From: Pseudomonas deceptionensis
GTDB taxonomy: Bacteria > Pseudomonadota > Gammaproteobacteria > Pseudomonadales > Pseudomonadaceae
Assembly: GCF_900106095.1 (NCBI RefSeq)
Contig: NZ_FNUD01000002.1
Span: 3,927,501 to 3,991,500 of the forward strand
Reading direction: 5' to 3'
Length of the DNA stretch: 64,000 bases
The notes under the pieces were generated by a model. The model ran no database searches, was not told the DNA's origin, and saw only the letters and a program-made list of their open reading frames with translations. Shown here one piece after another: positions 1 to 64,000 of this stretch (its first letter is position 1; every line of letters begins with the position of its first letter). The translations under genes and the position numbers were made by a program.

Positions 1-873
1 GGCGATTTCAGTCGACATGTCAGCCAAACGAAACGCCACCGCCTGATGCTCAACCAATGGCTGCCCAAAGGTCACACGCTCGCGGGCATAGTCGCGGGCG
101 GCCTCGAATGCAGCGCGGGCCATGCCCACCGCCTGGGAGGCGATACCAATGCGCCCGCCTTCCAGATTGCCCAGGGCGATTTTATAGCCCTGGCCCTCTT
201 CACCCAGACGGTTGGCCACCGGCACTTTCAGGTCGGTAAACAGAATCTGGCAGGTGTCCGAGGCGTGCTGCCCCAGTTTGTCTTCAACCCGGGCCACGCT
301 GTAACCCGGTGAATCCGTGGGTACGATAAACGCCGTGATCCCGCGTTTACCCGCTGCCGGGTCGGTCACGGCGAACACAATCACAACCCCGGCGTTTTGC
401 CCCGAGGTGATGAACTGCTTGCAGCCGTTGAGCACGTAATAATCGCCTTCACGGCGGGCCCGGGTTTTCAGGTCGCTGGCATCGGAGCCGGCCTGCGGTT
501 CCGTCAGGGCAAACGCGCCCAGCATCGCGCCGCTGGCCAGAGGCACCAGAAACTCGCGTTTTTGCTGCTCGGTGCCGAACTTGAGAATCGGCACGCAGCC
601 CACCGAGTTGTGCACGCTCATGATCGTGGAGCACGAACCGTCGCCGGCGGCAATTTCTTCCAGGGCCATTGCGTAGGCCTGATAGCCCGTGTCGCAACCG
701 CCCCACTCCTCAGGCACCAACATGCCGAAAAACCCCAGTTGCGCCATCTCGTCAATGGCCTCGCGGGGGAAACGGTGCTGCTTGTCCCATTCAGCCGCAA
801 AGGGCTTCAAACGTTCCTGGGCAAACTGCCGGGCCGCTTCACTGATTTGTAATTGTTCGGGTGTGGGCAGCAT
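1..873 (-). CDS. Acyl-CoA dehydrogenase (C-terminus beyond left edge)
   Basis: FAD-dependent acyl-CoA dehydrogenase that puts a trans-2,3 double bond into an acyl-CoA and passes electrons to ETF (etfBA lies at 7896-9606). The reading frame has no stop before base 1, so only the first 291 residues are visible. The family signature TEPQAGSD lies at residues 124-131. The catalytic glutamate, expected in the C-terminal part, is outside the window. AAGGA sits 6 bases before the ATG. The gene follows the thiolase by 9 bases and is the last visible gene of a ligase-SDR-thiolase-dehydrogenase operon. The substrate is unknown; the set suits a short or branched acyl-CoA. The order resembles the PA2552-PA2555 region of P. 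aeruginosa as I recall it. Confidence 0.93.
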   Translation of the reverse strand, partial: MLPTPEQLQISEAARQFAQERLKPFAAEWDKQHRFPREAIDEMAQLGFFGMLVPEEWGGCDTGYQAYAMALEEIAAGDGSCSTIMSVHNSVGCVPILKFGTEQQKREFLVPLASGAMLGAFALTEPQAGSDASDLKTRARREGDYYVLNGCKQFITSGQNAGVVIVFAVTDPAAGKRGITAFIVPTDSPGYSVARVEDKLGQHASDTCQILFTDLKVPVANRLGEEGQGYKIALGNLEGGRIGIASQAVGMARAAFEAARDYARERVTFGQPLVEHQAVAFRLADMSTEIA

Positions 874-882
874 ATGAAATCC

Positions 883-2076
883 TTAGTACAGACATTCCAC
901 GGCAATTGCCGTGGCTTCACCGCCACCGATGCAGATGGCTGCAACGCCGCGTTTTGCATGTTGCTGACGCAGTGCCGAGAGCAGCGTCACCAGAATCCGT
1001 GCCCCCGAGGCGCCGATCGGGTGGCCCAGGGCGCAGGCACCGCCGTAGATGTTGACCTTGTCGTGGGCAATATCCAGCTCGGTCATGGTGACCAGGCTGA
1101 CCACCGCGAAGGCTTCATTGATCTCGAACAGATCAACCTCACCCAGGCTCCAGCCGGTCTTGCTCATCAAGCGCTTGATCGCGCCCACCGGTGCGGTCGG
1201 GAACAGCCCCGGCTCATCGGCAAATGCGGCGTGGCCATGAATGACGGCCAAGGGTTTAAGACCGCGTTTTTTTGCTTCGGATTGGCGCATCAACACCAAC
1301 GCGGCCGCACCATCGGAAATCGAGCTGGAGTTGGCCGCCGTGACGGTGCCGCCTTCGCGGAACGCCGGTTTCAGGGTCGGGATCTTGGCCAGGTTGGCTT
1401 TGGGCGGTTGCTCGTCATCACTGATCAAACGTTGCTCTTTGCCAACGGTGACCTGCACCGGCACGATCTCGGCGCGAAAGCTGCCGTCCTTGATTGCCTG
1501 CTGAGCCCGGGTCAGCGAGGCCACCGCAAACGCATCCTGCGCCTCACGGCTAAAGCCGTGGAGCTGGGCACAGTCTTCGGCGAAGGTGCCCATCAAGCGC
1601 CCACGGTCGTAGGCGTCTTCAAGACCGTCGAGGAACATGTGATCCAGCACCCGGCCGTGCCCCATGCGATAGCCGCTGCGGGCGCGATCGAGTAAATACG
1701 GCGCGTTGGACATGCTCTCCATGCCCCCGGCCACCACCACATCGACGCCACCGGCCAGCAGCCGGTCGTGGGCCAGGATGGCGGCTTCCATGCCCGAGCC
1801 GCACATTTTGTTCAGCGTGGTGCAGCGGGTGCCCTTGTCCAGCCCGGCACCCAAAGCGGCCTGGCGCGCAGGCGCCTGACCGAGGCCGGCCGACAGCACG
1901 CAACCAAACAACACTTCTTCGACACCATCAGGAGCAACCCCTGCGCGCTCGACCGCGGCACGGATCGCCGCAGCGCCCAATTGCGGCGCGGTCAGGCCTT
2001 TGAAGTCACCCTGAAAGCCACCCATTGGAGTGCGCGCTGCACTCACAATCACGACCGGATCATTGGCAATTGTCAT
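883..2076 (-). CDS. Acetyl-CoA acetyltransferase / 3-ketoacyl-CoA thiolase
   Basis: Thiolase of 397 residues, a normal length for the family. It cleaves a 3-ketoacyl-CoA with CoA, or condenses two acetyl-CoA. The nucleophile is Cys92 in NKMCGSGMEAA. NEAFA starts at residue 320, His352 is in GHPIGASG, and the second catalytic cysteine, Cys382, is in CIGGGEA. All catalytic elements are intact. It lies between the SDR upstream (10-base gap) and the acyl-CoA dehydrogenase downstream (9-base gap), so the three are probably co-transcribed. Sequence alone does not decide between a biosynthetic (AtoB-like) and a degradative role; the operon favours degradation. Confidence 0.94.
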   Translation of the reverse strand: MTIANDPVVIVSAARTPMGGFQGDFKGLTAPQLGAAAIRAAVERAGVAPDGVEEVLFGCVLSAGLGQAPARQAALGAGLDKGTRCTTLNKMCGSGMEAAILAHDRLLAGGVDVVVAGGMESMSNAPYLLDRARSGYRMGHGRVLDHMFLDGLEDAYDRGRLMGTFAEDCAQLHGFSREAQDAFAVASLTRAQQAIKDGSFRAEIVPVQVTVGKEQRLISDDEQPPKANLAKIPTLKPAFREGGTVTAANSSSISDGAAALVLMRQSEAKKRGLKPLAVIHGHAAFADEPGLFPTAPVGAIKRLMSKTGWSLGEVDLFEINEAFAVVSLVTMTELDIAHDKVNIYGGACALGHPIGASGARILVTLLSALRQQHAKRGVAAICIGGGEATAIAVECLY

Positions 2077-2086
2077 TTCACACCCC

Positions 2087-2854
2087 TTATTTGGCGGCCA
2101 TGCGCAAGGCGCCGTCGAGACGGATCACCTCGCCATTGAGCATGCTGTTTTCAATGATATGCCGCACCAGCGACGCGTACTCGCAAGGCTTGCCCAGACG
2201 CGACGGGAACGGCACGCCGGCGGCCAGCGAATCGCGCACTTCAGGCGTCATGCCGGCCATCATCGGCGTTTCGAAAATGCCGGGTGCGATGGTCATTACC
2301 CGAATCCCGAAGCGCGCCAATTCACGGGCAGCGGGCAAGGTCAGACTGGCGATGGCGCCTTTGGAGGCCGCGTACGCAGCCTGGCCGATCTGACCATCAA
2401 ATGCCGCCACAGACGCCGTGTTGATGATCACGCCGCGCTCGCCATCGGCATCGGCGCTGCTGTCGGCAATCGCCGCAGCCGCCAGTCGCAGCATGTTGAA
2501 GCTACCGATCAGGTTGACGTTGATCACCTGACTGAAGCTCTCCAGCCCGTGGGGGCCGTTTTTGCCGAGAATCTTTTCGCCGCGCACAATGCCCGCGCAA
2601 TTGACGAGCCCGTTGACCTCGCCAAAGGCTGCCACCGTGGCCTCAACTGCCGCCTGCGCCGCATCCGCCTGGCTGATGTCCGCCACGGCACTGCGGGCCT
2701 GGCTGCCAAGCTTGCCCGCCTGTGCGGCCACGGCCTCGGCATTCATGTCGACCAGCATCACCCTGGCGCCTGCTGCCACCAACATCTCGGCGGTCGCTGC
2801 GCCCAGTCCCGATGCACCACCGGTGACGATAAAAACCTTGTTTTGGATTTGCAT
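2087..2854 (-). CDS. SDR-family 3-hydroxyacyl-CoA dehydrogenase
   Basis: Short-chain dehydrogenase of 255 residues. Nucleotide-binding TGGASGLG is at residues 11-18, an acidic Asp37 follows the second strand (NAD preference), and the active site is YAASK. It resembles type II 3-hydroxyacyl-CoA dehydrogenases (HSD17B10 type), which oxidise 3-hydroxyacyl-CoA to 3-ketoacyl-CoA, the step just before the neighbouring thiolase. Two tandem ATGs exist; the second (2854) is chosen because AAGGA lies about 7 bases before it, against 4 for the first. Longer in-frame extensions upstream overlap the preceding ligase gene and do not look like protein. No enoyl-CoA hydratase is visible in the window; it may lie beyond the left edge. 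Confidence 0.91.
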
Positions 2855-2870
2855 CATTGATTCCTTGGGG

Positions 2871-4535
2871 TCATGCCGTGACTTTGGCGTTTGCGGCCAT
2901 TTCAGCCTTGGCGATTTCCTGATTGCGCAAAATAAAGCGCTGCAGCTTGCCGCTCGGGGTTTTCGGCAGTTCACTTACAAATTCGATTTCACGGGGGTAA
3001 GCATGGGCGGCCAGACGCTGGCGCACATGCAGGCGCAGGGTTTCGGCCAGTTGTGCATCCCCCAGGTACTGTGGGCTGAGCACTACAAAGGCTTTGACCA
3101 GTTCGGTACGCTCGGGGTCCGGCTTGCCCACCACAGCGGCTTCGATAACGGCAGGGTGTTCGATCAGGGCGCTTTCCACATCGAATGGCCCCACGCGGTA
3201 ACCCGAAGTGGTGATCACGTCATCGCTGCGCCCGACAAAGCTGATGCTGCCGTCCGGGTTGAGCTCCACGGTGTCGCCACTCAGGTAGTAATCGCCAACG
3301 AACGCCTTGGTCTTGAAGCCCTGATAGCCGCCGAACCAGCACATCGGCGACTGGCTGCGATCGACTGCCAGAATCCCCGGTTGGCCAACAGGCAGTTCCT
3401 GATGGTTGTCATCGAGCACCACGATACGGTGGCCCGGCGAGGCAAAGCCCGCAGCGCCCATGTGCACCGGATGGTTGAGTCCATGGTGGTTGCACAGCAC
3501 CATGCCGACTTCGGTCTGGCCGTAGTGGTCGTGGATGGTGACGTTGAGTTCATCGGCGAACCAGCGGATCACTTCAGGGTTCAAGGGCTCGCCGGCGCTG
3601 CTGACGGCACGCAACTGGCCTTTGACCTTGCTGGAGAACGCATCCCCGGCGGCAATCAGCATGCGGTAGGCCGTGGGTGATCCGGTGAGGTTGGTGATGC
3701 CCAGTTTCTTGATCACCCGGCAGGTGCTTTCGACCGTGAAAGGGCCATCGTAAAAGGTGATGGGATGGCCCATGGACAACGGCCCGGTGATGCCGAAATA
3801 GATCCCGTAGGCCCAGCCCGGATCGGCCAGGTTCCAGAAGGAATCCTCGGGGCGCAGATCCACCGCGTCACGGGTGTAGCTCTGGAACGCGACAATCGCC
3901 TTGAGCGGTACCAGCAGCGGCTTGGCCGGGCCCGTGGTGCCCGAGGTGAACATCAGCAGGAACGGATCTTCGCCGGTCAGCATTACCGGTTCACAGACGG
4001 CCGGGTAGTTGCCCAGCTCGGCCCAGAAGCTGAAATCACCGCGCACCAGCCCCTGACCCTTGGCGCCTGCCACCGTGACAATTGCCGGGCAGTCATTGAC
4101 CTCGGTGAGTTTGGCGCGGTTTACCGCGTCCGTGACCACCAGCCTGGCGCCGGAGTTGTTGAGCCGGTGCTCGATGGCCTTGGGCCCGAACGCGGTAAAC
4201 AGCGGCTGGTAGATGGCGCCAATGCGCCAGGCGGCGAAGGCAACGACCAGCAGTTCGACATCGCGTGGCAGTAAACCCGCCACCTTGTCACCGCGTTTTA
4301 CGCCTTGGGCCAGCAAAAAGTTGGCAAAGCGTGCGGCCTGGTCCTGAAGCCAGGTAAAGGTGTACGTAGCGCTGCTCGCATCGCGCCCCTCCCAGAACAA
4401 CGCAATTCGACCAGGCAAAGCGTGCCGGTCACAGCACTCGACACAGGCATTGACTGCCGCCAAATGGCCGTCCAGTGCGCCCGTCACCGTACGTTGGTAG
4501 TCAAAGTCAGTCATCGCGGTCAGATAGTCGCGCAT
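2871..4535 (-). CDS. AMP-dependent acyl-CoA synthetase
   Basis: Adenylate-forming acid:CoA ligase of 554 residues that activates a carboxylic acid with ATP and CoA and so feeds the operon. The P-loop-like signature is FTSGTTGPAKP, followed by YGQTE, the hinge segment GRSDDVITTSGYRVGP, and the C-terminal catalytic lysine in TPSGKLQRF. It is closer to the acetyl/medium-chain acyl synthetase branch than to long-chain FadD. The start at 4535 is preceded by GAGGG at 9 bases; in-frame sequence further upstream lacks family similarity. It is the first gene of the catabolic operon, with a 189-base non-coding gap to selU. The acid used cannot be read from the sequence. Confidence 0.92.
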   Translation of the reverse strand: MRDYLTAMTDFDYQRTVTGALDGHLAAVNACVECCDRHALPGRIALFWEGRDASSATYTFTWLQDQAARFANFLLAQGVKRGDKVAGLLPRDVELLVVAFAAWRIGAIYQPLFTAFGPKAIEHRLNNSGARLVVTDAVNRAKLTEVNDCPAIVTVAGAKGQGLVRGDFSFWAELGNYPAVCEPVMLTGEDPFLLMFTSGTTGPAKPLLVPLKAIVAFQSYTRDAVDLRPEDSFWNLADPGWAYGIYFGITGPLSMGHPITFYDGPFTVESTCRVIKKLGITNLTGSPTAYRMLIAAGDAFSSKVKGQLRAVSSAGEPLNPEVIRWFADELNVTIHDHYGQTEVGMVLCNHHGLNHPVHMGAAGFASPGHRIVVLDDNHQELPVGQPGILAVDRSQSPMCWFGGYQGFKTKAFVGDYYLSGDTVELNPDGSISFVGRSDDVITTSGYRVGPFDVESALIEHPAVIEAAVVGKPDPERTELVKAFVVLSPQYLGDAQLAETLRLHVRQRLAAHAYPREIEFVSELPKTPSGKLQRFILRNQEIAKAEMAANAKVTA

Positions 4536-4724
4536 CAGCAGAATCCCTCGGTCTTTATTTTTAGGATGGGAACCGTGAAAAATCCTGCTGATAATCGCCC
4601 CGGGAAGGCTCTGCAACAATGGTCAAACCGCTCAAGCTGGGTGACTGCTTTGGCCATGAACCCGCAGGCAGCGATATGGGCCGAAAGACCTTCAGCACAT
4701 AAAGCTCGCAGCCTGCGGCAGCGG

Positions 4725-5822
4725 TTACAGGGCTTTGAGTTGCAGGTACTCCAGCACCGCCGACTGGTCGCCGGCAAAGGCGATGCGCGAACCCTTTTTC
4801 TCGCGCTGAAAGGCGTACATCGGGTCGTAGTATTCCCGCAACAACGCCTCGATCCAGACCCGGTGAAGGTCTACCGCGCCGCAACTGGCCTGCTCTTGCA
4901 ACGCGGCTTCCATCACTGCTTGCAAGCGCTGATGACGCTCGCCTCCCAGGCGACGCTGGATATTTGACAGGCTTTCGAGCAAACGCTCAGAAAACAGGGT
5001 GAAGCCGTGCTCACCATTTTTGGCGGTGAATTCAGCACTCAACCCCACCACATAGTCGCGCAAAATGCGTTCAACGCGGCTTTCCAGGCTGTCTTCAAGC
5101 CAGACCATCGGTGCGTCCTGCATGCGTTGATACAACGCCAGCGGCAAGGCGCAGCTGCCGACCGTGCGGCTTTCGTCTTCCACCACAAACCGCTCGTGCC
5201 CCTTGGCACGCTTTTTCAGCAGGTCGATCGCCAGGCGGTTTTCGAAGTCGATATTCGACGGCTGCCCGGTAGCCCGCTTGCCGAAGCTTGAACCACGATG
5301 GTTGGCATGGCCTTCAAGGTCCAGGCTGTTGTCGAGCTGCACCAGCACATCGGTCTTGCCGGTGCCGGTCATCCCGCCGAGCACCATCAGGTCACACTGC
5401 GCCACGGCATCGTCAACGGTCTGAATCAGGAAGGTACGCAGCGCCTTGTAGCCGCCGGTGACTCGCGGGTAGTCAATCCCTGCTTCCTGCTTGAGCCATT
5501 GCTGGACAATTTGCGAGCGCATGCCGCCGCGAAAGCAGTACAGGCAGCCGTCGGGGTTGGCCCGGGCAAAGTCGGCCCAGGCCTGCAGCCGTTCGGCCTT
5601 GACCTGCCCCGACACCAGCTGATGCCCCAGAACCACAGCGGCCTGCTGGCCTTGCTGTTTGTAACAGGTCCCCACACGCTCACGTTCGTGGTCGGTCATC
5701 AACGGCAAGTTGACCACGCCGGGGAAGGCCCCCTTGTGAAATTCAATCGGCGCGCGGGTGTCCATCATCGGCCGATCATTGAGGAACAGATCGCGGAAGT
5801 CGGTTACGTCATGAGCCATCAT
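4725..5822 (-). CDS. selU: tRNA 2-selenouridine synthase
   Basis: SelU (MnmH, YbbB) converts 2-thiouridine at the tRNA wobble position to 2-selenouridine, through a geranylated intermediate, using selenophosphate. The N-terminal rhodanese domain has its active cysteine, Cys96, in [10 protein letters not shown]-loop, GGMTGTGKT, is at residues 149-157. The length of 365 is typical. The start codon overlaps the selD stop by 4 bases (ATGA), so translation of the two is coupled, which fits SelD supplying the selenium donor. Two adjacent ATGs are possible starts. No selA, selB or selC gene lies in the window. Confidence 0.95.
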
Positions 5823-6853
5823 GACACCTCAACCGCGTACGTCTGTCGCTCAACCAACTGACCGATCGGCTCAAGGGCAAGGCCCTGTTCGCCGGCCATT
5901 TTCAGGAACGCATCGTTACCCTCAGGGGTGACCGCCACCAGCAAGCCACCACTGGTTTGCGGGTCGCACAGCACGCGCTTGTGCAGTTCTTGCAGCGGCG
6001 ACAGTTTGCTCGCGTAGCTGTCGAAGTTGCGCAAGGTGCCGCCGGGCACACAGCCCTGCTCCAGGTAGTACTCGACCGAGTCCAGGCGCGGCACTTTGGC
6101 GTATTCGATACGGGCAGTCAGATGGCTGCCGTCGGCCATTTCCACCAAGTGCCCCAATAGACCAAAACCGGTGACGTCGGTCATCGCCTTGACGCCTTCC
6201 AGCCTGGCGAAGTGACTGCCGATCTTGTTCAGCGTGCACATCCAGTCCCGTGCCACACCGATGTCTTCGGTGCGCAACTTGCCCTTCTTCTCGGCAGTGG
6301 TGAGGATGCCGATCCCCAACGGTTTGGTCAGGTACAGCAGGCAACCGGCGGTGGCCGTGTCATTGCGCTTCATGTGGCGCTTGTTGACCACGCCGGTCAC
6401 GGCCAGACCGAAGATCGGCTCCGGGGTATCAATCGAGTGCCCGCCCGCCAGTGGAATACCTGCCTCGTCACACACCGCGCGGCCACCGCGAATCACTTCG
6501 CGGGCCACTTCAGGCGCCAGCAAATGCACCGGCCAGCCCAAAATCGCAATCGCCATCAACGGATCGCCGCCCATGGCGTAGATGTCACTGATGGCATTGG
6601 TGGCCGCAATCCGGCCGAAATCGTAAGGATCATCGACGATGGGCATAAAGAAGTCGGTGGTCGACACCACACCGCGTTCGTCATCCAGCGCGTAAACCGC
6701 CGCATCGTCACGTGACGCATTGCCCACCCAAAGCTTGGGATCGAGGTTTTGTGCGCCACTGCCGGCGAGGATCACTTCCAGTACCTGAGGCGAAATCTTG
6801 CACCCGCACCCCGCGCCGTGGCTGTACTGGGTCAGGCGGATCGGCTCGCTCAT
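5819..6853 (-). CDS. selD: Selenophosphate synthetase (selenide, water dikinase)
   Basis: Makes selenophosphate from selenide and ATP. The protein has 344 residues from the ATG at 6853. The N-terminal active-site loop is HGAGCGCKI, so the catalytic residue is cysteine, not selenocysteine (no in-frame TGA at that place), followed by the conserved Lys19. The N-terminal extension open upstream of 6853 is rejected because family members start near MSEPIRL. It is translationally coupled to selU, so selenium here goes at least into tRNA; whether selenoproteins are also made depends on selAB-selC, not visible here. Confidence 0.96.
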
Positions 6854-7020
6854 GGGGGCACCTCTAGTCAATGTCAAAGCGCCAGATTCTAGCAGAGCCA
6901 CTGTCCACTCAGGCGTTTGCCTACAGACCACAGGGCGCAATGCCTCTAGGCAGCCCGCCCACACAGGGAAGCAGCTCGCCAAAGGGGATGACCGGCATGC
7001 TGGAAATCGACCCGCCAGTC

Positions 7021-7056
7021 ACATATGTAGTGCCTGAAAATAATCACTACATATGT
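7021..7056. promoter_or_regulatory. 12-12-12 perfect inverted repeat
   Basis: ACATATGTAGTG, a 12-base AT-rich spacer, then CACTACATATGT. Both arms are perfect. The same half-site recurs near 7325-7353 and, shortened, near 7387. It may be the operator of a dimeric regulator or an end of a small element; the role is inferred only from symmetry. Confidence 0.5.
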
Positions 7057-7324
7057 ATTGACGACACGATTTTCCCCCAGCATTATGCAGACGTCTTCCC
7101 CACCGGAAGCGCTGGAAAGGGTTGTTGCAAGCATGCTCGACGAGCTGTCGGGCTGTTCCGGGATAGGTACTGCCCACAAGGCAGAATTGATGAAGCTGAC
7201 CTGGCTTGATCGTCCGCGTCAAAGACGACAGAGGCTGGCGAAACGTCCTCAAGAGGCTTGTGGTTGATGCGTCATGTCACCCTGGCATCCTGGTTCACGC
7301 TGCTCTCCTTCGCTTTACGCTCTT

Positions 7325-7353
7325 TATGTAGTGCTTTGTTTTACGACTACATA
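7325..7353. promoter_or_regulatory. Second copy of the inverted half-site pair
   Basis: TATGTAGT, a 13-base spacer, then ACTACATA. The half-site and spacing nearly match the repeat at 7021-7056. It lies about 105 bases before the ATG at 7458, where an operator or promoter element of that gene could sit. A third, compact version (CACTACGTAG) is at 7387-7396. Confidence 0.45.
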
Positions 7354-7457
7354 TGACGAACTCAAGACGGATCTGCTTTAGATGGACACTACGTAGCGCT
7401 GCAGGTGCAGTTGCGCGAATCAATTAGACAGATCAACGAGTGGTCAAGGAGTTAGCT

Positions 7458-7787
7458 ATGAACCTGAATAATCAACCGACTGTTAATGAGCTGGCTCGAC
7501 TGTTCGCCGCCCAGAAAGACACGCTGAACGACCACATCCTGTGGATCAATGACGCCGGTGATGTTCGCATCGATGCCGTGACATCGTGCAAGGAAGAAAC
7601 CAGATTCGAGGAGGACCGCCCACAAATGCGAGCCCACCTCAAAATGTACCGCCGTGGCCAAGGCTACGTGGGCAAGAAGGCCGCCGCCGATACGGACTAC
7701 ATGGCGCGCGTTCTGCAAACCTTGACCCTGACCTGGGAAAAGGCGCAAACCGCGCCGGTACTGGTCAAAGTTAACAGCTACAGCTGA
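7458..7787 (+). CDS. Small conserved protein of unknown function
   Basis: A 109-residue soluble protein, acidic in the middle, with no signal peptide or membrane segment. I do not recognise a domain. The ATG at 7458 is chosen because AAGGAG lies 6 bases upstream; a GTG 18 bases earlier is in frame but less likely. The gene ends just before a strong terminator and is convergent with etfA. Upstream it is preceded by the repeated TATGTAGTG half-sites, which may control it. Confidence 0.75.
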   Translation: MNLNNQPTVNELARLFAAQKDTLNDHILWINDAGDVRIDAVTSCKEETRFEEDRPQMRAHLKMYRRGQGYVGKKAAADTDYMARVLQTLTLTWEKAQTAPVLVKVNSYS

Positions 7788-7802
7788 TAACCCCTGCCCC
7801 AT

Positions 7803-7834
7803 AAAAAACCCCGGATAATCTCCGGGGTTTTTTG
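7803..7834. terminator. Bidirectional rho-independent terminator
   Basis: AAAAAACCCCGG, a short loop, then CCGGGGTTTTTT. It has an A-run on one side and a T-run on the other, and lies between the plus-strand gene ending at 7787 and etfA ending at 7896 on the minus strand, so it can serve both. Confidence 0.93.
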
Positions 7835-7895
7835 CATCTCAGAAATATGATGTTTAGCGTGAGTCTCCCCAAAAAACACATCCCTCTGGCGCGGG

Positions 7896-8825
7896 TTAGA
7901 TCGCCTGCTCCAGCTCAGGCACAGCCTCGAACAAATCCGCCACCAGGCCGTAATCGGCAACCTGGAAGATAGGTGCTTCTTCGTCCTTGTTGATCGCCAC
8001 GATCACCTTGGAGTCTTTCATACCGGCCAAATGCTGGATCGCGCCGGAGATACCGACCGCGATGTACAGCTGTGGCGCCACGATTTTACCGGTCTGGCCG
8101 ACCTGCATGTCGTTGGGTACGAAACCTGCGTCCACTGCGGCACGGGAGGCGCCAACGCCTGCACCCAGCTTGTCGGCCAGGGAATACAGGTATTTAAAGT
8201 TGTCGCCGTTCTGCATGCCACGACCGCCGGAAACGACGATTTTGGCTGCGGTCAGCTCAGGACGGTCCGACTTGGCCAGTACTTCGCCAACAAACGACGA
8301 AGTGCCTGCATCGTGAACGGCTACAACTGCTTCAATCGCAGCCGAACCACCCGTCGCGGCAACCGGATCGAAACCGGTAGCACGTACGGTGATCACTTTT
8401 ACCGGCGCAGTGGACTGCACGGTAGCAATGGCGTTACCGGCATAGATCGGGCGCTTGAAAGTGTCAGCGCTTTCAACCGAGATGATCTCGGAGATCTGGT
8501 CCACGTCTAGCTGCGCAGCAACGCGCGGCAGGATGTTTTTGCCGTTGGAAGTGGCGCCAGCCAGGATGTGGCTGTAACCCTTGCCCAGCTCAGCGACCAG
8601 GGGAGCCACGTTTTCCGGCAGTTGATGCGCGTAAGCCGCGTTGTCAGCTACCAGCACTTTAGCCACGCCAGCGATGGTCGCGGCCGCTTCAGCTACAGCG
8701 CCAACGCCCTGGCCTGCAACCAGAACGTGGATGTCGCCACCGATTTTCGCGGCAGCGGCTACGGTGTTCAGCGTGGCCGGGGCCAGTGCTTTGCCGTCGT
8801 GTTCTGCGATTACGAGAATAGTCAT
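7896..8825 (-). CDS. etfA: Electron transfer flavoprotein, alpha subunit
   Basis: Alpha subunit (309 residues) of the FAD-containing ETF that takes electrons from acyl-CoA and other dehydrogenases and passes them to ETF:ubiquinone oxidoreductase. The C-terminal FAD domain shows the family pattern, including [20 protein letters not shown] and the GISGAIQH stretch. The ATG at 8825 has GGAG upstream; the gap to etfB is 16 bases, so the pair forms one operon. It is the electron sink for the acyl-CoA dehydrogenase at 1-873. Confidence 0.97.
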
Positions 8826-8841
8826 GATCAAGCTCTCCAAT

Positions 8842-9606
8842 TCAGAGCACCTTCGCTTCGTTTTTCAGTTTCTCGACCAGTTCAGCCACCGACTTGACCT
8901 TGATGCCCGCGCTGCGAGCAGCCGGTGCTTCAACTTTCAGGGTCTGGTTGGTCGACGCTGTCGAAACGCCCAACGCGTCTGGCGTCAGCACTTCAAGCGG
9001 CTTCTTCTTGGCTTTCATGATGTTTGGCAGGGACGCATAACGCGGCTCGTTCAAACGCAGGTCGGTGGTGATGATCGCCGGCAAGCTCAGCGAAACAGTT
9101 TGCGCACCGCCGTCTACTTCACGGGTCACTGCAACCTTGTCGCCTGCCACTTCAACGTTCGAAGCGAAGGTGCCCTGACCGAAACCGGTCAGCGCAGCCA
9201 GCATCTGGCCCGTCTGGTTGTTGTCGCTGTCGATGGCCTGTTTGCCCAGGATCACCAGCTGTGGCTGTTCCTTGTCGACCACTGCTTTAAGCAGCTTGGC
9301 CACGGCCAGCGAGGTCAGGTCTTCGGCGGACTCGACGAGAATGGCGCGATCTGCACCCAGTGCAAGCGCGGTGCGCAGCTGTTCCTGAGCGCTGGCCGGG
9401 CCGATGGAGACGACGACGACTTCAGTCTCAACACCCCCTTCTTTTATAGAGCGCTCTTTCAGGCGTACGGCTTCTTCCACTGCGATTTCGCAGAAGGGGT
9501 TCATCGACATCTTGACGTTGGCGAGGTCAACGCCGGAGTTGTCCGCTTTGACCCGGACTTTAACGTTGTAATCGACCACGCGCTTGATACAGGCCAGCAC
9601 CTTCAT
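8842..9606 (-). CDS. etfB: Electron transfer flavoprotein, beta subunit
   Basis: Beta subunit (254 residues) of ETF, which binds AMP and helps shape the FAD site. The start [19 protein letters not shown] is typical of bacterial EtfB, and [17 protein letters not shown] is the conserved segment used in docking partner dehydrogenases. It is the first gene of etfBA. The ETF:ubiquinone oxidoreductase gene, which I recall as the divergent neighbour in other Pseudomonas, is not here; a DUF1275 gene on the same strand lies upstream instead. Confidence 0.97.
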
Positions 9607-9706
9607 TGCTTGTCCCTCGATGGGTATAGGTTCATTCGCCCAAGGCAAAAGCGAGCTTACCCCGCAGGCTGAAGCGGGCGTATCGGCCATTCGAGGTAGA
9701 GGCGGT

Positions 9707-10411
9707 TTAACGCGGCATGTAATCACGCTGCCAGCGCCGCGGGATTCTCAACGTCGCGAGCCCCAGCACTGCGGCAAGCCCGGCGCTGAACAGCATGGCC
9801 TTGAGCCCAAACTGCGCCTCCAGCAAAGCGCCCAATACCGCGCCCAGCAACATCCCGGTCCAGGGCACCAGTTGCACGCGCCAGCCGCTGCGCCGCTCGC
9901 CCAGTATCCAACGCCCCAGGCCCCGACCGAAACGCGACAAGGCGCCAGTCACATAGGTCAGCCCCACGGGTAAGCCATTGACCTGCTCCACCGCCGCATT
10001 GAGCATGCCCATCGCCACAATCGCGGCCAGCAACGCCGGCACTTGGGTGGCAAGCGGCAATAACGCTGCCGTGCACAACAGGCCCGCAATCACCAGCATC
10101 AGCGGCAAAGCACGGCGCCCGCCCCAACGCGCCAGTAAAACGCCGAGGGCGTTGCCGACAATAAACGCCAGCACGGCAAACAACAGGCGCACCACCAGGC
10201 GCAGGTCACCCTCACCTACCGCCACCGCAAGGCGCGTGGTGTTGCCGCTCATAAACGAAACGAAATCGCCGGTGGCCAGAAAGCCAATGGCGTCGGTCAT
10301 GCCCGCCAGTACCGACAAACTGGCAACCATTGCCAGCCCCACCCGACCGCGCCAGGCGCGAACACGCACATGCACGGGATTACTCGGTTTTCTAAGGGGT
10401 GCTGGCAGCAT
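9707..10411 (-). CDS. YoaK/DUF1275 family membrane protein
   Basis: Integral membrane protein of 234 residues with about six hydrophobic segments. The start of the domain, [21 protein letters not shown], then [10 protein letters not shown], is the DUF1275 (YoaK) hallmark. The function of the family is not established; a transport role is usually assumed. The start at 10411 is chosen as the first ATG of the conserved region with a purine-rich stretch upstream; an upstream ATG would add about 22 unlikely residues. It is 100 bases from etfB and probably transcribed separately. Confidence 0.85.
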
Positions 10412-10671
10412 TGAGGGAGCCTCTGTAGGGATACCTGGATAAATGAGAACAATTTTGTCATACAAAAAAGCCAACATAGACCACGGCCTATAGGATCATT
10501 CCTGATTTGGCGCACGTAAAATCGAACCAATTTTGAAATAGACGTCTAATAAACGCTTGGCTCAGGGATAAGGAGCATAGGCTGTGTGTCAATGACAAGG
10601 ATCAACACACGGGCGAATTCGCTCGCTGTGCCGGGCAGGTCGGCCTTAATAGATGTAAACAGAAGAGCCCC

Positions 10672-11346
10672 ATGACCCAGTCCGTTTGGAAAAAACCTCG
10701 ACTCAAGCCCTACGCACTGGCGGCTATCCCGCTGTTACTGATTGCTGGCGCCGTCACGTTGGGCGTACACGCAGAAAAAGTCTTTGCCCAGCCGGTAGAC
10801 GGCGTGCAGACCCTGGTGTTTTTGCGCCATGCCGAAAAACCCGCCGACGGCCTTGGCCAGCTTACTTGCCAGGGACTGAACCGGGCGATTGATTTGGCTA
10901 CCCTGCTGCCACAACGCTACGGCAAGGCCAACTACGTATTTGCCGCCAACCCGTCACGCCAGGTCGAAGAAGGCGCCGATGATGACGCCTACAGCTACGT
11001 ACGACCGCTGATGACCATCAACCCCAGCGCCATCAAACTGGGCTTGCCGATCAACCTGGAGTACTCGGCCAATGACACCCGCGCACTGGCCAATGAGTTG
11101 ACCGATGACAAGTATCACAACGCAACGATCTACACCGCCTGGTCCAACGGCTATTTGCCTGAACTGATTAACAGCGTAGCCAGCAAGGCGCTGGGCAAGA
11201 AGACCTCGCTGACCGAAGACTGGCCGGGCAATGACTTTGATTCGCTGCACGTGCTGACCCTGACCTGGAAAGACGGCAAGGCCACCCTGCTCAGCCGCGT
11301 CGACAAACAAGGCCTCGACAACGGCGTCCACGCCTGCCCGACTTGA
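10672..11346 (+). CDS. Membrane-anchored histidine phosphatase family protein
   Basis: A 224-residue protein with one N-terminal hydrophobic segment (about residues 15-31), likely a signal anchor or signal peptide, and then a histidine phosphatase core with the LRHAEK motif (Arg52-His53 as phosphate-binding and phospho-accepting residues). The second conserved histidine expected in SixA/PGM-type enzymes is probably in the SLHVLTL segment. The enzyme would act outside the cytoplasm. The substrate is unknown. It stands alone between a divergent DUF1275 gene and a small lipoprotein gene. Confidence 0.8.
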   Translation: MTQSVWKKPRLKPYALAAIPLLLIAGAVTLGVHAEKVFAQPVDGVQTLVFLRHAEKPADGLGQLTCQGLNRAIDLATLLPQRYGKANYVFAANPSRQVEEGADDDAYSYVRPLMTINPSAIKLGLPINLEYSANDTRALANELTDDKYHNATIYTAWSNGYLPELINSVASKALGKKTSLTEDWPGNDFDSLHVLTLTWKDGKATLLSRVDKQGLDNGVHACPT

Positions 11347-11519
11347 CCGCTTGCAGCCGCGTAACGGCTCACCGTTTGAGTTTTTCAGCATAAACCCCGA
11401 CTATCCGCCGCACTCTCGACAAAAAACGCTGTCAGATGCAGCAACTGCGTTTAAGCGCCGGCAATCCAATCAAGCCCTGCGCGAGCAATAACTACTTGCC
11501 TACAGCTCAAGGTACATGC

Positions 11520-11741
11520 ATGAAGATCAGCGTTATCGGTTTACCCTTGCTTATGGTAGCCCTGCTAGGACTGGCGGGCTGCGCGACCCCGAGCGTTGTA
11601 ACCTTGCAAAACGGCACGCAGTACCTGACCAAAGACCTGCCAAATACCACAAACAAAGACGGCCTTTATGAGTTCGTCGACATCGCCGGCAAGCGTGTGC
11701 AGGTCAAGGCCGCCGATGTGGCGACCATCAAGTCGGATTGA
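11520..11741 (+). CDS. YgdI/YgdR-type small lipoprotein
   Basis: A 73-residue lipoprotein precursor. The signal peptide ends in the lipobox LAGC, so mature protein would be lipid-anchored at about residue 20. The mature part (VVTLQNGTQYLTKDLP ... YEFVDIAGKRVQV) matches the YgdI/YgdR family, small SH3-like envelope proteins of unknown function. The start ATG at 11520 sits after a purine-poor region; an overlapping ATG 4 bases earlier is out of frame. The gene ends 4 bases from the convergent oxidoreductase. Confidence 0.88.
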   Translation: MKISVIGLPLLMVALLGLAGCATPSVVTLQNGTQYLTKDLPNTTNKDGLYEFVDIAGKRVQVKAADVATIKSD

Positions 11742-11745
11742 AGGG

Positions 11746-13035
11746 TTAGTTCAACGCGTCCAGCAACCGGTAATAGCTGATCCCCGCTGCCACATACAAT
11801 CGCTGCAGGCTGTGGAAGGGGATTTGGCGAATCGGTGTGACCGGGAACGGGAAATCATCGCTGGCTCCCGAAATACGGGCCGCCAGGTGTTTGCCAAGTG
11901 TGCTGGACATCGCAATGCCGCGCCCGTTGTACCCCATCAAGATTGACAGGCCCGGTTGCGGCTCGTGCAATTGCGGCATCACGCTGTGGTTCAACGCCAC
12001 ACGACCGCTCCAGCGATATTCAATCGCCACACCCGCCAACTGCGGAAACACGCTGACCAGCGAGCGCTCCAGATGCGCCCAGTCTTCGGCCCGGCCCGGC
12101 TCGGCGAAAGGCCCTCGCCCGCCCAGCAGCACACGCCCCTGAGCATCCTGTTTGAAGTACAGGAGCAAACGCCGGGCATCCGAACACACTTCCCCACCCG
12201 GCAAAATGGTTTTGCGCAGCTCTGGCGAAAGCGGTCGGGTCGCAATCATGAAACTGTTGGCCGCCAGCACGGTTTGCCGCAGCCCTGGCCACAAACCGTC
12301 GGTATAACCATTGGTGGCCAGCACCACCCGCTCGGCCGTCACACAGTGCCCCTGGGCAGTGGTCAGTTGCCATTGCGGGCCGATCCGGCGCAAGTCCGTC
12401 ACCCGGGTGTCGCTGTGGATCGTGACCCCTCGGCCCAACGCCGATCGGGCCAGGCCACGCGCATAATTGAGCGGATGCAAACTGCCGGCACGCGGGTCAA
12501 CCCAGCCACCGACATAGTTCCGGGTCCCGATACGCTGGCAGACCTGGTCGCTGTCCAGCAACTGTGCGGCCACGCCACGCTGTTGCCATTGCCTGGCACG
12601 GTGCTCCAGGGTCTTCATCGTGCTGCTGGAGTAGGCCGGCTGGATCCAGCCTTTGCGCGTTGCATCGCAAGCAATGCCGTATTCGCGAATCAACGAAAAC
12701 ACTTCGTCCGCCGCCCCGCCGCACGCCTGGATGATCTTCTCGCCGCGGTCCGCACCAAAGCGTTCGATCAACTGATCCGGGTCGTACTTGAGCCCGGGGA
12801 TCACCTGCCCGCCGTTACGACCCGATGCGCCCCAACCGGGTTCTCCCGCATCCAGCACACACACGCTGACCCCCGACTCCGCCAGCCGTAGCGCTGTCAC
12901 CAGCCCGGTATAACCGGCGCCGACAATCGCCACGTCGGCGTGCCTGTTTTCCCTGAGCGGTTGTGTCAGCGCACCGGGGCGGGCCGTGGCTGACCAGAGT
13001 GATGGCGGCAGTTTCAAGGTTGACGAAGATTTCAT
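11746..13035 (-). CDS. FAD-dependent amine/amino-acid oxidoreductase (DAO family)
   Basis: Deaminating oxidoreductase of the DadA/PuuB (OrdL) family, 429 residues. The FAD-binding Rossmann motif GAGYTG is at residues 39-44, followed by an acidic residue at the end of strand 2 (VLDAGEPGWGASGRNGG, typical of gamma-glutamylputrescine oxidase-like enzymes). Its start overlaps the permease stop by 4 bases, so substrate uptake and oxidation are coupled. The likely substrate is an amine or N-substituted amino acid brought in by the neighbouring ABC system. The exact substrate is not readable. Confidence 0.88.
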   Translation of the reverse strand: MKSSSTLKLPPSLWSATARPGALTQPLRENRHADVAIVGAGYTGLVTALRLAESGVSVCVLDAGEPGWGASGRNGGQVIPGLKYDPDQLIERFGADRGEKIIQACGGAADEVFSLIREYGIACDATRKGWIQPAYSSSTMKTLEHRARQWQQRGVAAQLLDSDQVCQRIGTRNYVGGWVDPRAGSLHPLNYARGLARSALGRGVTIHSDTRVTDLRRIGPQWQLTTAQGHCVTAERVVLATNGYTDGLWPGLRQTVLAANSFMIATRPLSPELRKTILPGGEVCSDARRLLLYFKQDAQGRVLLGGRGPFAEPGRAEDWAHLERSLVSVFPQLAGVAIEYRWSGRVALNHSVMPQLHEPQPGLSILMGYNGRGIAMSSTLGKHLAARISGASDDFPFPVTPIRQIPFHSLQRLYVAAGISYYRLLDALN

Positions 13036-13688
13036 GTACGCCTCCGTAGCGCAAAACGACCTTCCAGACGGCGCAAGCCATACGACAACGGCAAACTCAT
13101 CGACAGATAGAGCAACGCCACCAAGGTGTAGACCGTCATGTTTTCAAAGGTCGAAGACGCTATGAGCTGCCCTTGTCGGGTCATCTCGGCCACGGTGATG
13201 GTGGACACCAGCGACGAGTCCTTGAGCATCATCACCAGCGTATTGCCATAGGGCGGCAAGGCAATGCGAAACGCCTGGGGCAATACGATCCGGCGCATGA
13301 TCAACAGGCCGCGCATGCCGAACGACTCGGCAGCCTCGATCTGACCGAGGTCGATGGCTTGAATCCCGGCGCGGAAGTTCTCGGCCTGATAGGCCGAGTA
13401 GGCGATCCCAAGACCGACCACGCCAGCCTGCATGGCGCTGAGCTGGATGCCGAAGTCGGGCAATACGAAATAGATATAGAAAAGCTGCACGATGATCGGC
13501 AGGCCGCGAATCACATTGACCACGCCAATGGCGAACAATGCGACGGCGCGAATCCTGGAAACCATCATCAGCGCGAACAACAGGCCAATCACTGAGCTGA
13601 GCACGAACGAGCCCGCCGTGACCTGCACGGTGACCACTGCTCCCTTGAGCAGAATCGGAAGAAAATCCAACGCGTCCTGGAGAAACAT
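13032..13688 (-). CDS. Polar amino-acid ABC transporter, permease
   Basis: Inner-membrane permease of the HisM/HisQ family, 218 residues with about five membrane segments. The coupling loop is present as AAESFGMRGLLIMRRIVLPQ. It pairs with the binding protein encoded upstream (59-base gap). Only one permease and no ATP-binding protein gene are found, so it either forms a homodimer and borrows an ATPase, or its partners are encoded elsewhere. Its stop overlaps the oxidoreductase start by 4 bases. Confidence 0.92.
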   Translation of the reverse strand: MFLQDALDFLPILLKGAVVTVQVTAGSFVLSSVIGLLFALMMVSRIRAVALFAIGVVNVIRGLPIIVQLFYIYFVLPDFGIQLSAMQAGVVGLGIAYSAYQAENFRAGIQAIDLGQIEAAESFGMRGLLIMRRIVLPQAFRIALPPYGNTLVMMLKDSSLVSTITVAEMTRQGQLIASSTFENMTVYTLVALLYLSMSLPLSYGLRRLEGRFALRRRT

Positions 13689-13714
13689 AAACTACCTGCG
13701 CAACGCTACAAGAA

Positions 13715-13740
13715 GTGGCCCGCCGCAACGCGGGGGCCAC
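13715..13740 (-). promoter_or_regulatory. Intercistronic hairpin between binding protein and permease
   Basis: GTGGCCC pairs with GGGCCAC around a G+C-rich loop in the 59-base gap. Such hairpins after a binding-protein gene often stabilise its mRNA or lower readthrough, giving more binding protein than permease. This role is inferred. Confidence 0.5.
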
Positions 13741-13747
13741 AGGGTCA

Positions 13748-14509
13748 TCAGTTCAGCTGCCACTTCTCGATGATGCGTTGCAGAGAGCCGTCAGCCTTGA
13801 TCGCTGCGATGCCCTTGTTGACCTGCGCCAGCTTTTCGGCGTCGCCCTGACGCATGACCAGGCATACATCGCCCATCACCACCGGCACGTAGGTGCTCGA
13901 CAGTTTCACGTCCGGGTTTTTGCCCTGGGCCAACTGGTAGGCGATGATCGGGCGATCACCAAAGGCGGCCTTGATGCGACCCAGCTTCAGGTCGCGCATC
14001 AGGTCGGGGATGGAGTCGTAGCTGCGCACTTCCTTGAAGCCGCCGTGCTTGTTCAGCGCATCGAGGAACACTGTACCCACCTGGGCACCGACCACTTCAC
14101 CGGCCAGGTCATCCATGGTCTTGTATTCTTTTTGATCGTCAGCTTTAACGATCAGGCCTTCGCCGTAGCTGAAAATCGGATCGGAATACTGCACAACCTT
14201 TTCACGCTCAGGGGTTTTGAGCATGGCGGCGGAAATCAGGTCGATCTTGTTGGTGGTCAGCGAGGGAATCAGTGCAGCAAACGTGGTTTGCTGGATTTCG
14301 GTATCAAACCCTCCGGCTTTGCCGACGGCTTCGGCCGCGTCGACCATCATGCCCTGGATTTTGCCGCTCTTGATGTCGAGGAAGGTGAACGGGATACCCG
14401 TTGCGGTCGCACCGACCTTATAGACAGGCTCTGCAACGGCGCTGGCAGATCCAATCAATCCGGCAGCCATTGCGCATACGAGCGTCAGTACTTGAAAAGG
14501 TTTTTGCAT
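13748..14509 (-). CDS. Amino-acid ABC transporter, periplasmic binding protein
   Basis: Type 3 solute-binding protein of 253 residues. A signal peptide ends near ASAVAEP, so the mature protein is periplasmic. The core YKVGATATGIPFTFLD and the later DLMRDLKLGRIKAAFGDRP are typical of polar amino-acid binding proteins. It is the first gene of the binding protein-permease-oxidoreductase operon and is transcribed away from the IclR-type regulator gene. The ligand is unknown. Confidence 0.92.
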   Translation of the reverse strand: MQKPFQVLTLVCAMAAGLIGSASAVAEPVYKVGATATGIPFTFLDIKSGKIQGMMVDAAEAVGKAGGFDTEIQQTTFAALIPSLTTNKIDLISAAMLKTPEREKVVQYSDPIFSYGEGLIVKADDQKEYKTMDDLAGEVVGAQVGTVFLDALNKHGGFKEVRSYDSIPDLMRDLKLGRIKAAFGDRPIIAYQLAQGKNPDVKLSSTYVPVVMGDVCLVMRQGDAEKLAQVNKGIAAIKADGSLQRIIEKWQLN

Positions 14510-14610
14510 AGCGAATCTCCCTGTGGTCGCTTTTATTGTTCCAATGCGGCACTCAACATCGCTTGCACTCTCTGGTACAAAATGCCGGCATCGACTATAA
14601 CCAATTTACT

Positions 14611-14629
14611 TAAATCGTAAAGAGATTTA
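14611..14629. promoter_or_regulatory. Inverted repeat in the binding protein-IclR intergenic region
   Basis: TAAATC, seven bases, GATTTA. It abuts the larger palindrome at 14629-14653 and lies between the two divergent start codons. It may be a second regulator site. Confidence 0.4.
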
Positions 14630-14653
14630 TAGATATCGCATATCGATATCTAT
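14629..14653. promoter_or_regulatory. Perfect 10-5-10 palindrome, candidate IclR operator
   Basis: ATAGATATCG, CATAT, CGATATCTAT. It is 28 bases before the regulator ATG and about 120 bases from the divergent transport operon start. IclR proteins bind short palindromes in such positions, so autoregulation and control of the transport operon are likely but not shown. Confidence 0.6.
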
Positions 14654-14680
14654 GTACCTGAAAAATGCCAAGGATGCGCC

Positions 14681-15457
14681 ATGAGCGATAGCAACAACCC
14701 TCTTTTCAACCAGTCACTGGAAAAGGGCCTGGCCGTACTTCGTGGCTTTGGAGCAGCGCGGCGCACCATGACGCTGGCCGACATTGCGCTGGAGGCAGGC
14801 ATCAGCAAAAGCTCGGCCCAGCGCATGGTGCATACCCTTGAGGAGCTGGGCTACATACGCAAGCACACTCAAAGCCGCCGCTTCCAGCTAACCCCCAAGG
14901 TGATGGAAATCGGCTACAACTATCTGGCTGCCGACATTCTGGTCGATGTGGCCAACCCCTACCTGGCCGAGCTCAACCAGATCACCGGTGAGACCATCAA
15001 CCTGACAGAGCCCGACGGGCTGGACATGGTTTATGTCTCGCGCTTTGTGGCGCCAAAATTCATCCCGATCCATATGCCCATTGGCAGCCGCATCCCCATG
15101 TACTGCACCGGCGCCGGTCGGGCGTACCTGAGCGGCCTGGGGGATGACGAAGTGCACAGGCTGCTTGCAAGCAGCAAGCGGGTTGAGCTGACCCGGCACA
15201 CACTGACCGATACGGCGGCCATCTTCGACCGCGTGCTGACTTGCCGAAAACTGGGATATGCCACCAACCAGGAAGAGATGTTCCTTGGCGACATGACCCT
15301 GGCCGCACCCATTTTCAACAGTAACGGCGTGCCGGTAGCGGCCGTGCATGTAGTGGTGCCCACCAGCCGCTGGACCCTGCAGGATGCCGAAGACAAGATG
15401 GCCTCCTCGGTGATCCAGTGCGCCCGGGCGATCAGCAATTCGATCAGGACGCTGTAG
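14681..15457 (+). CDS. IclR-family transcriptional regulator
   Basis: A 258-residue regulator with an N-terminal winged helix-turn-helix (about residues 12-75; LADIALEAGISKSSAQRMV is the recognition region) and the C-terminal IclR effector domain (GSRIPMYCTGAGRAYLSGL). It is divergent from the amino-acid transport and oxidation operon and shares a 171-base intergenic region with two palindromes. It is probably the local regulator, with the imported amine or its oxidation product as effector (inference). Confidence 0.92.
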   Translation: MSDSNNPLFNQSLEKGLAVLRGFGAARRTMTLADIALEAGISKSSAQRMVHTLEELGYIRKHTQSRRFQLTPKVMEIGYNYLAADILVDVANPYLAELNQITGETINLTEPDGLDMVYVSRFVAPKFIPIHMPIGSRIPMYCTGAGRAYLSGLGDDEVHRLLASSKRVELTRHTLTDTAAIFDRVLTCRKLGYATNQEEMFLGDMTLAAPIFNSNGVPVAAVHVVVPTSRWTLQDAEDKMASSVIQCARAISNSIRTL

Positions 15458-15469
15458 TGTGCAATCGCT

Positions 15470-15528
15470 GAGGAGCGCAGCGAGGCTGCGATAACGTCGC
15501 AGCCCATCGCAGCCTCGCTGCGCTCCTC
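15470..15528. repeat. REP-like hairpin with 23-base perfect arms
   Basis: Bases 15470-15492 and 15506-15528 are exact inverted copies, separated by 13 bases. The arm core is GAGGAGCGCAGCGAGGCTGCG. It follows the iclR gene and could act as a transcription stop or mRNA-stabilising element. There is no T-run after it, so it is not a classic terminator. Confidence 0.85.
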
Positions 15529-15579
15529 GGCGACTACGGTTATCATGCCGCGCTATTCCCCTGCGTTCGGTAACTCTTT

Positions 15580-16635
15580 ATGTCCAGTATCTCCCCAGCC
15601 ACGCCCACCAGAGGCTGGTCATTCTGGTGGAAGCCTTTGCTGTTTCTGCTGGTAGCCGGTATTGGCCTGTACTACGTCAAGTGGTCGCCCTACTACTTCA
15701 AGGCCTTTGTCGCGGCCGACAACCACAGCATCGGCGCTTCGATCCTCAACGATAACCAGGGCGAACCCGTCGCTGCCGCACTGGCCTATGCCAAGGTGTA
15801 CTTCCTGGCGATCTGGAAAGCGGCCGTGCTGGCGGTCATTCTCGGCTCGCTGATCCAGGTCCTGATCCCCCGTGACTGGCTGCTGCGCCTGTTCGGCAAG
15901 GCCGGTCTGGGCTCGACCCTGCGCGGCGGCCTGTTCGCCTTGCCAGGCATGATGTGCACCTGCTGCGCAGCCCCTGTGGCCGCTGGCATGCGTCGGCAAA
16001 AAGTCTCGGTCGGCGCCGCACTCGCCTTCTGGATCGCCAACCCTGTCCTTAACCCCGCGACGCTGGTGTTCATGGGCTTTGTGCTGGGCTGGGGCTTCAG
16101 TGCGCTGCGCCTGGTGGCGGGCATCGTGCTGGTGGTGGGGGTCTCGTTGATCGCGCAACGCATCTCGCGCCCTGAAAGCATCCCCGAGGCCGCACTGGAT
16201 GCGGTGTCGCAAGCCAGCCTGGTTGATGAGCAGAACTTCTTCAGCCGCTGGGGCCGCACCTTGTGGCAGCTGTTCTGGAACACCATTCCGGTCTATCTGC
16301 TGGCGGTGCTGTTGCTGGGCGCGGCACGTGTGTGGCTGTTCCCCCATGTAGACGGCGCCATGAGCGACAGCCTGATGTGGCTGGTGCCGCTGGCCATTAT
16401 CGGCACCCTGTTCGTAATCCCGACGGCGGCAGAAATCCCGATTGTGCAAACCATGATGGCCCTGGGCATGGGCACCGCCCCTGCCGTGGCGCTGCTGATG
16501 ACCTTGCCGAGCGTGAGCCTGCCGTCGCTGTTGATGCTGCGCAAGGACTTCGACGCCCGCGTGCTGGTCAGCGTGGCACTGATGACCATGCTGGTCGGTG
16601 TGCTGAGCGGGCTGGTGGGGATGTGGTTGCTCTGA
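15580..16635 (+). CDS. UPF0718-family permease (ArsP-like)
   Basis: Polytopic membrane protein of 351 residues, about eight to ten segments. The signature LPGMMCTCCAAPVAAGMRR holds the cysteine pair seen in the predicted permease family that includes the methylarsenite exporter ArsP. The second half-repeat shows IPTAAEIPIVQTMMALGMG. Arsenic transport is not supported by the neighbourhood (no arsR, arsC or arsH), so the substrate is open. The gene stands alone, convergent with the AraC-type gene 21 bases away. Confidence 0.83.
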   Translation: MSSISPATPTRGWSFWWKPLLFLLVAGIGLYYVKWSPYYFKAFVAADNHSIGASILNDNQGEPVAAALAYAKVYFLAIWKAAVLAVILGSLIQVLIPRDWLLRLFGKAGLGSTLRGGLFALPGMMCTCCAAPVAAGMRRQKVSVGAALAFWIANPVLNPATLVFMGFVLGWGFSALRLVAGIVLVVGVSLIAQRISRPESIPEAALDAVSQASLVDEQNFFSRWGRTLWQLFWNTIPVYLLAVLLLGAARVWLFPHVDGAMSDSLMWLVPLAIIGTLFVIPTAAEIPIVQTMMALGMGTAPAVALLMTLPSVSLPSLLMLRKDFDARVLVSVALMTMLVGVLSGLVGMWLL

Positions 16636-16656
16636 CAGTCACCGCAACCCGGTGAT

Positions 16657-17670
16657 TCAGCTGCTGCCCAGAATCAGGCTGCGATAGTGCCCCGGGTTGG
16701 TCCCTGACCACTTGCGGAAGGCCTTGTAAAACGAGCTGGTGTCGGCAAAGCCCAGGCGCAGGGCGATGTCGGCAAAGCTGTGGTCGGGTTCGGCCAGCCA
16801 GGCAATCGCCAGCTCCTTGCGCACACCGTCCTTGAGACCTTGAAAGGTTTGCCCTTCGTCCGCCAGACGACGGCGCAAGGTCGACGCCGACATGCACAGG
16901 CTCTGCGCCATGCCCGGGGTCTCAGGCCACTGTTCGGCAGGCTGCAGGCGCAGCGCCTGCTTGATTTGGCTGGCCAGGCTTTGCGGGTCGCGGTACTTGA
17001 CCAGGATATTGGCCGGCGCCTCGGCCAGAAACCGCTTCAGCTCCTGGGCGTTGCGCCTGATCGGCGCATCCAGGCAGTCGGCCGCGAAAATCATCCGCGT
17101 GCGGGGCCGGTCAAAGCGCAGGTTCTCGGAGAACATCACCTCGTAGTCTTCGCAGTAATCGGGCGTCGCACAGCGCAACTCTATCGCCAGAATCGGGATC
17201 CGCCGCCCGGCCAGCCAGCAGGCCACACCGTGCACGATCATCCAGTAGGTGAAGTAGGTGAAGCCACGGCCCGGATTCGAGTCAGGCTCCTGCAAGACAA
17301 TTTCCGCCAGGCTTTGCTGGCGCACCAGCCGCGCCGGCAAGCGCTCCAACATCAACGACAGGAACCCCAGCACCACCTCAAGCCCCTGGGCCAGAGTCGG
17401 CTGGGCCATGGCCGTTCGACACATGAATTCCAGGCTGCCGGAGCGCAACTTGCGCGGGTCCATGCCGAAAAACTCGTCATCCAGACGCCGCGCCAACAGC
17501 CGCCACATCCGCGCATAGACCAATGCAGGCACACGGGCATCCGGCTGATCGAGCAGCGCGGGGGCAATGCCGACCTTGTGCAGCACTTCGTCCGTGGCGC
17601 TACCCGGCGCACAGCTCTGCAACAGAGCCTCGCGCACCAGATAAATGGAGATGGTGTCCTTGTTCAGCAT
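16657..17670 (-). CDS. AraC-family transcriptional regulator
   Basis: A 337-residue regulator with an N-terminal arabinose-binding-like domain (the OruR/ArgR-like group with AxxEF/CRTAMAQPTL features) and a C-terminal AraC DNA-binding domain with two helix-turn-helix units; FADIALRLGFADTSSFYKAFR is the second. The target is not obvious: upstream on the same strand lies only the 3' remnant of an MFS gene (17742-17859). A remnant of a related AraC gene sits beside the intact MFS at 20585, so this regulator may once have been adjacent to that MFS gene. Confidence 0.9.
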   Translation of the reverse strand: MLNKDTISIYLVREALLQSCAPGSATDEVLHKVGIAPALLDQPDARVPALVYARMWRLLARRLDDEFFGMDPRKLRSGSLEFMCRTAMAQPTLAQGLEVVLGFLSLMLERLPARLVRQQSLAEIVLQEPDSNPGRGFTYFTYWMIVHGVACWLAGRRIPILAIELRCATPDYCEDYEVMFSENLRFDRPRTRMIFAADCLDAPIRRNAQELKRFLAEAPANILVKYRDPQSLASQIKQALRLQPAEQWPETPGMAQSLCMSASTLRRRLADEGQTFQGLKDGVRKELAIAWLAEPDHSFADIALRLGFADTSSFYKAFRKWSGTNPGHYRSLILGSS

Positions 17671-17741
17671 GGCCCCTGATCCAAATCCGATGTCCGTTAG
17701 ATGTCGGCCATCTTAAGCAGCGCAGATCAAAAAGCCAGTAG

Positions 17742-17859
17742 TACCTTAGGCGTGTACGGGCGTCGCCACCGACGGTGGCGCCAAACGCTTGGCCAGCAAC
17801 CCGGCAAACGCCACCACTGGCACCAACGCAGTGGCCAGGGCCAGCCACAACAGCCCGGC
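17742..17859 (-). pseudogene. 3' remnant of the MFS gene at 20585-21766
   Basis: A 118-base block aligns without gaps with 20581-20698, with six mismatches (about 95 % identity). It covers the last 37 or so codons of the intact MFS gene and a stop codon (TAA here, TGA there). Upstream codons are missing and it cannot encode a transporter. It begins next to a REP half-element (17871-17902), close to the breakpoint. It is the relic of a local duplication or rearrangement. Confidence 0.9.
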
Positions 17860-17870
17860 CACCACCCCAG

Positions 17871-17902
17871 ATCGCAGCCTCGCGCAGCCCGTCAGCGGCT
17901 AC
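17871..17902. repeat. Solitary REP half-element
   Basis: ATCGCAGCCTCGCGCAGCCC then GTCAGCGGCTAC. It matches the right end of the repeat units at 29774-30560 (CGCAGCCTCGCACGGCTCGTCAGCGGCTAC). Only one half is present, at the edge of the MFS remnant. Confidence 0.8.
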
Positions 17903-18023
17903 ATAAATCCTCCCGTAATTGCCCCGCAACAGCGTCTCTAAAAAGTGGGCGAACTCTCATCTAAAACCCGTGCTAGAGCGGTCAATTAAGGTTCAGTTAA
18001 GTTTCGGGCGCTAACGTGACCGA

Positions 18024-18041
18024 CGAGTCACAAATGACTCG
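18024..18041. promoter_or_regulatory. Inverted repeat upstream of carbonic anhydrase
   Basis: CGAGTCA, CAAA, TGACTCG, ending 38 bases before the carbonic anhydrase ATG. It could be an operator or a 5' UTR hairpin. The rest of 17903-18079 is promoter space with A+T-rich blocks. Confidence 0.4.
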
Positions 18042-18079
18042 CATTAGCTATTCCCCTGCTCCACCACAGAGGATGAACG

Positions 18080-18808
18080 ATGGATAACAAGGTGACACAG
18101 CTCTCGGCTGCAGCGACTGCCCCTCCTGAAACGGAACATGCTGGCGCAGCACTGCAGCTCATTGTTAAAGGTTTTCTGCACTTCCATCGCGAGGTCTTTC
18201 CGCAACAGAAAGAGCTCTTCAAAAAACTGGCCACAGCTCAACGCCCAAGGGCGATGTTTATCGCCTGCGCCGACTCTAGAATCGTCCCCGAATTGATTAC
18301 CCAAAGTGCTCCTGGGGATTTGTTCGTCACCCGTAACGTCGGCAACGTCGTACCGCCTTACGGCGAGATGAATGGCGGGGTCAGCACGGCGATCGAGTAC
18401 GCCAACCTGGCGCTGGGCGTACAGCACATCATCGTGTGCGGGCACTCCGACTGTGGCGCGATGCGCGCAGTGCTTAACCCGCTCAGCCTGGAAAAAATGC
18501 CCGCAGTCAAAGCCTGGCTGCGCCATGCCGAAGTGGCCAAGAGCATGGTTCAGGAGAACTGTGCGTGCGTCAATGAAGCTGAAGGCATGCATGTGCTCAC
18601 CGAAGAAAACGTGATAGCTCAGTTACAGCACCTGCGTACTCACCCCTCAGTCGCTTCGCGCATGGCCAGCGGCCAGTTGTTTATCCATGGCTGGGTCTAC
18701 AACATTGAAACCAGCCAAATCAAAGCCTACGACGCAGAATCAGGCTGCTTCCTGCCACTGGACAATCTCCAGGCAATCCCTTGTGCGACACCTAAAGCGC
18801 GCTTCTAA
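18080..18808 (+). CDS. Beta-class carbonic anhydrase
   Basis: Zinc enzyme of 242 residues that interconverts CO2 and bicarbonate. Zinc ligands are Cys63 (CADSR, with Asp65-Arg67 dyad), His122 and Cys125 (GHSDCGA). The length is that of bacterial Can-type enzymes. It lies 83 bases before a SulP transporter and probably forms an operon with it. SulP proteins often move bicarbonate, so the pair may supply HCO3- under low CO2 or adjust pH. The pair sits between two gene remnants, which suggests it was moved into this place. Confidence 0.94.
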   Translation: MDNKVTQLSAAATAPPETEHAGAALQLIVKGFLHFHREVFPQQKELFKKLATAQRPRAMFIACADSRIVPELITQSAPGDLFVTRNVGNVVPPYGEMNGGVSTAIEYANLALGVQHIIVCGHSDCGAMRAVLNPLSLEKMPAVKAWLRHAEVAKSMVQENCACVNEAEGMHVLTEENVIAQLQHLRTHPSVASRMASGQLFIHGWVYNIETSQIKAYDAESGCFLPLDNLQAIPCATPKARF

Positions 18809-18891
18809 ACACATCCCAACGAGGTAGCGGTGGCGGCCGAGCATGACGCCAGGCCTTGCCACGCCCCAAGAATCCCCTAGGGAGAATCATC

Positions 18892-20421
18892 ATGCGTGCT
18901 GCGCAATTAAAAGCAGTATTGCCACGGGAGCTATTGGCCTCTGTGGTTGTGTTTCTGGTCGCCCTGCCCTTGTGCATGGGCATCGCCATCGCCTCCGGGA
19001 TGCCACCGGCCAAAGGCTTGATCACCGGCATTATCGGCGGTCTGGTCGTAGGCTGGCTGGCGGGATCGCCGCTACAAGTCAGTGGCCCGGCAGCCGGTCT
19101 GGCCGTGCTGGTCTTCGAAGTGGTGCGCCAGCATGGTATGGCCATGCTGGGGCCGATCCTGCTCCTGGCAGGTTTTTTACAACTGGTGGCCGGACGTTTG
19201 CGTTTGGGCTGCTGGTTCCGCGTTACTGCCCCGGCAGTGGTCTACGGCATGCTTGCCGGGATCGGGGTGCTGATTGTGCTGTCGCAAATACATGTGATGC
19301 TCGACGGCGCCCCGAAACCCTCAGGCCTTGATAACCTTGCAGGCTTCCCGCAGGCAGTGGCACAAGCCATTCCAACCCTTGGCTGGCAGGCAGGCCTGCT
19401 GGGCCTGGCAACCATTGTGGTGATGTGGTCGTGGGATAAATTACGACCGCAAAAGCTGCGCTTTGTCCCCGGCGCCCTGCTCGGTGTGGGCTTGACCACG
19501 GCGGTCAGCTTGATCATGGCGTTGCAGGTCAAGCGCGTCGAAGTTCCGGAAAATCTGGCGGATGCCATCGACTGGCTTCGCCCGGCCGATCTGCTGAACT
19601 TTGCCGATCCCAATCTGTTGATCGCAGCGTTTGCGGTGGCCTTTATCGCCAGCGCAGAAACCTTGCTGTCCGCAGCGGCTGTTGACCGCATGCACAACGG
19701 CCAGCGCTCCGACTTTGACAAGGAACTGACGGCCCAAGGGGTCGGCAACATGCTCTGTGGCGTGCTGGGTGCACTGCCAATGACCGGCGTGATCGTGCGC
19801 AGTTCGGCCAATGTTCAGGCAGGCGCCACCACCCGGCTTTCGGCAATGTTCCATGGCCTTTGGCTGCTTGCTTTTGTGCTGTTGCTGTCCAGTGTGCTGC
19901 AAAGCATTCCGGTGGCGAGCCTGGCGGGTGTGCTGGTGTATACCGGGATCAAACTGGTGGACATCAAGGCTTTTCGCGGCCTGGCACGCTATGGCCGCAT
20001 GCCGATGCTGACCTATGCGGCGACCGCCCTGTCAATCATCTTCACTGACTTGCTGACCGGGGTACTGCTGGGTTTCGGCCTGACCCTGGCCAATCTGGCG
20101 TGGAATGCAGCACGCCTGAAAATCAGCCTGATTGATCTGCCCCAAAGCGGCGAAATGGAGTTGCGGCTCAATGGCTCGGCGACCTTCCTCAAAGTACCGG
20201 CATTGACTCAGGTCCTGGCTCGCGTACCGGCCGGCAGCATCGTGCATGTACCCCTCAACAACCTGAGCTATATCGATCACTCCTGCCTGGAGTTGTTTGA
20301 AGAATGGGGACGGGCCAATGCTGCCAAGGGCTCGAAGCTGATCATTGAACCTCAGGGGTTGAAACGACGCCTGGAAGGCCGACTGCGCACCACCCGCGGC
20401 CTGGGGTCAGCCACCGCCTGA
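18892..20421 (+). CDS. SulP-family anion transporter
   Basis: Membrane protein of 509 residues. The SulP start is PRELLASVVVFLVALPLCMG, followed by the GLITGIIGGLVVGWLAGSPL and VSGPAAGLAVLV segments that line the substrate site. There are about ten to twelve membrane segments and a short C-terminal STAS-like domain from about residue 430 (VPLNNLSYIDHSCLELFEEW). ATG 18892 has AGGGAG 6 bases upstream. Coupling with carbonic anhydrase favours bicarbonate as substrate; sulfate is the alternative. Confidence 0.93.
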   Translation: MRAAQLKAVLPRELLASVVVFLVALPLCMGIAIASGMPPAKGLITGIIGGLVVGWLAGSPLQVSGPAAGLAVLVFEVVRQHGMAMLGPILLLAGFLQLVAGRLRLGCWFRVTAPAVVYGMLAGIGVLIVLSQIHVMLDGAPKPSGLDNLAGFPQAVAQAIPTLGWQAGLLGLATIVVMWSWDKLRPQKLRFVPGALLGVGLTTAVSLIMALQVKRVEVPENLADAIDWLRPADLLNFADPNLLIAAFAVAFIASAETLLSAAAVDRMHNGQRSDFDKELTAQGVGNMLCGVLGALPMTGVIVRSSANVQAGATTRLSAMFHGLWLLAFVLLLSSVLQSIPVASLAGVLVYTGIKLVDIKAFRGLARYGRMPMLTYAATALSIIFTDLLTGVLLGFGLTLANLAWNAARLKISLIDLPQSGEMELRLNGSATFLKVPALTQVLARVPAGSIVHVPLNNLSYIDHSCLELFEEWGRANAAKGSKLIIEPQGLKRRLEGRLRTTRGLGSATA

Positions 20422-20423
20422 AA

Positions 20424-20565
20424 TCAACCGCCGGGGATGCCCCGGATGGTTCCCGTCCACTTTCGAAAGGCTTTGTAAAACGAGCGAGTGTCGGCAAAGC
20501 CCGGTTGCTGGGCTATGTCGGCATGGCTGTGGTCGGGCTCGGCCAGCCAGCCAGCAGGCACTGCC
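20424..20565 (-). pseudogene. C-terminal remnant of an AraC-family gene
   Basis: On the minus strand the frame reads WLAEPDHSHADIAQQPGFAD, then TRSFYKAFRKWTGT, followed by a stop. This matches the last 45 or so residues of the AraC protein at 16657-17670 (WLAEPDHSFADIALRLGF...). Identity is clearly lower than for the MFS remnant (near 80 % at base level by eye), so it is an older paralogue. All of the upstream gene is missing. It lies directly downstream of the intact MFS gene. Confidence 0.85.
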
Positions 20566-20584
20566 TGCACGATCTTCCTGTACC

Positions 20585-21766
20585 TCAGGCGTGTACGGGC
20601 GTCACCACCGACGGTGCCGCCAAACGCTTGGCCAGCAACCCGGCAAACGCCACCACCGGCACCACCGCAGTGGCCAGGGCCAGCCACAACAACCCGGCAA
20701 ACCCGTCCGCCACCAGTTGCCCCGCCAGTGCCGGCCCCACCATCGAGCTCAGGGCAAACGCCGCCGGGATCAGCATGATCGAGCGACCGCTCGGGTCCAG
20801 ACGGGCAACGGCGGCCGTCTGGTAAATGCAGCCCCAGCAGAAACCCACTTCCCAAATCCAGGCACCCAGCGCGTACATCACAAAACCTTGTGCGTAGGCC
20901 AGTAACAGCAAGCCAGTGCCGATCACTGCCAGCACCAACAGGTGCGGCCAGCGTGAACCGAGGCGGTCGCCTATCAGGGCCAGCGCCAGCGCCGCACCGC
21001 CGCCGAGCAGTTTAAGCACCGCGAACACCACGCCCATCTGCCCCGGCGCCACCTCCAGGCCATGCCCCAGACGCTCAAGAAATGCCCACAGGCCAATCTG
21101 CCCGGCGCCAAATACAAAGAAAAATCCCAGTGCCCAATACGCCGGCACCGGGAAGCGAAAGCGGCCTTGAAGGGAGCTCTCTTCAGCCAAACCGGTCTGT
21201 ACCGAGAAGTCACTGCGCCGCGGCAACGCGAAGGCGCTCAGGCTCAGCAACAGAATCATTGCCGCCAATACCCGTGCGGCTCCGGCGTAATGAAAATGGC
21301 TGATCACCAGCGATGGCAACACAAACAGCACCAGCGCCACCAGGCCAAGCTCAATGCCCTGACGGATGCCAAACGCCCGCTCCTTGTTGGGCATTTCGGC
21401 CATGATCCGCAACCCGAGGCAGGTCATCAATGCAGCAAAAAAACCGATCAAAGCCCACAGCGGCAATTGCGCCGGCGCCGGTAATTGTGACGAGGCCAGC
21501 AACGCCAGCGCCGCACCCAGCGCGCAACCGAATGTCAGGACACGCCAGTTGCAGCGGTCAATAAAGCCCACCGCAACCAGCGTTCCCACCAGGTAGCCAC
21601 TGAAACACACAGAGCCCAACAGACCGATTTGCGACGGTGCAAAGCTGAAACTGTCCGCCAGCGCCCCCAGCAAAATGGGCAATGTATTGAAGGGCAAACC
21701 GCCGATGGTCGACGCCAGGCTTGCCGCCAACATAAAGGTCAGCGTTTTACGTGGATTCAGCATCAT
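20585..21766 (-). CDS. MFS transporter
   Basis: Major facilitator protein of 393 residues with 12 predicted segments. The start (ASLASTIGGLPFNTLPILLG) and GYLVGTLVAVGFIDRCNWR (loop 2-3) are typical of the group often annotated as YbfB/aromatic or hydroxy-acid MFS. It is 27 bases after the Rieske oxygenase and on the same strand, so it likely imports the substrate of that cluster. The last 118 bases of this gene are duplicated at 17742-17859. Confidence 0.87.
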   Translation of the reverse strand: MMLNPRKTLTFMLAASLASTIGGLPFNTLPILLGALADSFSFAPSQIGLLGSVCFSGYLVGTLVAVGFIDRCNWRVLTFGCALGAALALLASSQLPAPAQLPLWALIGFFAALMTCLGLRIMAEMPNKERAFGIRQGIELGLVALVLFVLPSLVISHFHYAGAARVLAAMILLLSLSAFALPRRSDFSVQTGLAEESSLQGRFRFPVPAYWALGFFFVFGAGQIGLWAFLERLGHGLEVAPGQMGVVFAVLKLLGGGAALALALIGDRLGSRWPHLLVLAVIGTGLLLLAYAQGFVMYALGAWIWEVGFCWGCIYQTAAVARLDPSGRSIMLIPAAFALSSMVGPALAGQLVADGFAGLLWLALATAVVPVVAFAGLLAKRLAAPSVVTPVHA

Positions 21767-21793
21767 CGGCAGTGCCCTTCACGGAGTCTTCTT

Positions 21794-22831
21794 TCAGCGT
21801 TGATCTACGGTTGTGATTTCACGGCGCTCGGCCATGCTCGCCGGAACGCTGGCTTCATCGGTGAAGAACTGCTGGTACCACTCGCGCAGCTGATACACCG
21901 GACCGTCGCCCTCGGCCAGTACCGGGTTGTTGACCCGCACTTTGTGGGTCCAGATATCAACGTCCTGGTAGAACGAGTCGCGGTTGCGCTGCACGTAATC
22001 CACCGCCAGCGCTTCGTTCTGGGCATCGGTCCAGCCAGGGACTTTTTTCACCATGCAGCCAAAGCGCAGCTCAAAGCTGTTGGGGCCTATCGGCACGTGG
22101 CAGTTGAGCAGGATGGACTTGATTTCCTGCCCGTCGAACACCGCACTCATGCGCGTCAGGTGAGTCGCCGGGCCGTAATAGGCCGACTCTGCCACCAGAT
22201 CGCCGCCCAGACGCTCGGAGTCACCGTGGAAAATCTGCTGGGCGATATGCCCTTCAAAAACGTTATGGAAGTACTTGGTCGGCGTGCCATGCACCGGGCC
22301 GAAATGCTGGGCATCCACCAGATTGTCGACCAGCTCGCGGGGGTTGGTGTTGATGATCAGCTTGTCCATGTGCCAGCTGTGCAGCCAGTCTTCGCTGTCC
22401 ATCTCCGGCAGGTGCGGAATCACCACGTCTTCGGCGGGCGGCTTGCCTTCAGGGTTGTTCCATACAAACAGCAGCTTGTTCACTTCGCAGGTCTGCCAGG
22501 CGCGGGTTTTGGCCTTGGGCGGAATGCGCTTGCAGTAAGGGATCTCGACGCACTTGCCGCTGGCATCGTACTGCCAGTGGTGGAAGGCGCAGACTACCCG
22601 GTCATTCTCGATGGTGCCCTGGGACAGGTCAGCGCCCATGTGCGGGCAATGGGCGTCGAGCACACTGATCTCGCCCTTGGACGTGGCGAACGCCAGCAGT
22701 CGTGAGCCAAAGATATTCAGGGTATGCAGCTTGCCATCACGGTATTCATCCGCTTCACCCAGGCAATGCCAACCACGGCCAAAGCGCGGCGACAAAGCAT
22801 TCTCGACGTGGATTTCTGCGAGTTTAGTCAT
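21794..22831 (-). CDS. Rieske non-heme iron oxygenase, KshA-like
   Basis: A 345-residue terminal oxygenase. The Rieske [2Fe-2S] ligands are Cys62, His64 (CPHMG) and Cys81, His84 (CAFHH). The mononuclear iron site is in NLVDAQHFGPVH (Asp173, His176, His181 region). The start RFGRGWHCLG, NVFEGHIA and the REWYQQFF segment strongly resemble 3-ketosteroid 9-alpha-hydroxylase oxygenase KshA and cholesterol 7-desaturase-type enzymes. Such enzymes hydroxylate or desaturate steroid-like rings. No reductase gene (KshB type) is nearby, so electrons must come from an unlinked partner. Its neighbours are two SDRs and an MFS. Confidence 0.9.
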   Translation of the reverse strand: MTKLAEIHVENALSPRFGRGWHCLGEADEYRDGKLHTLNIFGSRLLAFATSKGEISVLDAHCPHMGADLSQGTIENDRVVCAFHHWQYDASGKCVEIPYCKRIPPKAKTRAWQTCEVNKLLFVWNNPEGKPPAEDVVIPHLPEMDSEDWLHSWHMDKLIINTNPRELVDNLVDAQHFGPVHGTPTKYFHNVFEGHIAQQIFHGDSERLGGDLVAESAYYGPATHLTRMSAVFDGQEIKSILLNCHVPIGPNSFELRFGCMVKKVPGWTDAQNEALAVDYVQRNRDSFYQDVDIWTHKVRVNNPVLAEGDGPVYQLREWYQQFFTDEASVPASMAERREITTVDQR

Positions 22832-22998
22832 TTTTATTATTCCTCAGGTTAAGGGCCAGGGCGCTTTACTGAGTGATCTTCACCGAGGTGACTAACTGGC
22901 TCATCGTTCAGATGGACTAGTTGCAGCGCCCTGCACACATCCATGCGGGCGCTGGCTTGCCTGCGATACGCACAACGCGGCGTTTCAGACAGATTGAG

Positions 22999-23040
22999 GG
23001 GATGCCATCGCGAGCAAGCTCGCTCCCACAGGGTGGGAGC
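22999..23040. repeat. REP hairpins between SDR and Rieske genes
   Basis: GCGAGCAAGCTCGC (around 23010-23023) and the adjacent GCTCCCAC-AGG-GTGGGAGC (23022-23040) are the common fluorescens-type REP sequence. They occupy the 218-base gap between the SDR and the Rieske gene and may partly separate their expression. The remainder of 22832-22998 shows no gene. Confidence 0.8.
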
Positions 23041-23049
23041 CCGCCTTTA

Positions 23050-23883
23050 TCAGCGCCAATCCTCAACAATCCCGTGCTCACGGGCAAACGGCTGGCAGTG
23101 AATGGTTTTGCGCTGATGATCCACCGCTGCATCACTGGTCGCCAGCCACACCATGACCGCAGCCGGCACTTGCGGCGGCGCAGAGCCTGCACGCAAGGCA
23201 ATCACGCCTTTGTCGCCGATAGTGGCGCGCAAGGCGTCAGTGGTCACGACACCCGGGTTGAGGGTGAAAGCGCGAATCCCCTGATCCCCGAACTCCACGG
23301 ACAAAATGCCCGACAAACGCGACACCGCCGCTTTGCCCGCGCCATAGGCATAACCCCAGCCGCCCTTGCCCGCCGCCACCGGCGGATCGGTTTCACCGGC
23401 GCCGGAGGTGACATTGATTACCACACCGCCGCCCTGCTCCAACATCTGGCTGACCACGGCCCGAGTCAACAGGAACGGGGTCATGACATAGCCCTGGAAC
23501 ACCCGCTCCAGCGTCTCGGGCTGCAGCTCCATAAATGGCGCGTTAAGGTCGCTGCCCTGGTAGATCGCGTTGTTGACCAGCACATCCACCCGGCCATATT
23601 CGGCAAGCACCGCCTGGCTGGCCGCGAGCACCGACTCGCTGTCGAGCAGGTCCATGCGTACCACCAGCGCCTTGCGGCCCAGCTCGCGGATCGCCGCAGC
23701 GGTGGCATTCAGACTGCCGGGCAGTGCCGTGCCGTCCGGGTTGCGCAAGCCGTGGGTATGGTTTTCGCCTTCATCCAGGCTACGGGCGCTGATGGCCAGA
23801 TCAAAACCTGCCCGGGCAAACGCCAGAGCGGTTTCCCGACCAATGCCGCGACTGGCGCCCGTAATAAATGCCACTTTGTTCAT
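23050..23883 (-). CDS. Short-chain dehydrogenase/reductase
   Basis: SDR of 277 residues. TGASRGIG is at residues 8-15, NNA in VLVNNAIYQG, and the active site is Tyr-x3-Lys in YAYGAGKAA. After the second strand it has an arginine (ARSLDEG), which suggests NADP(H). It acts on a hydroxyl or keto group of the pathway substrate (inference from its neighbours). It is 16 bases downstream of the HsdA-like gene and in the same operon. Confidence 0.9.
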   Translation of the reverse strand: MNKVAFITGASRGIGRETALAFARAGFDLAISARSLDEGENHTHGLRNPDGTALPGSLNATAAAIRELGRKALVVRMDLLDSESVLAASQAVLAEYGRVDVLVNNAIYQGSDLNAPFMELQPETLERVFQGYVMTPFLLTRAVVSQMLEQGGGVVINVTSGAGETDPPVAAGKGGWGYAYGAGKAAVSRLSGILSVEFGDQGIRAFTLNPGVVTTDALRATIGDKGVIALRAGSAPPQVPAAVMVWLATSDAAVDHQRKTIHCQPFAREHGIVEDWR

Positions 23884-23899
23884 GGGAATTCCTTAAAAG

Positions 23900-24667
23900 T
23901 CAGAAGCGCTGCGCACGCACCATCGCGTCCATGCCACCGTCGACAAACACCACGCTGCCGGTCACAAAGCTGGCCTGGTCCGATTGCAGAAAAGCCACCA
24001 CCCGGGCGATTTCTTCAGGCGTGCCCGCACGGCCCAATGGCGCCACAAACTCACGCACCGCCTTGCCGAACCGAGCGTCATCCTTGGCCGCCTGATGCAG
24101 CGGGGTTTCTACCGCGCCCGGCGCAACCACGTTCAGGCGTATGCCTTGCGCGGCCCATTGCACCGACTTGCGCCGTGCCTCACAGGTCACCGCGTACTTG
24201 GAACTGGCGTAGGCGATGTGGGGCTGGCCCAGTGCATTGGCCAGTTCCAGCGCGTGCGCCTCGTCACCGGCCAGCAGGGCTGCGACCATCGGCTGTTGAT
24301 CTGCACCGGGCTGAGTGGCAGCCACCGAGCCAATCACCAGTGCCGCCGGGTTTTCACCCTTGGCCAGAGCATCCGCCAGGCCGTCAAGCAACTCACTGAC
24401 GCCAAAATAGTTCACCGCCAGCACCAGACTGCTTGAAGACGCCGTCACCCCCAGCCCTGCACAGCACACCAGCCCGTCAAGCACACCACCGGACTGCTCA
24501 AGTACCTGCGCCACCGCCGCCTGGCGCCCGGCACGGGTCGACAGGTCGGCGACCACTTCGGCGCTGGCCCGGTCAATCCCGATGATGCGGTGCCCCGCAG
24601 CCCGCAAAACGGCGCACACGGCGGCGCCGATCCCGGAAGCGGAACCACTGACAGCTGTAACTGGCAT
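23900..24667 (-). CDS. HsdA-like 3-alpha-hydroxysteroid dehydrogenase/carbonyl reductase
   Basis: SDR of 255 residues that follows Comamonas testosteroni HsdA closely as I recall it: GSASGIGAAVCAVLRAAGH, then GVLDGLVCCAGLG, VNYFGVSELLD, and the C-terminus DGGMDAMVRAQRF. Catalytic residues are Ser114, Tyr153 and Lys157. Known relatives oxidise or reduce the 3-position of steroids and also reduce other carbonyls. The ATG at 24667 has AAGGA upstream; a longer in-frame start is rejected. It supports a steroid- or terpenoid-like substrate for the cluster. Confidence 0.88.
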   Translation of the reverse strand: MPVTAVSGSASGIGAAVCAVLRAAGHRIIGIDRASAEVVADLSTRAGRQAAVAQVLEQSGGVLDGLVCCAGLGVTASSSSLVLAVNYFGVSELLDGLADALAKGENPAALVIGSVAATQPGADQQPMVAALLAGDEAHALELANALGQPHIAYASSKYAVTCEARRKSVQWAAQGIRLNVVAPGAVETPLHQAAKDDARFGKAVREFVAPLGRAGTPEEIARVVAFLQSDQASFVTGSVVFVDGGMDAMVRAQRF

Positions 24668-24760
24668 AAGACTTTCCTTGATGATGCAGGCGCACGGTGG
24701 CCTGACTGATGAGCAACCGGCAGTGGCGATCAATCGCCACTGCCGGCCGGTAGACGGTGC

Positions 24761-26005
24761 TTAAGCGCTTTTACGAATCGGCCGTGCCAACTGTGGCGCC
24801 GGTACTATCACGGACTCAGCCGCTCGCAAGGCGCACTTGGGCTTTCCCAACGCGACCACGCTGTTCAGCAGAATCCTTACCAGTTCGGTCTGGCGACGCA
24901 CACCGGTCTTGGAGAAGATCGAACGCAGATGCGCACGGGCAGTGTTGCGCCGAATATTCAGGTTCTCTGCGGCTTCTTCCAGGGACAAACCGTTGGCCAG
25001 TTCCATTGCCAGCGCCGTTTCGGCCTTGGTCAGATTGAACAGCTGTTTGGTCACCACTTCACTGGCCAGCGACTTGCCAACCGAGTCGCGGATGTAGATC
25101 ACCGCAGCCGGCTTGCTTTTGCCCTCGGCCCATTCCAGCGAAGGGATCGCCTCGACCACCAGCCCCAGGCTGACCTGGCCCGAAGGCCGCGTGACGGACA
25201 TGGCGTCGGCGGTCACGCCACCATCGCGCACTTCCTGACTAAAGGCGTGTTTGACCAGACGCTGCAACTCACGGTTGTCGCTGGGGTAGGTCGCCTCCAG
25301 CCTGCCGCCCACCAGCTTGAGGCCATCGGCATTCTTGAGGATTTCTTCGGCGACCGGGTTCAGGCGCAGTACCTTGCCGGTTTCATCCAGCACAATGGTC
25401 GCCACGGACAGGCGGCTGATTGCCTGTGCGTAAAGTTCGCTCATGGACTCGCTGCGATCGAGCAGGTTGTGCAGGTGCAGGGCCCGGCGCAAATGCGGCA
25501 GGAAGCTGCTGCACAACGCGCGTTCGGCACTGGAGAATTTGGGGGACGTTTTGGGCCGGGTAAGACGAAAGCGCAGCTTGCCACCGTCGGGGGTCGAAAT
25601 ATCGGCGCCCATTACATGGTAGACATCCTGCTTGGCACAGTAGGCCTTGAAGTACGGCGATTGCACCCACTCGGATTCGCTCATCAGGTCTTCAACCGTG
25701 AACACCTGATCAAGCGCCTGCCCGGCGAACGGGGTATTAGCTTGCGGGTAAGTCTGATACGTCAGCTCACCCTCGCCCTCGATATCGCCGGCCACGATCA
25801 TCAGGCCCAGATCCGGCTGGTCGGGCACTCGCAGGATCAGCGTTGCGTAGTTGGCCTGGAACATTTTGCGTACGGCGCACAAACTACGCCCCATGATCTT
25901 CGGGTCCAGCGCACCGTCGTAGAAGCTGCCGACCATGTGATCGTAATCAGCCAGTTCGAGCCCCAGACTGGCCAGGGTTTGGTGGTTCAGGGTCACTGTA
26001 TCCAC
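24761..26005 (-). CDS. LuxR-family transcriptional regulator
   Basis: A 414-residue regulator with a large N-terminal sensory part (PAS/GAF-like; PAS-type SRLSVATIVLDETGKVLRLNP at about 205-225) and a C-terminal LuxR helix-turn-helix at about 340-390 (LTKAETALAMELANGLSLEEAAENL). It lacks an AHL-binding signature, so it is not a quorum-sensing receptor of the usual kind. It lies inside the Rieske/SDR/RND cluster and is its probable regulator. Relatives beside RND-YCF48 pairs occur in lipid and terpenoid gene clusters. Confidence 0.9.
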   Translation of the reverse strand: MDTVTLNHQTLASLGLELADYDHMVGSFYDGALDPKIMGRSLCAVRKMFQANYATLILRVPDQPDLGLMIVAGDIEGEGELTYQTYPQANTPFAGQALDQVFTVEDLMSESEWVQSPYFKAYCAKQDVYHVMGADISTPDGGKLRFRLTRPKTSPKFSSAERALCSSFLPHLRRALHLHNLLDRSESMSELYAQAISRLSVATIVLDETGKVLRLNPVAEEILKNADGLKLVGGRLEATYPSDNRELQRLVKHAFSQEVRDGGVTADAMSVTRPSGQVSLGLVVEAIPSLEWAEGKSKPAAVIYIRDSVGKSLASEVVTKQLFNLTKAETALAMELANGLSLEEAAENLNIRRNTARAHLRSIFSKTGVRRQTELVRILLNSVVALGKPKCALRAAESVIVPAPQLARPIRKSA

Positions 26006-26159
26006 GGATGTTTCCTCGCATTGGGTCAGGTTCGGGACCGACCCTTTTTATTGTTCTTATTACCAGCGGCTGCTTTTGCGCATGCACTGTAGCACTGCGC
26101 AAAAGCCACTCAGTGTGTCTTTATGTTGACCGCCATACAAGCTCGACAAGCGGTCTGTT

Positions 26160-28586
26160 TCAACGGTTTGACGAGTCCTTGGCCGCCACGCTCTGCTTGA
26201 GCGGGTAATGCCCGGCAGGCGCCTCCTGGCTGCCGGTTTTAACCTTGACCAGCGGGCGCCCCAGGTTGAACCAGGCCGCCAGGGCGGGCAGTAAAAAGAT
26301 CGCCCCAAGCACGTTGACCAGGAACATGAAGGACAGCAGCACGCCCATGTCGGCCTGGAATTTCAAGGGAGCAAAGGCCCAGGTACAGACGCCGATGGAC
26401 ATGGTCAGCGCGGTGAACACTGCCGCCGTACCACGTTGGCACATGGCCTGGTAAAACGCGTTGCGCAGGTCCTTGCCGTCGGCCATCTCATGAGCAATGC
26501 GCTCGTACAGATAAATCCCGTAATCGACCCCCACCCCCACGCCCAGCGCCATCACGGGCAAGGTTGCGACCTTGAGGCCGATGCCCAGGGTCGCCATCAA
26601 GGCGTTGCACAGAATGGCGACGATCGCCAACGGCACCAGAATGCACAGCACTGCGCGAAATGAGCCGAAGGTCAGCCAGCAGAACAGCGCTACCGAGCCG
26701 AACAGGGCGGCCAGCATCACCACCTCGGCCTGCTTGACCGCTTCGTTGGACGCGGCCATCACGCCCACGTTGCCGCCCGCCATCAGGAACTCCACATTCG
26801 GCCCTTGCAGGCCGGCAATGATGCGTTGGGTTTCATTGACCACATGGCTGACGGTCGCACCTTCGTGGTCGGTGAGGAACACCAGGATCTGCATGCGCTG
26901 GCAGCCTTCCGTCACCAGCCCGTCATCCGGCATATATGCCCGGGAGCCCTGACTCAGGCCACGCTCGGAACCCGGGATTGCCGACCAGCGCGGATTGCCT
27001 TCGTTGTTGCCGGCAATCACGGTTTTGCCCATGCCCGCCACACTCTGTACCGACTGCACGCCGGCCACGCTGCGGATCTGAAAATCGAACGACTCGATTG
27101 CCCGCATCACCTGCGGCGCCAGGCAACCTTCTTCGATGCCCTTGACCTGCACAAACACCGACATCACATCCAGGCCGATGGAATAACTGTTGATGATCTT
27201 CTGGTTGTCCTGGTTGTAACGCGAGTCGGCCCGCAGCTCCGGCGCACCGACACCAATATCGCCCACCGCCAGGTCCCGGGCCTTCCAGGCGCCCACGCCC
27301 AACAGCAGCAGGCTGATCACAAACACCGCCAGCGCCGGTTTCGGCTCGGCCAGCGCCGACAGGCGCCACCACAAGGCGTGCTTGCCCTGAACCTTGAGCC
27401 CTTGGGCCATGGCACTCGGCTCAAGCTTCAAGTACGAAAGAATGATCGGCAGCATCAGCTTGTTGGTGATGATCATCAGCATCACCCCGATACAGGCGGT
27501 CACCCCCAGTTCATGGACGATGGGAATGTCGATCAGCATAATCACGCCAAAGCCCAGGGCGTTCATCAACAGCGCCAGGGAGCCCGGAATGAAAATCTTG
27601 CAAAAGGCACCGCGGGCAGCCTCCACCGACGAACTGCCGCCCAGCACATCCTGCTTCCAGGCATTGGTCATCTGTACCGCATGGGATACACCAATCGAGA
27701 AAATCAGGAACGGCACCAGGATCGACATCGGGTCGATCCCCAGCCCCAGCAAAGGCAGCAACCCCAGAAGCCATACCACCGGCAGCAAAGCCACAGCCAG
27801 CGCCACCACGGTCAGGCGCCATGAGCGCGAATAGAACCACAACATCAGGGCCGTGATCACAAAGGCAATCACGAAGAAACCGATCACGGTGGTCAGCCCG
27901 TCGACCACATCACCCACCAGCTTGGCAAAGCCGACGATATTGATCTCGACATCGTCATTGCTGTACTTGGCGCGGATATCTTCAAGCCGCTTGGCCACCT
28001 CGGCATAGGACACCGATTTACCGGTTTGCGGGTCCAGGTCCTGCAAGTCGGCGCGTACCATCGATGACGTCAAGTCATTGGATACCAGCCGCCCCACCTG
28101 CCCCGAACGGGCCACGTTGCTGCGCACCTGGGACAGGTCTTCGGCGGAACCGGTAAAGCGCGGCGGCACCACCACGTCACCAAAGAATCCGTCTTCGGTG
28201 ATTTCGATGTAACGCACGTTGGCCGTAAACAGCGAGGTCACACTGGCGCGGCTCACACCGTTGATGAAGAACACGTCATCGGTGACTTTGTTCAGGGTTT
28301 CGAGGTACTTGCGGTTATAGATATCGCCCTCGCCCTTCCACTTGACGCTGACCAGAAAGCGGTTGGCGCCGGTGAAGTACTGGCTGAAGTTGAGGAAGTT
28401 GACCATAAACGCGTTGCGCACCGGGATCTGCTTGTTAAAGCCCGGGTCCAGCTGGGTATAGGTGGCGCTGTAGCCCAGGGCCAGGGTCAGCAGTACAAAC
28501 AGCGCCAGCAAGCCCTTGCGCCAGGTGATGAGCAGATCGGCAACGCGCTCGACCGCGCGGTTTACCGCAGTTTTTTCGCGACTCAC
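26160..28586 (-). CDS. RND/MMPL-family exporter
   Basis: An 808-residue RND protein of the MMPL/HpnN type. It has an N-terminal TM segment and periplasmic loop, then two TM blocks with the pattern SMLVPFLIFSIGVSHAVQM and VMALGVGVGVDYGIYLYERI. It lacks membrane-fusion and outer-membrane partners. Such proteins move lipids, hopanoids or hydrophobic substrates across the periplasm. Start GTG overlaps the stop of the beta-propeller gene by 4 bases (GTGA). A 154-base gap separates it from luxR. The likely cargo is the lipid handled by the adjacent enzymes (inference). Confidence 0.92.
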   Translation of the reverse strand: MSREKTAVNRAVERVADLLITWRKGLLALFVLLTLALGYSATYTQLDPGFNKQIPVRNAFMVNFLNFSQYFTGANRFLVSVKWKGEGDIYNRKYLETLNKVTDDVFFINGVSRASVTSLFTANVRYIEITEDGFFGDVVVPPRFTGSAEDLSQVRSNVARSGQVGRLVSNDLTSSMVRADLQDLDPQTGKSVSYAEVAKRLEDIRAKYSNDDVEINIVGFAKLVGDVVDGLTTVIGFFVIAFVITALMLWFYSRSWRLTVVALAVALLPVVWLLGLLPLLGLGIDPMSILVPFLIFSIGVSHAVQMTNAWKQDVLGGSSSVEAARGAFCKIFIPGSLALLMNALGFGVIMLIDIPIVHELGVTACIGVMLMIITNKLMLPIILSYLKLEPSAMAQGLKVQGKHALWWRLSALAEPKPALAVFVISLLLLGVGAWKARDLAVGDIGVGAPELRADSRYNQDNQKIINSYSIGLDVMSVFVQVKGIEEGCLAPQVMRAIESFDFQIRSVAGVQSVQSVAGMGKTVIAGNNEGNPRWSAIPGSERGLSQGSRAYMPDDGLVTEGCQRMQILVFLTDHEGATVSHVVNETQRIIAGLQGPNVEFLMAGGNVGVMAASNEAVKQAEVVMLAALFGSVALFCWLTFGSFRAVLCILVPLAIVAILCNALMATLGIGLKVATLPVMALGVGVGVDYGIYLYERIAHEMADGKDLRNAFYQAMCQRGTAAVFTALTMSIGVCTWAFAPLKFQADMGVLLSFMFLVNVLGAIFLLPALAAWFNLGRPLVKVKTGSQEAPAGHYPLKQSVAAKDSSNR

Positions 28587-29563
28587 TTGGCACCTCCAAG
28601 TGCAGCAACACTGCCATCAGTGCCCTGGAACACACCGCGTTCACCGCCCACCAGCAGGCGCCCGGTATCCACCAGTACCGCTGAAGTCAATGTCCCCAGG
28701 CCCGACAGCCGAGTGGCACTGACCAGGTGGCCATTACCGTCCAGACGCACCAGGGAGCTGCCAGCCCCGACAATCAGCAACCCGCCGCCATTGGGCAACA
28801 GCGCATGACCGTAAAGTGGCAACTGATTCCCCACCGCCACCGCGTCCCAGGTACGGCCAAAATTCTGACTGACAAACACATGGCCGCGCATGCCGTAGGC
28901 CACCCAACGATCCGGGCTCAGCCGCACCACACCAAACAAGGAACCGTTGTAGAACGGCTCCAGCTTTTTCCAGTTGCGGCCGGCATCATCGCTGCGCAGT
29001 ACCAGGCCTTGCTCACCGACCACCATCCGCCGACCATCCGCACCGCCGTCCATGCCATTGAGGTGAGCACTGTCTACCTCAATGGGCTGGGCTTGCCAGG
29101 TGAGGCCGTCATCATCGGACTGGTAAAACTTGCCAAAACTGCCGAAGGTCATCACGCGGTTGCCGCCGGCACTCCAGATCCCCAGCAAAGGCTCGGCGAT
29201 TTCGCCGTCATAGCGGACCTCGGTCCAGTGCGCGCCTTTGTCAACGGAGCGCAAAATCCAGCCATCGTGGCCCACCGCCAACAGGTTTTTGTCATCCAGC
29301 GCCACCAGCGCGGTCAGGGTCAGATCACGCTGCGGCTCGACCGCAGCCGGTTGCCAGGACACGCCCTGATCATCACTGAGCAAAATATTGCCGCGCTCAC
29401 CCACCGCGACCACACGCTGGTCGAGGTACAGCATGCCGTTGATTTGCAGGCGATCCGGGCGCAATTGGGCCGAGGCGACGTTTGAGGCAGTGCGGGGGGA
29501 GAAGGTAAACGCGATGGTTGCAGCGACAATCAGGCATACCAGATAGCCGATTAATGAGCGCAT
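28583..29563 (-). CDS. YCF48/BNR-repeat beta-propeller protein
   Basis: A 326-residue exported protein: an N-terminal hydrophobic segment (residues 5-22), then repeated blades with the BNR-like pattern S-x-D-x-G-x-x-W (LLSDDQGVSW, RSVDKGAHW, QSDDDGLTW, RSDDAGRNW, VSQNFGRTW). It belongs to the YCF48/HCF136-like group, here found with RND exporters rather than photosystem II. It probably serves as a periplasmic partner or folding factor of the exporter, with which it is translationally coupled. It is the first gene of the whole minus-strand cluster; the REP array lies upstream. Confidence 0.88.
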   Translation of the reverse strand: MRSLIGYLVCLIVAATIAFTFSPRTASNVASAQLRPDRLQINGMLYLDQRVVAVGERGNILLSDDQGVSWQPAAVEPQRDLTLTALVALDDKNLLAVGHDGWILRSVDKGAHWTEVRYDGEIAEPLLGIWSAGGNRVMTFGSFGKFYQSDDDGLTWQAQPIEVDSAHLNGMDGGADGRRMVVGEQGLVLRSDDAGRNWKKLEPFYNGSLFGVVRLSPDRWVAYGMRGHVFVSQNFGRTWDAVAVGNQLPLYGHALLPNGGGLLIVGAGSSLVRLDGNGHLVSATRLSGLGTLTSAVLVDTGRLLVGGERGVFQGTDGSVAALGGAK

Positions 29564-29773
29564 GGTAGATGCCTCGCTGCACGATTCAGTTGCTGGGCAG
29601 AGTTCATGCAGCCAGTCCTCTTTTTATTATCTTGGATGCCCTGGCTGCCTCCTCGGCGAAGTGGCCAGAACCTGCCTTCGATCATCGGACTGGTCGGTCA
29701 CACACACATCGTCCAAACGGCCTAGCCCGGATGGAGGAGTGAAAAAACGGCCAGAGAGAATGGTTTTGCACCG

Positions 29774-29920
29774 GTAGCCGCTGACGAGTGGAACGAGGCT
29801 GCGTTCGAGCGCGAAGCGGTCGCAAAACCGGTACACGCGGTATGCCTGATTAGCCGTGGAAGCTGACTTTACGACTGCTGCGCAGCCGAACGCAGCCTCG
29901 CACGGCTCGTCAGCGGCTAC
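29774..29920. repeat. REP doublet, unit 1
   Basis: Begins GTAGCCGCTGACGAG and ends with its exact inverse, CTCGTCAGCGGCTAC. Between them are GAACGAGGCTGCG, AGCGCGAAGCGGTCGCAAA, ACCGGTACACGCGG and GCAGCCGAACGCAGCC blocks. This is a REPIN-type structure, mobilised in trans by RAYT transposases in related Pseudomonas; no RAYT gene is in the window. Confidence 0.9.
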
Positions 29921-29943
29921 AGATTCGCCACCAATTCCGTGTT

Positions 29944-30080
29944 GTAGCCGCTGACGAGTAGAACGAGGCTGCGAACGAGCGCGCAGCGGTCGCAAAGCCG
30001 GTACACGCGGTATGCCTGATTAACCGTGGAAGCTGATATCACGACTGCTACGCAGCCTCGCACGGCTCGTCAGCGGCTAC
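29944..30080. repeat. REP doublet, unit 2
   Basis: Same ends as unit 1. It is 10 bases shorter because one copy of the GCAGCCGAAC block is missing before the right end. Confidence 0.9.
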
Positions 30081-30103
30081 AGATTCGCCACCGACTCCGT
30101 GTT

Positions 30104-30250
30104 GTAGCCGCTGACGAGTAGAACGAGGCTACGTTCGAGCGCGAAGCGGTCGCAAAACCGGTACACGCGGTTTGCCTGATTAACCGAGGAAGCTGACTTT
30201 ACGACTGCTGCGCAGCCGAACGCAGCCTCGCACGGCTCGTCAGCGGCTAC
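30104..30250. repeat. REP doublet, unit 3
   Basis: Same ends and length as unit 1. It starts 160 bases after unit 2, where other unit spacings are 170. Confidence 0.9.
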
Positions 30251-30273
30251 AGATTCGCCACCGACTCCGAGTT

Positions 30274-30420
30274 GTAGCCGCTGACGAGTAGAACGAGGCT
30301 GCGTTCGAGCGCGAAGCGGTCGCAAAACCGGTACACGCGGTTTGCCTGATTAACCGAGGAAGCTGACTTTACGACTGCTACGCAGCCGATCGCAGCCTCG
30401 CATGGCTCGTCAGCTCCTAC
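30274..30420. repeat. REP doublet, unit 4
   Basis: Same left end. The right end is mutated to CTCGTCAGCTCCTAC, so the arms no longer pair fully. Confidence 0.88.
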
Positions 30421-30443
30421 AAATTCGCCAGCAATTCCGTGTT

Positions 30444-30560
30444 GTAGCCGCTGACGAGTAGAACGAGGCTGCGAACGAGCGCGAAGCGGTCGCAAAACCG
30501 CTACACGCGCAGTGCCTCATTAACCGAGGAAGCTGACTTAACGACTGCTGCGCAGCCTCA
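30444..30560. repeat. REP doublet, unit 5, right end lost
   Basis: Intact left end and middle. The copy stops at GCAGCCTCACACACTC, just before the stop codon of the MATE gene on the minus strand, so the right REP is missing. Confidence 0.85.
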
Positions 30561-30565
30561 CACAC

Positions 30566-31921
30566 TCAAACCAGCCGCTGAATCTGCTTGTGCCGCCATA
30601 CCAGCCGGTAGTACGCGGTTTGCAGCGCCAGCATGGCGATGTAGGTCACGGGGAACGCCATCCACACGCCTTCAAGACCGAAGTGGGCATTGAGGGCATA
30701 CGCCACCGGCAGCTCGATGCACAGCACACAGAAGATGGTGATCCCCATCGGCACCAGCACCACGCCGCTGGCCCGCATGATCCCGCCGATCACCGCCTGG
30801 AAGCCAAATACCAGAATGCTCCACAGCATGATGTGCAGCAGGTGTTCGGCCCGAACCCGCGCATCGACGTCAGTGATAAACAGCCCCAGCAACCAGTGCG
30901 ACAGCACGTAGCCCAGCACAATCAGGGCACCGGTCAGGCACAGGTTGATCAGCAGGCCTGTGCGCAGGATCGCGCCTATACGTTCAATGCGTCCCGCACC
31001 GATAGCCTGGGCCCCAAGAATGGAGGCGGTGATGGCAATCGACAACGCCGGAAACTGCACGTAGTTGACGATCTGGGTGACCGCGCCATAGGCCGCTGTA
31101 GCCTGGGAACCGTGGCTGTTGACCAGCGCCAGAATCACCAGCTCCGACAACGACAGCACCACCATTTGCACGCCGGTGGGCAAGCCGATGCGCAACACCT
31201 TGCCCAGAATTTCGGGGGTCAGGCGCAGCGCGGCCAACAGCTCGCGGTCCGGCGCCATGACATGGTTTTTGTGCCGCAGACGCAGCACCAGAAACAGCAT
31301 GGCCAGCACGTTGCCCACCAGCCCCGCATAGGCAGCACTTTGAATGCCCATCGGTGGCAACCCGGTCCAGCCGAGGATCAGCGCCGGCGTCAGCAGCAAA
31401 CCCACCGCCGTAGACACCATCAGCGCCAGCAACGGCGAAACCGTGTCACTGACGCCACGCAAAATTTGCGTAAACAGAATAAACACCAGCAGCAACGGCA
31501 TGATCAGCATCATCACCCGGGCATAGCCCACCGCCTCGTCCAGCACGTCGGCCGGCGTGCCCAGTGCCTGCAAGGCAGGCCGCGCCAGCAAGCTGCCCAG
31601 CACCGCCGCGGCCAGGCCGATCAACGCCCCCAGGGTCAGCGTGGCCCCCGTGATCTGCTTGACCATTGCGGTCTCGCGCGCCCCCCAGGCCTGCCCGATC
31701 AGCACCGAAGCCCCCGCCCCCAGGCCGATCACCAACGCGATAAAGAAAAACACGATGGGAAACATCCCCGACACCGCTGCCAGCGCCTGGGTGCCCAGCA
31801 ACTGCCCGACATAAATACCGTTGAGCGTGCCGGAAAAACTCTGAAGGAAATTGGACAGCACCATCGGCGCCAGAAAGATCAGGTAGATCTGCCACAGCGG
31901 CCGTTGCGAAGGGGTTTGCAT
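30566..31921 (-). CDS. MATE-family efflux transporter
   Basis: Multidrug and toxin extrusion protein, 451 residues with 12 membrane segments in two homologous halves. The start FLAPMVLSNFLQSFSGTLNG and VGQLLGTQALAAVSGMFP are typical of NorM-like MATE pumps, driven by Na+ or H+. The start at 31921 is the first ATG of the conserved region; a longer open frame upstream reads basic, non-conserved sequence. It is divergent from a two-component system with 199 bases between, which could control it. Confidence 0.92.
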   Translation of the reverse strand: MQTPSQRPLWQIYLIFLAPMVLSNFLQSFSGTLNGIYVGQLLGTQALAAVSGMFPIVFFFIALVIGLGAGASVLIGQAWGARETAMVKQITGATLTLGALIGLAAAVLGSLLARPALQALGTPADVLDEAVGYARVMMLIMPLLLVFILFTQILRGVSDTVSPLLALMVSTAVGLLLTPALILGWTGLPPMGIQSAAYAGLVGNVLAMLFLVLRLRHKNHVMAPDRELLAALRLTPEILGKVLRIGLPTGVQMVVLSLSELVILALVNSHGSQATAAYGAVTQIVNYVQFPALSIAITASILGAQAIGAGRIERIGAILRTGLLINLCLTGALIVLGYVLSHWLLGLFITDVDARVRAEHLLHIMLWSILVFGFQAVIGGIMRASGVVLVPMGITIFCVLCIELPVAYALNAHFGLEGVWMAFPVTYIAMLALQTAYYRLVWRHKQIQRLV

Positions 31922-32120
31922 TAAGAGAGGGCCTGATGAAATAAACGTCAAAGGTTTATACCGCAAATGTATCTGAATGTTGAATCCTGGGCCCACGGCA
32001 TAAAAGGCATTTCGGCTACGCTTCCTGACAGCCCGCTGAACGTGAAGAAATATTAAGAAACGTTTCAGCATTTTGTAGGCAAAATGTGCTTACCGCTGAA
32101 AAAGCCCATCAGGTGACGGT

Positions 32121-32804
32121 ATGACCCGTATTTTGACCATTGAAGACGATGCCGTGACGGCGAAAGAAATCGTGGCTGAATTGACCAGCCACGGCCTTGA
32201 GGTCGACTGGGTAGCCAATGGCCGCGAAGGTCTGGTACGCGCCGTCAGTGGCGACTACGACCTGATCACCCTCGACCGCATGCTCCCGGAGCTGGACGGG
32301 CTGGCGATTGTCACCACCTTGCGCACCATCGGCGTCAGTACCCCGATCCTGATGATCAGCGCCTTGTCCGATGTCGACGAGCGTGTACGCGGCCTGCGCG
32401 CCGGGGGCGATGACTACCTGACCAAACCTTTTGCCAGCGACGAGATGGCGGCCCGGGTTGAAGTCTTGCTGCGGCGCAAGAGCCCGGTGGACAAGTACGA
32501 AACCTCATTGCGCGTCTGCGACCTGGAGCTGAACCTGATCACCCGCGAAGCCAGCCGCAGCGATCAACAGCTGAGCCTGCTGCCCACCGAGTACAAGTTG
32601 CTGGAATTCCTGATGCGCAACACCGGGCAAATCCTCTCGCGCATGATGATTTTCGAGGAAGTCTGGGGTTATCACTTCGACCCGGGCACCAACCTGATTG
32701 ACGTGCACATCGGCCGCCTGCGCAAAAAGATCGACCCACCGGGCCTGGTGCCCCTGATCCGCACCGTTCGAGGCTCGGGCTATGTCATTGCCGAACCCCT
32801 CTAA
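32121..32804 (+). CDS. OmpR-family response regulator
   Basis: A 227-residue regulator. Receiver domain: acidic pocket Asp9-Asp10, phospho-acceptor Asp52 (LDRML), Lys102 in TKPF. The C-terminal winged helix has LLPTEYKLLEFLMRNTGQIL and LIDVHIGRLRKKID. It overlaps the sensor kinase by 23 bases. Its targets are unknown; the divergent MATE gene is one candidate. It is of the TctD/IrlR-like group, not recognisably PfeR or ColR. Confidence 0.94.
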   Translation: MTRILTIEDDAVTAKEIVAELTSHGLEVDWVANGREGLVRAVSGDYDLITLDRMLPELDGLAIVTTLRTIGVSTPILMISALSDVDERVRGLRAGGDDYLTKPFASDEMAARVEVLLRRKSPVDKYETSLRVCDLELNLITREASRSDQQLSLLPTEYKLLEFLMRNTGQILSRMMIFEEVWGYHFDPGTNLIDVHIGRLRKKIDPPGLVPLIRTVRGSGYVIAEPL

Positions 32805-34170
32805 GGGCTGGCGTTCTTCCAGCAGCCGGCTGCTGGCGCTATACAGTTTTCTGTTCGTGGCCTGGAGCTGCATCCTCATGGGGGTGCTGTATTACGAGGT
32901 CTCGGACTACCTGGGCAGCCTGGCCAAGCATTCGCTGATGCAGCGCCAACATCTGTTTGCGCGCTTTGAAGGCGAACAGCTGGACGAAGCGCTGGCCACC
33001 AGCATGACCTTCGACATGCGTGCCGTGGATGCCTACGGCCTGTTCGATGAACAGCGCAAGCCGCTCAGTGGACCGATCCGGTCATTCCCCGAGGGCTTGC
33101 CCCTGGATGGCCAGATCCACGCCCTGAGCACCTGCATCGATTCCGACGACCCCAACCTGCCGCAAGACAGTTGCGATGCCGTGGCCACCCAGACCAACGA
33201 CGGGCGCTGGCTGGTTCTGGTGCGCGACAACGGCTCGCTGTTTGCCGTCACCCGGATCATTTTGCATGCGCTGTTCTGGGGGGTGTCGCTGACCATCATC
33301 CCCGGCATTGCCGGCTGGCACTTGCTGCGCCGCCGTCCGTTGCAGCGCATCCGGGCGATTCAGGCCAGCGCTGAAGCGATTGTCGCGGGGGATTTGACCT
33401 ATCGCCTGCCGCTGTCCAATCGGCGTGACGAGCTGGACATGCTGGCAGCCATCGTCAACGCCATGCTCGACCGCATCGAACTGCTGATGCACGAGGTCAA
33501 GGGCGTGTGCGACAACATCGCCCACGACCTGCGCACCCCGCTCACCCGCTTGCGGGCCCAGCTGTACCGGATTCGCCAGCAGGCGGGCGAAGGCTCCCCC
33601 GAAGCGCTGCAACTGGACGAAGTCATCGGCGAAACCGACACCCTGATGGCACGTTTTCGCGGCTTGCTGCGTATATCGGAACTGGAAGACCATCAACGAC
33701 GCTCGGGCTTCCTGCAACTCGACCCGCTGCCACTGCTGCAGGAGCTGTATGACTTTTACCTGCCGCTGGCAGAAGAAGGCCAGGTCACGCTGACGCTCGA
33801 CGTGGCACCGACGCTGCCCAGCCTGACCGGCGACCGTGCGCTGCTGTTCGAAGCCCTGGCCAACCTGCTGAGCAACTCGATCAAATTCACCCCGCCGGGC
33901 GGAGAAGTGATTTTGCGTGCCTCGGACGACAACGACAGCCTGCGTATCGAAGTTCTCGACACCGGCCCCGGTATCCCCGAAGCCGAACGGGTGGCGGTAT
34001 TCCAGCGCTTTTATCGCTGTGATGAGACACACGCCGGGTTTGGTCTTGGCTTGTCCATCGTGGCCGCCATCGTCAACCTGCATGGCTTTAGCCTGGACGT
34101 GAGCAACCGTGAAAGCGGCGGCGCCTGGCTGACCCTGCACTGCCGGCAAAGTCTGATAAACCCGGGGTAA
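32782..34170 (+). CDS. Sensor histidine kinase
   Basis: A 462-residue membrane kinase. TM1 about 18-38, a periplasmic sensor of about 120 residues with three cysteines (Cys119, Cys131 and one earlier region), TM2 about 158-178, HAMP about 180-235, DHp with phospho-accepting His248 (NIAHDLRTPLTRLR), then the ATPase domain (NLLSNSIKF, DTGPGIPEAE, GFGLGLSIV). Its start lies within the 3' end of the regulator gene. The stimulus is unknown. Confidence 0.93.
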   Translation: MSLPNPSKGWRSSSSRLLALYSFLFVAWSCILMGVLYYEVSDYLGSLAKHSLMQRQHLFARFEGEQLDEALATSMTFDMRAVDAYGLFDEQRKPLSGPIRSFPEGLPLDGQIHALSTCIDSDDPNLPQDSCDAVATQTNDGRWLVLVRDNGSLFAVTRIILHALFWGVSLTIIPGIAGWHLLRRRPLQRIRAIQASAEAIVAGDLTYRLPLSNRRDELDMLAAIVNAMLDRIELLMHEVKGVCDNIAHDLRTPLTRLRAQLYRIRQQAGEGSPEALQLDEVIGETDTLMARFRGLLRISELEDHQRRSGFLQLDPLPLLQELYDFYLPLAEEGQVTLTLDVAPTLPSLTGDRALLFEALANLLSNSIKFTPPGGEVILRASDDNDSLRIEVLDTGPGIPEAERVAVFQRFYRCDETHAGFGLGLSIVAAIVNLHGFSLDVSNRESGGAWLTLHCRQSLINPG

Positions 34171-34187
34171 GCAGCGGTGTTATCTCT

Positions 34188-34215
34188 GCTGCCATCGCCC
34201 GTTGGCGATGGCAGC
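34188..34215. promoter_or_regulatory. Perfect 12-base stem-loop after the kinase gene
   Basis: GCTGCCATCGCC, CGTT, GGCGATGGCAGC. There is no T-run after it, so it may limit readthrough or protect mRNA rather than terminate by the classic route. It precedes the glyoxalase-like gene by 29 bases. Confidence 0.65.
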
Positions 34216-34244
34216 ACTAAAGTGTTTCAACTCCAGGAGGAACC

Positions 34245-34775
34245 ATGATTTCAGTCCAGAAAGCCAGGCAAATGGCCGAAAATTTGCACGCTTCGTTAGG
34301 CCGAAACAATCAGGAAGTCACTCACGCCACAGCACTCGAACTGGTCGCGCAGCAACTGGGCTACACGGACTGGAGCGTCGCATCGGCAATGCTCCCAGAG
34401 GAAGGTCCCCGGCAGGCGGCTACGTTCGAAAAAGCAATTCCGGTATTGCGAATATTTGACGAAACCAAGGCCCGCGAGTTCTATCTGGATTTTCTGGGCT
34501 TCAGCGTCGAGTTTGAGCACCGGTTCGAATCGGATCTACCGTTGTACCTGGGAATCAACCGAAGCGGTCTACAGCTCCATCTGTCCGAACATCATGGCGA
34601 CGCGAGCCCGGGGTCGACGACATTTATCCCCATGCAGAATATTGAAATGCTTCGGGATGAGTTACTTGGCAAACGCTACAAATACGGGCGCTCGGATATT
34701 GTTCAGCAAGGTTGGGGGCAAGTCCTGGAGGTGTACGACCCTTTCGGTAATCGGATCAGGTTCTGCCAATACTGA
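34245..34775 (+). CDS. Glyoxalase-superfamily protein with N-terminal extra domain
   Basis: A 176-residue protein. Residues 1-55 form a small helical domain (ENLHASLGRNNQEVTHATAL) and residues 62-176 a vicinal-oxygen-chelate fold (IPVLRIFDETKAREFYLDFL ... VYDPFGNRIRFC) as in bleomycin-resistance proteins and glyoxalases. The metal-binding residues are not all evident, so a binding role is as likely as an enzyme. AGGAGG lies 6 bases before the ATG. No partner gene is apparent. Confidence 0.85.
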   Translation: MISVQKARQMAENLHASLGRNNQEVTHATALELVAQQLGYTDWSVASAMLPEEGPRQAATFEKAIPVLRIFDETKAREFYLDFLGFSVEFEHRFESDLPLYLGINRSGLQLHLSEHHGDASPGSTTFIPMQNIEMLRDELLGKRYKYGRSDIVQQGWGQVLEVYDPFGNRIRFCQY

Positions 34776-34862
34776 TTTTGCCGGTGCCTTGCACCCGATC
34801 GCAGTGCAGCCCACGAGGTGCTTTAAGCACACCACAGTCATTACACCTTCTCCGCATATACC

Positions 34863-34886
34863 AAAACGATATATTTAAATCGTTTT
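34863..34886. promoter_or_regulatory. Inverted repeat upstream of binding-protein gene
   Basis: AAAACGAT, ATATTTAA, ATCGTTTT. It is 72 bases before the ATG at 34959, in an A+T-rich promoter region. The TTAAATCGT core also occurs near the IclR gene at 14610, but one shared core is weak evidence of a common regulator. Confidence 0.45.
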
Positions 34887-34958
34887 ATATTCTTTTTTAA
34901 ACTCTAAATTTCCTGCAAGACTCTCGTCATAACTCTTCCAACTCATGATGAGAACGAA

Positions 34959-35765
34959 ATGAAAAAACTCACTGCCCTCACCGCCCTGACCCTGGCCGTT
35001 TTGTCTGGCCTGGCCCACGCTGACCGTCTGGATGACATCAAAAAGTCCGGTGTGCTGCGGGTGGCGTCGTTTGACAGCAACCCTCCGTTCGGTTTTGTCG
35101 ATGCCAAAAGCAAGCAGATTGAAGGCCTGGACGTGGATTACGCCAAGGCCATTGCCGACAAGCTGGGCGTGAAGTTGCAGTTGCAGCCGACCAACCCGGC
35201 CAACCGTGTGCCGCTGCTGGTCGCGAACAAGGTGGATCTGGTGCTGGCCAACTTCACCATCACCCCGGAGCGCGCCGAACAGGTGAATTTCAGCATTCCG
35301 TACTTCGCCTCGGGGCAGCAGTTCATCGTTAAAAAAGGCACCCTCACCTCCCCTGAAGAACTGAACAAATGGCGCGTCGGTGTCGACAAGGGCACGGTCA
35401 ACGAAGGCGTGCTGCGCGAGAAATTCCCGGGTGCCAAAGTAGTGGCCTACGATGACACCCCGTTTGCCTTCACCGCCCTGCGCAACGGCAACGTGCAGGC
35501 CATCACCCAGGACGGCCCGAAGCTGATCGGCCTGCTGGCCAATGTGCCGGACAAGGACAAGTACGAAGTGCCGCCATTCACCATTTCCAATGACCTGATC
35601 GGCGTCGGCATTCCCAAGGGTGAAGCGCGCCTGACTGACGTGGTTAACCAGACCCTCACCGAGCTGGAAAGCCAGGGCAAGGCACAGGGCATCTATGACG
35701 CCTGGTTCGGCCCGACCACCAAAACCCCGCTGACCCGTCTGTACAAGATCGGCGACAAGAGCTAA
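34959..35765 (+). CDS. Amino-acid ABC transporter, periplasmic binding protein
   Basis: Type 3 solute-binding protein of 268 residues with a signal peptide ending near GLAHA-DRL. The core shows KKSGVLRVASFDSNPPFGF and ANRVPLLVANKVDLVLANFT, as in glutamate/aspartate or cystine-type binding proteins. It is followed by a REP hairpin and two permease genes. No ATPase gene follows in the window. Confidence 0.93.
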   Translation: MKKLTALTALTLAVLSGLAHADRLDDIKKSGVLRVASFDSNPPFGFVDAKSKQIEGLDVDYAKAIADKLGVKLQLQPTNPANRVPLLVANKVDLVLANFTITPERAEQVNFSIPYFASGQQFIVKKGTLTSPEELNKWRVGVDKGTVNEGVLREKFPGAKVVAYDDTPFAFTALRNGNVQAITQDGPKLIGLLANVPDKDKYEVPPFTISNDLIGVGIPKGEARLTDVVNQTLTELESQGKAQGIYDAWFGPTTKTPLTRLYKIGDKS

Positions 35766-35777
35766 GCCACTGCCTGA

Positions 35778-35828
35778 GTGGGAGTGAGCCTGCTCGCGAA
35801 GGCTTTTCGCGAGCAGGCTCGCTCCCAC
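35778..35828. repeat. REP hairpin between binding protein and permease genes
   Basis: GTGGGAGTGAGCCTGCTCGCGAA, GGCTT, TTCGCGAGCAGGCTCGCTCCCAC; one mismatch (T/C) in the arms. A standard fluorescens-type REP. Its place after the binding-protein gene could raise that protein over the permeases. Confidence 0.9.
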
Positions 35829-35884
35829 GGCTCCTGCATCCTTCAGCCCGTCCCGGATAACCGGACGGGTTTGTTCGTTTATAG

Positions 35885-36628
35885 ATGGACGCTGTTTTTA
35901 TGTTCGGTGAACTGCTGGCCCCGCAATACCTGCACTGGCTGCTCGATGGTTTTGTTCTGACCCTGACCCTTTCCCTGCTGACCTGCCTGGTGGCTACCGG
36001 GCTGGGATTTTTGCTGTGCCTGGCACGCATTTCGCCTTCGCGCCTGTGGTCGTGGCCTGCACGGGCCTACCTGGCCCTGTTTCGCAACACGCCGCTGCTG
36101 GTGCAGCTTTTTTTCTGGTACTTCGGGGTCACGGCGATGCTGCCCGAAGGCCTGGTGATGTGGCTCAACCAGCCGCGCAGCCTGACATTGGGCTGGTTGG
36201 AGATTGAATGGCCGTCCTTTGAATTCATTGCCGGGTTCTGGGGCCTGATGCTCTATACGGCAGCCTTCATTTGCGAAGAGTTTCGCGCAGGCATCAGCTC
36301 GGTGCGTGTTGAGCAACGGGCTGCAGGCCTGGCGCTGGGCTTCAAACCTGCGCAGGTGTGGCGCTACATCGTATTCCCGCAAGCGCTGCGCACGGCGTTG
36401 GGGCCGTTGCTGGGGCAATACATGAATGCCCTGAAGAATTCGTCGCTGACGATGGCCATCGGTTTGGCCGAACTGTCGTATGCCTCGCGGCAAGTCGAGA
36501 CCGAAACCTTCAAGACGTTCCAGGCCTTCGGTTTTGCCACAATCCTGTATGTACTCAGCATTGCCTTGATCGAAGTGGTCGGCCAATTGATTGCACGCAG
36601 CAAGTGGTATCGCCAGGGAGTGGTGTAA
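35885..36628 (+). CDS. Amino-acid ABC transporter, permease 1
   Basis: A 247-residue permease of the HisM/GltJ family with about five membrane segments. The coupling motif is EQRAAGLALGFKPAQVWRYI. A second in-frame ATG at 35900 gives a protein five residues shorter; neither has a clear ribosome site. It ends 3 bases before permease 2. The heterodimer of the two permeases needs an ATPase that is not encoded here. Confidence 0.9.
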   Translation: MDAVFMFGELLAPQYLHWLLDGFVLTLTLSLLTCLVATGLGFLLCLARISPSRLWSWPARAYLALFRNTPLLVQLFFWYFGVTAMLPEGLVMWLNQPRSLTLGWLEIEWPSFEFIAGFWGLMLYTAAFICEEFRAGISSVRVEQRAAGLALGFKPAQVWRYIVFPQALRTALGPLLGQYMNALKNSSLTMAIGLAELSYASRQVETETFKTFQAFGFATILYVLSIALIEVVGQLIARSKWYRQGVV

Positions 36629-36631
36629 GTC

Positions 36632-37300
36632 ATGGACTTTTCGGTTATCAGCGACAATTTTTCGTACTTCATGCTCGGCGCCTGGCCCAACGGGCCTTTG
36701 GGCGGCGCGGCGCTGACACTGGTGCTGAGCCTGTTGTCGGGGATCATCTCGGCAATGCTGGGGCTGATGCTCGGGGTCGCACTGGTGATGATCCGCGGCA
36801 AGGTACGTTGGGTATTGCTCGCAGTGCTGGGATTTTTGCGGGCGATTCCGGTGGTGATGCTGATTTTTTGGAGTTACTTCCTGCTGCCCATCGTGTTCAA
36901 GGTCGATGTGCCCGCGCTGGCCACGGTGGTATGCGCCCTGTCGTTGATCGGCGGCGCGTATCTGGCGCACTCGGTGTATGCCGGCATCAGCAGCTTGCCG
37001 CAAGGCCAGTGGGCGGCAGGCAAGGCGTTGGGCCTGGGCACCTGGCAAGTGCTGCGACTGATCATCCTGCCGCAAGCCTTGCCGATGATGCTGCCCTCCT
37101 TCCTCAACCAGTGGATTTCACTGATCAAGGACACCTCGCTGGCCTATGTGATTGGCGTGGGGGAGTTGTCGTTTGTCGCCACCCAGGTCAGCAATCGGGT
37201 GATGGTGCACCCGACCGAGATCTTCCTGTTTGTGGCGCTGGTGTACTTCGTGTTTTGCAGCAGCCTGGATGTGATTGCCAATCGTCTGGTCAAACGCTAG
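36632..37300 (+). CDS. Amino-acid ABC transporter, permease 2
   Basis: A 222-residue permease of the GltK/HisQ family. The coupling motif is GQWAAGKALGLGTWQVLRLI, followed by LPMMLPSFLNQWISLIKDTS. It is the partner of permease 1 (3-base gap) and ends the transport operon. A REP doublet follows it at once, where the ATPase gene would be expected. Confidence 0.92.
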   Translation: MDFSVISDNFSYFMLGAWPNGPLGGAALTLVLSLLSGIISAMLGLMLGVALVMIRGKVRWVLLAVLGFLRAIPVVMLIFWSYFLLPIVFKVDVPALATVVCALSLIGGAYLAHSVYAGISSLPQGQWAAGKALGLGTWQVLRLIILPQALPMMLPSFLNQWISLIKDTSLAYVIGVGELSFVATQVSNRVMVHPTEIFLFVALVYFVFCSSLDVIANRLVKR

Positions 37301-37302
37301 AA

Positions 37303-37410
37303 CCTGTAGCCGCTGCCGCAGGCTGCGACAAGGACCGAAGGGCCTTCGCTTTCGGCCTTGAAAGCGGGGCTGCTACGCAGCCCATCGCAGCCTTCGGCAG
37401 CGGCTACAGG
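37303..37410. repeat. REP doublet of a second type
   Basis: CTGTAGCCGCTGCCGCAGGC at the left and GCCTTCGGCAGCGGCTACAG at the right, with one mismatch, and inner stems around GGCCTTCGCTTTCGGCC. It resembles the GTAGCCGCTGACGAG units but has GCCG in place of GACG. Confidence 0.88.
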
Positions 37411-37419
37411 GGTTAGTGA

Positions 37420-37755
37420 TCAGGTCAGGGTTTCAATCACCGCCCAAAGCGGCACAAACCCCAGCGGCAGCCACACCGCCAACCGTGGACGATAAGGCAG
37501 CAACATCAGCAACCCAAATCCGCCCAGCGAAAGCATCCCCAGCCAGCCAACAGGCCCCATGGCCCAGCCCCAGGCCTTGCCACAAAAGTACAAACTCAGC
37601 CCCAGGCAGATCCAGCCGCCAACCCGCAATACTCGCCGCAACCTGGCTGAAGGGGCTTTGCCCCAAACCTGTTTGTAATGACGCTCCAGCCCCTGGCACA
37701 GCGCCAGCATGCCGAGGTAGGCGAACGCCAACGCAGCAAAAAAATGAGCCAGCAT
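37420..37755 (-). CDS. DUF3325 membrane protein
   Basis: A 111-residue membrane protein with three or four hydrophobic segments; AFAYLGMLALCQGLERHY then KQVWGK is the DUF3325 start. This family is found after PepSY/DUF3649 genes next to TonB-dependent siderophore receptors, as here (1-base gap to the PepSY gene). Its function is unknown; a role in the membrane ferric reductase or iron release step is likely from context. Confidence 0.87.
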   Translation of the reverse strand: MLAHFFAALAFAYLGMLALCQGLERHYKQVWGKAPSARLRRVLRVGGWICLGLSLYFCGKAWGWAMGPVGWLGMLSLGGFGLLMLLPYRPRLAVWLPLGFVPLWAVIETLT

Positions 37756-37756
37756 G

Positions 37757-39295
37757 TCAATTCACCTCGGCCATAACAGCGGTCTTTTTACGCGGCACCC
37801 GCTCCACCGCCGGTTGCGATACTTTCCAGCACGCCCACAGCAACAGGGCACCCAGCGCCATTGCCGTCAGCTCCAGCCCCATGCTGCTGTGCAGTGCCCA
37901 CGGCTGGTTGACCGTGGCCAGGCTCAGCAGCGGCAAGGTCAGGCACATCACCCCCGCCAGCGCCAACTGCTCGCGCCAGGCCTGCATCCGTGGCCTGATC
38001 AAGGCATGCAGCAGGCTCAACGCCCACACGCCAAAGAACACGTTCAACTCGGCATCGCTGCGCTGCGCCATGCCGGCCGGCAACAGGTGGTTGCCCCACA
38101 GCAAGCTGATGCAGGCCAGGCTCAAGCCCGCCATGACGGTGACGTTGATCGCTTCCACCACGCGGTACAGCACCTGCGCAACGCGGCTTTCGCTGGCGTA
38201 TTTGCGCCGGCGCTTGACCGTGAACAGCACCAGGCCACTGCCAATCATGGCGCTGCTGATCAGGCCGCAGATGAAGTAGAGCCAACGCATCGGGTAGCCA
38301 CCGAACTGGGCGAAGTGCAGCCCGGAAACCACCCGGTGCGTAAGCACCGTGGAGCGCATCTCGGTCGGCCCGGACAACTGCTCACCCGTGACCCCGTCAA
38401 AGCGCATGCCTCCCCCTTTGATCAAGGCGATGCGATTACCCAGGATCGGGCGAATCTGGATTTCGGCATTGCTCTGCCCCGGGTTGCTGATGCTCACCCC
38501 GCTCAATGGCCCCATGATCTCGCGGGCCTTGGCCAGCAGCGGCGCGATGGCCACCAGCGGCGCAGGTTCAACCGCCTGCGGGCGTTTGATTTCAAGCGCC
38601 GATGGCGCCGTATCCTGGGCCTTGAAAAAGGCCTCGCGGTTGCCATCGAACAAGGCGTCCATGGCCGCAGGCATGTAGATCACCAAAAAAATCGCCAGAC
38701 CGCTGTAAGTGATCATCAAGTGAAACGGCAACAACAGCACGGCACTGGCGTTGTGGGCGTCAAGCCAGGAGCGCTGGCCCTTGGCAGGACGAAAGGTGAA
38801 GAATTCCTTGAAGAACTTTTTGTGGATCACGATACCGCTGACCAGCGCCGCGAGCATGCCCATCGCCAGGGCGCCGACCAGGTAAATCCCGATCATGCGC
38901 GGCATGTGCAAGGTGAAGTGAAACAGGAAGAAGAACCGCCCCCCCACCGTTTCGCGCACCGGCAACACTTCGCCGCTGTTGGGGTCCAGCGTGACTGAAA
39001 CCCCGTCACGGCGCCCGCCGGTCGAGGCCTGTAGCTGCGGCGACCGCGCGTAAGGCAGGCTGATGCCCCATTGTTTGGCGCCGGGTTCATGCTCACTCAG
39101 ATAACCCAGCGCACGCTGCACTGCCTGTTCATCGGTCAACTGGTGCGCGGGCAGTTCGGGGTTCATCCAGTTGTCGATCTCCTGATCGAACACCGCAAGG
39201 GTGCCGGTCAGAAAAATCACGAACAGCAGCCAGCCAACAATCAAGCCGCCCCACGTGTGCAACCAGGCCATGGATTGGGTCAGGGTCTGTTTCAT
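37757..39295 (-). CDS. PepSY-domain membrane protein (ferric-siderophore reductase-like)
   Basis: A 512-residue inner-membrane protein with four to six segments and PepSY periplasmic regions. The start QSMAWLHTWGGLIVGWLLF, conserved histidines in HFTLHMPRM, DAHNASAVLLLPFHLMITYS and RVVSGLHFAQFGG suggest heme- or iron-binding sites, as in FoxB-like proteins that reduce ferric siderophores. The start overlaps the DUF3649 stop by 4 bases. The operon order receptor-DUF3649-PepSY-DUF3325 supports a function in iron release. Confidence 0.9.
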   Translation of the reverse strand: MKQTLTQSMAWLHTWGGLIVGWLLFVIFLTGTLAVFDQEIDNWMNPELPAHQLTDEQAVQRALGYLSEHEPGAKQWGISLPYARSPQLQASTGGRRDGVSVTLDPNSGEVLPVRETVGGRFFFLFHFTLHMPRMIGIYLVGALAMGMLAALVSGIVIHKKFFKEFFTFRPAKGQRSWLDAHNASAVLLLPFHLMITYSGLAIFLVIYMPAAMDALFDGNREAFFKAQDTAPSALEIKRPQAVEPAPLVAIAPLLAKAREIMGPLSGVSISNPGQSNAEIQIRPILGNRIALIKGGGMRFDGVTGEQLSGPTEMRSTVLTHRVVSGLHFAQFGGYPMRWLYFICGLISSAMIGSGLVLFTVKRRRKYASESRVAQVLYRVVEAINVTVMAGLSLACISLLWGNHLLPAGMAQRSDAELNVFFGVWALSLLHALIRPRMQAWREQLALAGVMCLTLPLLSLATVNQPWALHSSMGLELTAMALGALLLWACWKVSQPAVERVPRKKTAVMAEVN

Positions 39296-39582
39296 CCCAT
39301 GCGCTCCAGCAGTTGAGGCCAAAAACCGATGGCGGCCAGGGGCACCGCGAGCACCGCGCCCATCCATGCCGACCACTGATGGCGCGCAGCAAACGCCCAC
39401 AAAATGGCGAAGGTGTAGATCACAAACGACAGCAGGCTGGCGACGATCATCGAGTCGACGTTGTCCAGCGGCAACAGCCGGGCCAGCGCCGCAGTAAAGG
39501 CGTAGGTAAAGACATAACCGCCCACCAGTGCGGCCAGTGTGCGAGACAGGATCGGCACCCAGGCCGAGGTTGCGAGTTTCAT
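39292..39582 (-). CDS. DUF3649 membrane protein
   Basis: A 96-residue membrane protein with three hydrophobic segments (SRTLAALVGGYVFTYAFTAA). The ATG at 39582 is chosen because GAAGGA lies 8 bases upstream; the ATG five codons earlier (39597) has a weaker site. It lies 125 bases after the FepA-type receptor and is coupled to the PepSY gene. Function unknown; an accessory of the iron system. Confidence 0.85.
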   Translation of the reverse strand: MKLATSAWVPILSRTLAALVGGYVFTYAFTAALARLLPLDNVDSMIVASLLSFVIYTFAILWAFAARHQWSAWMGAVLAVPLAAIGFWPQLLERMG

Positions 39583-39707
39583 GTATTGATCCTTCATCGA
39601 GCCCTGCGTTTTGCCTGTGCCAGATGCGACAACGGCGCGGCACCCGTTACTCACGGATGTCGCGCCTGAAAGTGCCTGCACTGCGAGCAGTGAGGCCTGC
39701 GTTGTTA

Positions 39708-41966
39708 TCAGAACGAACTGGTCACCGACGCGAAGTAGGCACGGCCCGCTTCGTTATAGGTTTGTGCGCCCGCCTCGTCTGCGTTGCCCTTGCGGTACAG
39801 CTGCTTATCGAACAGGTTGTTGATACCCACCCGCACGCTGAGGTTTTTGTTGAACTCATAACCGCTGCTCAAACCCACCAGACCGTATGGGTCAACAGGT
39901 TGCTGCACCGACTTGTCGAGTGCTTCGTTGGCGCGATTGTTACGCTTTGGCGCTTCCTGCTTGCCGTAGTAAGTACCGCTGACCTGAACCGACAGCTTCT
40001 CGGTGGCGTACCAGTCCAGCATGGTGTTGAGGGTGTACTTGGGGATGATGCTCAGCGGATCACCGGTTTCCTTGTCCTTGCTTTCGATCATGTAGGTCAG
40101 GTTGGTGTTCCAGTCCAGATCGTCGCGCAGGTTGACGAACAGATTGCCTTCAACCCCTTGTACGATGGCCTTGCCGCTGTTTTCCCATTGCAGGACACGA
40201 CGCCCGTTTGGCAAGCGGAATGCCGCCTCGTTGCTGGCATTGATCTTGTTCTGGTAGTCGTTGCGGAAATACGTCGCGCTGGTGCGCCAGGTGCCTTTAT
40301 CGAACGCCAGGCCAATTTCTTTGTTGACGCTGATTTCCGGCTTAAGGTCCGGGTTACCCACCAGGTAGCAGCCACCGATGTTCACTTCAACCGAACTGCA
40401 GCCCGCACCGCGGCTGTACAACAGGTAGTTGGGGTTGGACTGGTACAGGTTCGGGGTTTTGTAGGCCCGGGCAATACCGCCCTTGATGCTCAGCTCATCG
40501 GTGATCTGGTGCGAAGCGTTGAGGCTCGGGCTCCAGTTGCCGCCGAACTCGCTGTGGTGGTCAAAACGCACGCCGGGAGTGACGATGGTCTTGGCGCCGA
40601 CTTCGATGTTGTCTTCCACATAGAACGCGTAGCTGTTGGCCGTGGACTTGGTTTGGGTTCGGTCGGTTCCGGGAAGGCCCGGAGTACCATTTGCACCTGG
40701 ATCCCAGCTTTGCGGGCGCAGTGAACCCGGGTCGTTCAACGACTCGTAAAGGTATTCGCCGCCCAAAGTCAGCACCTGGGGAGTGCCCATGGTCAACGGC
40801 AAATTCACTTCGCCGGTGGCGCGGGTGTTGCGCAAGCGCGATTCAAATTTACCGGCACTTTCAGACGGTGCGCCTTCGCCATAACCGGCCAGGCCTTCGT
40901 TCAAACGGGCGTTACGGGTCAGGTCGTGGCTCAGCGAAGCGCTGGTGGAGCCCCAGTCGAACGAACCATTGTGGGTCGCGGAGAAGGTGCTGCGTTGCAA
41001 CACGCTGGTTTCCTTGCCCGTGAGGCTGTTAACAAAGTCACCCCCGCTGTTGAGCATGGTGTCGCCGGCAAAAATGTTGCCCTGGCGGCTGTAGCTGGCT
41101 TCCAGGTCCAGCGATTGCTCGGGGGTGAACTGCCAGCTGATCAGGCCATTCACGTCCTTGTTGCGTACACCTTCGCGGCCGGCCACAACGCTGTCGGGCG
41201 AGGCTTGCGCGGCGGTGTTGATGCCCGGATCGTCGGCGTCGGTCTTGTTCACGCCGCCATACACACGAAACACCAGATCATCCGTGATCGGCCCGCTGAG
41301 GTTGAAGTTGGTACGTTTGCTGATGCCTTCGGAATCGTCTTCCGGCGACAGGTAGTACGCTGTCACCGAGCCTTTGAGTTTGTCGGACGGGCGCTTGGTG
41401 ATGATGTTGACCACCCCGCCCATGGCGCCCGAACCGTAGCGGGCAGCTGCCGGGCCGCGCAGGATTTCGATGCGCTCGACTTCTTCTGCCGGTACCCAGT
41501 TGGTTTCACCACGGGTATCACGGTCGCCGCTCCAGCCATAACGCTGGGCGTTACGCGAAGAAGACGGTTTGCCGTCAATCAGGATCAGGGTGTTTTCCGG
41601 GCCCATGCCGCGCAGGTCGATCTGGCGGTTGTTGCCGCGAGCGCCACTGGAGCTGTTACCGGTCAGGTTGACGCCCGGCTCGCGACGGATGATGTCGGAG
41701 AGGTCATTGGCCGGCGGGCGTTTCTTGATGTCTTCGGCCGTGATGATCGACACCCCGGGCGCCTGCTTGAGCTCTTCGGCAGCAGTGCCCAAAACACGGG
41801 TTTCTTCCAGTTGCAATGCTTGCCTGGTGCCATCGACCGGCAGGTCGGTGGTTTCCACCGGCACCTCGTCACGATCGCGCTCAAGCGCATCGGCTAAAAT
41901 GGTGGGTGACGCCAGGGCGGCAACGAAAGCCAGTGAAAGATGACTGCGGTTGAATCGAGACGACAT
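39708..41966 (-). CDS. pfeA: TonB-dependent ferric enterobactin receptor, FepA/PfeA type
   Basis: Outer-membrane receptor of 752 residues with a signal peptide ending near ILADA. The plug domain follows FepA closely: ELKQAPGVSIITAEDIKKRP, PGVNLTGNSSSGARGNNRQI and GPENTLILIDGKPSSSRNAQ. The barrel contains RKTPNLYQSNPNYLLYS-type segments (RAYKTPNLYQSNPNYLLYS) and ends in an aromatic residue (VTSSF). It imports ferric catecholate siderophores. A strong Fur box lies upstream. The PfeRS regulators and PfeE esterase are not adjacent. Confidence 0.9.
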   Translation of the reverse strand: MSSRFNRSHLSLAFVAALASPTILADALERDRDEVPVETTDLPVDGTRQALQLEETRVLGTAAEELKQAPGVSIITAEDIKKRPPANDLSDIIRREPGVNLTGNSSSGARGNNRQIDLRGMGPENTLILIDGKPSSSRNAQRYGWSGDRDTRGETNWVPAEEVERIEILRGPAAARYGSGAMGGVVNIITKRPSDKLKGSVTAYYLSPEDDSEGISKRTNFNLSGPITDDLVFRVYGGVNKTDADDPGINTAAQASPDSVVAGREGVRNKDVNGLISWQFTPEQSLDLEASYSRQGNIFAGDTMLNSGGDFVNSLTGKETSVLQRSTFSATHNGSFDWGSTSASLSHDLTRNARLNEGLAGYGEGAPSESAGKFESRLRNTRATGEVNLPLTMGTPQVLTLGGEYLYESLNDPGSLRPQSWDPGANGTPGLPGTDRTQTKSTANSYAFYVEDNIEVGAKTIVTPGVRFDHHSEFGGNWSPSLNASHQITDELSIKGGIARAYKTPNLYQSNPNYLLYSRGAGCSSVEVNIGGCYLVGNPDLKPEISVNKEIGLAFDKGTWRTSATYFRNDYQNKINASNEAAFRLPNGRRVLQWENSGKAIVQGVEGNLFVNLRDDLDWNTNLTYMIESKDKETGDPLSIIPKYTLNTMLDWYATEKLSVQVSGTYYGKQEAPKRNNRANEALDKSVQQPVDPYGLVGLSSGYEFNKNLSVRVGINNLFDKQLYRKGNADEAGAQTYNEAGRAYFASVTSSF

Positions 41967-42084
41967 GTCCAGTTGATCCCTTAACAATGGAGTGTGCTCA
42001 GCAGGCCAAAGGCTGGAAATCGCTGTCGCACGAACCCGAAAGGACACGACGTTTTTTAGCTCTCCCCGGCACTGCCAGGACTGC

Positions 42085-42103
42085 AATGATAAACACTCTC
42101 ATT
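42085..42103 (-). promoter_or_regulatory. Fur box
   Basis: On the minus strand AATGAGAGTGTTTATCATT, which matches the 19-base Fur consensus form AATGAGAATGATTATCATT at 17 positions by eye. It is about 120 bases upstream of the receptor ATG. Iron repression of the receptor and the three genes after it is expected. Confidence 0.78.
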
Positions 42104-42273
42104 TGAGAGTAAAGCGCAATTGACACTAATCCTCATTCGCAAGTTCCCCAATCCCTTTGTTTTAGAGCCTTTTCCTACAGAAAAAAAATTAAAAACATTG
42201 CAAAAAATGCCTCGAATTGAGAGAAACACCGCCTCAAGCCGCCCTCTTCCCCTCACTTTTTGAGTCCCACATC

Positions 42274-42615
42274 ATGACGACCGAACTTCAGATCACCGAC
42301 CTTGTGCCGGGCGACGGCAAAGCCGTGGTCAAAGGTGCCTTGATCACCACCCAATACACAGGCTGGCTCGAAGACGGCACGGTGTTCGACTCTTCCTTTG
42401 AGCGCGGCAAGCCGTTCCAGTGCGTGATTGGCACCGGGCGTGTCATCAAGGGCTGGGACATCGGCCTCATGGGCATGAAAGTCGGCGGCAAGCGCGAACT
42501 GAAGGTTCCTGCTCATCTGGCCTATGGTGAAAGAAGCATGGGCGCGCATATCACACCGAACTCCAACCTCAGGTTTGAGATCGAACTGCTGGAAGTGCTC
42601 ACCCGCGACGATTGA
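42274..42615 (+). CDS. FKBP-type peptidyl-prolyl cis-trans isomerase
   Basis: A 113-residue FKBP12-size enzyme that speeds prolyl bond isomerisation in the cytoplasm; there is no signal peptide. The conserved core is YTGWLEDGTVFDSSFERGKP, then GTGRVIKGWDIGLMGMKVGG and PAHLAYGER. The ATG at 42274 matches the usual family start. The next gene, a lipoprotein, is 42 bases away and may be co-transcribed. Confidence 0.93.
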   Translation: MTTELQITDLVPGDGKAVVKGALITTQYTGWLEDGTVFDSSFERGKPFQCVIGTGRVIKGWDIGLMGMKVGGKRELKVPAHLAYGERSMGAHITPNSNLRFEIELLEVLTRDD

Positions 42616-42657
42616 TCGCGGCGGCACATAAGCAGCACTTTTAAGGAGTCAGGCTGG

Positions 42658-43767
42658 GTGAATCGATTTTTCAGGCATTTTTTATCGGTATTGCCGCTAG
42701 TGGCACTGGCGGGTTGTAGCAGTCAGGGCACTCAGACACTGCCAAACCTGACCCCCGAACAGACCCGCGCCCGCATCGTGCAATTGATGCCGGCCAAAAC
42801 ACCGGATCGCCAGGGCTGGGCCACCGACATCCAGGCCGCCTTTGCCGCCCAGGGGCTAGCCCCCAGCGACGAAAACCTGTGCTCAGTACTCGCCGTCACC
42901 GAGCAGGAGTCCACCTTCCAGGCCGACCCGCCGGTGCCGGGCCTGGCCAAAATCGCCCGCACGGAAATCAACCGTCGCGCCAGCAAGCTGCATATCCCGG
43001 AATTTTTGGTCAACAGCGCGCTGAACATTACCTCCCCTACGGGCAAAACCTACAACCAGCGCCTGGATGCCGCCCGCACCGAAGGCCAGCTCAGCGCAAT
43101 TTTTGATGATTTCATTGGCATGGTGCCGATGGGTAAAACCCTGTTTGGCAGTTTGAACCCGGTGCACACCGGCGGCCCGATGCAGGTCAGCATCGCCTTT
43201 GCCCAGCAACGGGCGCGGGACTATCCCTACCCGGTTGCCCACTCGATCCGCCAGGAAGTCTTTACCCGGCGCGGCGGCATGTATTTCGGCATCGCCCACT
43301 TGCTGGGCTACCCCGTCGACTACAACGAGTCGCTGTACCGTTTTGCCGACTTTAATGCCGGCTGGTACGCCAGCCGTAATGCCGCGTTCCAGAACGCCGT
43401 GAGCCAGGCGTCCGGCATCCCGCTGGCACTGGATGGCGACCTGACGGTGCCCGGCTCGTATGCGCTCGGGTCAACCGAGCGGGCGGTCCGGGCACTGGGC
43501 AAGCAACTGAAGCTCAGCGACAGCGCCATCAGAAACCAGCTGCTCAAAGGCGACAGCCTGGACTTCAATGACACTGACCTCTACACGCGTGTCTTCGCCC
43601 TGGCCGAGCGTCAGCAAGGCAAACCCCTGCCCCGCGCCGTGCTGCCGGGCATCACCCTGCAAAGCCCGAAAATTACCCGCACACTGACCACGGCCTGGTT
43701 TGCCAAGCGGGTCGATGATCGTCGCCAGCGCTGCATTAGCCGGGCGAAGGCACTACCGGCACACTGA
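42658..43767 (+). CDS. DUF1615 lipoprotein
   Basis: A 369-residue lipoprotein precursor. The signal peptide ends in the lipobox LAGC (Cys20). The rest matches DUF1615, a family of envelope proteins with a lysozyme-like look (CSVLAVTEQESTFQADPPVPG holds a glutamate in an ExxSTF context), so a role in peptidoglycan is possible. The start is GTG, with AAGGAG 9 bases upstream. Function not established. Confidence 0.86.
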   Translation: MNRFFRHFLSVLPLVALAGCSSQGTQTLPNLTPEQTRARIVQLMPAKTPDRQGWATDIQAAFAAQGLAPSDENLCSVLAVTEQESTFQADPPVPGLAKIARTEINRRASKLHIPEFLVNSALNITSPTGKTYNQRLDAARTEGQLSAIFDDFIGMVPMGKTLFGSLNPVHTGGPMQVSIAFAQQRARDYPYPVAHSIRQEVFTRRGGMYFGIAHLLGYPVDYNESLYRFADFNAGWYASRNAAFQNAVSQASGIPLALDGDLTVPGSYALGSTERAVRALGKQLKLSDSAIRNQLLKGDSLDFNDTDLYTRVFALAERQQGKPLPRAVLPGITLQSPKITRTLTTAWFAKRVDDRRQRCISRAKALPAH

Positions 43768-43793
43768 GAAAATTCGGATACGAATAAAACCAT

Positions 43794-43805
43794 TGAATTA
43801 ATTCA
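43794..43805. promoter_or_regulatory. Palindrome upstream of toxin-antitoxin genes
   Basis: TGAATTAATTCA, a perfect 12-base palindrome 44 bases before the antitoxin ATG. It is a fitting operator for the Xre-type antitoxin, which usually represses its own operon. Confidence 0.5.
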
Positions 43806-43848
43806 TATGCGGAGTATGGTCAAAGTTAATGACATTCAGGAGAACGCC

Positions 43849-44250
43849 ATGGGACTCGCAGCCCGAAACCTCGAACCCGACATCACAACAGGTGATGCCG
43901 GTCGTGTGGCCCTGACCTTTTTCTTCAACCTGATGGAGCATTGGGGTTGCAGCAAGGAGCAGCAATGCACACTGCTGGGGGCCATCGGCAACACCACCTA
44001 TTTCAAGTACAAAAAACTGCCCAATGTGCGCTTGCCCCACGACACACTGGAGCGCATTTCGTACCTGATGGGCGTGCACAAGGCATTGCGCATCCTGTTC
44101 AGCAACCAGCCCGATCGCGCCTATGAGTGGGTGCACAAACCCAACACGGCTGCGCCCTTCAACGGGCAGAGCGCCTTGAGCTACATGCTCGCAGGCCAGG
44201 TGGTCGACCTGGCGGATGTGCGCCGTTATCTGGATGGAGTGCGCGGCTGA
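43849..44250 (+). CDS. Antitoxin, Xre/MbcA/ParS toxin-binding family
   Basis: A 133-residue antitoxin. A short N-terminal Xre-like helix-turn-helix part is followed by the MbcA/ParS C-terminal toxin-binding domain (ISYLMGVHKALRILFSNQ ... WVHKPNTAAPFNGQSALSYM, the HWL-x-PN-x-F-G-x-S/P pattern). It shares one base with the toxin gene (TGATG). AGGAG lies 6 bases before the chosen ATG; a frame start at 43807 is less likely. It neutralises the RES toxin and likely binds the palindrome upstream. Confidence 0.92.
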   Translation: MGLAARNLEPDITTGDAGRVALTFFFNLMEHWGCSKEQQCTLLGAIGNTTYFKYKKLPNVRLPHDTLERISYLMGVHKALRILFSNQPDRAYEWVHKPNTAAPFNGQSALSYMLAGQVVDLADVRRYLDGVRG

Positions 44251-44927
44251 TGCCCGATGCAATGCTGCCTGAATGGAACAAGGCTTATCGCATCATCAAC
44301 AGCGCGTTCCCGCCCATCAGCGTGTTTGAAGACACTCTGGACCCGGCAGACCTGGAGATTGCCTTTGCCCTCGAAAGCCTGACCAATGACCGGCTGCGTG
44401 ACACGGCGGGTTTGCTGGCCCGGGTCAGGCCCGAGGACCGGCTGTGCGGCGAGGGCTCAACTGCGGTGATGGCCGCCTTTACCCATATCGGCCGCGCCAG
44501 CCGCTTTACCGACGGCACTTATGGTGTGTACTACTGCGCCAGCAGCGTTGAGGCGGCAATCGCCGAAACCTGCTTTCATCAGGAGCAGTTCTGGCGGGCC
44601 ACCCAGGAGCCCGGCATTGAGATCACCATGCGCACCTACATCAACCAGGTGCTGCAACCGATGATCGACATCCGCGCCGAGTCCGGCTTGCACCAACCAT
44701 CACCTTCCAGTTACGGCCTCTGCCAGGCTTTCGCCCGCCCCCTGCGTGAAGAACGTGCCTGGGGCCTGCTCTACAACAGCATGCGGCTTGATGGCCACGA
44801 ATGCGTGGCAGCGTTCCGCCCGCCAGCGCTCTCGCTGCCGGTGCAGGGCCCGCATTTTCGCTATGTGTGGGACGACAGGTCGCAAACCATCGCCTGGGTG
44901 TTGCAGGTCAGTGAAGTGGTGCGTTGA
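44250..44927 (+). CDS. RES-domain toxin
   Basis: A 225-residue RES-domain protein. The family depletes NAD+ (NAD+ phosphorolysis or hydrolysis) or ADP-ribosylates a target, as in MbcT and ParT. The conserved R, E and S are in KAYRIINSAF, AAIAETCFHQEQF and the LLYNS segment. GVYYCASSVEAAIAE is the signature block. It is slightly longer than small RES toxins. Overlap with the antitoxin gene gives tight coupling. Confidence 0.92.
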   Translation: MPDAMLPEWNKAYRIINSAFPPISVFEDTLDPADLEIAFALESLTNDRLRDTAGLLARVRPEDRLCGEGSTAVMAAFTHIGRASRFTDGTYGVYYCASSVEAAIAETCFHQEQFWRATQEPGIEITMRTYINQVLQPMIDIRAESGLHQPSPSSYGLCQAFARPLREERAWGLLYNSMRLDGHECVAAFRPPALSLPVQGPHFRYVWDDRSQTIAWVLQVSEVVR

Positions 44928-44945
44928 AACCGCGATGGCACGACC

Positions 44946-45170
44946 TTATAGGGTGTACTGCTTGAACAGTTCTTCCTTGATGATCAGCAGCGCGTCTTCG
45001 TAGTAGCGCTCGCCCCGGGCCTCGCTGAGCAATACAGAGCGCACACTGCCCTCGCCTTCGCCGGGGATGTGCTCACAGGTCAGGTAGAACTCAGCGGTTT
45101 CGGGCATGAATTCCAGGTAGTAAAACAACTCGCGACCTTCTCGGTGCCAGTAACCAATTTCTCTGCGCAT
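44946..45170 (-). CDS. Small protein of unknown function
   Basis: A 74-residue acidic soluble protein (REIGYWHREGRELFYYLEFM). I recognise no family. The ATG at 45170 is preceded by AAGGAACTCCC, a good ribosome site. It is convergent with the toxin gene. The next regulator gene ends 67 bases further on, on the same strand. Confidence 0.72.
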   Translation of the reverse strand: MRREIGYWHREGRELFYYLEFMPETAEFYLTCEHIPGEGEGSVRSVLLSEARGERYYEDALLIIKEELFKQYTL

Positions 45171-45237
45171 GGGAGTTCCTTGAGCAATGCGGGCGCCCAA
45201 GGATACACAAGACCCGTGTGAGCAGCGTGCGACAGGT

Positions 45238-46575
45238 TTATCGCCTGCCCGCAATCCGCTCCAGTGCCACTTTCAGATCCTGGACACTGGCTGCCGCTGT
45301 CAGGCTGATGCGCACCGCATTGGTCGCGGTGGGTTTGACCGCAAATACATCCGCAGGCACCACATCAACCCCCGCGGCGCGGCAAGCCTCGGCAAGCGCG
45401 CTCTCACCCTCGCCCACCGTCAGCCAGATATGGGGCGAAGGGGTCTGTGTCTGATACATCCAAGGGCCCAGGATCTTTTTTGCCAGCCGCCAGCGTCGGG
45501 CAACTTCCCGGGTTTGCCACTGCACACGCGTTTGCGCAGTGCCGTCGCCGATCCATTGGCAAGCAATGGCCATGCACAGTGGCGATACTCCCCAGTGCGC
45601 CGACTGGGCATAGGGATCAATGCGGCCCAGCAGTTGAGGGCTCGCTACGATCCATCCCAAACGTACGCCCGCCGCAACGGTCTTGGACAGGCTGCTGACC
45701 AGCACCGCGAGCTCGGGCAGAAAACGGTACAGCGGCGGGCTGTCGGTAAGTGCCCCGTACACGTCATCTTCAATCACCATGACCCCGTGACGCCGGGCGA
45801 CGTGGGCAATCGCTTGTTTGCGCTCAAGGCTCATCACCGCCGAGGTCGGGTTTTGCAGGGTCGGCGTCAGTACGGCAATCCGTGCGCCCGTGGCGCGGAT
45901 CATCCGGTCAAAGTCCTCCGGCACGATGCCCTCCCGGTCGAGCGCTACCCCGTGCATCGGCAGGCGCAGCTGCGCGCAGGCGGCCTTTATCCCCGGCGCG
46001 GTAAAGGCTTCAACCAGCACCGGATCACCGGCTTGGCACAGTGACAACAACACGGTGAACAACCCTTGCTGGGCGCCGGTACAGAGCATGACGTTATCCA
46101 CCGTCAGGTCCAGCCCGCGGCCCTTGAACCAGAGTGCGCCCTGCACACGCGCCCGGAGCAGATCCACCGCACTCAGGTAGCCCTGCAAACGGACCGCCTG
46201 GCGGCTGTCGAGTAACCAGGACAAGGCCTGTGCATCCGTTTCACCGAGGTGGTCGATGGCCGGGACATTGGTCCTCAGATCGATTCGCGTCGCCTGTTCA
46301 TCGGCGTGTTGCAGCCTGAACAGGGTTGCCTCCTGACTGCCCGACAGGACATAGGTGCCACGGCCCACCTCACCCGAAACCAGATGTCGACGCGCCGCCT
46401 CCCGATACGCCTGCATCGTGGTGCTGGGGTTCCAGCCCAGCGCCCAGGCCAGTCGCCGCTGGGGCGGCAAACGGGCGCCGGGTTGCAGTTCACCGCACGC
46501 GATGGCCTGGGCAATGGCTTCGACCAGCGCCAGGTAACGGGGCTGGGCAGTGTCGTTGAGCGTCGGTATCCACAT
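45238..46575 (-). CDS. MocR-family transcriptional regulator (GntR/aminotransferase)
   Basis: A 445-residue fusion. The N-terminal winged helix (about residues 10-75; AIAQAIACGELQPGARLPPQ) is GntR-like. The C-terminal part is a fold-type I aminotransferase-like domain with the PLP lysine in SSLSKTVAAGVRLGW. MocR proteins use PLP and an amino-acid or aldehyde effector and mostly control a neighbouring PLP enzyme. It diverges from the dehydratase gene at 46661 and is probably its regulator. Confidence 0.93.
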   Translation of the reverse strand: MWIPTLNDTAQPRYLALVEAIAQAIACGELQPGARLPPQRRLAWALGWNPSTTMQAYREAARRHLVSGEVGRGTYVLSGSQEATLFRLQHADEQATRIDLRTNVPAIDHLGETDAQALSWLLDSRQAVRLQGYLSAVDLLRARVQGALWFKGRGLDLTVDNVMLCTGAQQGLFTVLLSLCQAGDPVLVEAFTAPGIKAACAQLRLPMHGVALDREGIVPEDFDRMIRATGARIAVLTPTLQNPTSAVMSLERKQAIAHVARRHGVMVIEDDVYGALTDSPPLYRFLPELAVLVSSLSKTVAAGVRLGWIVASPQLLGRIDPYAQSAHWGVSPLCMAIACQWIGDGTAQTRVQWQTREVARRWRLAKKILGPWMYQTQTPSPHIWLTVGEGESALAEACRAAGVDVVPADVFAVKPTATNAVRISLTAAASVQDLKVALERIAGRR

Positions 46576-46583
46576 TTATTGTT

Positions 46584-46615
46584 GGCCATGCAATATAAGG
46601 GTCGGCCCATACAAT
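46584..46615. promoter_or_regulatory. Direct repeat in the MocR-dehydratase gap
   Basis: GGCCATGCAAT (46584-46594) and GGCCCATACAAT (46604-46615), about two helical turns apart. MocR regulators bind direct repeats of this kind between divergent genes. The operator role is inferred. Confidence 0.45.
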
Positions 46616-46660
46616 GCGTTGTGCCTAGAATCGAGTCAAACCCCTCGATGACGGTGCGCC

Positions 46661-47638
46661 ATGTTTGATTTGAATGCCCTTCGCCTTGCAGCACACGCCG
46701 TGCACCAGACCCTGGCACCCACCCCGCAGCTGGCCTGGCCTTTGCTGGCTGATCGCCTGGGTTGCACCGTGTGGGTCAAACATGAAAACCACACGCCTAC
46801 CGGCGCATTCAAAGTGCGCGGCGGGTTGCTGTATGTGCAGGGTTTGCTCGCCCGGGAGCCACAGACCAAAGGGCTGGTCACCGCCACCCGCGGCAACCAC
46901 GGGCAAAGCCTGGCGCTGGCGGCCCGAAGCATGGGGCTGTCGATCCGTATCGTGGTGCCCGAAGGCAACTCACTGGAAAAAAACGCCGCCATGCGAGCCC
47001 TGGGCGCGACAGTGATTGAGTGCGGCAAAGACTTCGATGAGGCGCGGGCCGAAGCCGCAGCATTGGCCAACACCCATCAATGGCATCTGGTGCCCGCCTT
47101 TCACCCCGATCTGATTCGCGGGGTGGCCACCTATGCGCTGGAGCTGTTTGAAGCCGTGGAAGAGCTGGACACGGTGTATGTCCCCATTGGCATGGGCTCA
47201 GGGATTTGCGGGTTGATCCAGGCCCGTGACCTGCTGGGCCTGAATACCGAGATCGTGGGCGTGGTGTCTGCCCATGCCGACGCCTTTGCACAAAGCTTCG
47301 AACAGGGCCGCGTAGTCTGCACAGACTCGGCCCACACCTTTGCCGACGGCCTGGCCTGCCGCCAGCCGCTGCCTGAAGCCCTGGCCATTATTGCCCAAGG
47401 CGCGGCACGGGTGATTCGGGTATCGGACCGGGAGATCGAACACGCCATCAGGGTCTACCATGAAACCACCCACAACACCGCCGAAGGGGCCGGTGCCGCG
47501 GCGCTGGCCGGGTTGATCCGTGAGCAATCGCAGCAACAGGGCCGACGGGTTGCCCTGATCCTGAGCGGGGCCAATATTGACCGGCAGCTGTATGCCGGGA
47601 TTCTGGCCGACGGTGTTGAACCTTCTGCCCAACTGTAG
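46661..47638 (+). CDS. Threonine dehydratase-like PLP enzyme
   Basis: A 325-residue fold-type II PLP enzyme. The PLP lysine is Lys51 in TGAFKVRGG. Other motifs are TRGNHGQSLALAA, PIGMGSGICGLIQ (phosphate loop) and LILSGANID. There is no C-terminal regulatory (ACT) domain, so it is of the catabolic type, acting on L-threonine, L-serine or a hydroxy-amino acid. It is divergent from the mocR gene and 17 bases before the GNAT gene. Confidence 0.9.
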   Translation: MFDLNALRLAAHAVHQTLAPTPQLAWPLLADRLGCTVWVKHENHTPTGAFKVRGGLLYVQGLLAREPQTKGLVTATRGNHGQSLALAARSMGLSIRIVVPEGNSLEKNAAMRALGATVIECGKDFDEARAEAAALANTHQWHLVPAFHPDLIRGVATYALELFEAVEELDTVYVPIGMGSGICGLIQARDLLGLNTEIVGVVSAHADAFAQSFEQGRVVCTDSAHTFADGLACRQPLPEALAIIAQGAARVIRVSDREIEHAIRVYHETTHNTAEGAGAAALAGLIREQSQQQGRRVALILSGANIDRQLYAGILADGVEPSAQL

Positions 47639-47655
47639 AAATACAAGGAGCCTGC

Positions 47656-48111
47656 ATGCAGTGCCAGATTCGACGCGCCCTCGCCCATGATGCTCAAGCC
47701 ATCAGCAAAGTGGTGATCGCCGCCTTGCGTGAATCCAATGCCCGGGACTATTCACCCGAGGTGATCGCCCAGGTCGAGCAGCACTTCTGCCCGGCCGCGA
47801 TCCTGACACTGATGAAGCAACGCCAGATGTACGTGGCCGTTGTCGAGCAACACGTGGTCGGCACCGCCAGCCTGGATCAGGCCGTGGTACGCAGTGTGTT
47901 CGTCAGCCCGCGGCATCAGGGGCGCGGGATCGGCCAGCGATTAATGGCACGTCTCAAGGAAGTCGCCACGGCGGCGCAAGTCGAAGAGTTGCGGGTGCCC
48001 TCATCGCTGACCGCCGAATCGTTCTACGCGCAACTGGGTTTTCAAAAAGTCCGCGATGAGTTTCACGGGGCCGAGCGCACAGTGATCATGGCCTTGCGTC
48101 TGGACGCCTGA
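47656..48111 (+). CDS. GNAT-family N-acetyltransferase
   Basis: A 151-residue acetyltransferase. The acetyl-CoA loop is RHQGRGIGQRLM (Q/R-x-x-G-x-G/A), with the preceding strand SVFVSPR and the C-terminal FYAQLGFQKVR. It follows the dehydratase by 17 bases in a likely operon. The substrate, perhaps an amino acid or amine related to the dehydratase, is unknown. Confidence 0.9.
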   Translation: MQCQIRRALAHDAQAISKVVIAALRESNARDYSPEVIAQVEQHFCPAAILTLMKQRQMYVAVVEQHVVGTASLDQAVVRSVFVSPRHQGRGIGQRLMARLKEVATAAQVEELRVPSSLTAESFYAQLGFQKVRDEFHGAERTVIMALRLDA

Positions 48112-48136
48112 ATCATCACGCGGCTATGCTGCCCCA

Positions 48137-48538
48137 ATGACTCCCTCAACGGTGCTTCGCTCACCCTGCCCTCCCGGCGCCTGCATTTGCGAGCGGGAAC
48201 AGCTGTTGGCGGCGCCAGACAGCGACCTGCGCATCTTCAGCCTCACACGCCAGGCCGAGAAGGTGCTGCTGGATCGATTGGAAAATATTCAAAGCCTGAG
48301 CGATCTGGAGCATCTGCGCCGCCGCATGCGCGAGCAATTGGGGATTGAGGTGCTGATCGACCCGGGGGTCACTGAAGTTCGCACCATGCGAGGCATTGCC
48401 ATTCGCTTGGCCGAGCAGCCGGGGCTTTGCCGCAAAACACGACAAGCCATCCCGGCCGCCATTCGCCGGGCCCTGGAAAAAAACCCCGAAATCGCCTACA
48501 AATTACTGGATGATCAAGGGCTGTTCCGTGACACCTGA
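48137..48538 (+). CDS. Conserved protein of unknown function with Cys cluster
   Basis: A 133-residue soluble protein, starting with a Cys-rich CPPGACICERE segment (three cysteines in eight residues) that could bind metal. The middle is helical (KVLLDRLENIQSLSDLEHLR). I recognise no family. There is no strong ribosome site. It follows the GNAT gene by 25 bases. Confidence 0.68.
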   Translation: MTPSTVLRSPCPPGACICEREQLLAAPDSDLRIFSLTRQAEKVLLDRLENIQSLSDLEHLRRRMREQLGIEVLIDPGVTEVRTMRGIAIRLAEQPGLCRKTRQAIPAAIRRALEKNPEIAYKLLDDQGLFRDT

Positions 48539-48662
48539 AACAGCTCTCGCAAGGGCCTTTGGCCATGAAATAGCCGTATTTTGCAGCAGATACATGATTT
48601 AACTTGCCATAACCCGAATGGCTGCCATATAAGCGCGTCTTTTAAATTAAACGAGTCATACC

Positions 48663-49019
48663 ATGAGTGCCGGATTCACCGAGGACGACATGCGCAGAGC
48701 GCTCGGCCTTGACCTACCTGCTGCCCCTGTTCAACCCGAGGTCGAAGCGGCCCCGGCCAAAGTCGCGCCAGCCCCCAAGCCTGCCCCGAAGAAAGTTGCT
48801 GCCCCTGCCCCGGCGCAATCACCTGCGCCCAAAAAACGCAGCGGCCCGATCCTTCGCGTCACGATGCGGGTAACCAAAGTGTTCGACGGCGAAGAAACCC
48901 TGTTCGTGCACGACTCCAAGGACCTGAGCCGGTTCAATGCCGAACAAGAGGCCAAAAAGGCACTGGCCAAGGCCGGCTTCAAATACTTTGAACTCTCGTC
49001 CATCGTGTCTGTGGACTGA
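48663..49019 (+). CDS. Conserved protein with Ala/Pro/Lys-rich linker
   Basis: A 118-residue protein. Residues 1-15 (FTEDDMRRALGLD) form a short helix; about 20-60 is low-complexity Ala/Pro/Lys; 60-118 is a compact domain (RSGPILRVTMRVTKVF, then FNAEQEAKKALAKAGFKYF). The layout suggests a flexible tether between two binding parts. The 123-base gap before it holds its promoter. No family recognised. Confidence 0.78.
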   Translation: MSAGFTEDDMRRALGLDLPAAPVQPEVEAAPAKVAPAPKPAPKKVAAPAPAQSPAPKKRSGPILRVTMRVTKVFDGEETLFVHDSKDLSRFNAEQEAKKALAKAGFKYFELSSIVSVD

Positions 49020-49082
49020 CGTTAAGTCATCAACCTGCCCGGCAAACGTCAGGCCCCTCGCGCCCATCCAAGGAGCCCGTAC

Positions 49083-49637
49083 ATGCAATCCCAACCCCTG
49101 AACGCCAGCGACTTTGAAGTGATCGAAAACACGCTGCTCAAATACGGCGACGATCACTCTGTCCTCAACCCTTCAGAACTGGACGGCTACTTCACGGCCC
49201 TGGTTTCGAGCCCGACACGGGTGGATATCGCCGATTGGTTCCCGGCGATCTGGGGCGGTCAGAACCCGGCCTGGCAAACCCCGCAGGAAGCCAAGCAGTT
49301 CATCGAGTTGAGCGTGCGCCACATCAACACCCTTGCCAGGCAACTGGCCGAGGACAGCGTTGCATTCGCTCCCCGCTTCGAACAGACCGAGCACCTGGGG
49401 CAAGACGTGACGCTGGCTGAAGAGTGGTGCTTCGGTTACACCCGCGCAGTTGCTATCTGCAACTGGCCGGCATTGCCTGCACCCCAGGCCATCCTGCTGC
49501 AAGCCATTGCCGATTGTGCCGAGCAGGACAACTTCGAACTGCCCGAAGACCTGGACGTGGTGGCTCATCAGCAAGCTGTTGCCGCCATTGCGCCGGCTGC
49601 ACGGGCACTGCATGACTTCTGGTTGAGCCAGCGCTGA
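49083..49637 (+). CDS. UPF0149/YecA-family protein
   Basis: A 184-residue protein matching the UPF0149 fold (NPSELDGYFTALVSSPTRVD, EEWCFGYTRAVAI). The C-terminal SEC-C zinc motif found in some members is absent. The function is not known. It is followed 3 bases later by the next gene, so they are co-transcribed. Confidence 0.85.
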   Translation: MQSQPLNASDFEVIENTLLKYGDDHSVLNPSELDGYFTALVSSPTRVDIADWFPAIWGGQNPAWQTPQEAKQFIELSVRHINTLARQLAEDSVAFAPRFEQTEHLGQDVTLAEEWCFGYTRAVAICNWPALPAPQAILLQAIADCAEQDNFELPEDLDVVAHQQAVAAIAPAARALHDFWLSQR

Positions 49638-49640
49638 TCC

Positions 49641-50321
49641 ATGACCACCCTCACCCACTTCGACACCCCGGTCAGCGAGCCGATCAACAGCCAGATCCTG
49701 CAGCTGGTGGTCGACCACCTCACCGACATCAGCGCGATGGAAATCGCGCCGAGCAACCTGCTGTACAGCATTTATCAATATGCCATTGGCTTTGAAGTGC
49801 ACCTGTACCTGCAAGCCCTTGGCGGGTCCAAGGGTATTGCGGTTGAGCTGATCGTCGCGACCGACGCTCAAGACCCACTGAAGGTGACCGGCTTCGCTCT
49901 GTACCTGCCGACCAAGGATGACCCGCAGGCCTGCGCCATCGCCTACATGGCAGAACTGGCCAGCCATCGCCATCTGGGTGTCACCCGGGCAATGGTGCAA
50001 GAAGTGGTGCGCCGCTACCCCCATACCGAACTGAGCTGTTCAGTGGCCAGGGTAGCGGCGTTTCAAGCCATGGGTTTGCAAGTCATCGGTACCCGCGGCC
50101 CGCAAGTACTGATGAACACCCGCGACCACAGCAGCGATGGCTTGACGGGCGTTCTCGACGTGGCAGCGATCTACAACTCCACTGAAGTGCGCCAGATCCA
50201 TACCTACCTGCTGCAACGCAACGGCAAAAAGGCGATGCTCGACGCGGAAAAAAAACGTGACCGTCAAATCGACCAGCTGACGGCCAGGGCCAAAGCCTTC
50301 GTGGCCCAGGCAAAAGACTAA
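49641..50321 (+). CDS. Conserved protein, possibly acetyltransferase-like
   Basis: A 226-residue soluble protein. The middle (DPLKVTGFALYLPTKDDPQA, LASHRHLGVTRAMVQEVV) has the look of a GNAT fold but no clear acetyl-CoA loop. The C-terminus is a charged helix (KKAMLDAEKKRDRQIDQL), perhaps a coiled coil. It is in an operon with the UPF0149 gene. Function unknown. Confidence 0.72.
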   Translation: MTTLTHFDTPVSEPINSQILQLVVDHLTDISAMEIAPSNLLYSIYQYAIGFEVHLYLQALGGSKGIAVELIVATDAQDPLKVTGFALYLPTKDDPQACAIAYMAELASHRHLGVTRAMVQEVVRRYPHTELSCSVARVAAFQAMGLQVIGTRGPQVLMNTRDHSSDGLTGVLDVAAIYNSTEVRQIHTYLLQRNGKKAMLDAEKKRDRQIDQLTARAKAFVAQAKD

Positions 50322-50370
50322 AAAGCAGAAATAACGCATCATGGGCGCACTCCGCTTAGAGGGAACCTAA

Positions 50371-51222
50371 ATGCGTACTCACTTTACCCTGGCCCGCCTC
50401 GGTGCCTTGACCCTGGGTCTGGCGTTTGGCCCTTGGGCCTTCGCCAGCGAAGAGTCGCAACTGATCGAGTCAATCAATGCCTGGCGCAGCCAGATCCAGC
50501 TGTGCGGGGGGCAGCCCTCCCAAGAGCTGCCGCCGTTGTCGGCGGACACCCGGCTGATACTGCCGGCCAGCAGCTTCGGGGATCTGCAGCAAGCACTCGG
50601 ACGGGCTGCGTACCCGATGGTCAACGTGCAGGCGATCAATCTCTCCGGCCCCCGCGATGCCCAGGCCGCCATGAAGGCCGTGCAGGAAAGCTTCTGTCGC
50701 GTGGTGCTGGACCCTCAGTTTGTCGATATCGGCGTCAGCCATGACCAGCGCGACTGGCGCATCGTGCTGGCCCGCCCGCTGCTGGCGGCACGCTTGGGCG
50801 ACTGGCAAGCCGAAGGCCGCAAGGTACTTGAAATGCTCAACAGCGCCCGCACCCAGCCACGCCAGTGCGGCACCCAAGCCTTCGGCCCTGCAGCCCCGCT
50901 GACCTGGAGTGCCCCGCTGGCAACCGCCGCCGAAACCCATTCGCGGGACATGGCCAATAACAACTACTTCGATCACAAAGGTCGCGATGGCTCTACACCA
51001 GGCGATCGCGCTGAACTGGCGGGTTATGACGCGCAACAGATCGGTGAAAATATCGCGGCCGGACAAGACACCACGCGCAAGCTGGTTGACGGCTGGCTGG
51101 CCAGCCCTGGCCATTGCGCCAACGTGATGAACCCGCAGTTTCGCGAGGTGGGTGCCGCCTATGCGGTAGACCCGAAGAGTGACGCAGGGATTTACTGGAC
51201 GGCGTTGTTCGGTACGCAGTAA
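50371..51222 (+). CDS. CAP-domain (SCP/PR-1) secreted protein
   Basis: A 283-residue exported protein with a signal peptide ending near AFASEE. The C-terminal CAP domain (about 150-283) contains AETHSRDMANNNYFDHKG, GENIAAGQDTT and ASPGHCANVMNPQFREVG, with the histidines that bind metal in this superfamily. The N-terminal part is specific to this group. Members act outside the cytoplasm; function uncertain, possibly lipid or peptide binding. A strong terminator follows. Confidence 0.9.
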   Translation: MRTHFTLARLGALTLGLAFGPWAFASEESQLIESINAWRSQIQLCGGQPSQELPPLSADTRLILPASSFGDLQQALGRAAYPMVNVQAINLSGPRDAQAAMKAVQESFCRVVLDPQFVDIGVSHDQRDWRIVLARPLLAARLGDWQAEGRKVLEMLNSARTQPRQCGTQAFGPAAPLTWSAPLATAAETHSRDMANNNYFDHKGRDGSTPGDRAELAGYDAQQIGENIAAGQDTTRKLVDGWLASPGHCANVMNPQFREVGAAYAVDPKSDAGIYWTALFGTQ

Positions 51223-51272
51223 ATGCGCAGAGGGAGTAGCGAAGGGATCTTGCGAGGATAAAGCGAACAAAG

Positions 51273-51310
51273 AAGCCCCACCCGACGGCCGTCAGGTGGG
51301 GCTTTTTTTT
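51273..51310 (+). terminator. Rho-independent terminator
   Basis: AAGCCCCACC, an 18-base stretch with inner pairing (GACGGCCGTC), then GGTGGGGCTTTTTTTT. It follows the CAP-domain gene. Its T-run overlaps the end of mqo on the opposite strand by two bases. Confidence 0.92.
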
Positions 51311-52955
51311 ACAGCGCCATGTCGGCCGCTGGGTTGCTTGGCGCAGGCTTGGCCGGCGCAGCAGGTGCTGCTGGTGTAGCGGTTGCTGCAGGGATCGCAG
51401 GCGGTGGAGTCAACTGCAGAACTTCAGCAGTGTATGCCCACTCCTGAGCAACGCGCTCAGGCGAACCGTTGAGCTTGGTGCCGTAGCTCGGCACGATCTG
51501 GTGCAGCTTGGCTTGCCACTCTGGCGTTGCAACCTTGTCCTTGAACACGGTTTCTAGCACGGTCAGCATGATCGGCGCAGCGGTAGAGGCACCCGGCGAT
51601 GCGCCCAGCAGACCTGCGATGCTGCCATCTTTGGCGCTGACAATCTCGGTACCGAGTTTCAGCACGCCGCCCTTCTCTTCATCACGCTTGATGATCTGAA
51701 CGCGCTGGCCGGCTTGCCACAGGCGCCAGTCTTCAGGCTTGGCGTTCGGGAAGTACTCTTTGAGAGCATTGAAGCGGTCTTCGTCGGACAACATCAGTTG
51801 GCCGGCCAGGTACTCAACCAGTGGGTACTGTTCGATACCGACTTTGGTCATTGGCCAGATGTTGTGGGTCGTAGTGCTGGTCAGCAGGTCGAAGTACGAG
51901 CCTTCTTTGAGGAACTTGGTGGAGAAGGTCGCGAACGGGCCAAACAGGATGACGCGCTTGCCATCCAGCACGCGGGTGTCCAGGTGAGGAACCGACATCG
52001 GTGGTGCGCCAACCGAAGCCTTACCGTAGGCCTTGGCCAAGTGCTGCTGGGCTACAGTCGGGTTTTCGGTGACCAGGAACGAGCCGCCAACCGGGAAGCC
52101 GGCGTATTCCTTGGCTTCTGGAATGCCGGACTTCTGCAGCAAGTGCAGTGCACCGCCGCCAGCGCCGATAAACACGAACTTGGCATCAGTTTCGGTCTTG
52201 GTGCCGTCTTTCAGGTTTTTGTACACCACACGCCATGAACCATCTTCATTGCGCTTGATGTCTTCAACTTCGCTCGACAGTTTCAGCGAGAAGTTAGGCT
52301 TGGTTTGCAGGTAGGCCGCAAACTGGCGCGTAATTTCGCCGAAGTTCACGTCGGTACCGATCGGGGACCAGGTGGCCGCGATTTTCTGGTTCGGGTCACG
52401 CCCTTCCATCATCAGCGGAACCCACTTCTTGATCTGAACCGGGTCTTCGGAGTACTGCATGCCCGCGAACAGAGGGCTGGCCTGCAGAGCTTCGTAGCGC
52501 TTCTTCAAGAACTTGATGTTGTCATCGCCCCACACAAAGCTCATGTGCGGAGTGGAGTTGATGAACGAACGCGGGTCTTTCAGAACACCGTTCTTGACCT
52601 GCCACGACCAGAACTGACGCGATACCTGGAAAGCTTCATTGATTTCAATGGCCTTCGGGATTTCAACGTTGCCGTTCTTGTCTTCAGGCGTGTAGTTCAA
52701 CTCGGCCAGGGCCGAGTGGCCCGTACCGGCGTTGTTCCAGCCGTTGGAGCTCTCAAGGGCAACGCCATCGAGACGTTCAATCATCTCCATGGACATGCCA
52801 GGTTCCAGCTCGTTGAGCCAGACACCCAAAGTAGCGCTCATGATGCCGCCACCGATCAGCAGCACGTCGACTTGTTTGGTCTCGGCAGCCTGCACGGACG
52901 AAAGTCCCATGGTCAGCGCCAGGCCCAGTAGCCCCTTATTCACTTTTTTGAACAT
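51309..52955 (-). CDS. mqo: Malate:quinone oxidoreductase with signal peptide
   Basis: FAD enzyme that oxidises malate to oxaloacetate and passes electrons to quinone. The protein has 548 residues. The core begins [20 protein letters not shown] and contains [31 protein letters not shown] segments and [13 protein letters not shown]. Two features are odd: an N-terminal hydrophobic signal-like segment ([20 protein letters not shown]) before the FAD motif, and a C-terminal Ala/Pro-rich tail of about 35 residues. Typical Mqo is cytoplasmic and peripheral. The start at 52955 includes the signal; alternatives upstream add 9 residues. Confidence 0.93.
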
Positions 52956-53384
52956 GTTGTAGTACCTAAGATAAAACGCCATCTACCCGGCACGCGGAGC
53001 ATGAAGTCCTTCGACCCACCACAGGCTTGTCGCCTGCAATCGAGTCATCCCTCAAGCCCGGAACGGGCAGATATATAAGGCCTGTGCACGTTACAGACCT
53101 CACTTTATGTACCTTGGGCGCTGATCTCTTGTTGGTTTTGGCTTCAGCTACTTGGGTGACATTTATGGTGTAACTAATGCGACTCCCTTAATGTCCGGCC
53201 TGCTCACAACTCCTTCCGGGAAGCTGCGTGGAAACGAAAATCCGGGGCGGCCAGCCGACTAGCCGCGACATTCTACCTCAGGCAGCACGGTGGGCGAAGT
53301 GCCAGCCGGGCTACAGAGGACAAATCCGGGCATAAAGCTCAGGTATAATCGCGCCTTTGCCCCGCCTATCAACAGGATTCACCC
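52956..53384. other. 429-base gap, promoters of mqo and the next gene
   Basis: No protein gene is seen. The stretch is of mixed composition with A+T-rich patches near 53090-53190 that fit promoter space for mqo on the minus strand, and a TATAAT near 53344 for the gene at 53385. No hairpin strong enough for a riboswitch call. Confidence 0.5.
53344..53349 (+). promoter_or_regulatory. Candidate -10 element
   Basis: TATAAT, 36 bases before the ATG at 53385. A matching -35 about 17 bases upstream is poor (CAAATC), so this is a tentative sigma-70 site. Confidence 0.4.
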
Positions 53385-53753
53385 ATGTCTTTAAGCAAGC
53401 GCACTCAGGCACAGATTGAACGCCGCCTGATTACCTCCCTGACCGAGGTCTGCGAAACGGCCAAAACACAGATCCCGGGGTTTGTCTGGCTGACTCATGT
53501 GGTCGACTACGAGGCCTTCCCGGCCAGCCTGAAGGTGGTCTGGGTATTCGACACCCAGGACAGTAAAGACTTCGCCCTGGCTGATGGCGAGGCCACCTTT
53601 ATGGGTGAGCTGACGGCACAGGCACTGGCGGATGCCCAGGTGAAGGTACGCAATGGCTCGGCCCACGTGTATTTCGACTCCGAAGAAGAATGCCAGCGCA
53701 GCTGCGGCGGCAACTGGCCAAAGCGTCTGGCCCAGAAGCAGACAGGCCGCTGA
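53385..53753 (+). CDS. Conserved protein of unknown function
   Basis: A 122-residue soluble protein (RTQAQIERRLITSLTEVCET ... VYFDSEEECQRSCGGNWPKR). It is conserved in Pseudomonas by my recall, but I assign no domain. It is 3 bases before the DUF1289 gene and in one operon with it. Confidence 0.8.
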   Translation: MSLSKRTQAQIERRLITSLTEVCETAKTQIPGFVWLTHVVDYEAFPASLKVVWVFDTQDSKDFALADGEATFMGELTAQALADAQVKVRNGSAHVYFDSEEECQRSCGGNWPKRLAQKQTGR

Positions 53754-53756
53754 GCC

Positions 53757-53939
53757 GTGGCAAAAGACATTGAAAACCCGTGCATTGCGGTGTGCCAGCT
53801 AAGTGGCGAGTTATGCGTGAGTTGCGGGCGTACCAAGGAAGACATCCGCAAGTGGCGGAGCATGAAGCGCCCGGAAAAAATGGCCGCCGTGCAACGCGCC
53901 AGCACGCGGCTCAAGAGCCTGCGCAAAAAGAACAGTTAG
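53757..53939 (+). CDS. DUF1289 small protein
   Basis: A 60-residue protein with four cysteines in the DUF1289 pattern NPCIAVCQLSGELCVSCGR, a likely Fe-S or zinc-binding site. The rest is basic (WRSMKRPEKMAAV). The start is GTG, placed 3 bases after the stop of the upstream gene. DUF1289 proteins are short and of unknown role. It ends 3 bases before the convergent hydrolase gene. Confidence 0.9.
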   Translation: MAKDIENPCIAVCQLSGELCVSCGRTKEDIRKWRSMKRPEKMAAVQRASTRLKSLRKKNS

Positions 53940-53942
53940 GCG

Positions 53943-54827
53943 CTACGTCAGGTACTTGCCGAACCAGCCCAGCGTCCGGTTCCAGGCCAGCGTCGCCGCT
54001 GCTTCATCGTAGCGAGGCGTGGAATCGTTATGAAAACCGTGATTTACCCCAGGGTAGACATGCCCTTCATAGACTTTTCCATTGGCCTTCAGCGCCTGTT
54101 CAAACGCCGGCCAGCCTTCATTGATCCGCGTGTCCAGCCCGGCGTAATGCAGCATCAGCGGCGCCTGAATCCGGCCGACCTCATCGGCACCGGGCTGGCG
54201 CCCGTAAAACGATACCGCTGCCCCCAATTCCGGGTAGGCCACGGCTGCCGCATTGGCCACCCCTCCTCCATAGCAGAAACCGGTAATCCCCACTTTGCCG
54301 GTGCTTGCGTCGTGTTGCATCAACCACTCCACCGCCGCAAAAAAGTCGTTCATCAGCTGGGTGGGGTCGACCTTTTGCTGCAGCGCCAGGCCCTGCTCGT
54401 CGTTGCCGGGGTAGCCGCCGACTGACGTCAGGCCATCGGGTGCCAGGGCAACAAACCCCGCCTTGCCCAGGCGCCGGGCGACATCCTCGATGTACGGGTT
54501 AAGCCCGCGGTTTTCATGCACCACCACCACGGCCGGCAACTTGCCAGTCGCCTTGGCGGGGCGCACAAGATAGCCGCGCACCTGGCCATGGCCTTTGGGC
54601 GAGGGATACATGACGTACTCGGCAACGATATCCGGGTCGGTAAAAGAGACCTGTTCGGCAAGGGCGTAGTTGGGGCTCAGTGCACTCAATACCGAGAGTG
54701 CTGACACGCCTGCAGTGAAAATCGCGGCTCGATCCAGAAACTCACGCCGATTAATCCGGCCGTGGGCGTAGTAGTCGTAGAGCTCAAGCAATTCAGGGGC
54801 AAAGTCTTTGGCGGTAAGGCGGGGCAT
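53943..54827 (-). CDS. Exported dienelactone hydrolase family protein (Tat-type signal)
   Basis: A 294-residue alpha/beta hydrolase. Residues 25-60 carry a twin-arginine signal (INRREFLDRA, then a hydrophobic stretch ending ALAEQ), so it is probably folded before export. The nucleophile is Cys in GFCYGGG, with His in NHGFHND and an acid in between, as in dienelactone hydrolase. The signal lies after a 24-residue N-terminal stretch, which is longer than usual. The natural substrate is unknown; ester hydrolysis in the periplasm is likely. It is 106 bases from the FMO gene and on the same strand. Confidence 0.88.
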   Translation of the reverse strand: MPRLTAKDFAPELLELYDYYAHGRINRREFLDRAAIFTAGVSALSVLSALSPNYALAEQVSFTDPDIVAEYVMYPSPKGHGQVRGYLVRPAKATGKLPAVVVVHENRGLNPYIEDVARRLGKAGFVALAPDGLTSVGGYPGNDEQGLALQQKVDPTQLMNDFFAAVEWLMQHDASTGKVGITGFCYGGGVANAAAVAYPELGAAVSFYGRQPGADEVGRIQAPLMLHYAGLDTRINEGWPAFEQALKANGKVYEGHVYPGVNHGFHNDSTPRYDEAAATLAWNRTLGWFGKYLT

Positions 54828-54932
54828 CGCGTCACTCCCTTTGGACAGTTCTCGGTTCCCGCTTAACCATAGAGCAATATGCATCGCCCAACAGCCTGGT
54901 GTTCTGCAGAACGCCAGGCTGACCACAGAGGG

Positions 54933-56312
54933 CTAACGCTGACGCAGCGTATTGACCCCGCCCTGACTGGCCGTTTCACGCAGGTACTCGGCCATCGAAT
55001 CATCCAGCGCCTGGAGCCAGCGCGTGTGATGGGGCACAGCGGTAGTACCTGTGATCACTGAGCGGTAGGACTTGTCGCGATAACCCATGATGTCGCGCTT
55101 TTTGTCCGTCTTCCACTTGAGGAAGATTTGATTTACCGCATCGATATCAAAGTTGGGGTAATCGGTCTGCTCGATCAGATGCTTGATGTAACTGCCCTGA
55201 AATTCGTACATGGATGCAGTGGTGTCCAGGCTTTCTTCCTCGGCCCGCCAGCGTGCGCTGTCGGCCTGCATAACGGCCTTCTCAGGCAAGGCAATGCGCC
55301 CCAGGATGCAGTCGCGAACGAACCAGGCTTGCGCATCGAACAGGTTAAAGCTGTACCAGAGATCCTGCATGCCGAGGTAGATCAGTTGCGGGTTCTGCTC
55401 CCAGAAAACACCCTGATACAGGCCCAGCGGCCAAAGTCGATTACCGGTTTTAAGGGTCAGTTCGTCAGGCAGAAAAGGAAAATGATGCTTGTAACCGGTG
55501 CACAGAATAATCGCATCGACCCGTTTGCTTGATCCGTCGGCGAAGTAGGCGATTTCACCCTCAACACGACTCAAAAGCGGACGTTCTTCCCAGCCCTTGG
55601 GCCATTTGTAGCCCATGGGCTGCGTGCGGTAGGTGCTGGTAATCGAACGCGCACCGTACTTGTAGCATTGCGAACCGATGTCTTCAGCCGAGTAACTGCT
55701 GCCGATAATCAGCAGATCCTTGCCTGTGAGTTCCGTGGCTTCGCGAAAGTCGTGGGCGTGCATGATGCGCCCCGAAAAACGCTCAAACCCCTCAAACTCA
55801 GGCACATGAGGGGTAGAGAAATGGCCGCTGGCCACGATCACATAATCGAAGACCTGAGTCTGTGTTTGCTCTTGCTCGTAGTCATACACCGTGACCGTGA
55901 ATTCGCGCGTGTCCTCGTCAAAACTGACGTGCTTGACCGCCGTATTGAAGCGAATGAATTCGCGTACCCCCGCCTTGCGCACCCGGCCCTGTATGTAGTC
56001 CCACAGCACTTCACGAGGCGGATAGGAAGAAATCGGCCTACCGAAATGCTCGTCGAAACTATAGTCCGCGAATTCCAGGCATTCTTTCGGGCCGTTCGAC
56101 CAGAGATAGCGGTACATGCTTGCGTGAACCGGCTCGCCGTGCTCATCCAGGCCTGTACGCCACGTGTAATTCCACATCCCCCCCCAATCGGCCTGCTTCT
56201 CGAAACAAACCACCTGCGGCATGACCGCGCCTTTGGCATGCGCCGATTGAAAAGCACGCAGCTGCGCGAGACCTGAAGGACCGGCACCGATAATTGCGAC
56301 ACGAACAGACAT
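54933..56312 (-). CDS. tmm: Flavin monooxygenase, trimethylamine monooxygenase-like
   Basis: A 459-residue FMO. The FAD motif GAGPSG is at residues 9-14, FMO motif [16 protein letters not shown] motif [10 protein letters not shown], and [17 protein letters not shown] near the C-terminal half. The segments [40 protein letters not shown] and [17 protein letters not shown] follow bacterial trimethylamine monooxygenase (Tmm), which makes TMA N-oxide from TMA. Sequence similarity is strong by recall, but no TMA pathway genes are adjacent, so other tertiary amines or sulfides remain possible. Confidence 0.85.
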
Positions 56313-56836
56313 AGAATTTCCTCAACCGATTGAAAACTGAAAAAACAGAAACCCCACCCAAAAAAGGCCAAGCCCCGGGTGGTGAAAACACATTCAGAAA
56401 TCAAAAAGTCGGCGGAGGAACCGAGCGACTGCGCTTGCCCGTAACAAGGGCATCTCGCAGCGATGTGGGTGGAACGTGAAAGCGTGTGGCTAACAATGAG
56501 CCAGGAGAAAGGGGGTGATGTCTCGGCCCGAATCCGTTACTGCATTGCGCAGAACGCGGGCCCGAAGGGCAAAAGATGCGTGTGTTCTCATACATTGAGC
56601 TTATTTAGCCTCTTATGGTTATTAATTACCTTTTACCTATAACGGATAGGGATTTGTATTACAAGGTTGTGTGGAGATGGATCACAGGCATCAATGACAC
56701 CGACTGGGCCGCAAATCAGCATGCAAACGCCCTCAAAGACCCTGCTCAATGCAAGGTCTTGCTCTGACTTGATGGGATACCATGCGCGGCGTGCCTGATG
56801 CCTATCAGGTGCTACACAACCAAGAGGTATTAAACG
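56313..56836. other. 524-base gap without a supported gene
   Basis: A 64-codon frame on the minus strand (stop near 56401, ATG near 56595) lacks a ribosome site and reads as Pro/Ser/Arg-rich sequence; I do not call it. Around 56590-56650 is A+T-rich promoter space that could serve the FMO gene or the gene at 56837. Confidence 0.5.
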
Positions 56837-57307
56837 GTGAGAATTGTACTTGTGCTGCTGTTGAGCGCGCTGTCCATGCAGGCCTTCGCGGCGAATATCG
56901 GTGAACGCCTGACGCCCTGGACCCTGATGGACCAGCACGACCAGCCCTACACGCTGGACACCAAAACCCGCGTATTGCTGGTGGCACGCAATATGGACGG
57001 TTCCAAACTGGTCAAGGCCGCACTGGAAAACCAGCCGAAGGGTTATCTGGAAGCGCGCAATGTCGCTTTCCTCGCCGATGTGCAACGCATGCCTTCGCTG
57101 ATCGGCAAATTCATCGCGATCCCGGCCATGCGTGATTACAGCTACCGCGTCGTGCTCGACCGCGACGGCAGCATTGCCGCCCAATACCCGGGTGCTGAAG
57201 AGAAAGTGCTGTGGTTGCAACTGGACGACGGCACGCTGGTTTCCCAGCAGGAATTTGCTACCGCTGACGAGTTGCGTACCGCGCTGGAAAAACTGCCGGT
57301 TCAGTGA
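56837..57307 (+). CDS. Small exported protein of unknown function
   Basis: A 156-residue protein with a signal peptide ending near QAFA-ANI. The mature part (GERLTPWTLMDQHDQPYTLD) resembles the opening of thioredoxin-fold peroxiredoxin or TlpA proteins but has no CxxC, so a redox role is doubtful. The start is GTG with AGAGG about 9 bases before. It is convergent with the XRE-cupin gene. Confidence 0.8.
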   Translation: MRIVLVLLLSALSMQAFAANIGERLTPWTLMDQHDQPYTLDTKTRVLLVARNMDGSKLVKAALENQPKGYLEARNVAFLADVQRMPSLIGKFIAIPAMRDYSYRVVLDRDGSIAAQYPGAEEKVLWLQLDDGTLVSQQEFATADELRTALEKLPVQ

Positions 57308-57353
57308 TTGTCCGGGGCTCAGCCGCCACGGCTTCGAGCCCCCTCCCACCGCC

Positions 57354-57896
57354 TCACTCTTGGGCGCTATGCACCACCACCAGCAGTTGTGCCTGTTGCT
57401 CGCCCACCGAACGGATGCGGTGCGGTTTCTGCGCGTTGAAATGCAATGCATCCCCGCGATTGAGCAACACACGCTCATTCATGAAGTCCACTTCGACCTG
57501 CCCCTCGTGAACGAATAAAAACTCTTCGCCCGTGTGCTCCTTGAAGGCCTTGTCGATGAAATCGGCGGGCGGGTAAATCATGAAAGGCAGCATGCTGCGC
57601 TCCCCCACCTGATGGGCCAGCACCGCGTAGCCAAGGCTCTGGTCATTAGCCGCCAACGATTGACGCTCATCGCTGCGCACCAGGCTGTAGCTGTCGAGCC
57701 TGGCGCTTTCTTCGCTGAACAATTCTTCGACTTTCACATTCAGCGCTTTGGCCAGTTTCAGGGCCGCCGCAATCGACGGCGTATTCAGCCCGCGCTCGAT
57801 TTTTGACAGATAACTCTTGGTCATGCCGGATTTTTCGGCCAGGGCCTCCAGGCTTATCCCGAGTTTTTTTCTCAGTAATTTCAATCGGATAGACAT
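57354..57896 (-). CDS. XRE-family regulator with cupin sensor domain
   Basis: A 180-residue regulator: N-terminal XRE helix-turn-helix (residues 3-58; SLEALAEKSGMTKSYLSKIE) and C-terminal cupin_2 (about 105-175; EHTGEEFLFVHEGQVEV, DALHFNAQKPHRI). It binds a small ligand in the cupin. It diverges from an aldolase-DapA-like gene cluster; the 159-base gap contains a perfect palindrome. It is the likely local regulator. Confidence 0.93.
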   Translation of the reverse strand: MSIRLKLLRKKLGISLEALAEKSGMTKSYLSKIERGLNTPSIAAALKLAKALNVKVEELFSEESARLDSYSLVRSDERQSLAANDQSLGYAVLAHQVGERSMLPFMIYPPADFIDKAFKEHTGEEFLFVHEGQVEVDFMNERVLLNRGDALHFNAQKPHRIRSVGEQQAQLLVVVHSAQE

Positions 57897-57941
57897 AAAA
57901 AACAGTTAACTCAGTTAAAAGGAAACGACTCACGCTTGCCA

Positions 57942-57958
57942 ATGACACATTGTGTCAT
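57942..57958. promoter_or_regulatory. Perfect palindrome, candidate XRE operator
   Basis: ATGACACA, T, TGTGTCAT. It lies between the two divergent genes, 46 bases before the regulator ATG and 98 before the aldolase ATG. A half-site GTGTCATTTG follows at about 57971. It is the best candidate site for the XRE-cupin regulator. Confidence 0.6.
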
Positions 57959-58055
57959 ATAGGATCTTTCGTGTCATTTGCAGTCACCCATACCCTCCCT
58001 AGAGATGAGTGAACGGCGCACTCGACGCTCAATGAACGCATCAGAGGACACCTGT

Positions 58056-58838
58056 ATGGCCAAGACACTAGCGCTCCCCAAAGACCAACTGGTCCAGCAA
58101 GCACTGAGTCAAATGCAACAAACCCTGGCGGATAATACGTGGACTGACCGGCAAAAGCTGGCACTCACCTGCCGTATTTTGTTCGAAAACGGCCACGACT
58201 CCGGCCTGGCCGGGCAAATAACCGCCCGCGGCCCGCAGCCCGGCACCTACTACACCCAGCAATTGGGCCTGGGTTTCGATGAAATCAGCGCGGGTAACCT
58301 GCTGCTGGTCAACGAGGATCTGGAAGTCCTCGAAGGCCACGGCATGCCCAACCCGGCCAACCGTTTCCACAGCTGGGTGTACCGCGCCCGACCGGACGTG
58401 AACTGCATCATCCATACCCACCCGACCCACGTCAGCGCGTTGTCGATGCTGGAGGTTCCACTGCAGATTTCGCACATGGACCTGTGCCCGCTGTATGACG
58501 ACTGCGCGTTCCTCGAAGGCTGGCCGGGTGTACCGGTGGGCAACGAAGAAGGCGAGCTGATTGCCGGTGCATTGGGCAACAAACGGGCGGTGCTGCTTTC
58601 CCACCACGGTCAATTATCGACCGGGGCCAGCATTGAAGAAGCCTGCGTGATTGCGCAACTGATCGAACGGGCCGCCAGGCTGCAATTGCTGGCCATGGCT
58701 GCCGGCGAAATCAAGCCGATCCAGCCGGAACTGGGCCGCGAAGCCCATGACTGGATTGCCAGGCCCAAACGCCACACCGCCGCATTCAACTACTACGTCC
58801 GGCAAAACCTGCGTCGTCATGCCGATTGCCTCAACTGA
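58056..58838 (+). CDS. Class II aldolase/adducin family protein
   Basis: A 260-residue metal-dependent aldolase-fold protein. Zinc ligands are in IIHTHPTHVSALSM and SHHGQLSTGAS (His). It resembles bacterial class II aldolase/adducin proteins that act on short hydroxy-keto acids. It starts the operon with AGGA 7 bases before the ATG. In this cluster it would cleave or dehydrate an intermediate; the exact reaction is not known. Confidence 0.9.
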   Translation: MAKTLALPKDQLVQQALSQMQQTLADNTWTDRQKLALTCRILFENGHDSGLAGQITARGPQPGTYYTQQLGLGFDEISAGNLLLVNEDLEVLEGHGMPNPANRFHSWVYRARPDVNCIIHTHPTHVSALSMLEVPLQISHMDLCPLYDDCAFLEGWPGVPVGNEEGELIAGALGNKRAVLLSHHGQLSTGASIEEACVIAQLIERAARLQLLAMAAGEIKPIQPELGREAHDWIARPKRHTAAFNYYVRQNLRRHADCLN

Positions 58839-58863
58839 CTCCCACTTCTCCAAGGAATTCGAC

Positions 58864-59751
58864 ATGTCGACCCCTGATATCCACGGCATCATCGGCTACA
58901 CCATCACCCCGTTTTCAGTTGACGGCGAACAGCTGGATCTGGAAGCGCTCGGGCTCTCCATCGACCGCCTGATCGACAGCGGCGTTCATGCCATTGCCCC
59001 CCTGGGCAGTACGGGCGAAGGCGCCTACCTGAGTGACAGCGAATGGGACCGGGTGTGCGAATTCAGCATCCAGCACGTGGCCCAACGCGTGCCGACCATC
59101 GTCAGCGTGTCTGACTTAACCACGGCCAAAGCCGTTCGCCGCGCGCGGTACGCCCAAGCCCGGGGCGCCGATGTGGTCATGGTGCTGCCTGCGTCCTACT
59201 GGAAGCTCAGCGAAAGCGAAATCCTCGCCCACTACCAGGCCATTGGCAGCAGCATCGACCTGCCGATCATGCTTTATAACAACCCGGCCACCAGCGGCAC
59301 GGACATGTCGCCAGAGCTGATCCTGCGGATTTTCAATGCCGTGGAGAACGTCACCATGGTCAAGGAGAGCACAGGGGATATCCAGCGCATGCACCGTCTG
59401 CAACTGCTGGGCGAGGGGCAAGTGCCGTTTTACAACGGCTGCAATCCACTGGCACTGGAAGCCTTTGCCGCAGGCGCAAAAGGCTGGTGCACCGCAGCCC
59501 CCAACCTGATTGCGGAGCTCAACCTGGCGCTGTACGCAGCGGTTCAGGCCAACGATCTGCAACAGGCCCGGGCGCTGTTCTACCGTCAGCTGCCGTTACT
59601 GGATTTCATCCTCAAGGGCGGCTTGCCGGCAACCATCAAGGCCGGGTTGCGCAGCACCGGGCTGAAAGCCGGCAACCCGCGCCTGCCGGTATCGGCACTG
59701 GATGATGGCGCGTGCAAGCAGTTGCAAGGACTGCTCGACGCCCTGAGCTGA
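58864..59751 (+). CDS. DapA-like (dihydrodipicolinate synthase family) enzyme
   Basis: A 295-residue class I aldolase-fold enzyme. The Schiff-base lysine is in VTMVKESTGD, the tyrosine in MLYNNPATSG, and GSTGEGAYLSDSEW is the early loop. In this family it is more like catabolic keto-acid aldolases/dehydratases than biosynthetic DapA. AAGGA precedes the ATG. It is 25 bases after the class II aldolase gene. The substrate is open; candidates are sugar acids or aromatic side-chain acids. Confidence 0.9.
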   Translation: MSTPDIHGIIGYTITPFSVDGEQLDLEALGLSIDRLIDSGVHAIAPLGSTGEGAYLSDSEWDRVCEFSIQHVAQRVPTIVSVSDLTTAKAVRRARYAQARGADVVMVLPASYWKLSESEILAHYQAIGSSIDLPIMLYNNPATSGTDMSPELILRIFNAVENVTMVKESTGDIQRMHRLQLLGEGQVPFYNGCNPLALEAFAAGAKGWCTAAPNLIAELNLALYAAVQANDLQQARALFYRQLPLLDFILKGGLPATIKAGLRSTGLKAGNPRLPVSALDDGACKQLQGLLDALS

Positions 59752-59819
59752 TGAGTCCGGGATTTATCTGAGCCTGTGTGGTGTCCGGTCGCAGCCTTGC
59801 AGGTACGGGGGAAGGTTGC

Positions 59820-59948
59820 GTAGCAGTTGACGAGTGGTACGAGGCGGCGATCGAGGACAACGTCCCCGCACATCAGGTAACCGTGCTCAAGCCCGAAGAA
59901 ATGCGCCGCATGGTTTTACGCAGCCTCGCTCCGCTTCTCAGCGGCTAC
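59820..59948. repeat. Diverged REP doublet
   Basis: GTAGCAGTTGACGAGTGG at the left, CAGCCTCGCTCCGCTTCTCAGCGGCTAC at the right. The ends match the units at 29774-30560 with several changes. Confidence 0.75.
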
Positions 59949-60011
59949 GAAACTTCCCCGGCACTTGGCGGCAAGCACAAAACATCTGACGCCAGCGGCA
60001 CCGCTCTTTTG

Positions 60012-60032
60012 GTGATCACGATCCGTGATCAC
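60012..60032. promoter_or_regulatory. Perfect 9-3-9 palindrome upstream of AroE-like gene
   Basis: GTGATCACG, ATC, CGTGATCAC, 91 bases before the ATG. It is symmetrical enough for a regulator site, but no adjacent regulator is known to bind it; its sequence differs from the palindrome at 57942. Confidence 0.5.
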
Positions 60033-60123
60033 GGCATCACCATAAACGATTGGCACACACAGGCAGCCTCGGTTGAAAGTGACGACATAGCCCCACTCAT
60101 AAATCCAAGACAAGGAGGCCCCC

Positions 60124-60939
60124 ATGCCCCAATCCCTGCCAACCCTGTGCGGTTCGATCATGGGCACGCCGTTTTCGCTCTCGGCCAAAATCCACAACGC
60201 GGCCTACGCGGCCCTGGGTCTGGACTACACCTTTGTCTGTTTTGGCGTCGAAGACCCGGGGGCCGCAGTGGCGGCCATCCGGGCGCTGGGCGTGCGCGGC
60301 ATGAACGTGTCCATGCCCTACAAAACGGCAGTGATGGAGCATTTGGATGCCATCGACGAGTCAGCCCGAGTGATTGGCGCGGTCAACACCATCAATAACA
60401 TCGACGGTGTACTGACCGGCTACAACACCGACTACCTGGGGGCGGTACGTGCCCTGCAGGAAGTCTGCGAACTGGGCAGCAAGCGTGTCGCCGTGATCGG
60501 TGCCGGCGGCGCAGCGCGCGCCGTGGTTTACGGCTGCCTGCACGCGGCGGCCCGGGTCACGGTGTTCAACCGCAACGCCGAGCGCGGCCAGGCACTGACC
60601 CAGGACCTGGGTGCGCAATGGGGCGGCAGCCTCGACGCATTCGACGCTCAGGCCTTCGATATCGTGATCAACGCGACATCCGTGGGCTTCAAACAGCCTG
60701 ACAGCAACCCGCTGGACGGCCGCCTGGCCAGCCACCTGATTGTCATGGACGTGGCATTCATGCCCGTGCAGACCGCCCTGCTGTTGCAAGCCGCCGCGCT
60801 GGGCTGCCGCACCGTACCCGGCACACGCATGCTGGTGCTCCAGGCGTGTCGGCAAATCGAGTTGTACACCGGCCAGGATGCCCCCATCGACATCATGGAA
60901 CAGGCCATGCTTGAAGAAATACAGAGGCTGAAATTGTAA
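60124..60939 (+). CDS. Shikimate/quinate dehydrogenase-like protein (AroE paralogue)
   Basis: A 271-residue AroE-superfamily enzyme. The substrate domain has Lys in NVSMPYKTAV and Asp in TGYNTDYLGAV; the nucleotide domain has GAGGAARAVVYG followed by FNRNAERG (NADP preference). Compared with housekeeping AroE the motif is MNVSMPYK instead of NVTxPHK. Pseudomonas species have several AroE paralogues with catabolic or unknown roles. It lies with aldolase and transporter genes, so a catabolic role is likely. AGGAGG lies 7 bases before the ATG. Confidence 0.9.
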   Translation: MPQSLPTLCGSIMGTPFSLSAKIHNAAYAALGLDYTFVCFGVEDPGAAVAAIRALGVRGMNVSMPYKTAVMEHLDAIDESARVIGAVNTINNIDGVLTGYNTDYLGAVRALQEVCELGSKRVAVIGAGGAARAVVYGCLHAAARVTVFNRNAERGQALTQDLGAQWGGSLDAFDAQAFDIVINATSVGFKQPDSNPLDGRLASHLIVMDVAFMPVQTALLLQAAALGCRTVPGTRMLVLQACRQIELYTGQDAPIDIMEQAMLEEIQRLKL

Positions 60940-60999
60940 GTAACCCTGCTGCCTATCAATAACAAGATGCCGTAAAGGCACCTACCAGAAGGTACCGCC

Positions 61000-62442
61000 A
61001 TGACTCACGATCACGCCCCATCTGACATTGCCCCGCCCGTCGACGAGCCTGAACGCAAGAAGGATTTGCACCGTGCCGCCTGGGCCTGCTCCCTGGGCAG
61101 CGCCCTGGAGTACTACGACTTTGCCCTGTATACCCTGGCCGCTGCACTGATCTTCGGCCCGCTGTTCTTTCCTGAACAGACACGCACCATGAGCCTGATC
61201 GCCAGCTTCGGCACCTACTTCCTGGGCTTCGCGATACGGCCCCTTGGCGGTGTGCTGTTCGGGATGATCGGTGACCGCGTGGGGCGCAAGTTCGTGCTGA
61301 CATCGACGGTGCTGCTGATGGGTATTTCCAGCACCTTGATCGGTGCCCTCCCCACTTTCAGCCAGGTCGGCTACCTGGCGCCAGTACTGCTGGTGGTCCT
61401 GCGCCTGCTCCAGGGCCTTGGCGCAGGGGCCGAACAGGCCGGTGCGGCAGTGATGATGACCGAGTACGCCCCCGAAGGCCGCCGCGGTTTCTACGCAGCC
61501 CTGCCATTCCTGGGCATTCAACTGGGCACCATCCTCGCGGCGGTGGTGTACTTCACGGTGGTCAGCAGCAGTGATAACGTCCTGGAAAGCGGACTGTGGC
61601 GCATACCGTTTTTCAGCAGCGTGGTGATCGTTGCCCTGGGCCTGTACATGCGGCTGTCACTCAAGGAGTCGCCGACTTTTATCCGCCTCAAGGCACTCAA
61701 ACGCGTCTGCGAAAACCCGCTCAAAAGCGCGATGAAACATTCCAAACCAACACTGTTGATCGGCATTGGCCTGCGCCTGGGTGAAAATGGCGGTTCCTCG
61801 ATTTATCAGGCCCTGGCCGTGAGCTACATCGTTAGCGTAGTCGGCCTGCAAGGGCCGGTGGGCGTACTGACCCTGATCTGCGCCGCCAGCCTCGGCGCGT
61901 TGACCGTACCGATTGCCGGCAAACTCAGCGACCGTTTTGGCCGGGTGGTGGTTTATCGGGCCTTTGCGCTGCTGCAACTGGTACTGGCCTTCCCGGTATG
62001 GTGGGTACTGAGCCAGGGCAACGTGGTGGCGAGCATCATCGCCATCTCCATCGCACTGGGCATCGGCACCTGGGGCATGTTCGGCACTCAGGCGGCGCTG
62101 ATGCCTGAACTGTTCGGCTCCCGTCATCGCTACATGGGTGTCTCCATCGCCCGGGAAGCCTCGGCCGTCATCGCCGGCGGCATTGCCCCGCTGATCGGGG
62201 CCGGGCTGATCGCCCTGGTCGTGGCCAGCAACGACGGCGACCCTAACGCCGGTATCGGCGCATGGGTACCCATTGCCTGCTACCTGTCGCTGCTGACGCT
62301 GATCACCCTGTACACCACGTTCAAAACGCCAGAAACCCTTAACCGCGACCTGGATGAACCCCGTGATGCCTGGGAAATGATGCCAGCTCACAGCGTTGGA
62401 AGCGTGACACCGCAACCAGTGGTTCAACCTGCGACAAGGTAA
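61000..62442 (+). CDS. MFS transporter, metabolite:H+ symporter family
   Basis: A 480-residue 12-segment MHS transporter (ShiA/KgtP/ProP group). Signature: GSALEYYDFALYTLAAALIF, IRPLGGVLFGMIGDRVGRKF, and RLLQGLGAGAEQAGAAVMMT. These carriers bring in carboxylates such as shikimate, alpha-ketoglutarate or osmolytes. The preceding AroE-like gene makes shikimate- or quinate-like acids one candidate. A terminator follows. Confidence 0.92.
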   Translation: MTHDHAPSDIAPPVDEPERKKDLHRAAWACSLGSALEYYDFALYTLAAALIFGPLFFPEQTRTMSLIASFGTYFLGFAIRPLGGVLFGMIGDRVGRKFVLTSTVLLMGISSTLIGALPTFSQVGYLAPVLLVVLRLLQGLGAGAEQAGAAVMMTEYAPEGRRGFYAALPFLGIQLGTILAAVVYFTVVSSSDNVLESGLWRIPFFSSVVIVALGLYMRLSLKESPTFIRLKALKRVCENPLKSAMKHSKPTLLIGIGLRLGENGGSSIYQALAVSYIVSVVGLQGPVGVLTLICAASLGALTVPIAGKLSDRFGRVVVYRAFALLQLVLAFPVWWVLSQGNVVASIIAISIALGIGTWGMFGTQAALMPELFGSRHRYMGVSIAREASAVIAGGIAPLIGAGLIALVVASNDGDPNAGIGAWVPIACYLSLLTLITLYTTFKTPETLNRDLDEPRDAWEMMPAHSVGSVTPQPVVQPATR

Positions 62443-62469
62443 TGCTCAGGGCGCGCAGTTGAATCACAC

Positions 62470-62500
62470 AAAAAAGCCTGCAGCGATGCAGGCTTTTTTT
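62470..62500 (+). terminator. Rho-independent terminator
   Basis: AAAAAAGCCTGCA, GCGA, TGCAGGCTTTTTTT. It follows the MHS transporter gene by 28 bases and closes the cluster; its A-run would let it act weakly for the opposite strand. Confidence 0.93.
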
Positions 62501-62569
62501 ATGTCGGGCCCCAAGCTCCGAGGGAAACGGAGCAACTGCGCACTGCGACTCTGCACCCGGCAATGCCCC

Positions 62570-63445
62570 TCATGTGCGACGAGCGCCCTGGGGCAGGACG
62601 ACATCAAAGAACGAACTGATCAGGCGGCTGGAGCGACGCTCGGCGAGGCAATAGAGATAGGTTTCGGTGTACAGCGGATCGCCTTCGATGCGGATCGTGC
62701 AGATACGGGGGTCGGCGATAAATTCCGCTTCGGATACCACTCCCAGCCCCATGCCACGCAGCACAGCTTCACGCAGCGCTTCTCGACTGCCCACTTCCAT
62801 GGCAATGCGCGGGGCTACCTCTGCCGCCAGCAAGGCCTGTTCCAGTACAAGCCTCGTGGTTGACCCGGGTTCGCGTTGCAGCAACCGCTGGCCTTCCAGC
62901 TCTTGAAGCCGCACGGAGCCCCGCCCGGCGAAAGGGTGTTCATGGTGAGCAAACAGGATGATGGGGTGACGCGCGTAATGCACGGTACAGAGCCCGGGGT
63001 GCTCATGCCGCCCCGCCAGCACCGCGATATCCGTGACGTAACTTTCGAGATCGGCCAGCACCTGCGCCGAGTTGCCTACCCGGATCGAAACGTCGATGCG
63101 CGGATGACACTTCAGATAGCTGTCCACCATCTCAATCACATGAAACGGGCCAACGGCCCCCAGCTTTAGCTGCCCGCTGTCCAGCTGGCCGGAGTCGCGC
63201 AGCAGGTTGTGTGCATCCAGATCCAGTGCCGCCATCGCCTGGGCAATCGGCAGTAATTGCCGACCGACATCGGATAACTCGATGCGCCGCCCCCGACGAT
63301 GAAACAGTTCAAGGTTGTATTGGCGCTCCAGGCTCTGTACTTGAGTGGTCAGCGTGGGCTGGCTGAGCCCCAGCGCTCTGGCCCCGGCACTAAAACTCCC
63401 GTGGCGCGCCACGGCGAGGAAAGCGCGCATCCTGGCGGTAGACAT
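62570..63445 (-). CDS. LysR-family transcriptional regulator
   Basis: A 291-residue LysR regulator. N-terminal helix-turn-helix (residues 2-60; RHGSFSAGARALGLSQPTLT) and a C-terminal effector domain. It diverges from a PhnD-type binding protein gene, with a 109-base gap holding a palindrome, so it most likely controls the phosphonate- or phosphite-type uptake operon. Effector unknown. Confidence 0.93.
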   Translation of the reverse strand: MSTARMRAFLAVARHGSFSAGARALGLSQPTLTTQVQSLERQYNLELFHRRGRRIELSDVGRQLLPIAQAMAALDLDAHNLLRDSGQLDSGQLKLGAVGPFHVIEMVDSYLKCHPRIDVSIRVGNSAQVLADLESYVTDIAVLAGRHEHPGLCTVHYARHPIILFAHHEHPFAGRGSVRLQELEGQRLLQREPGSTTRLVLEQALLAAEVAPRIAMEVGSREALREAVLRGMGLGVVSEAEFIADPRICTIRIEGDPLYTETYLYCLAERRSSRLISSFFDVVLPQGARRT

Positions 63446-63501
63446 CCATAGACTCCATCAATAGTTGGCTGCTTAAACCCATATTGAATTGATCGCATGA
63501 C

Positions 63502-63513
63502 TGTCACGTGACA
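63502..63513. promoter_or_regulatory. Palindrome in the LysR-PhnD gap
   Basis: TGTCACGTGACA, a perfect 12-base palindrome, 42 bases before the binding-protein ATG and 57 from the lysR ATG. It is a candidate site for the LysR protein. Confidence 0.5.
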
Positions 63514-63554
63514 TTCCTAGCCTTGGGCAACTTCAAACAGCCTCGTGGAATGCC

Positions 63555-64000
63555 ATGAAAAAGTTCTCCAGCTTCTTGCGTGTTGCCGCTATTGCCTGCC
63601 TATCCATCAGTGTTGCCGGCCAAGCCGCGGCAGCCGACAAACTGAGAATTGGCCTGATTCCCTCAGAAGACTCGCAAGCCATGATCGAGTCCAGCAAACA
63701 GGTGCTCAGCAGCCTCGAAACCAAACTGGGCATGCCTGTCGAGCCTTTCGTTGCTACCGATTACAACGGCATTATCGAAGCGCTGCGCTCAGGCAAGCTG
63801 GATGTGGCCTACCTCGGCCCTTTCTCCTATGTGTTGGCGACCTCGGTGGCCGATGTTGAAGCGTTCGCAGTGGCGGTCACCAAAAACACCGGCCAGAGTG
63901 CCTACCGAAGTTTGATCCTGGCCCGCAAGGACAGCGGCATTCGCGATTTGGCCGACCTCAAGGGGCGCACCTTTGCCTTTGTCGACCCCAGCTCTGCGTC
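63555..64000 (+). CDS. PhnD-family phosphonate/phosphite-type binding protein (C-terminus beyond right edge)
   Basis: Periplasmic binding protein, 148 codons visible. The signal peptide ends near GQAAAADKL. The mature start DKLRIGLIPSEDSQ and DYNGIIEALRSGKLDVAYLG, then PFSYVLA, are PhnD-like (phosphonate, 2-aminoethylphosphonate or phosphite). The reading frame stays open to base 64000. The ATPase and permease genes probably follow outside the window. The ligand cannot be told from this part. Confidence 0.9.
   Translation, partial: MKKFSSFLRVAAIACLSISVAGQAAAADKLRIGLIPSEDSQAMIESSKQVLSSLETKLGMPVEPFVATDYNGIIEALRSGKLDVAYLGPFSYVLATSVADVEAFAVAVTKNTGQSAYRSLILARKDSGIRDLADLKGRTFAFVDPSSA

Follow-up and report, generated by a model that had tools for sequence, protein, structure and literature searches.

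The seven genes at 20585–29563 of the window (the whole 64-kb stretch of DNA analysed) very probably form one arm of an aerobic 9,10-seco degradation regulon for bile acids and steroids of the Pseudomonas stutzeri Chol1 type, divided in Pseudomonas deceptionensis among three chromosomal pieces. These genes are ordinary components of a known pathway that have come to lie away from their partners, and a puzzling orphan cluster thereby becomes a testable piece of that pathway. The points of interest left are the three-way split and a candidate operator shared by the pieces. Gene content, gene order, co-occurrence among genomes, and the distribution and spacing of the candidate operator box were read directly from the DNA.

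All seven open reading frames lie on the minus strand. This layout and the families named in a first-pass annotation (MFS, Rieske, two SDRs, LuxR, MMPL and YCF48) were confirmed by ORF coordinates and Pfam searches, respectively. The first gene encodes a YCF48-like beta-propeller (28583–29563; PSII_BNR PF14870, 53.5 bits), followed by an MMPL/HAE3-type RND transporter (26160–28586; PF03176, 66.5 bits; TIGR00921, 187.9 bits, not reaching the model cut-off of 351.9), a LuxR-type regulator with a GTG start (24761–26005; GerE, 27.8 bits), a predicted 3-alpha-hydroxysteroid dehydrogenase (HSD; 23900–24667; adh_short), an SDR-family dehydrogenase (23050–23883; adh_short), a KshA-type 3-ketosteroid 9-alpha-hydroxylase oxygenase (21794–22831) and, as the last gene, an MFS transporter (20585–21766; PF07690, MFS_1, 57 bits). 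No GC island was found, the 2-kb bins of the module having a GC content of 0.60–0.63 vs 0.55–0.63 in the window.

Several features flank the module. A MATE transporter gene on the same strand occupies 30566–32071, and between it and the YCF48 gene lies a tandem array (29774–30557; 170-bp unit, 4.7 copies, 90% matches). Downstream of the MFS gene, positions 20448–20633 retain the decayed C-terminal part of an AraC gene (53% identity). An intact AraC gene (16657–17670) is located 3 kb beyond this fragment, past a carbonic anhydrase and SulP pair labelled by eye; in all seven close relatives an AraC gene adjoins KshA or the MFS gene, unlike in the window.

The oxygenase combines a Rieske centre, a KshA_C domain (PF19298, 226.7 bits) and a 2-His-1-Asp iron site. 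Residues 10–341, nearly its full length, align to the KshA proteins of PDB entries 4qdc, 4qdf and 2zyl, which we take to be those of Rhodococcus and M. tuberculosis, with 344, 324 and 319 bits, while the next family (SxtT) reaches 79 bits. The metal ligands, of which the first-pass annotation had counted six, are all present but number seven: C62, H64, C82 and H85 of the Rieske centre, together with H176, H181 and D290 of the iron site, the latter taken manually from the alignment with KshA structures. In a tree of 29 rows, used for local placement only because its outgroup branches are very long, the window KshA and the P. fragi group fell inside a Pseudomonas/Stutzerimonas clade of 15 rows (98/100). 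Both the bit scores and the tree, in which the protein groups with KshA of steroid clusters, place it closer to KshA than to other Rieske oxygenases and outside the aromatic-ring and choline-type clades. Its predicted activity is 9-alpha-hydroxylation of a 3-ketosteroid. It was the sole KshA match in its own genome at E ≤ 1e-20.

The HSD matches two structures named 3-alpha-hydroxysteroid dehydrogenase, 2dkn (351.5 bits; presumably from Pseudomonas sp. B-0831) and 1fjh (235.7 bits; presumably from C. testosteroni). The mechanically called reading frame begins at a TTG upstream of the ATG at 24667, which is probably the real start. In the resulting 255-residue reading the Ser114-Tyr153-Lys157 triad was correctly numbered by the first-pass annotation, and the protein aligns to 2dkn across these 255 residues with the triad kept, suggesting that it would oxidize 3-alpha-hydroxysteroids. 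The link to steroid chemistry that had been drawn from family knowledge is thus borne out by the PDB matches and the KshA tree. No close solved relative was found for the SDR at 23050, the best being 7-alpha-HSDHs with about 75 bits. The LuxR-type protein has a C-terminal LuxR-type helix-turn-helix and is encoded inside a steroid cluster, as is TeiR/TesR of Comamonas testosteroni, described as a LuxR-type activator in the available text of PMC6678751, PMC13101464 and PMC8700777; the likeness is drawn from this gene context. The RND pump and the YCF48 protein may act in the export of steroid intermediates or in envelope traffic.

A search of the window for the rest of the pathway gave no ring-cleavage genes, just distant homologues. 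Distant beta-oxidation homologues (ACAD, thiolase, SDR and CoA ligase; 27–38% identity) were seen on the minus strand at 172–4349. The first-pass statement that a full ring-cleavage set is missing is therefore true of the window, but such a set is present elsewhere in the same genome by homology, the basis on which all steroid genes at the two other loci were assigned. In the larger of these loci (3181115–3231445), in which no second KshA was found, KstD lies at 3190607–3192280 (PDB 7p18, 724.7 bits), and IpdA and HsaC (82% each) are side by side at 3226832–3228622. The same locus holds HsaF, HsaG (75%), HsaE (60%), a flavin reductase, an aldehyde dehydrogenase, an amidase, HsaA, a second FAD-binding protein, HsaD, IpdB, IpdC, ChsH2, Ltp2 and ACAD-like side-chain genes, and a CoA-ligase-like gene recognized by eye. 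The partners expected of KshA, namely KstD, HsaC and a reductase, are thus all encoded in its own genome; the reductase, a ferredoxin-type KshB-like protein at 3194070, is of a general ferredoxin-reductase type, and its pairing with KshA is predicted.

The second locus is a C/D-ring block, EchA20-ACAD-ACAD-thiolase-SDR-SDR-MaoC-thiolase, at 2886297–2893873. Beside it, at 2871062–2879119, are a second MMPL gene (76% to that of the window), DUF1329, DUF1302 and two ACAD genes, and this set carries a two-mismatch copy of the box described below with good −10 spacing. Another set, with MMPL (38%), YCF48 (28%), DUF1329, DUF1302 and a ligase-like gene, is found at about 3.814–3.822 Mb, where nothing closely resembled the steroid genes searched for.

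KshA was sought in a set of 298 genomes of the same genus, which was sampled from a larger group and includes the present genome, and 62 gave a match at E ≤ 1e-20. Identity was at least 74% in 28 of these, 50–56% in 22 and 44% in one; the remaining 11 matches were weaker or partial (34% or lower, apart from a 66% fragment that contains a stop). The closest relatives were P. psychrophila (96%) and P. lundensis, P. fragi, P. helleri and P. saxonica (94–95%), which places the window in the P. fragi group, followed by P. fluorescens HK44 (88%), P. putida W15Oct28 (85%) and Stutzerimonas stutzeri K1 (83%). The module is also carried by P. psychrophila DSM 17535. HsaC, IpdA and KstD at 52% identity or more were present in all 31 KshA-positive genomes tested (all of the 28 closest, plus three drawn from the 22 at 50–56%) and in none of nine KshA-negative genomes, in which weaker matches reached 41% at most. 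EchA20 at E ≤ 1e-40 was likewise found in 15/15 KshA-positive vs 0/5 KshA-negative genomes.

Outside the own genome there were 52 places with KshA at 44% or more, of which 40 were fetched (28/28 at 74% or more and 12/24 others) and all of these were scanned. The genes proved to be co-conserved. The six-gene order YCF48-MMPL-LuxR-HSD-SDR-KshA was kept in 7/7 fetched loci at 93–95% KshA identity, two of which also have the MFS gene beside KshA, and all seven genes occur in each of the three loci of the 85% group. Among 16 loci at 74–77% (L053–L069 without L063), KshA and LuxR were found in all, MMPL in seven and YCF48 in eight, with a DUF1329 gene between KshA and LuxR in 15. Locus L063 (76%) has all seven genes, its MFS match covering 56%, and L052 has only MFS, KshA, HSD and LuxR. 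In the more distant group of 12 loci (L070–L081), a LuxR homologue (37–43% identical) is near KshA in 11, the twelfth being truncated at the end of its contig; an HsaF-type aldolase was found in seven, acetaldehyde dehydrogenase in five and FAA hydrolase in five.

In relatives the module adjoins steroid genes. In the 85% group, its neighbours are a thiolase, an SDR, EchA20, an NMO protein (IpdC), a hydratase, a CoA-transferase (IpdA), an HsaC-like extradiol dioxygenase, ChsH2-MaoC, an Ltp2-like protein and DUF1302. Family membership, position and Table 1 of PMC8399759 served to assign names such as IpdC and EchA20, and the gene beside IpdA, which matched no family at the limits used, was named IpdB by position. 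EchA20 of one relative (L085) scored above the PRK07938 model cut-off, while the relatives' KstD and HsaC stayed under their NCBIfam cut-offs (596 of 789 bits and 271 of 450 bits). Burkholderia arboris and Caballeronia SBC2 share the run IpdA-IpdB-hydratase-IpdC-EchA20-ACAD-ACAD-thiolase-SDR...SDR-MaoC-thiolase-YCF48-MMPL...KshA, so that KshA, MMPL and YCF48 adjoin C/D-ring genes there as well.

These results bear on the proposal of the first-pass annotation that the cluster is a stand-alone, undescribed lipid pathway modifying or detoxifying a sterol- or terpenoid-like compound without ring cleavage. Such a system would fit a window that by itself lacks ring-cleavage genes and a module that includes an RND pump. 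Nevertheless, the remaining 9,10-seco steps were found by homology in the same genome, with KstD, HsaA–HsaG and IpdA/B/C at the two other loci; KshA co-occurs with HsaC, IpdA and KstD in 31 of the 31 KshA-positive genomes tested; the module is contiguous with steroid genes in relatives; and a box is common to steroid promoters of all three loci. The stand-alone pathway was rejected on these four grounds and is scarcely credible.

The gene order follows that tabulated for Chol1, and the three pieces together resemble a bile-acid regulon of the Chol1 type that has been broken into three. Table 1 of PMC8399759 lists, by locus tag, HsaC (11215), IpdA (11220), IpdB (11225), a hydratase (11230), IpdC (11235), ACADs (11245/11250), a thiolase (11255), dehydrogenases (11260/11265), a hydratase (11270), the HIP thiolase (11275) and KshA (11300). 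The same functions and locus-tag order are seen here, including a TeiR-like gene (RS11295) followed by KshA (RS11300), in a comparison based on the table. The Chol1 cluster (C211_RS10975–RS11300) also includes an RND gene, a candidate exporter according to the available text of PMC8399759. That text further cites unpublished data in which deletion of the TeiR-like gene 11295 strongly delayed growth on cholic acid. In P. putida DOC21, a 3-alpha-HSD insertion mutant was unable to metabolize bile acids further (available text of PMC6678751). The two organisms differ in that Chol1 has one cluster and P. deceptionensis three separated pieces, and in that the Chol1 HSD has a far tag (RS10975) whereas the window HSD sits near KshA.

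With the pathway taken as real, its main target might be testosterone or other C19 steroids, bile acids being secondary. P. resinovorans grows on testosterone and not on cholate, as stated in the available text of PMC4810484. However, the genome encodes, as does Chol1 by its table, side-chain genes of the ChsH2/Ltp2 type as well as a 3-alpha-HSD, an amidase and an aldehyde dehydrogenase. A C19 target therefore appears improbable, and bile acids are the predicted substrate of the Chol1-type pathway.

The position of the MATE gene bears on how the split arose. In three relatives (G132, G198 and G196) the C/D-ring block continues directly into MATE-YCF48, which marks the MATE gene of the window as an old junction at which a rearrangement separated the block from the module. 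In another genome (G255), about 209 kb separates the block from KshA. Three separated pieces, with an AraC remnant and a repeat array beside the module, could also mean that the regulon is a decaying relic whose genes are kept while the pathway no longer runs. This is very improbable, as the seven reading frames are intact, KshA is 93–96% identical in the nearest relatives and boxes stand in front of each piece.

The box emerged when the sequence upstream of the window kshA was aligned with those of 12 relatives. The 13 promoters share a near-invariant element, CTAGTCCA...GATGA, and HSD promoters of three relatives carry TAGTCCGTGCGGACGATG. The resulting candidate operator, TAGTCC-N4-GRACGATG, is new in this analysis. 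In the window it occurs on the minus strand at 22902–22919 (TAGTCCATCTGAACGATG, no mismatch), its first base 88 bp before kshA and a −10-like GAAGAT at 22876–22881, and at 29707–29724 (TAGGCCGTTTGGACGATG, one mismatch), its first base 161 bp before the YCF48 gene and a −10-like GATGAT at 29681–29686. The window HSD promoter has no box at one mismatch or fewer.

At this limit the 5.1-Mb genome contains nine sites, eight of them at steroid promoters, although sites at KshA and HSD promoters are not independent because promoters of KshA, and of HSD in relatives, were used to derive it. The main cluster has sites at 3185853 (flavin reductase), 3189235 (HsaA), 3208168 (DUF1329), 3216303 (an SDR) and 3226764 (HsaC), and a site at 2886203 precedes EchA20, so that all three loci are represented. 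Two of these sites depend on the real start being, as is probable, later than the called one: that of HsaA runs into the called start, and that of DUF1329 stops about 14 bp short of its called start. The ninth site (3241778) is inside an ORF without a match to the steroid set. At two mismatches or fewer the genome has 59 sites vs 100 for a reversed control pattern, so only near-perfect sites are informative.

The box also follows KshA across genomes. In 30 genomes picked by KshA status, sites at one mismatch or fewer numbered 9–20 in each of 16 KshA-positive genomes (total 207) and 0–7 in each of 14 KshA-negative genomes (total 30); the reversed pattern gave 88 and 80, respectively. In 25 of the fetched loci, some of them overlapping, 64 boxes were found at this limit, 52 of which lie within 500 bp upstream of a same-strand labelled gene, including KshA, HSD, YCF48, DUF1329, HsaA, HsaC, KstD, DUF1302 and HsaD. 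The other 12 do not precede a labelled gene, some being at locus ends, and a 7-kb Sphingobium locus (L178) is the sole one of the 25 with no box. In Caballeronia SBC2 KshA is preceded by a perfect box; Cupriavidus necator has one-mismatch boxes before KshA and KstD, and Burkholderia arboris has two-mismatch sites only.

Spacing was analysed in 12 steroid-linked sites of the own genome, eight at one mismatch or fewer and four at two mismatches, the latter picked by position before their spacing was seen. A fifth two-mismatch site, 3185886, was dropped, being the opposite strand of the 3185888 palindrome. As a control, 20 of 45 two-mismatch sites elsewhere in the genome were used. When a −10-like A..AT pattern was scored along these sites, counting from the box start, the highest value was at position 40 (28 of 36 points), followed by 18 at position 37. 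An A at position 40 with A43 or T44 occurs in 11/12 steroid sites vs 7/20 controls (Fisher p = 0.003); for A40 alone the difference is modest (11/12 vs 9/20, p = 0.011). The one steroid-linked site that misses the spacing is that of DUF1329, and the site at 3241778 is also without A at 40. If A40 corresponds to −11, the box centre falls at about −41.5, the class II activator position.

The TeiR-like LuxR protein of the window is the likely reader of the box. KshA has a LuxR gene close by in Cupriavidus and in each of the two distant groups of Pseudomonas, whereas no LuxR homologue was found at E ≤ 1e-25 in the 37-kb stretches of Burkholderia and Caballeronia. The latter result would fit a different reader, for instance an AraC or second LuxR-type protein, as would the two LuxR genes in one locus of genome G042, the second LuxR further along in G265 and the two TeiR-like genes that the available text of PMC8399759 gives for Chol1. 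We regard a different reader as possible but doubtful. The available texts of PMC13101464, PMC12239570 and PMC8700777 give no TeiR/TesR box, and the EdcR repressor palindrome in that of PMC8700777 differs from the box.

A scheme can be proposed with the window LuxR protein as reader, in which enzyme activities, bile-acid substrate, electron partner and exporter cargo are all predicted. HsdA would oxidize the 3-alpha-hydroxyl of a bile acid, and KstD with its companions at 3.19 Mb would desaturate ring A. The window KshA, receiving electrons from the reductase at 3.194 Mb, would hydroxylate C9 and so lead to the opening of ring B. HsaA–HsaD and HsaE–HsaG (3.18–3.23 Mb) would finish the rings together with the beta-oxidation set (3.23 and 2.886–2.894 Mb), while the RND pump and YCF48 protein might export toxic steroid intermediates or serve envelope traffic. 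Binding of the LuxR protein to TAGTCC-N4-GRACGATG at about −41.5 would switch on all three pieces.

More broadly, we lean towards a reading in which TAGTCC-N4-GGACGATG near −41.5 is a steroid operator common to Pseudomonas and Burkholderiales, read by a TeiR/TesR-like LuxR protein encoded near kshA. It would keep the scattered regulon one unit and mark the P. fragi-group pseudomonads that spoil meat and milk as unrecognized bile-acid degraders. Degradation of bile acids by P. fragi-group bacteria is accordingly what this reading predicts; among the matches listed in the open-access literature (titles and abstract openings), nothing concerned the use of steroids or bile acids by P. fragi or P. 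lundensis. With its promoter-like geometry, the conserved box could also serve as a quick genomic marker for steroid genes outside the main cluster.

Searches for KshA beyond chromosomes found no phage relatives and, at E ≤ 1e-30, 37 plasmid records, all below 60% identity; a homologue on a Rhodococcus jostii RHA1 plasmid is 42.7% identical to the window KshA. One genome (G015) has two KshA modules, L052 (81%) and L057 (74%), with HsaC near each and one IpdA match.
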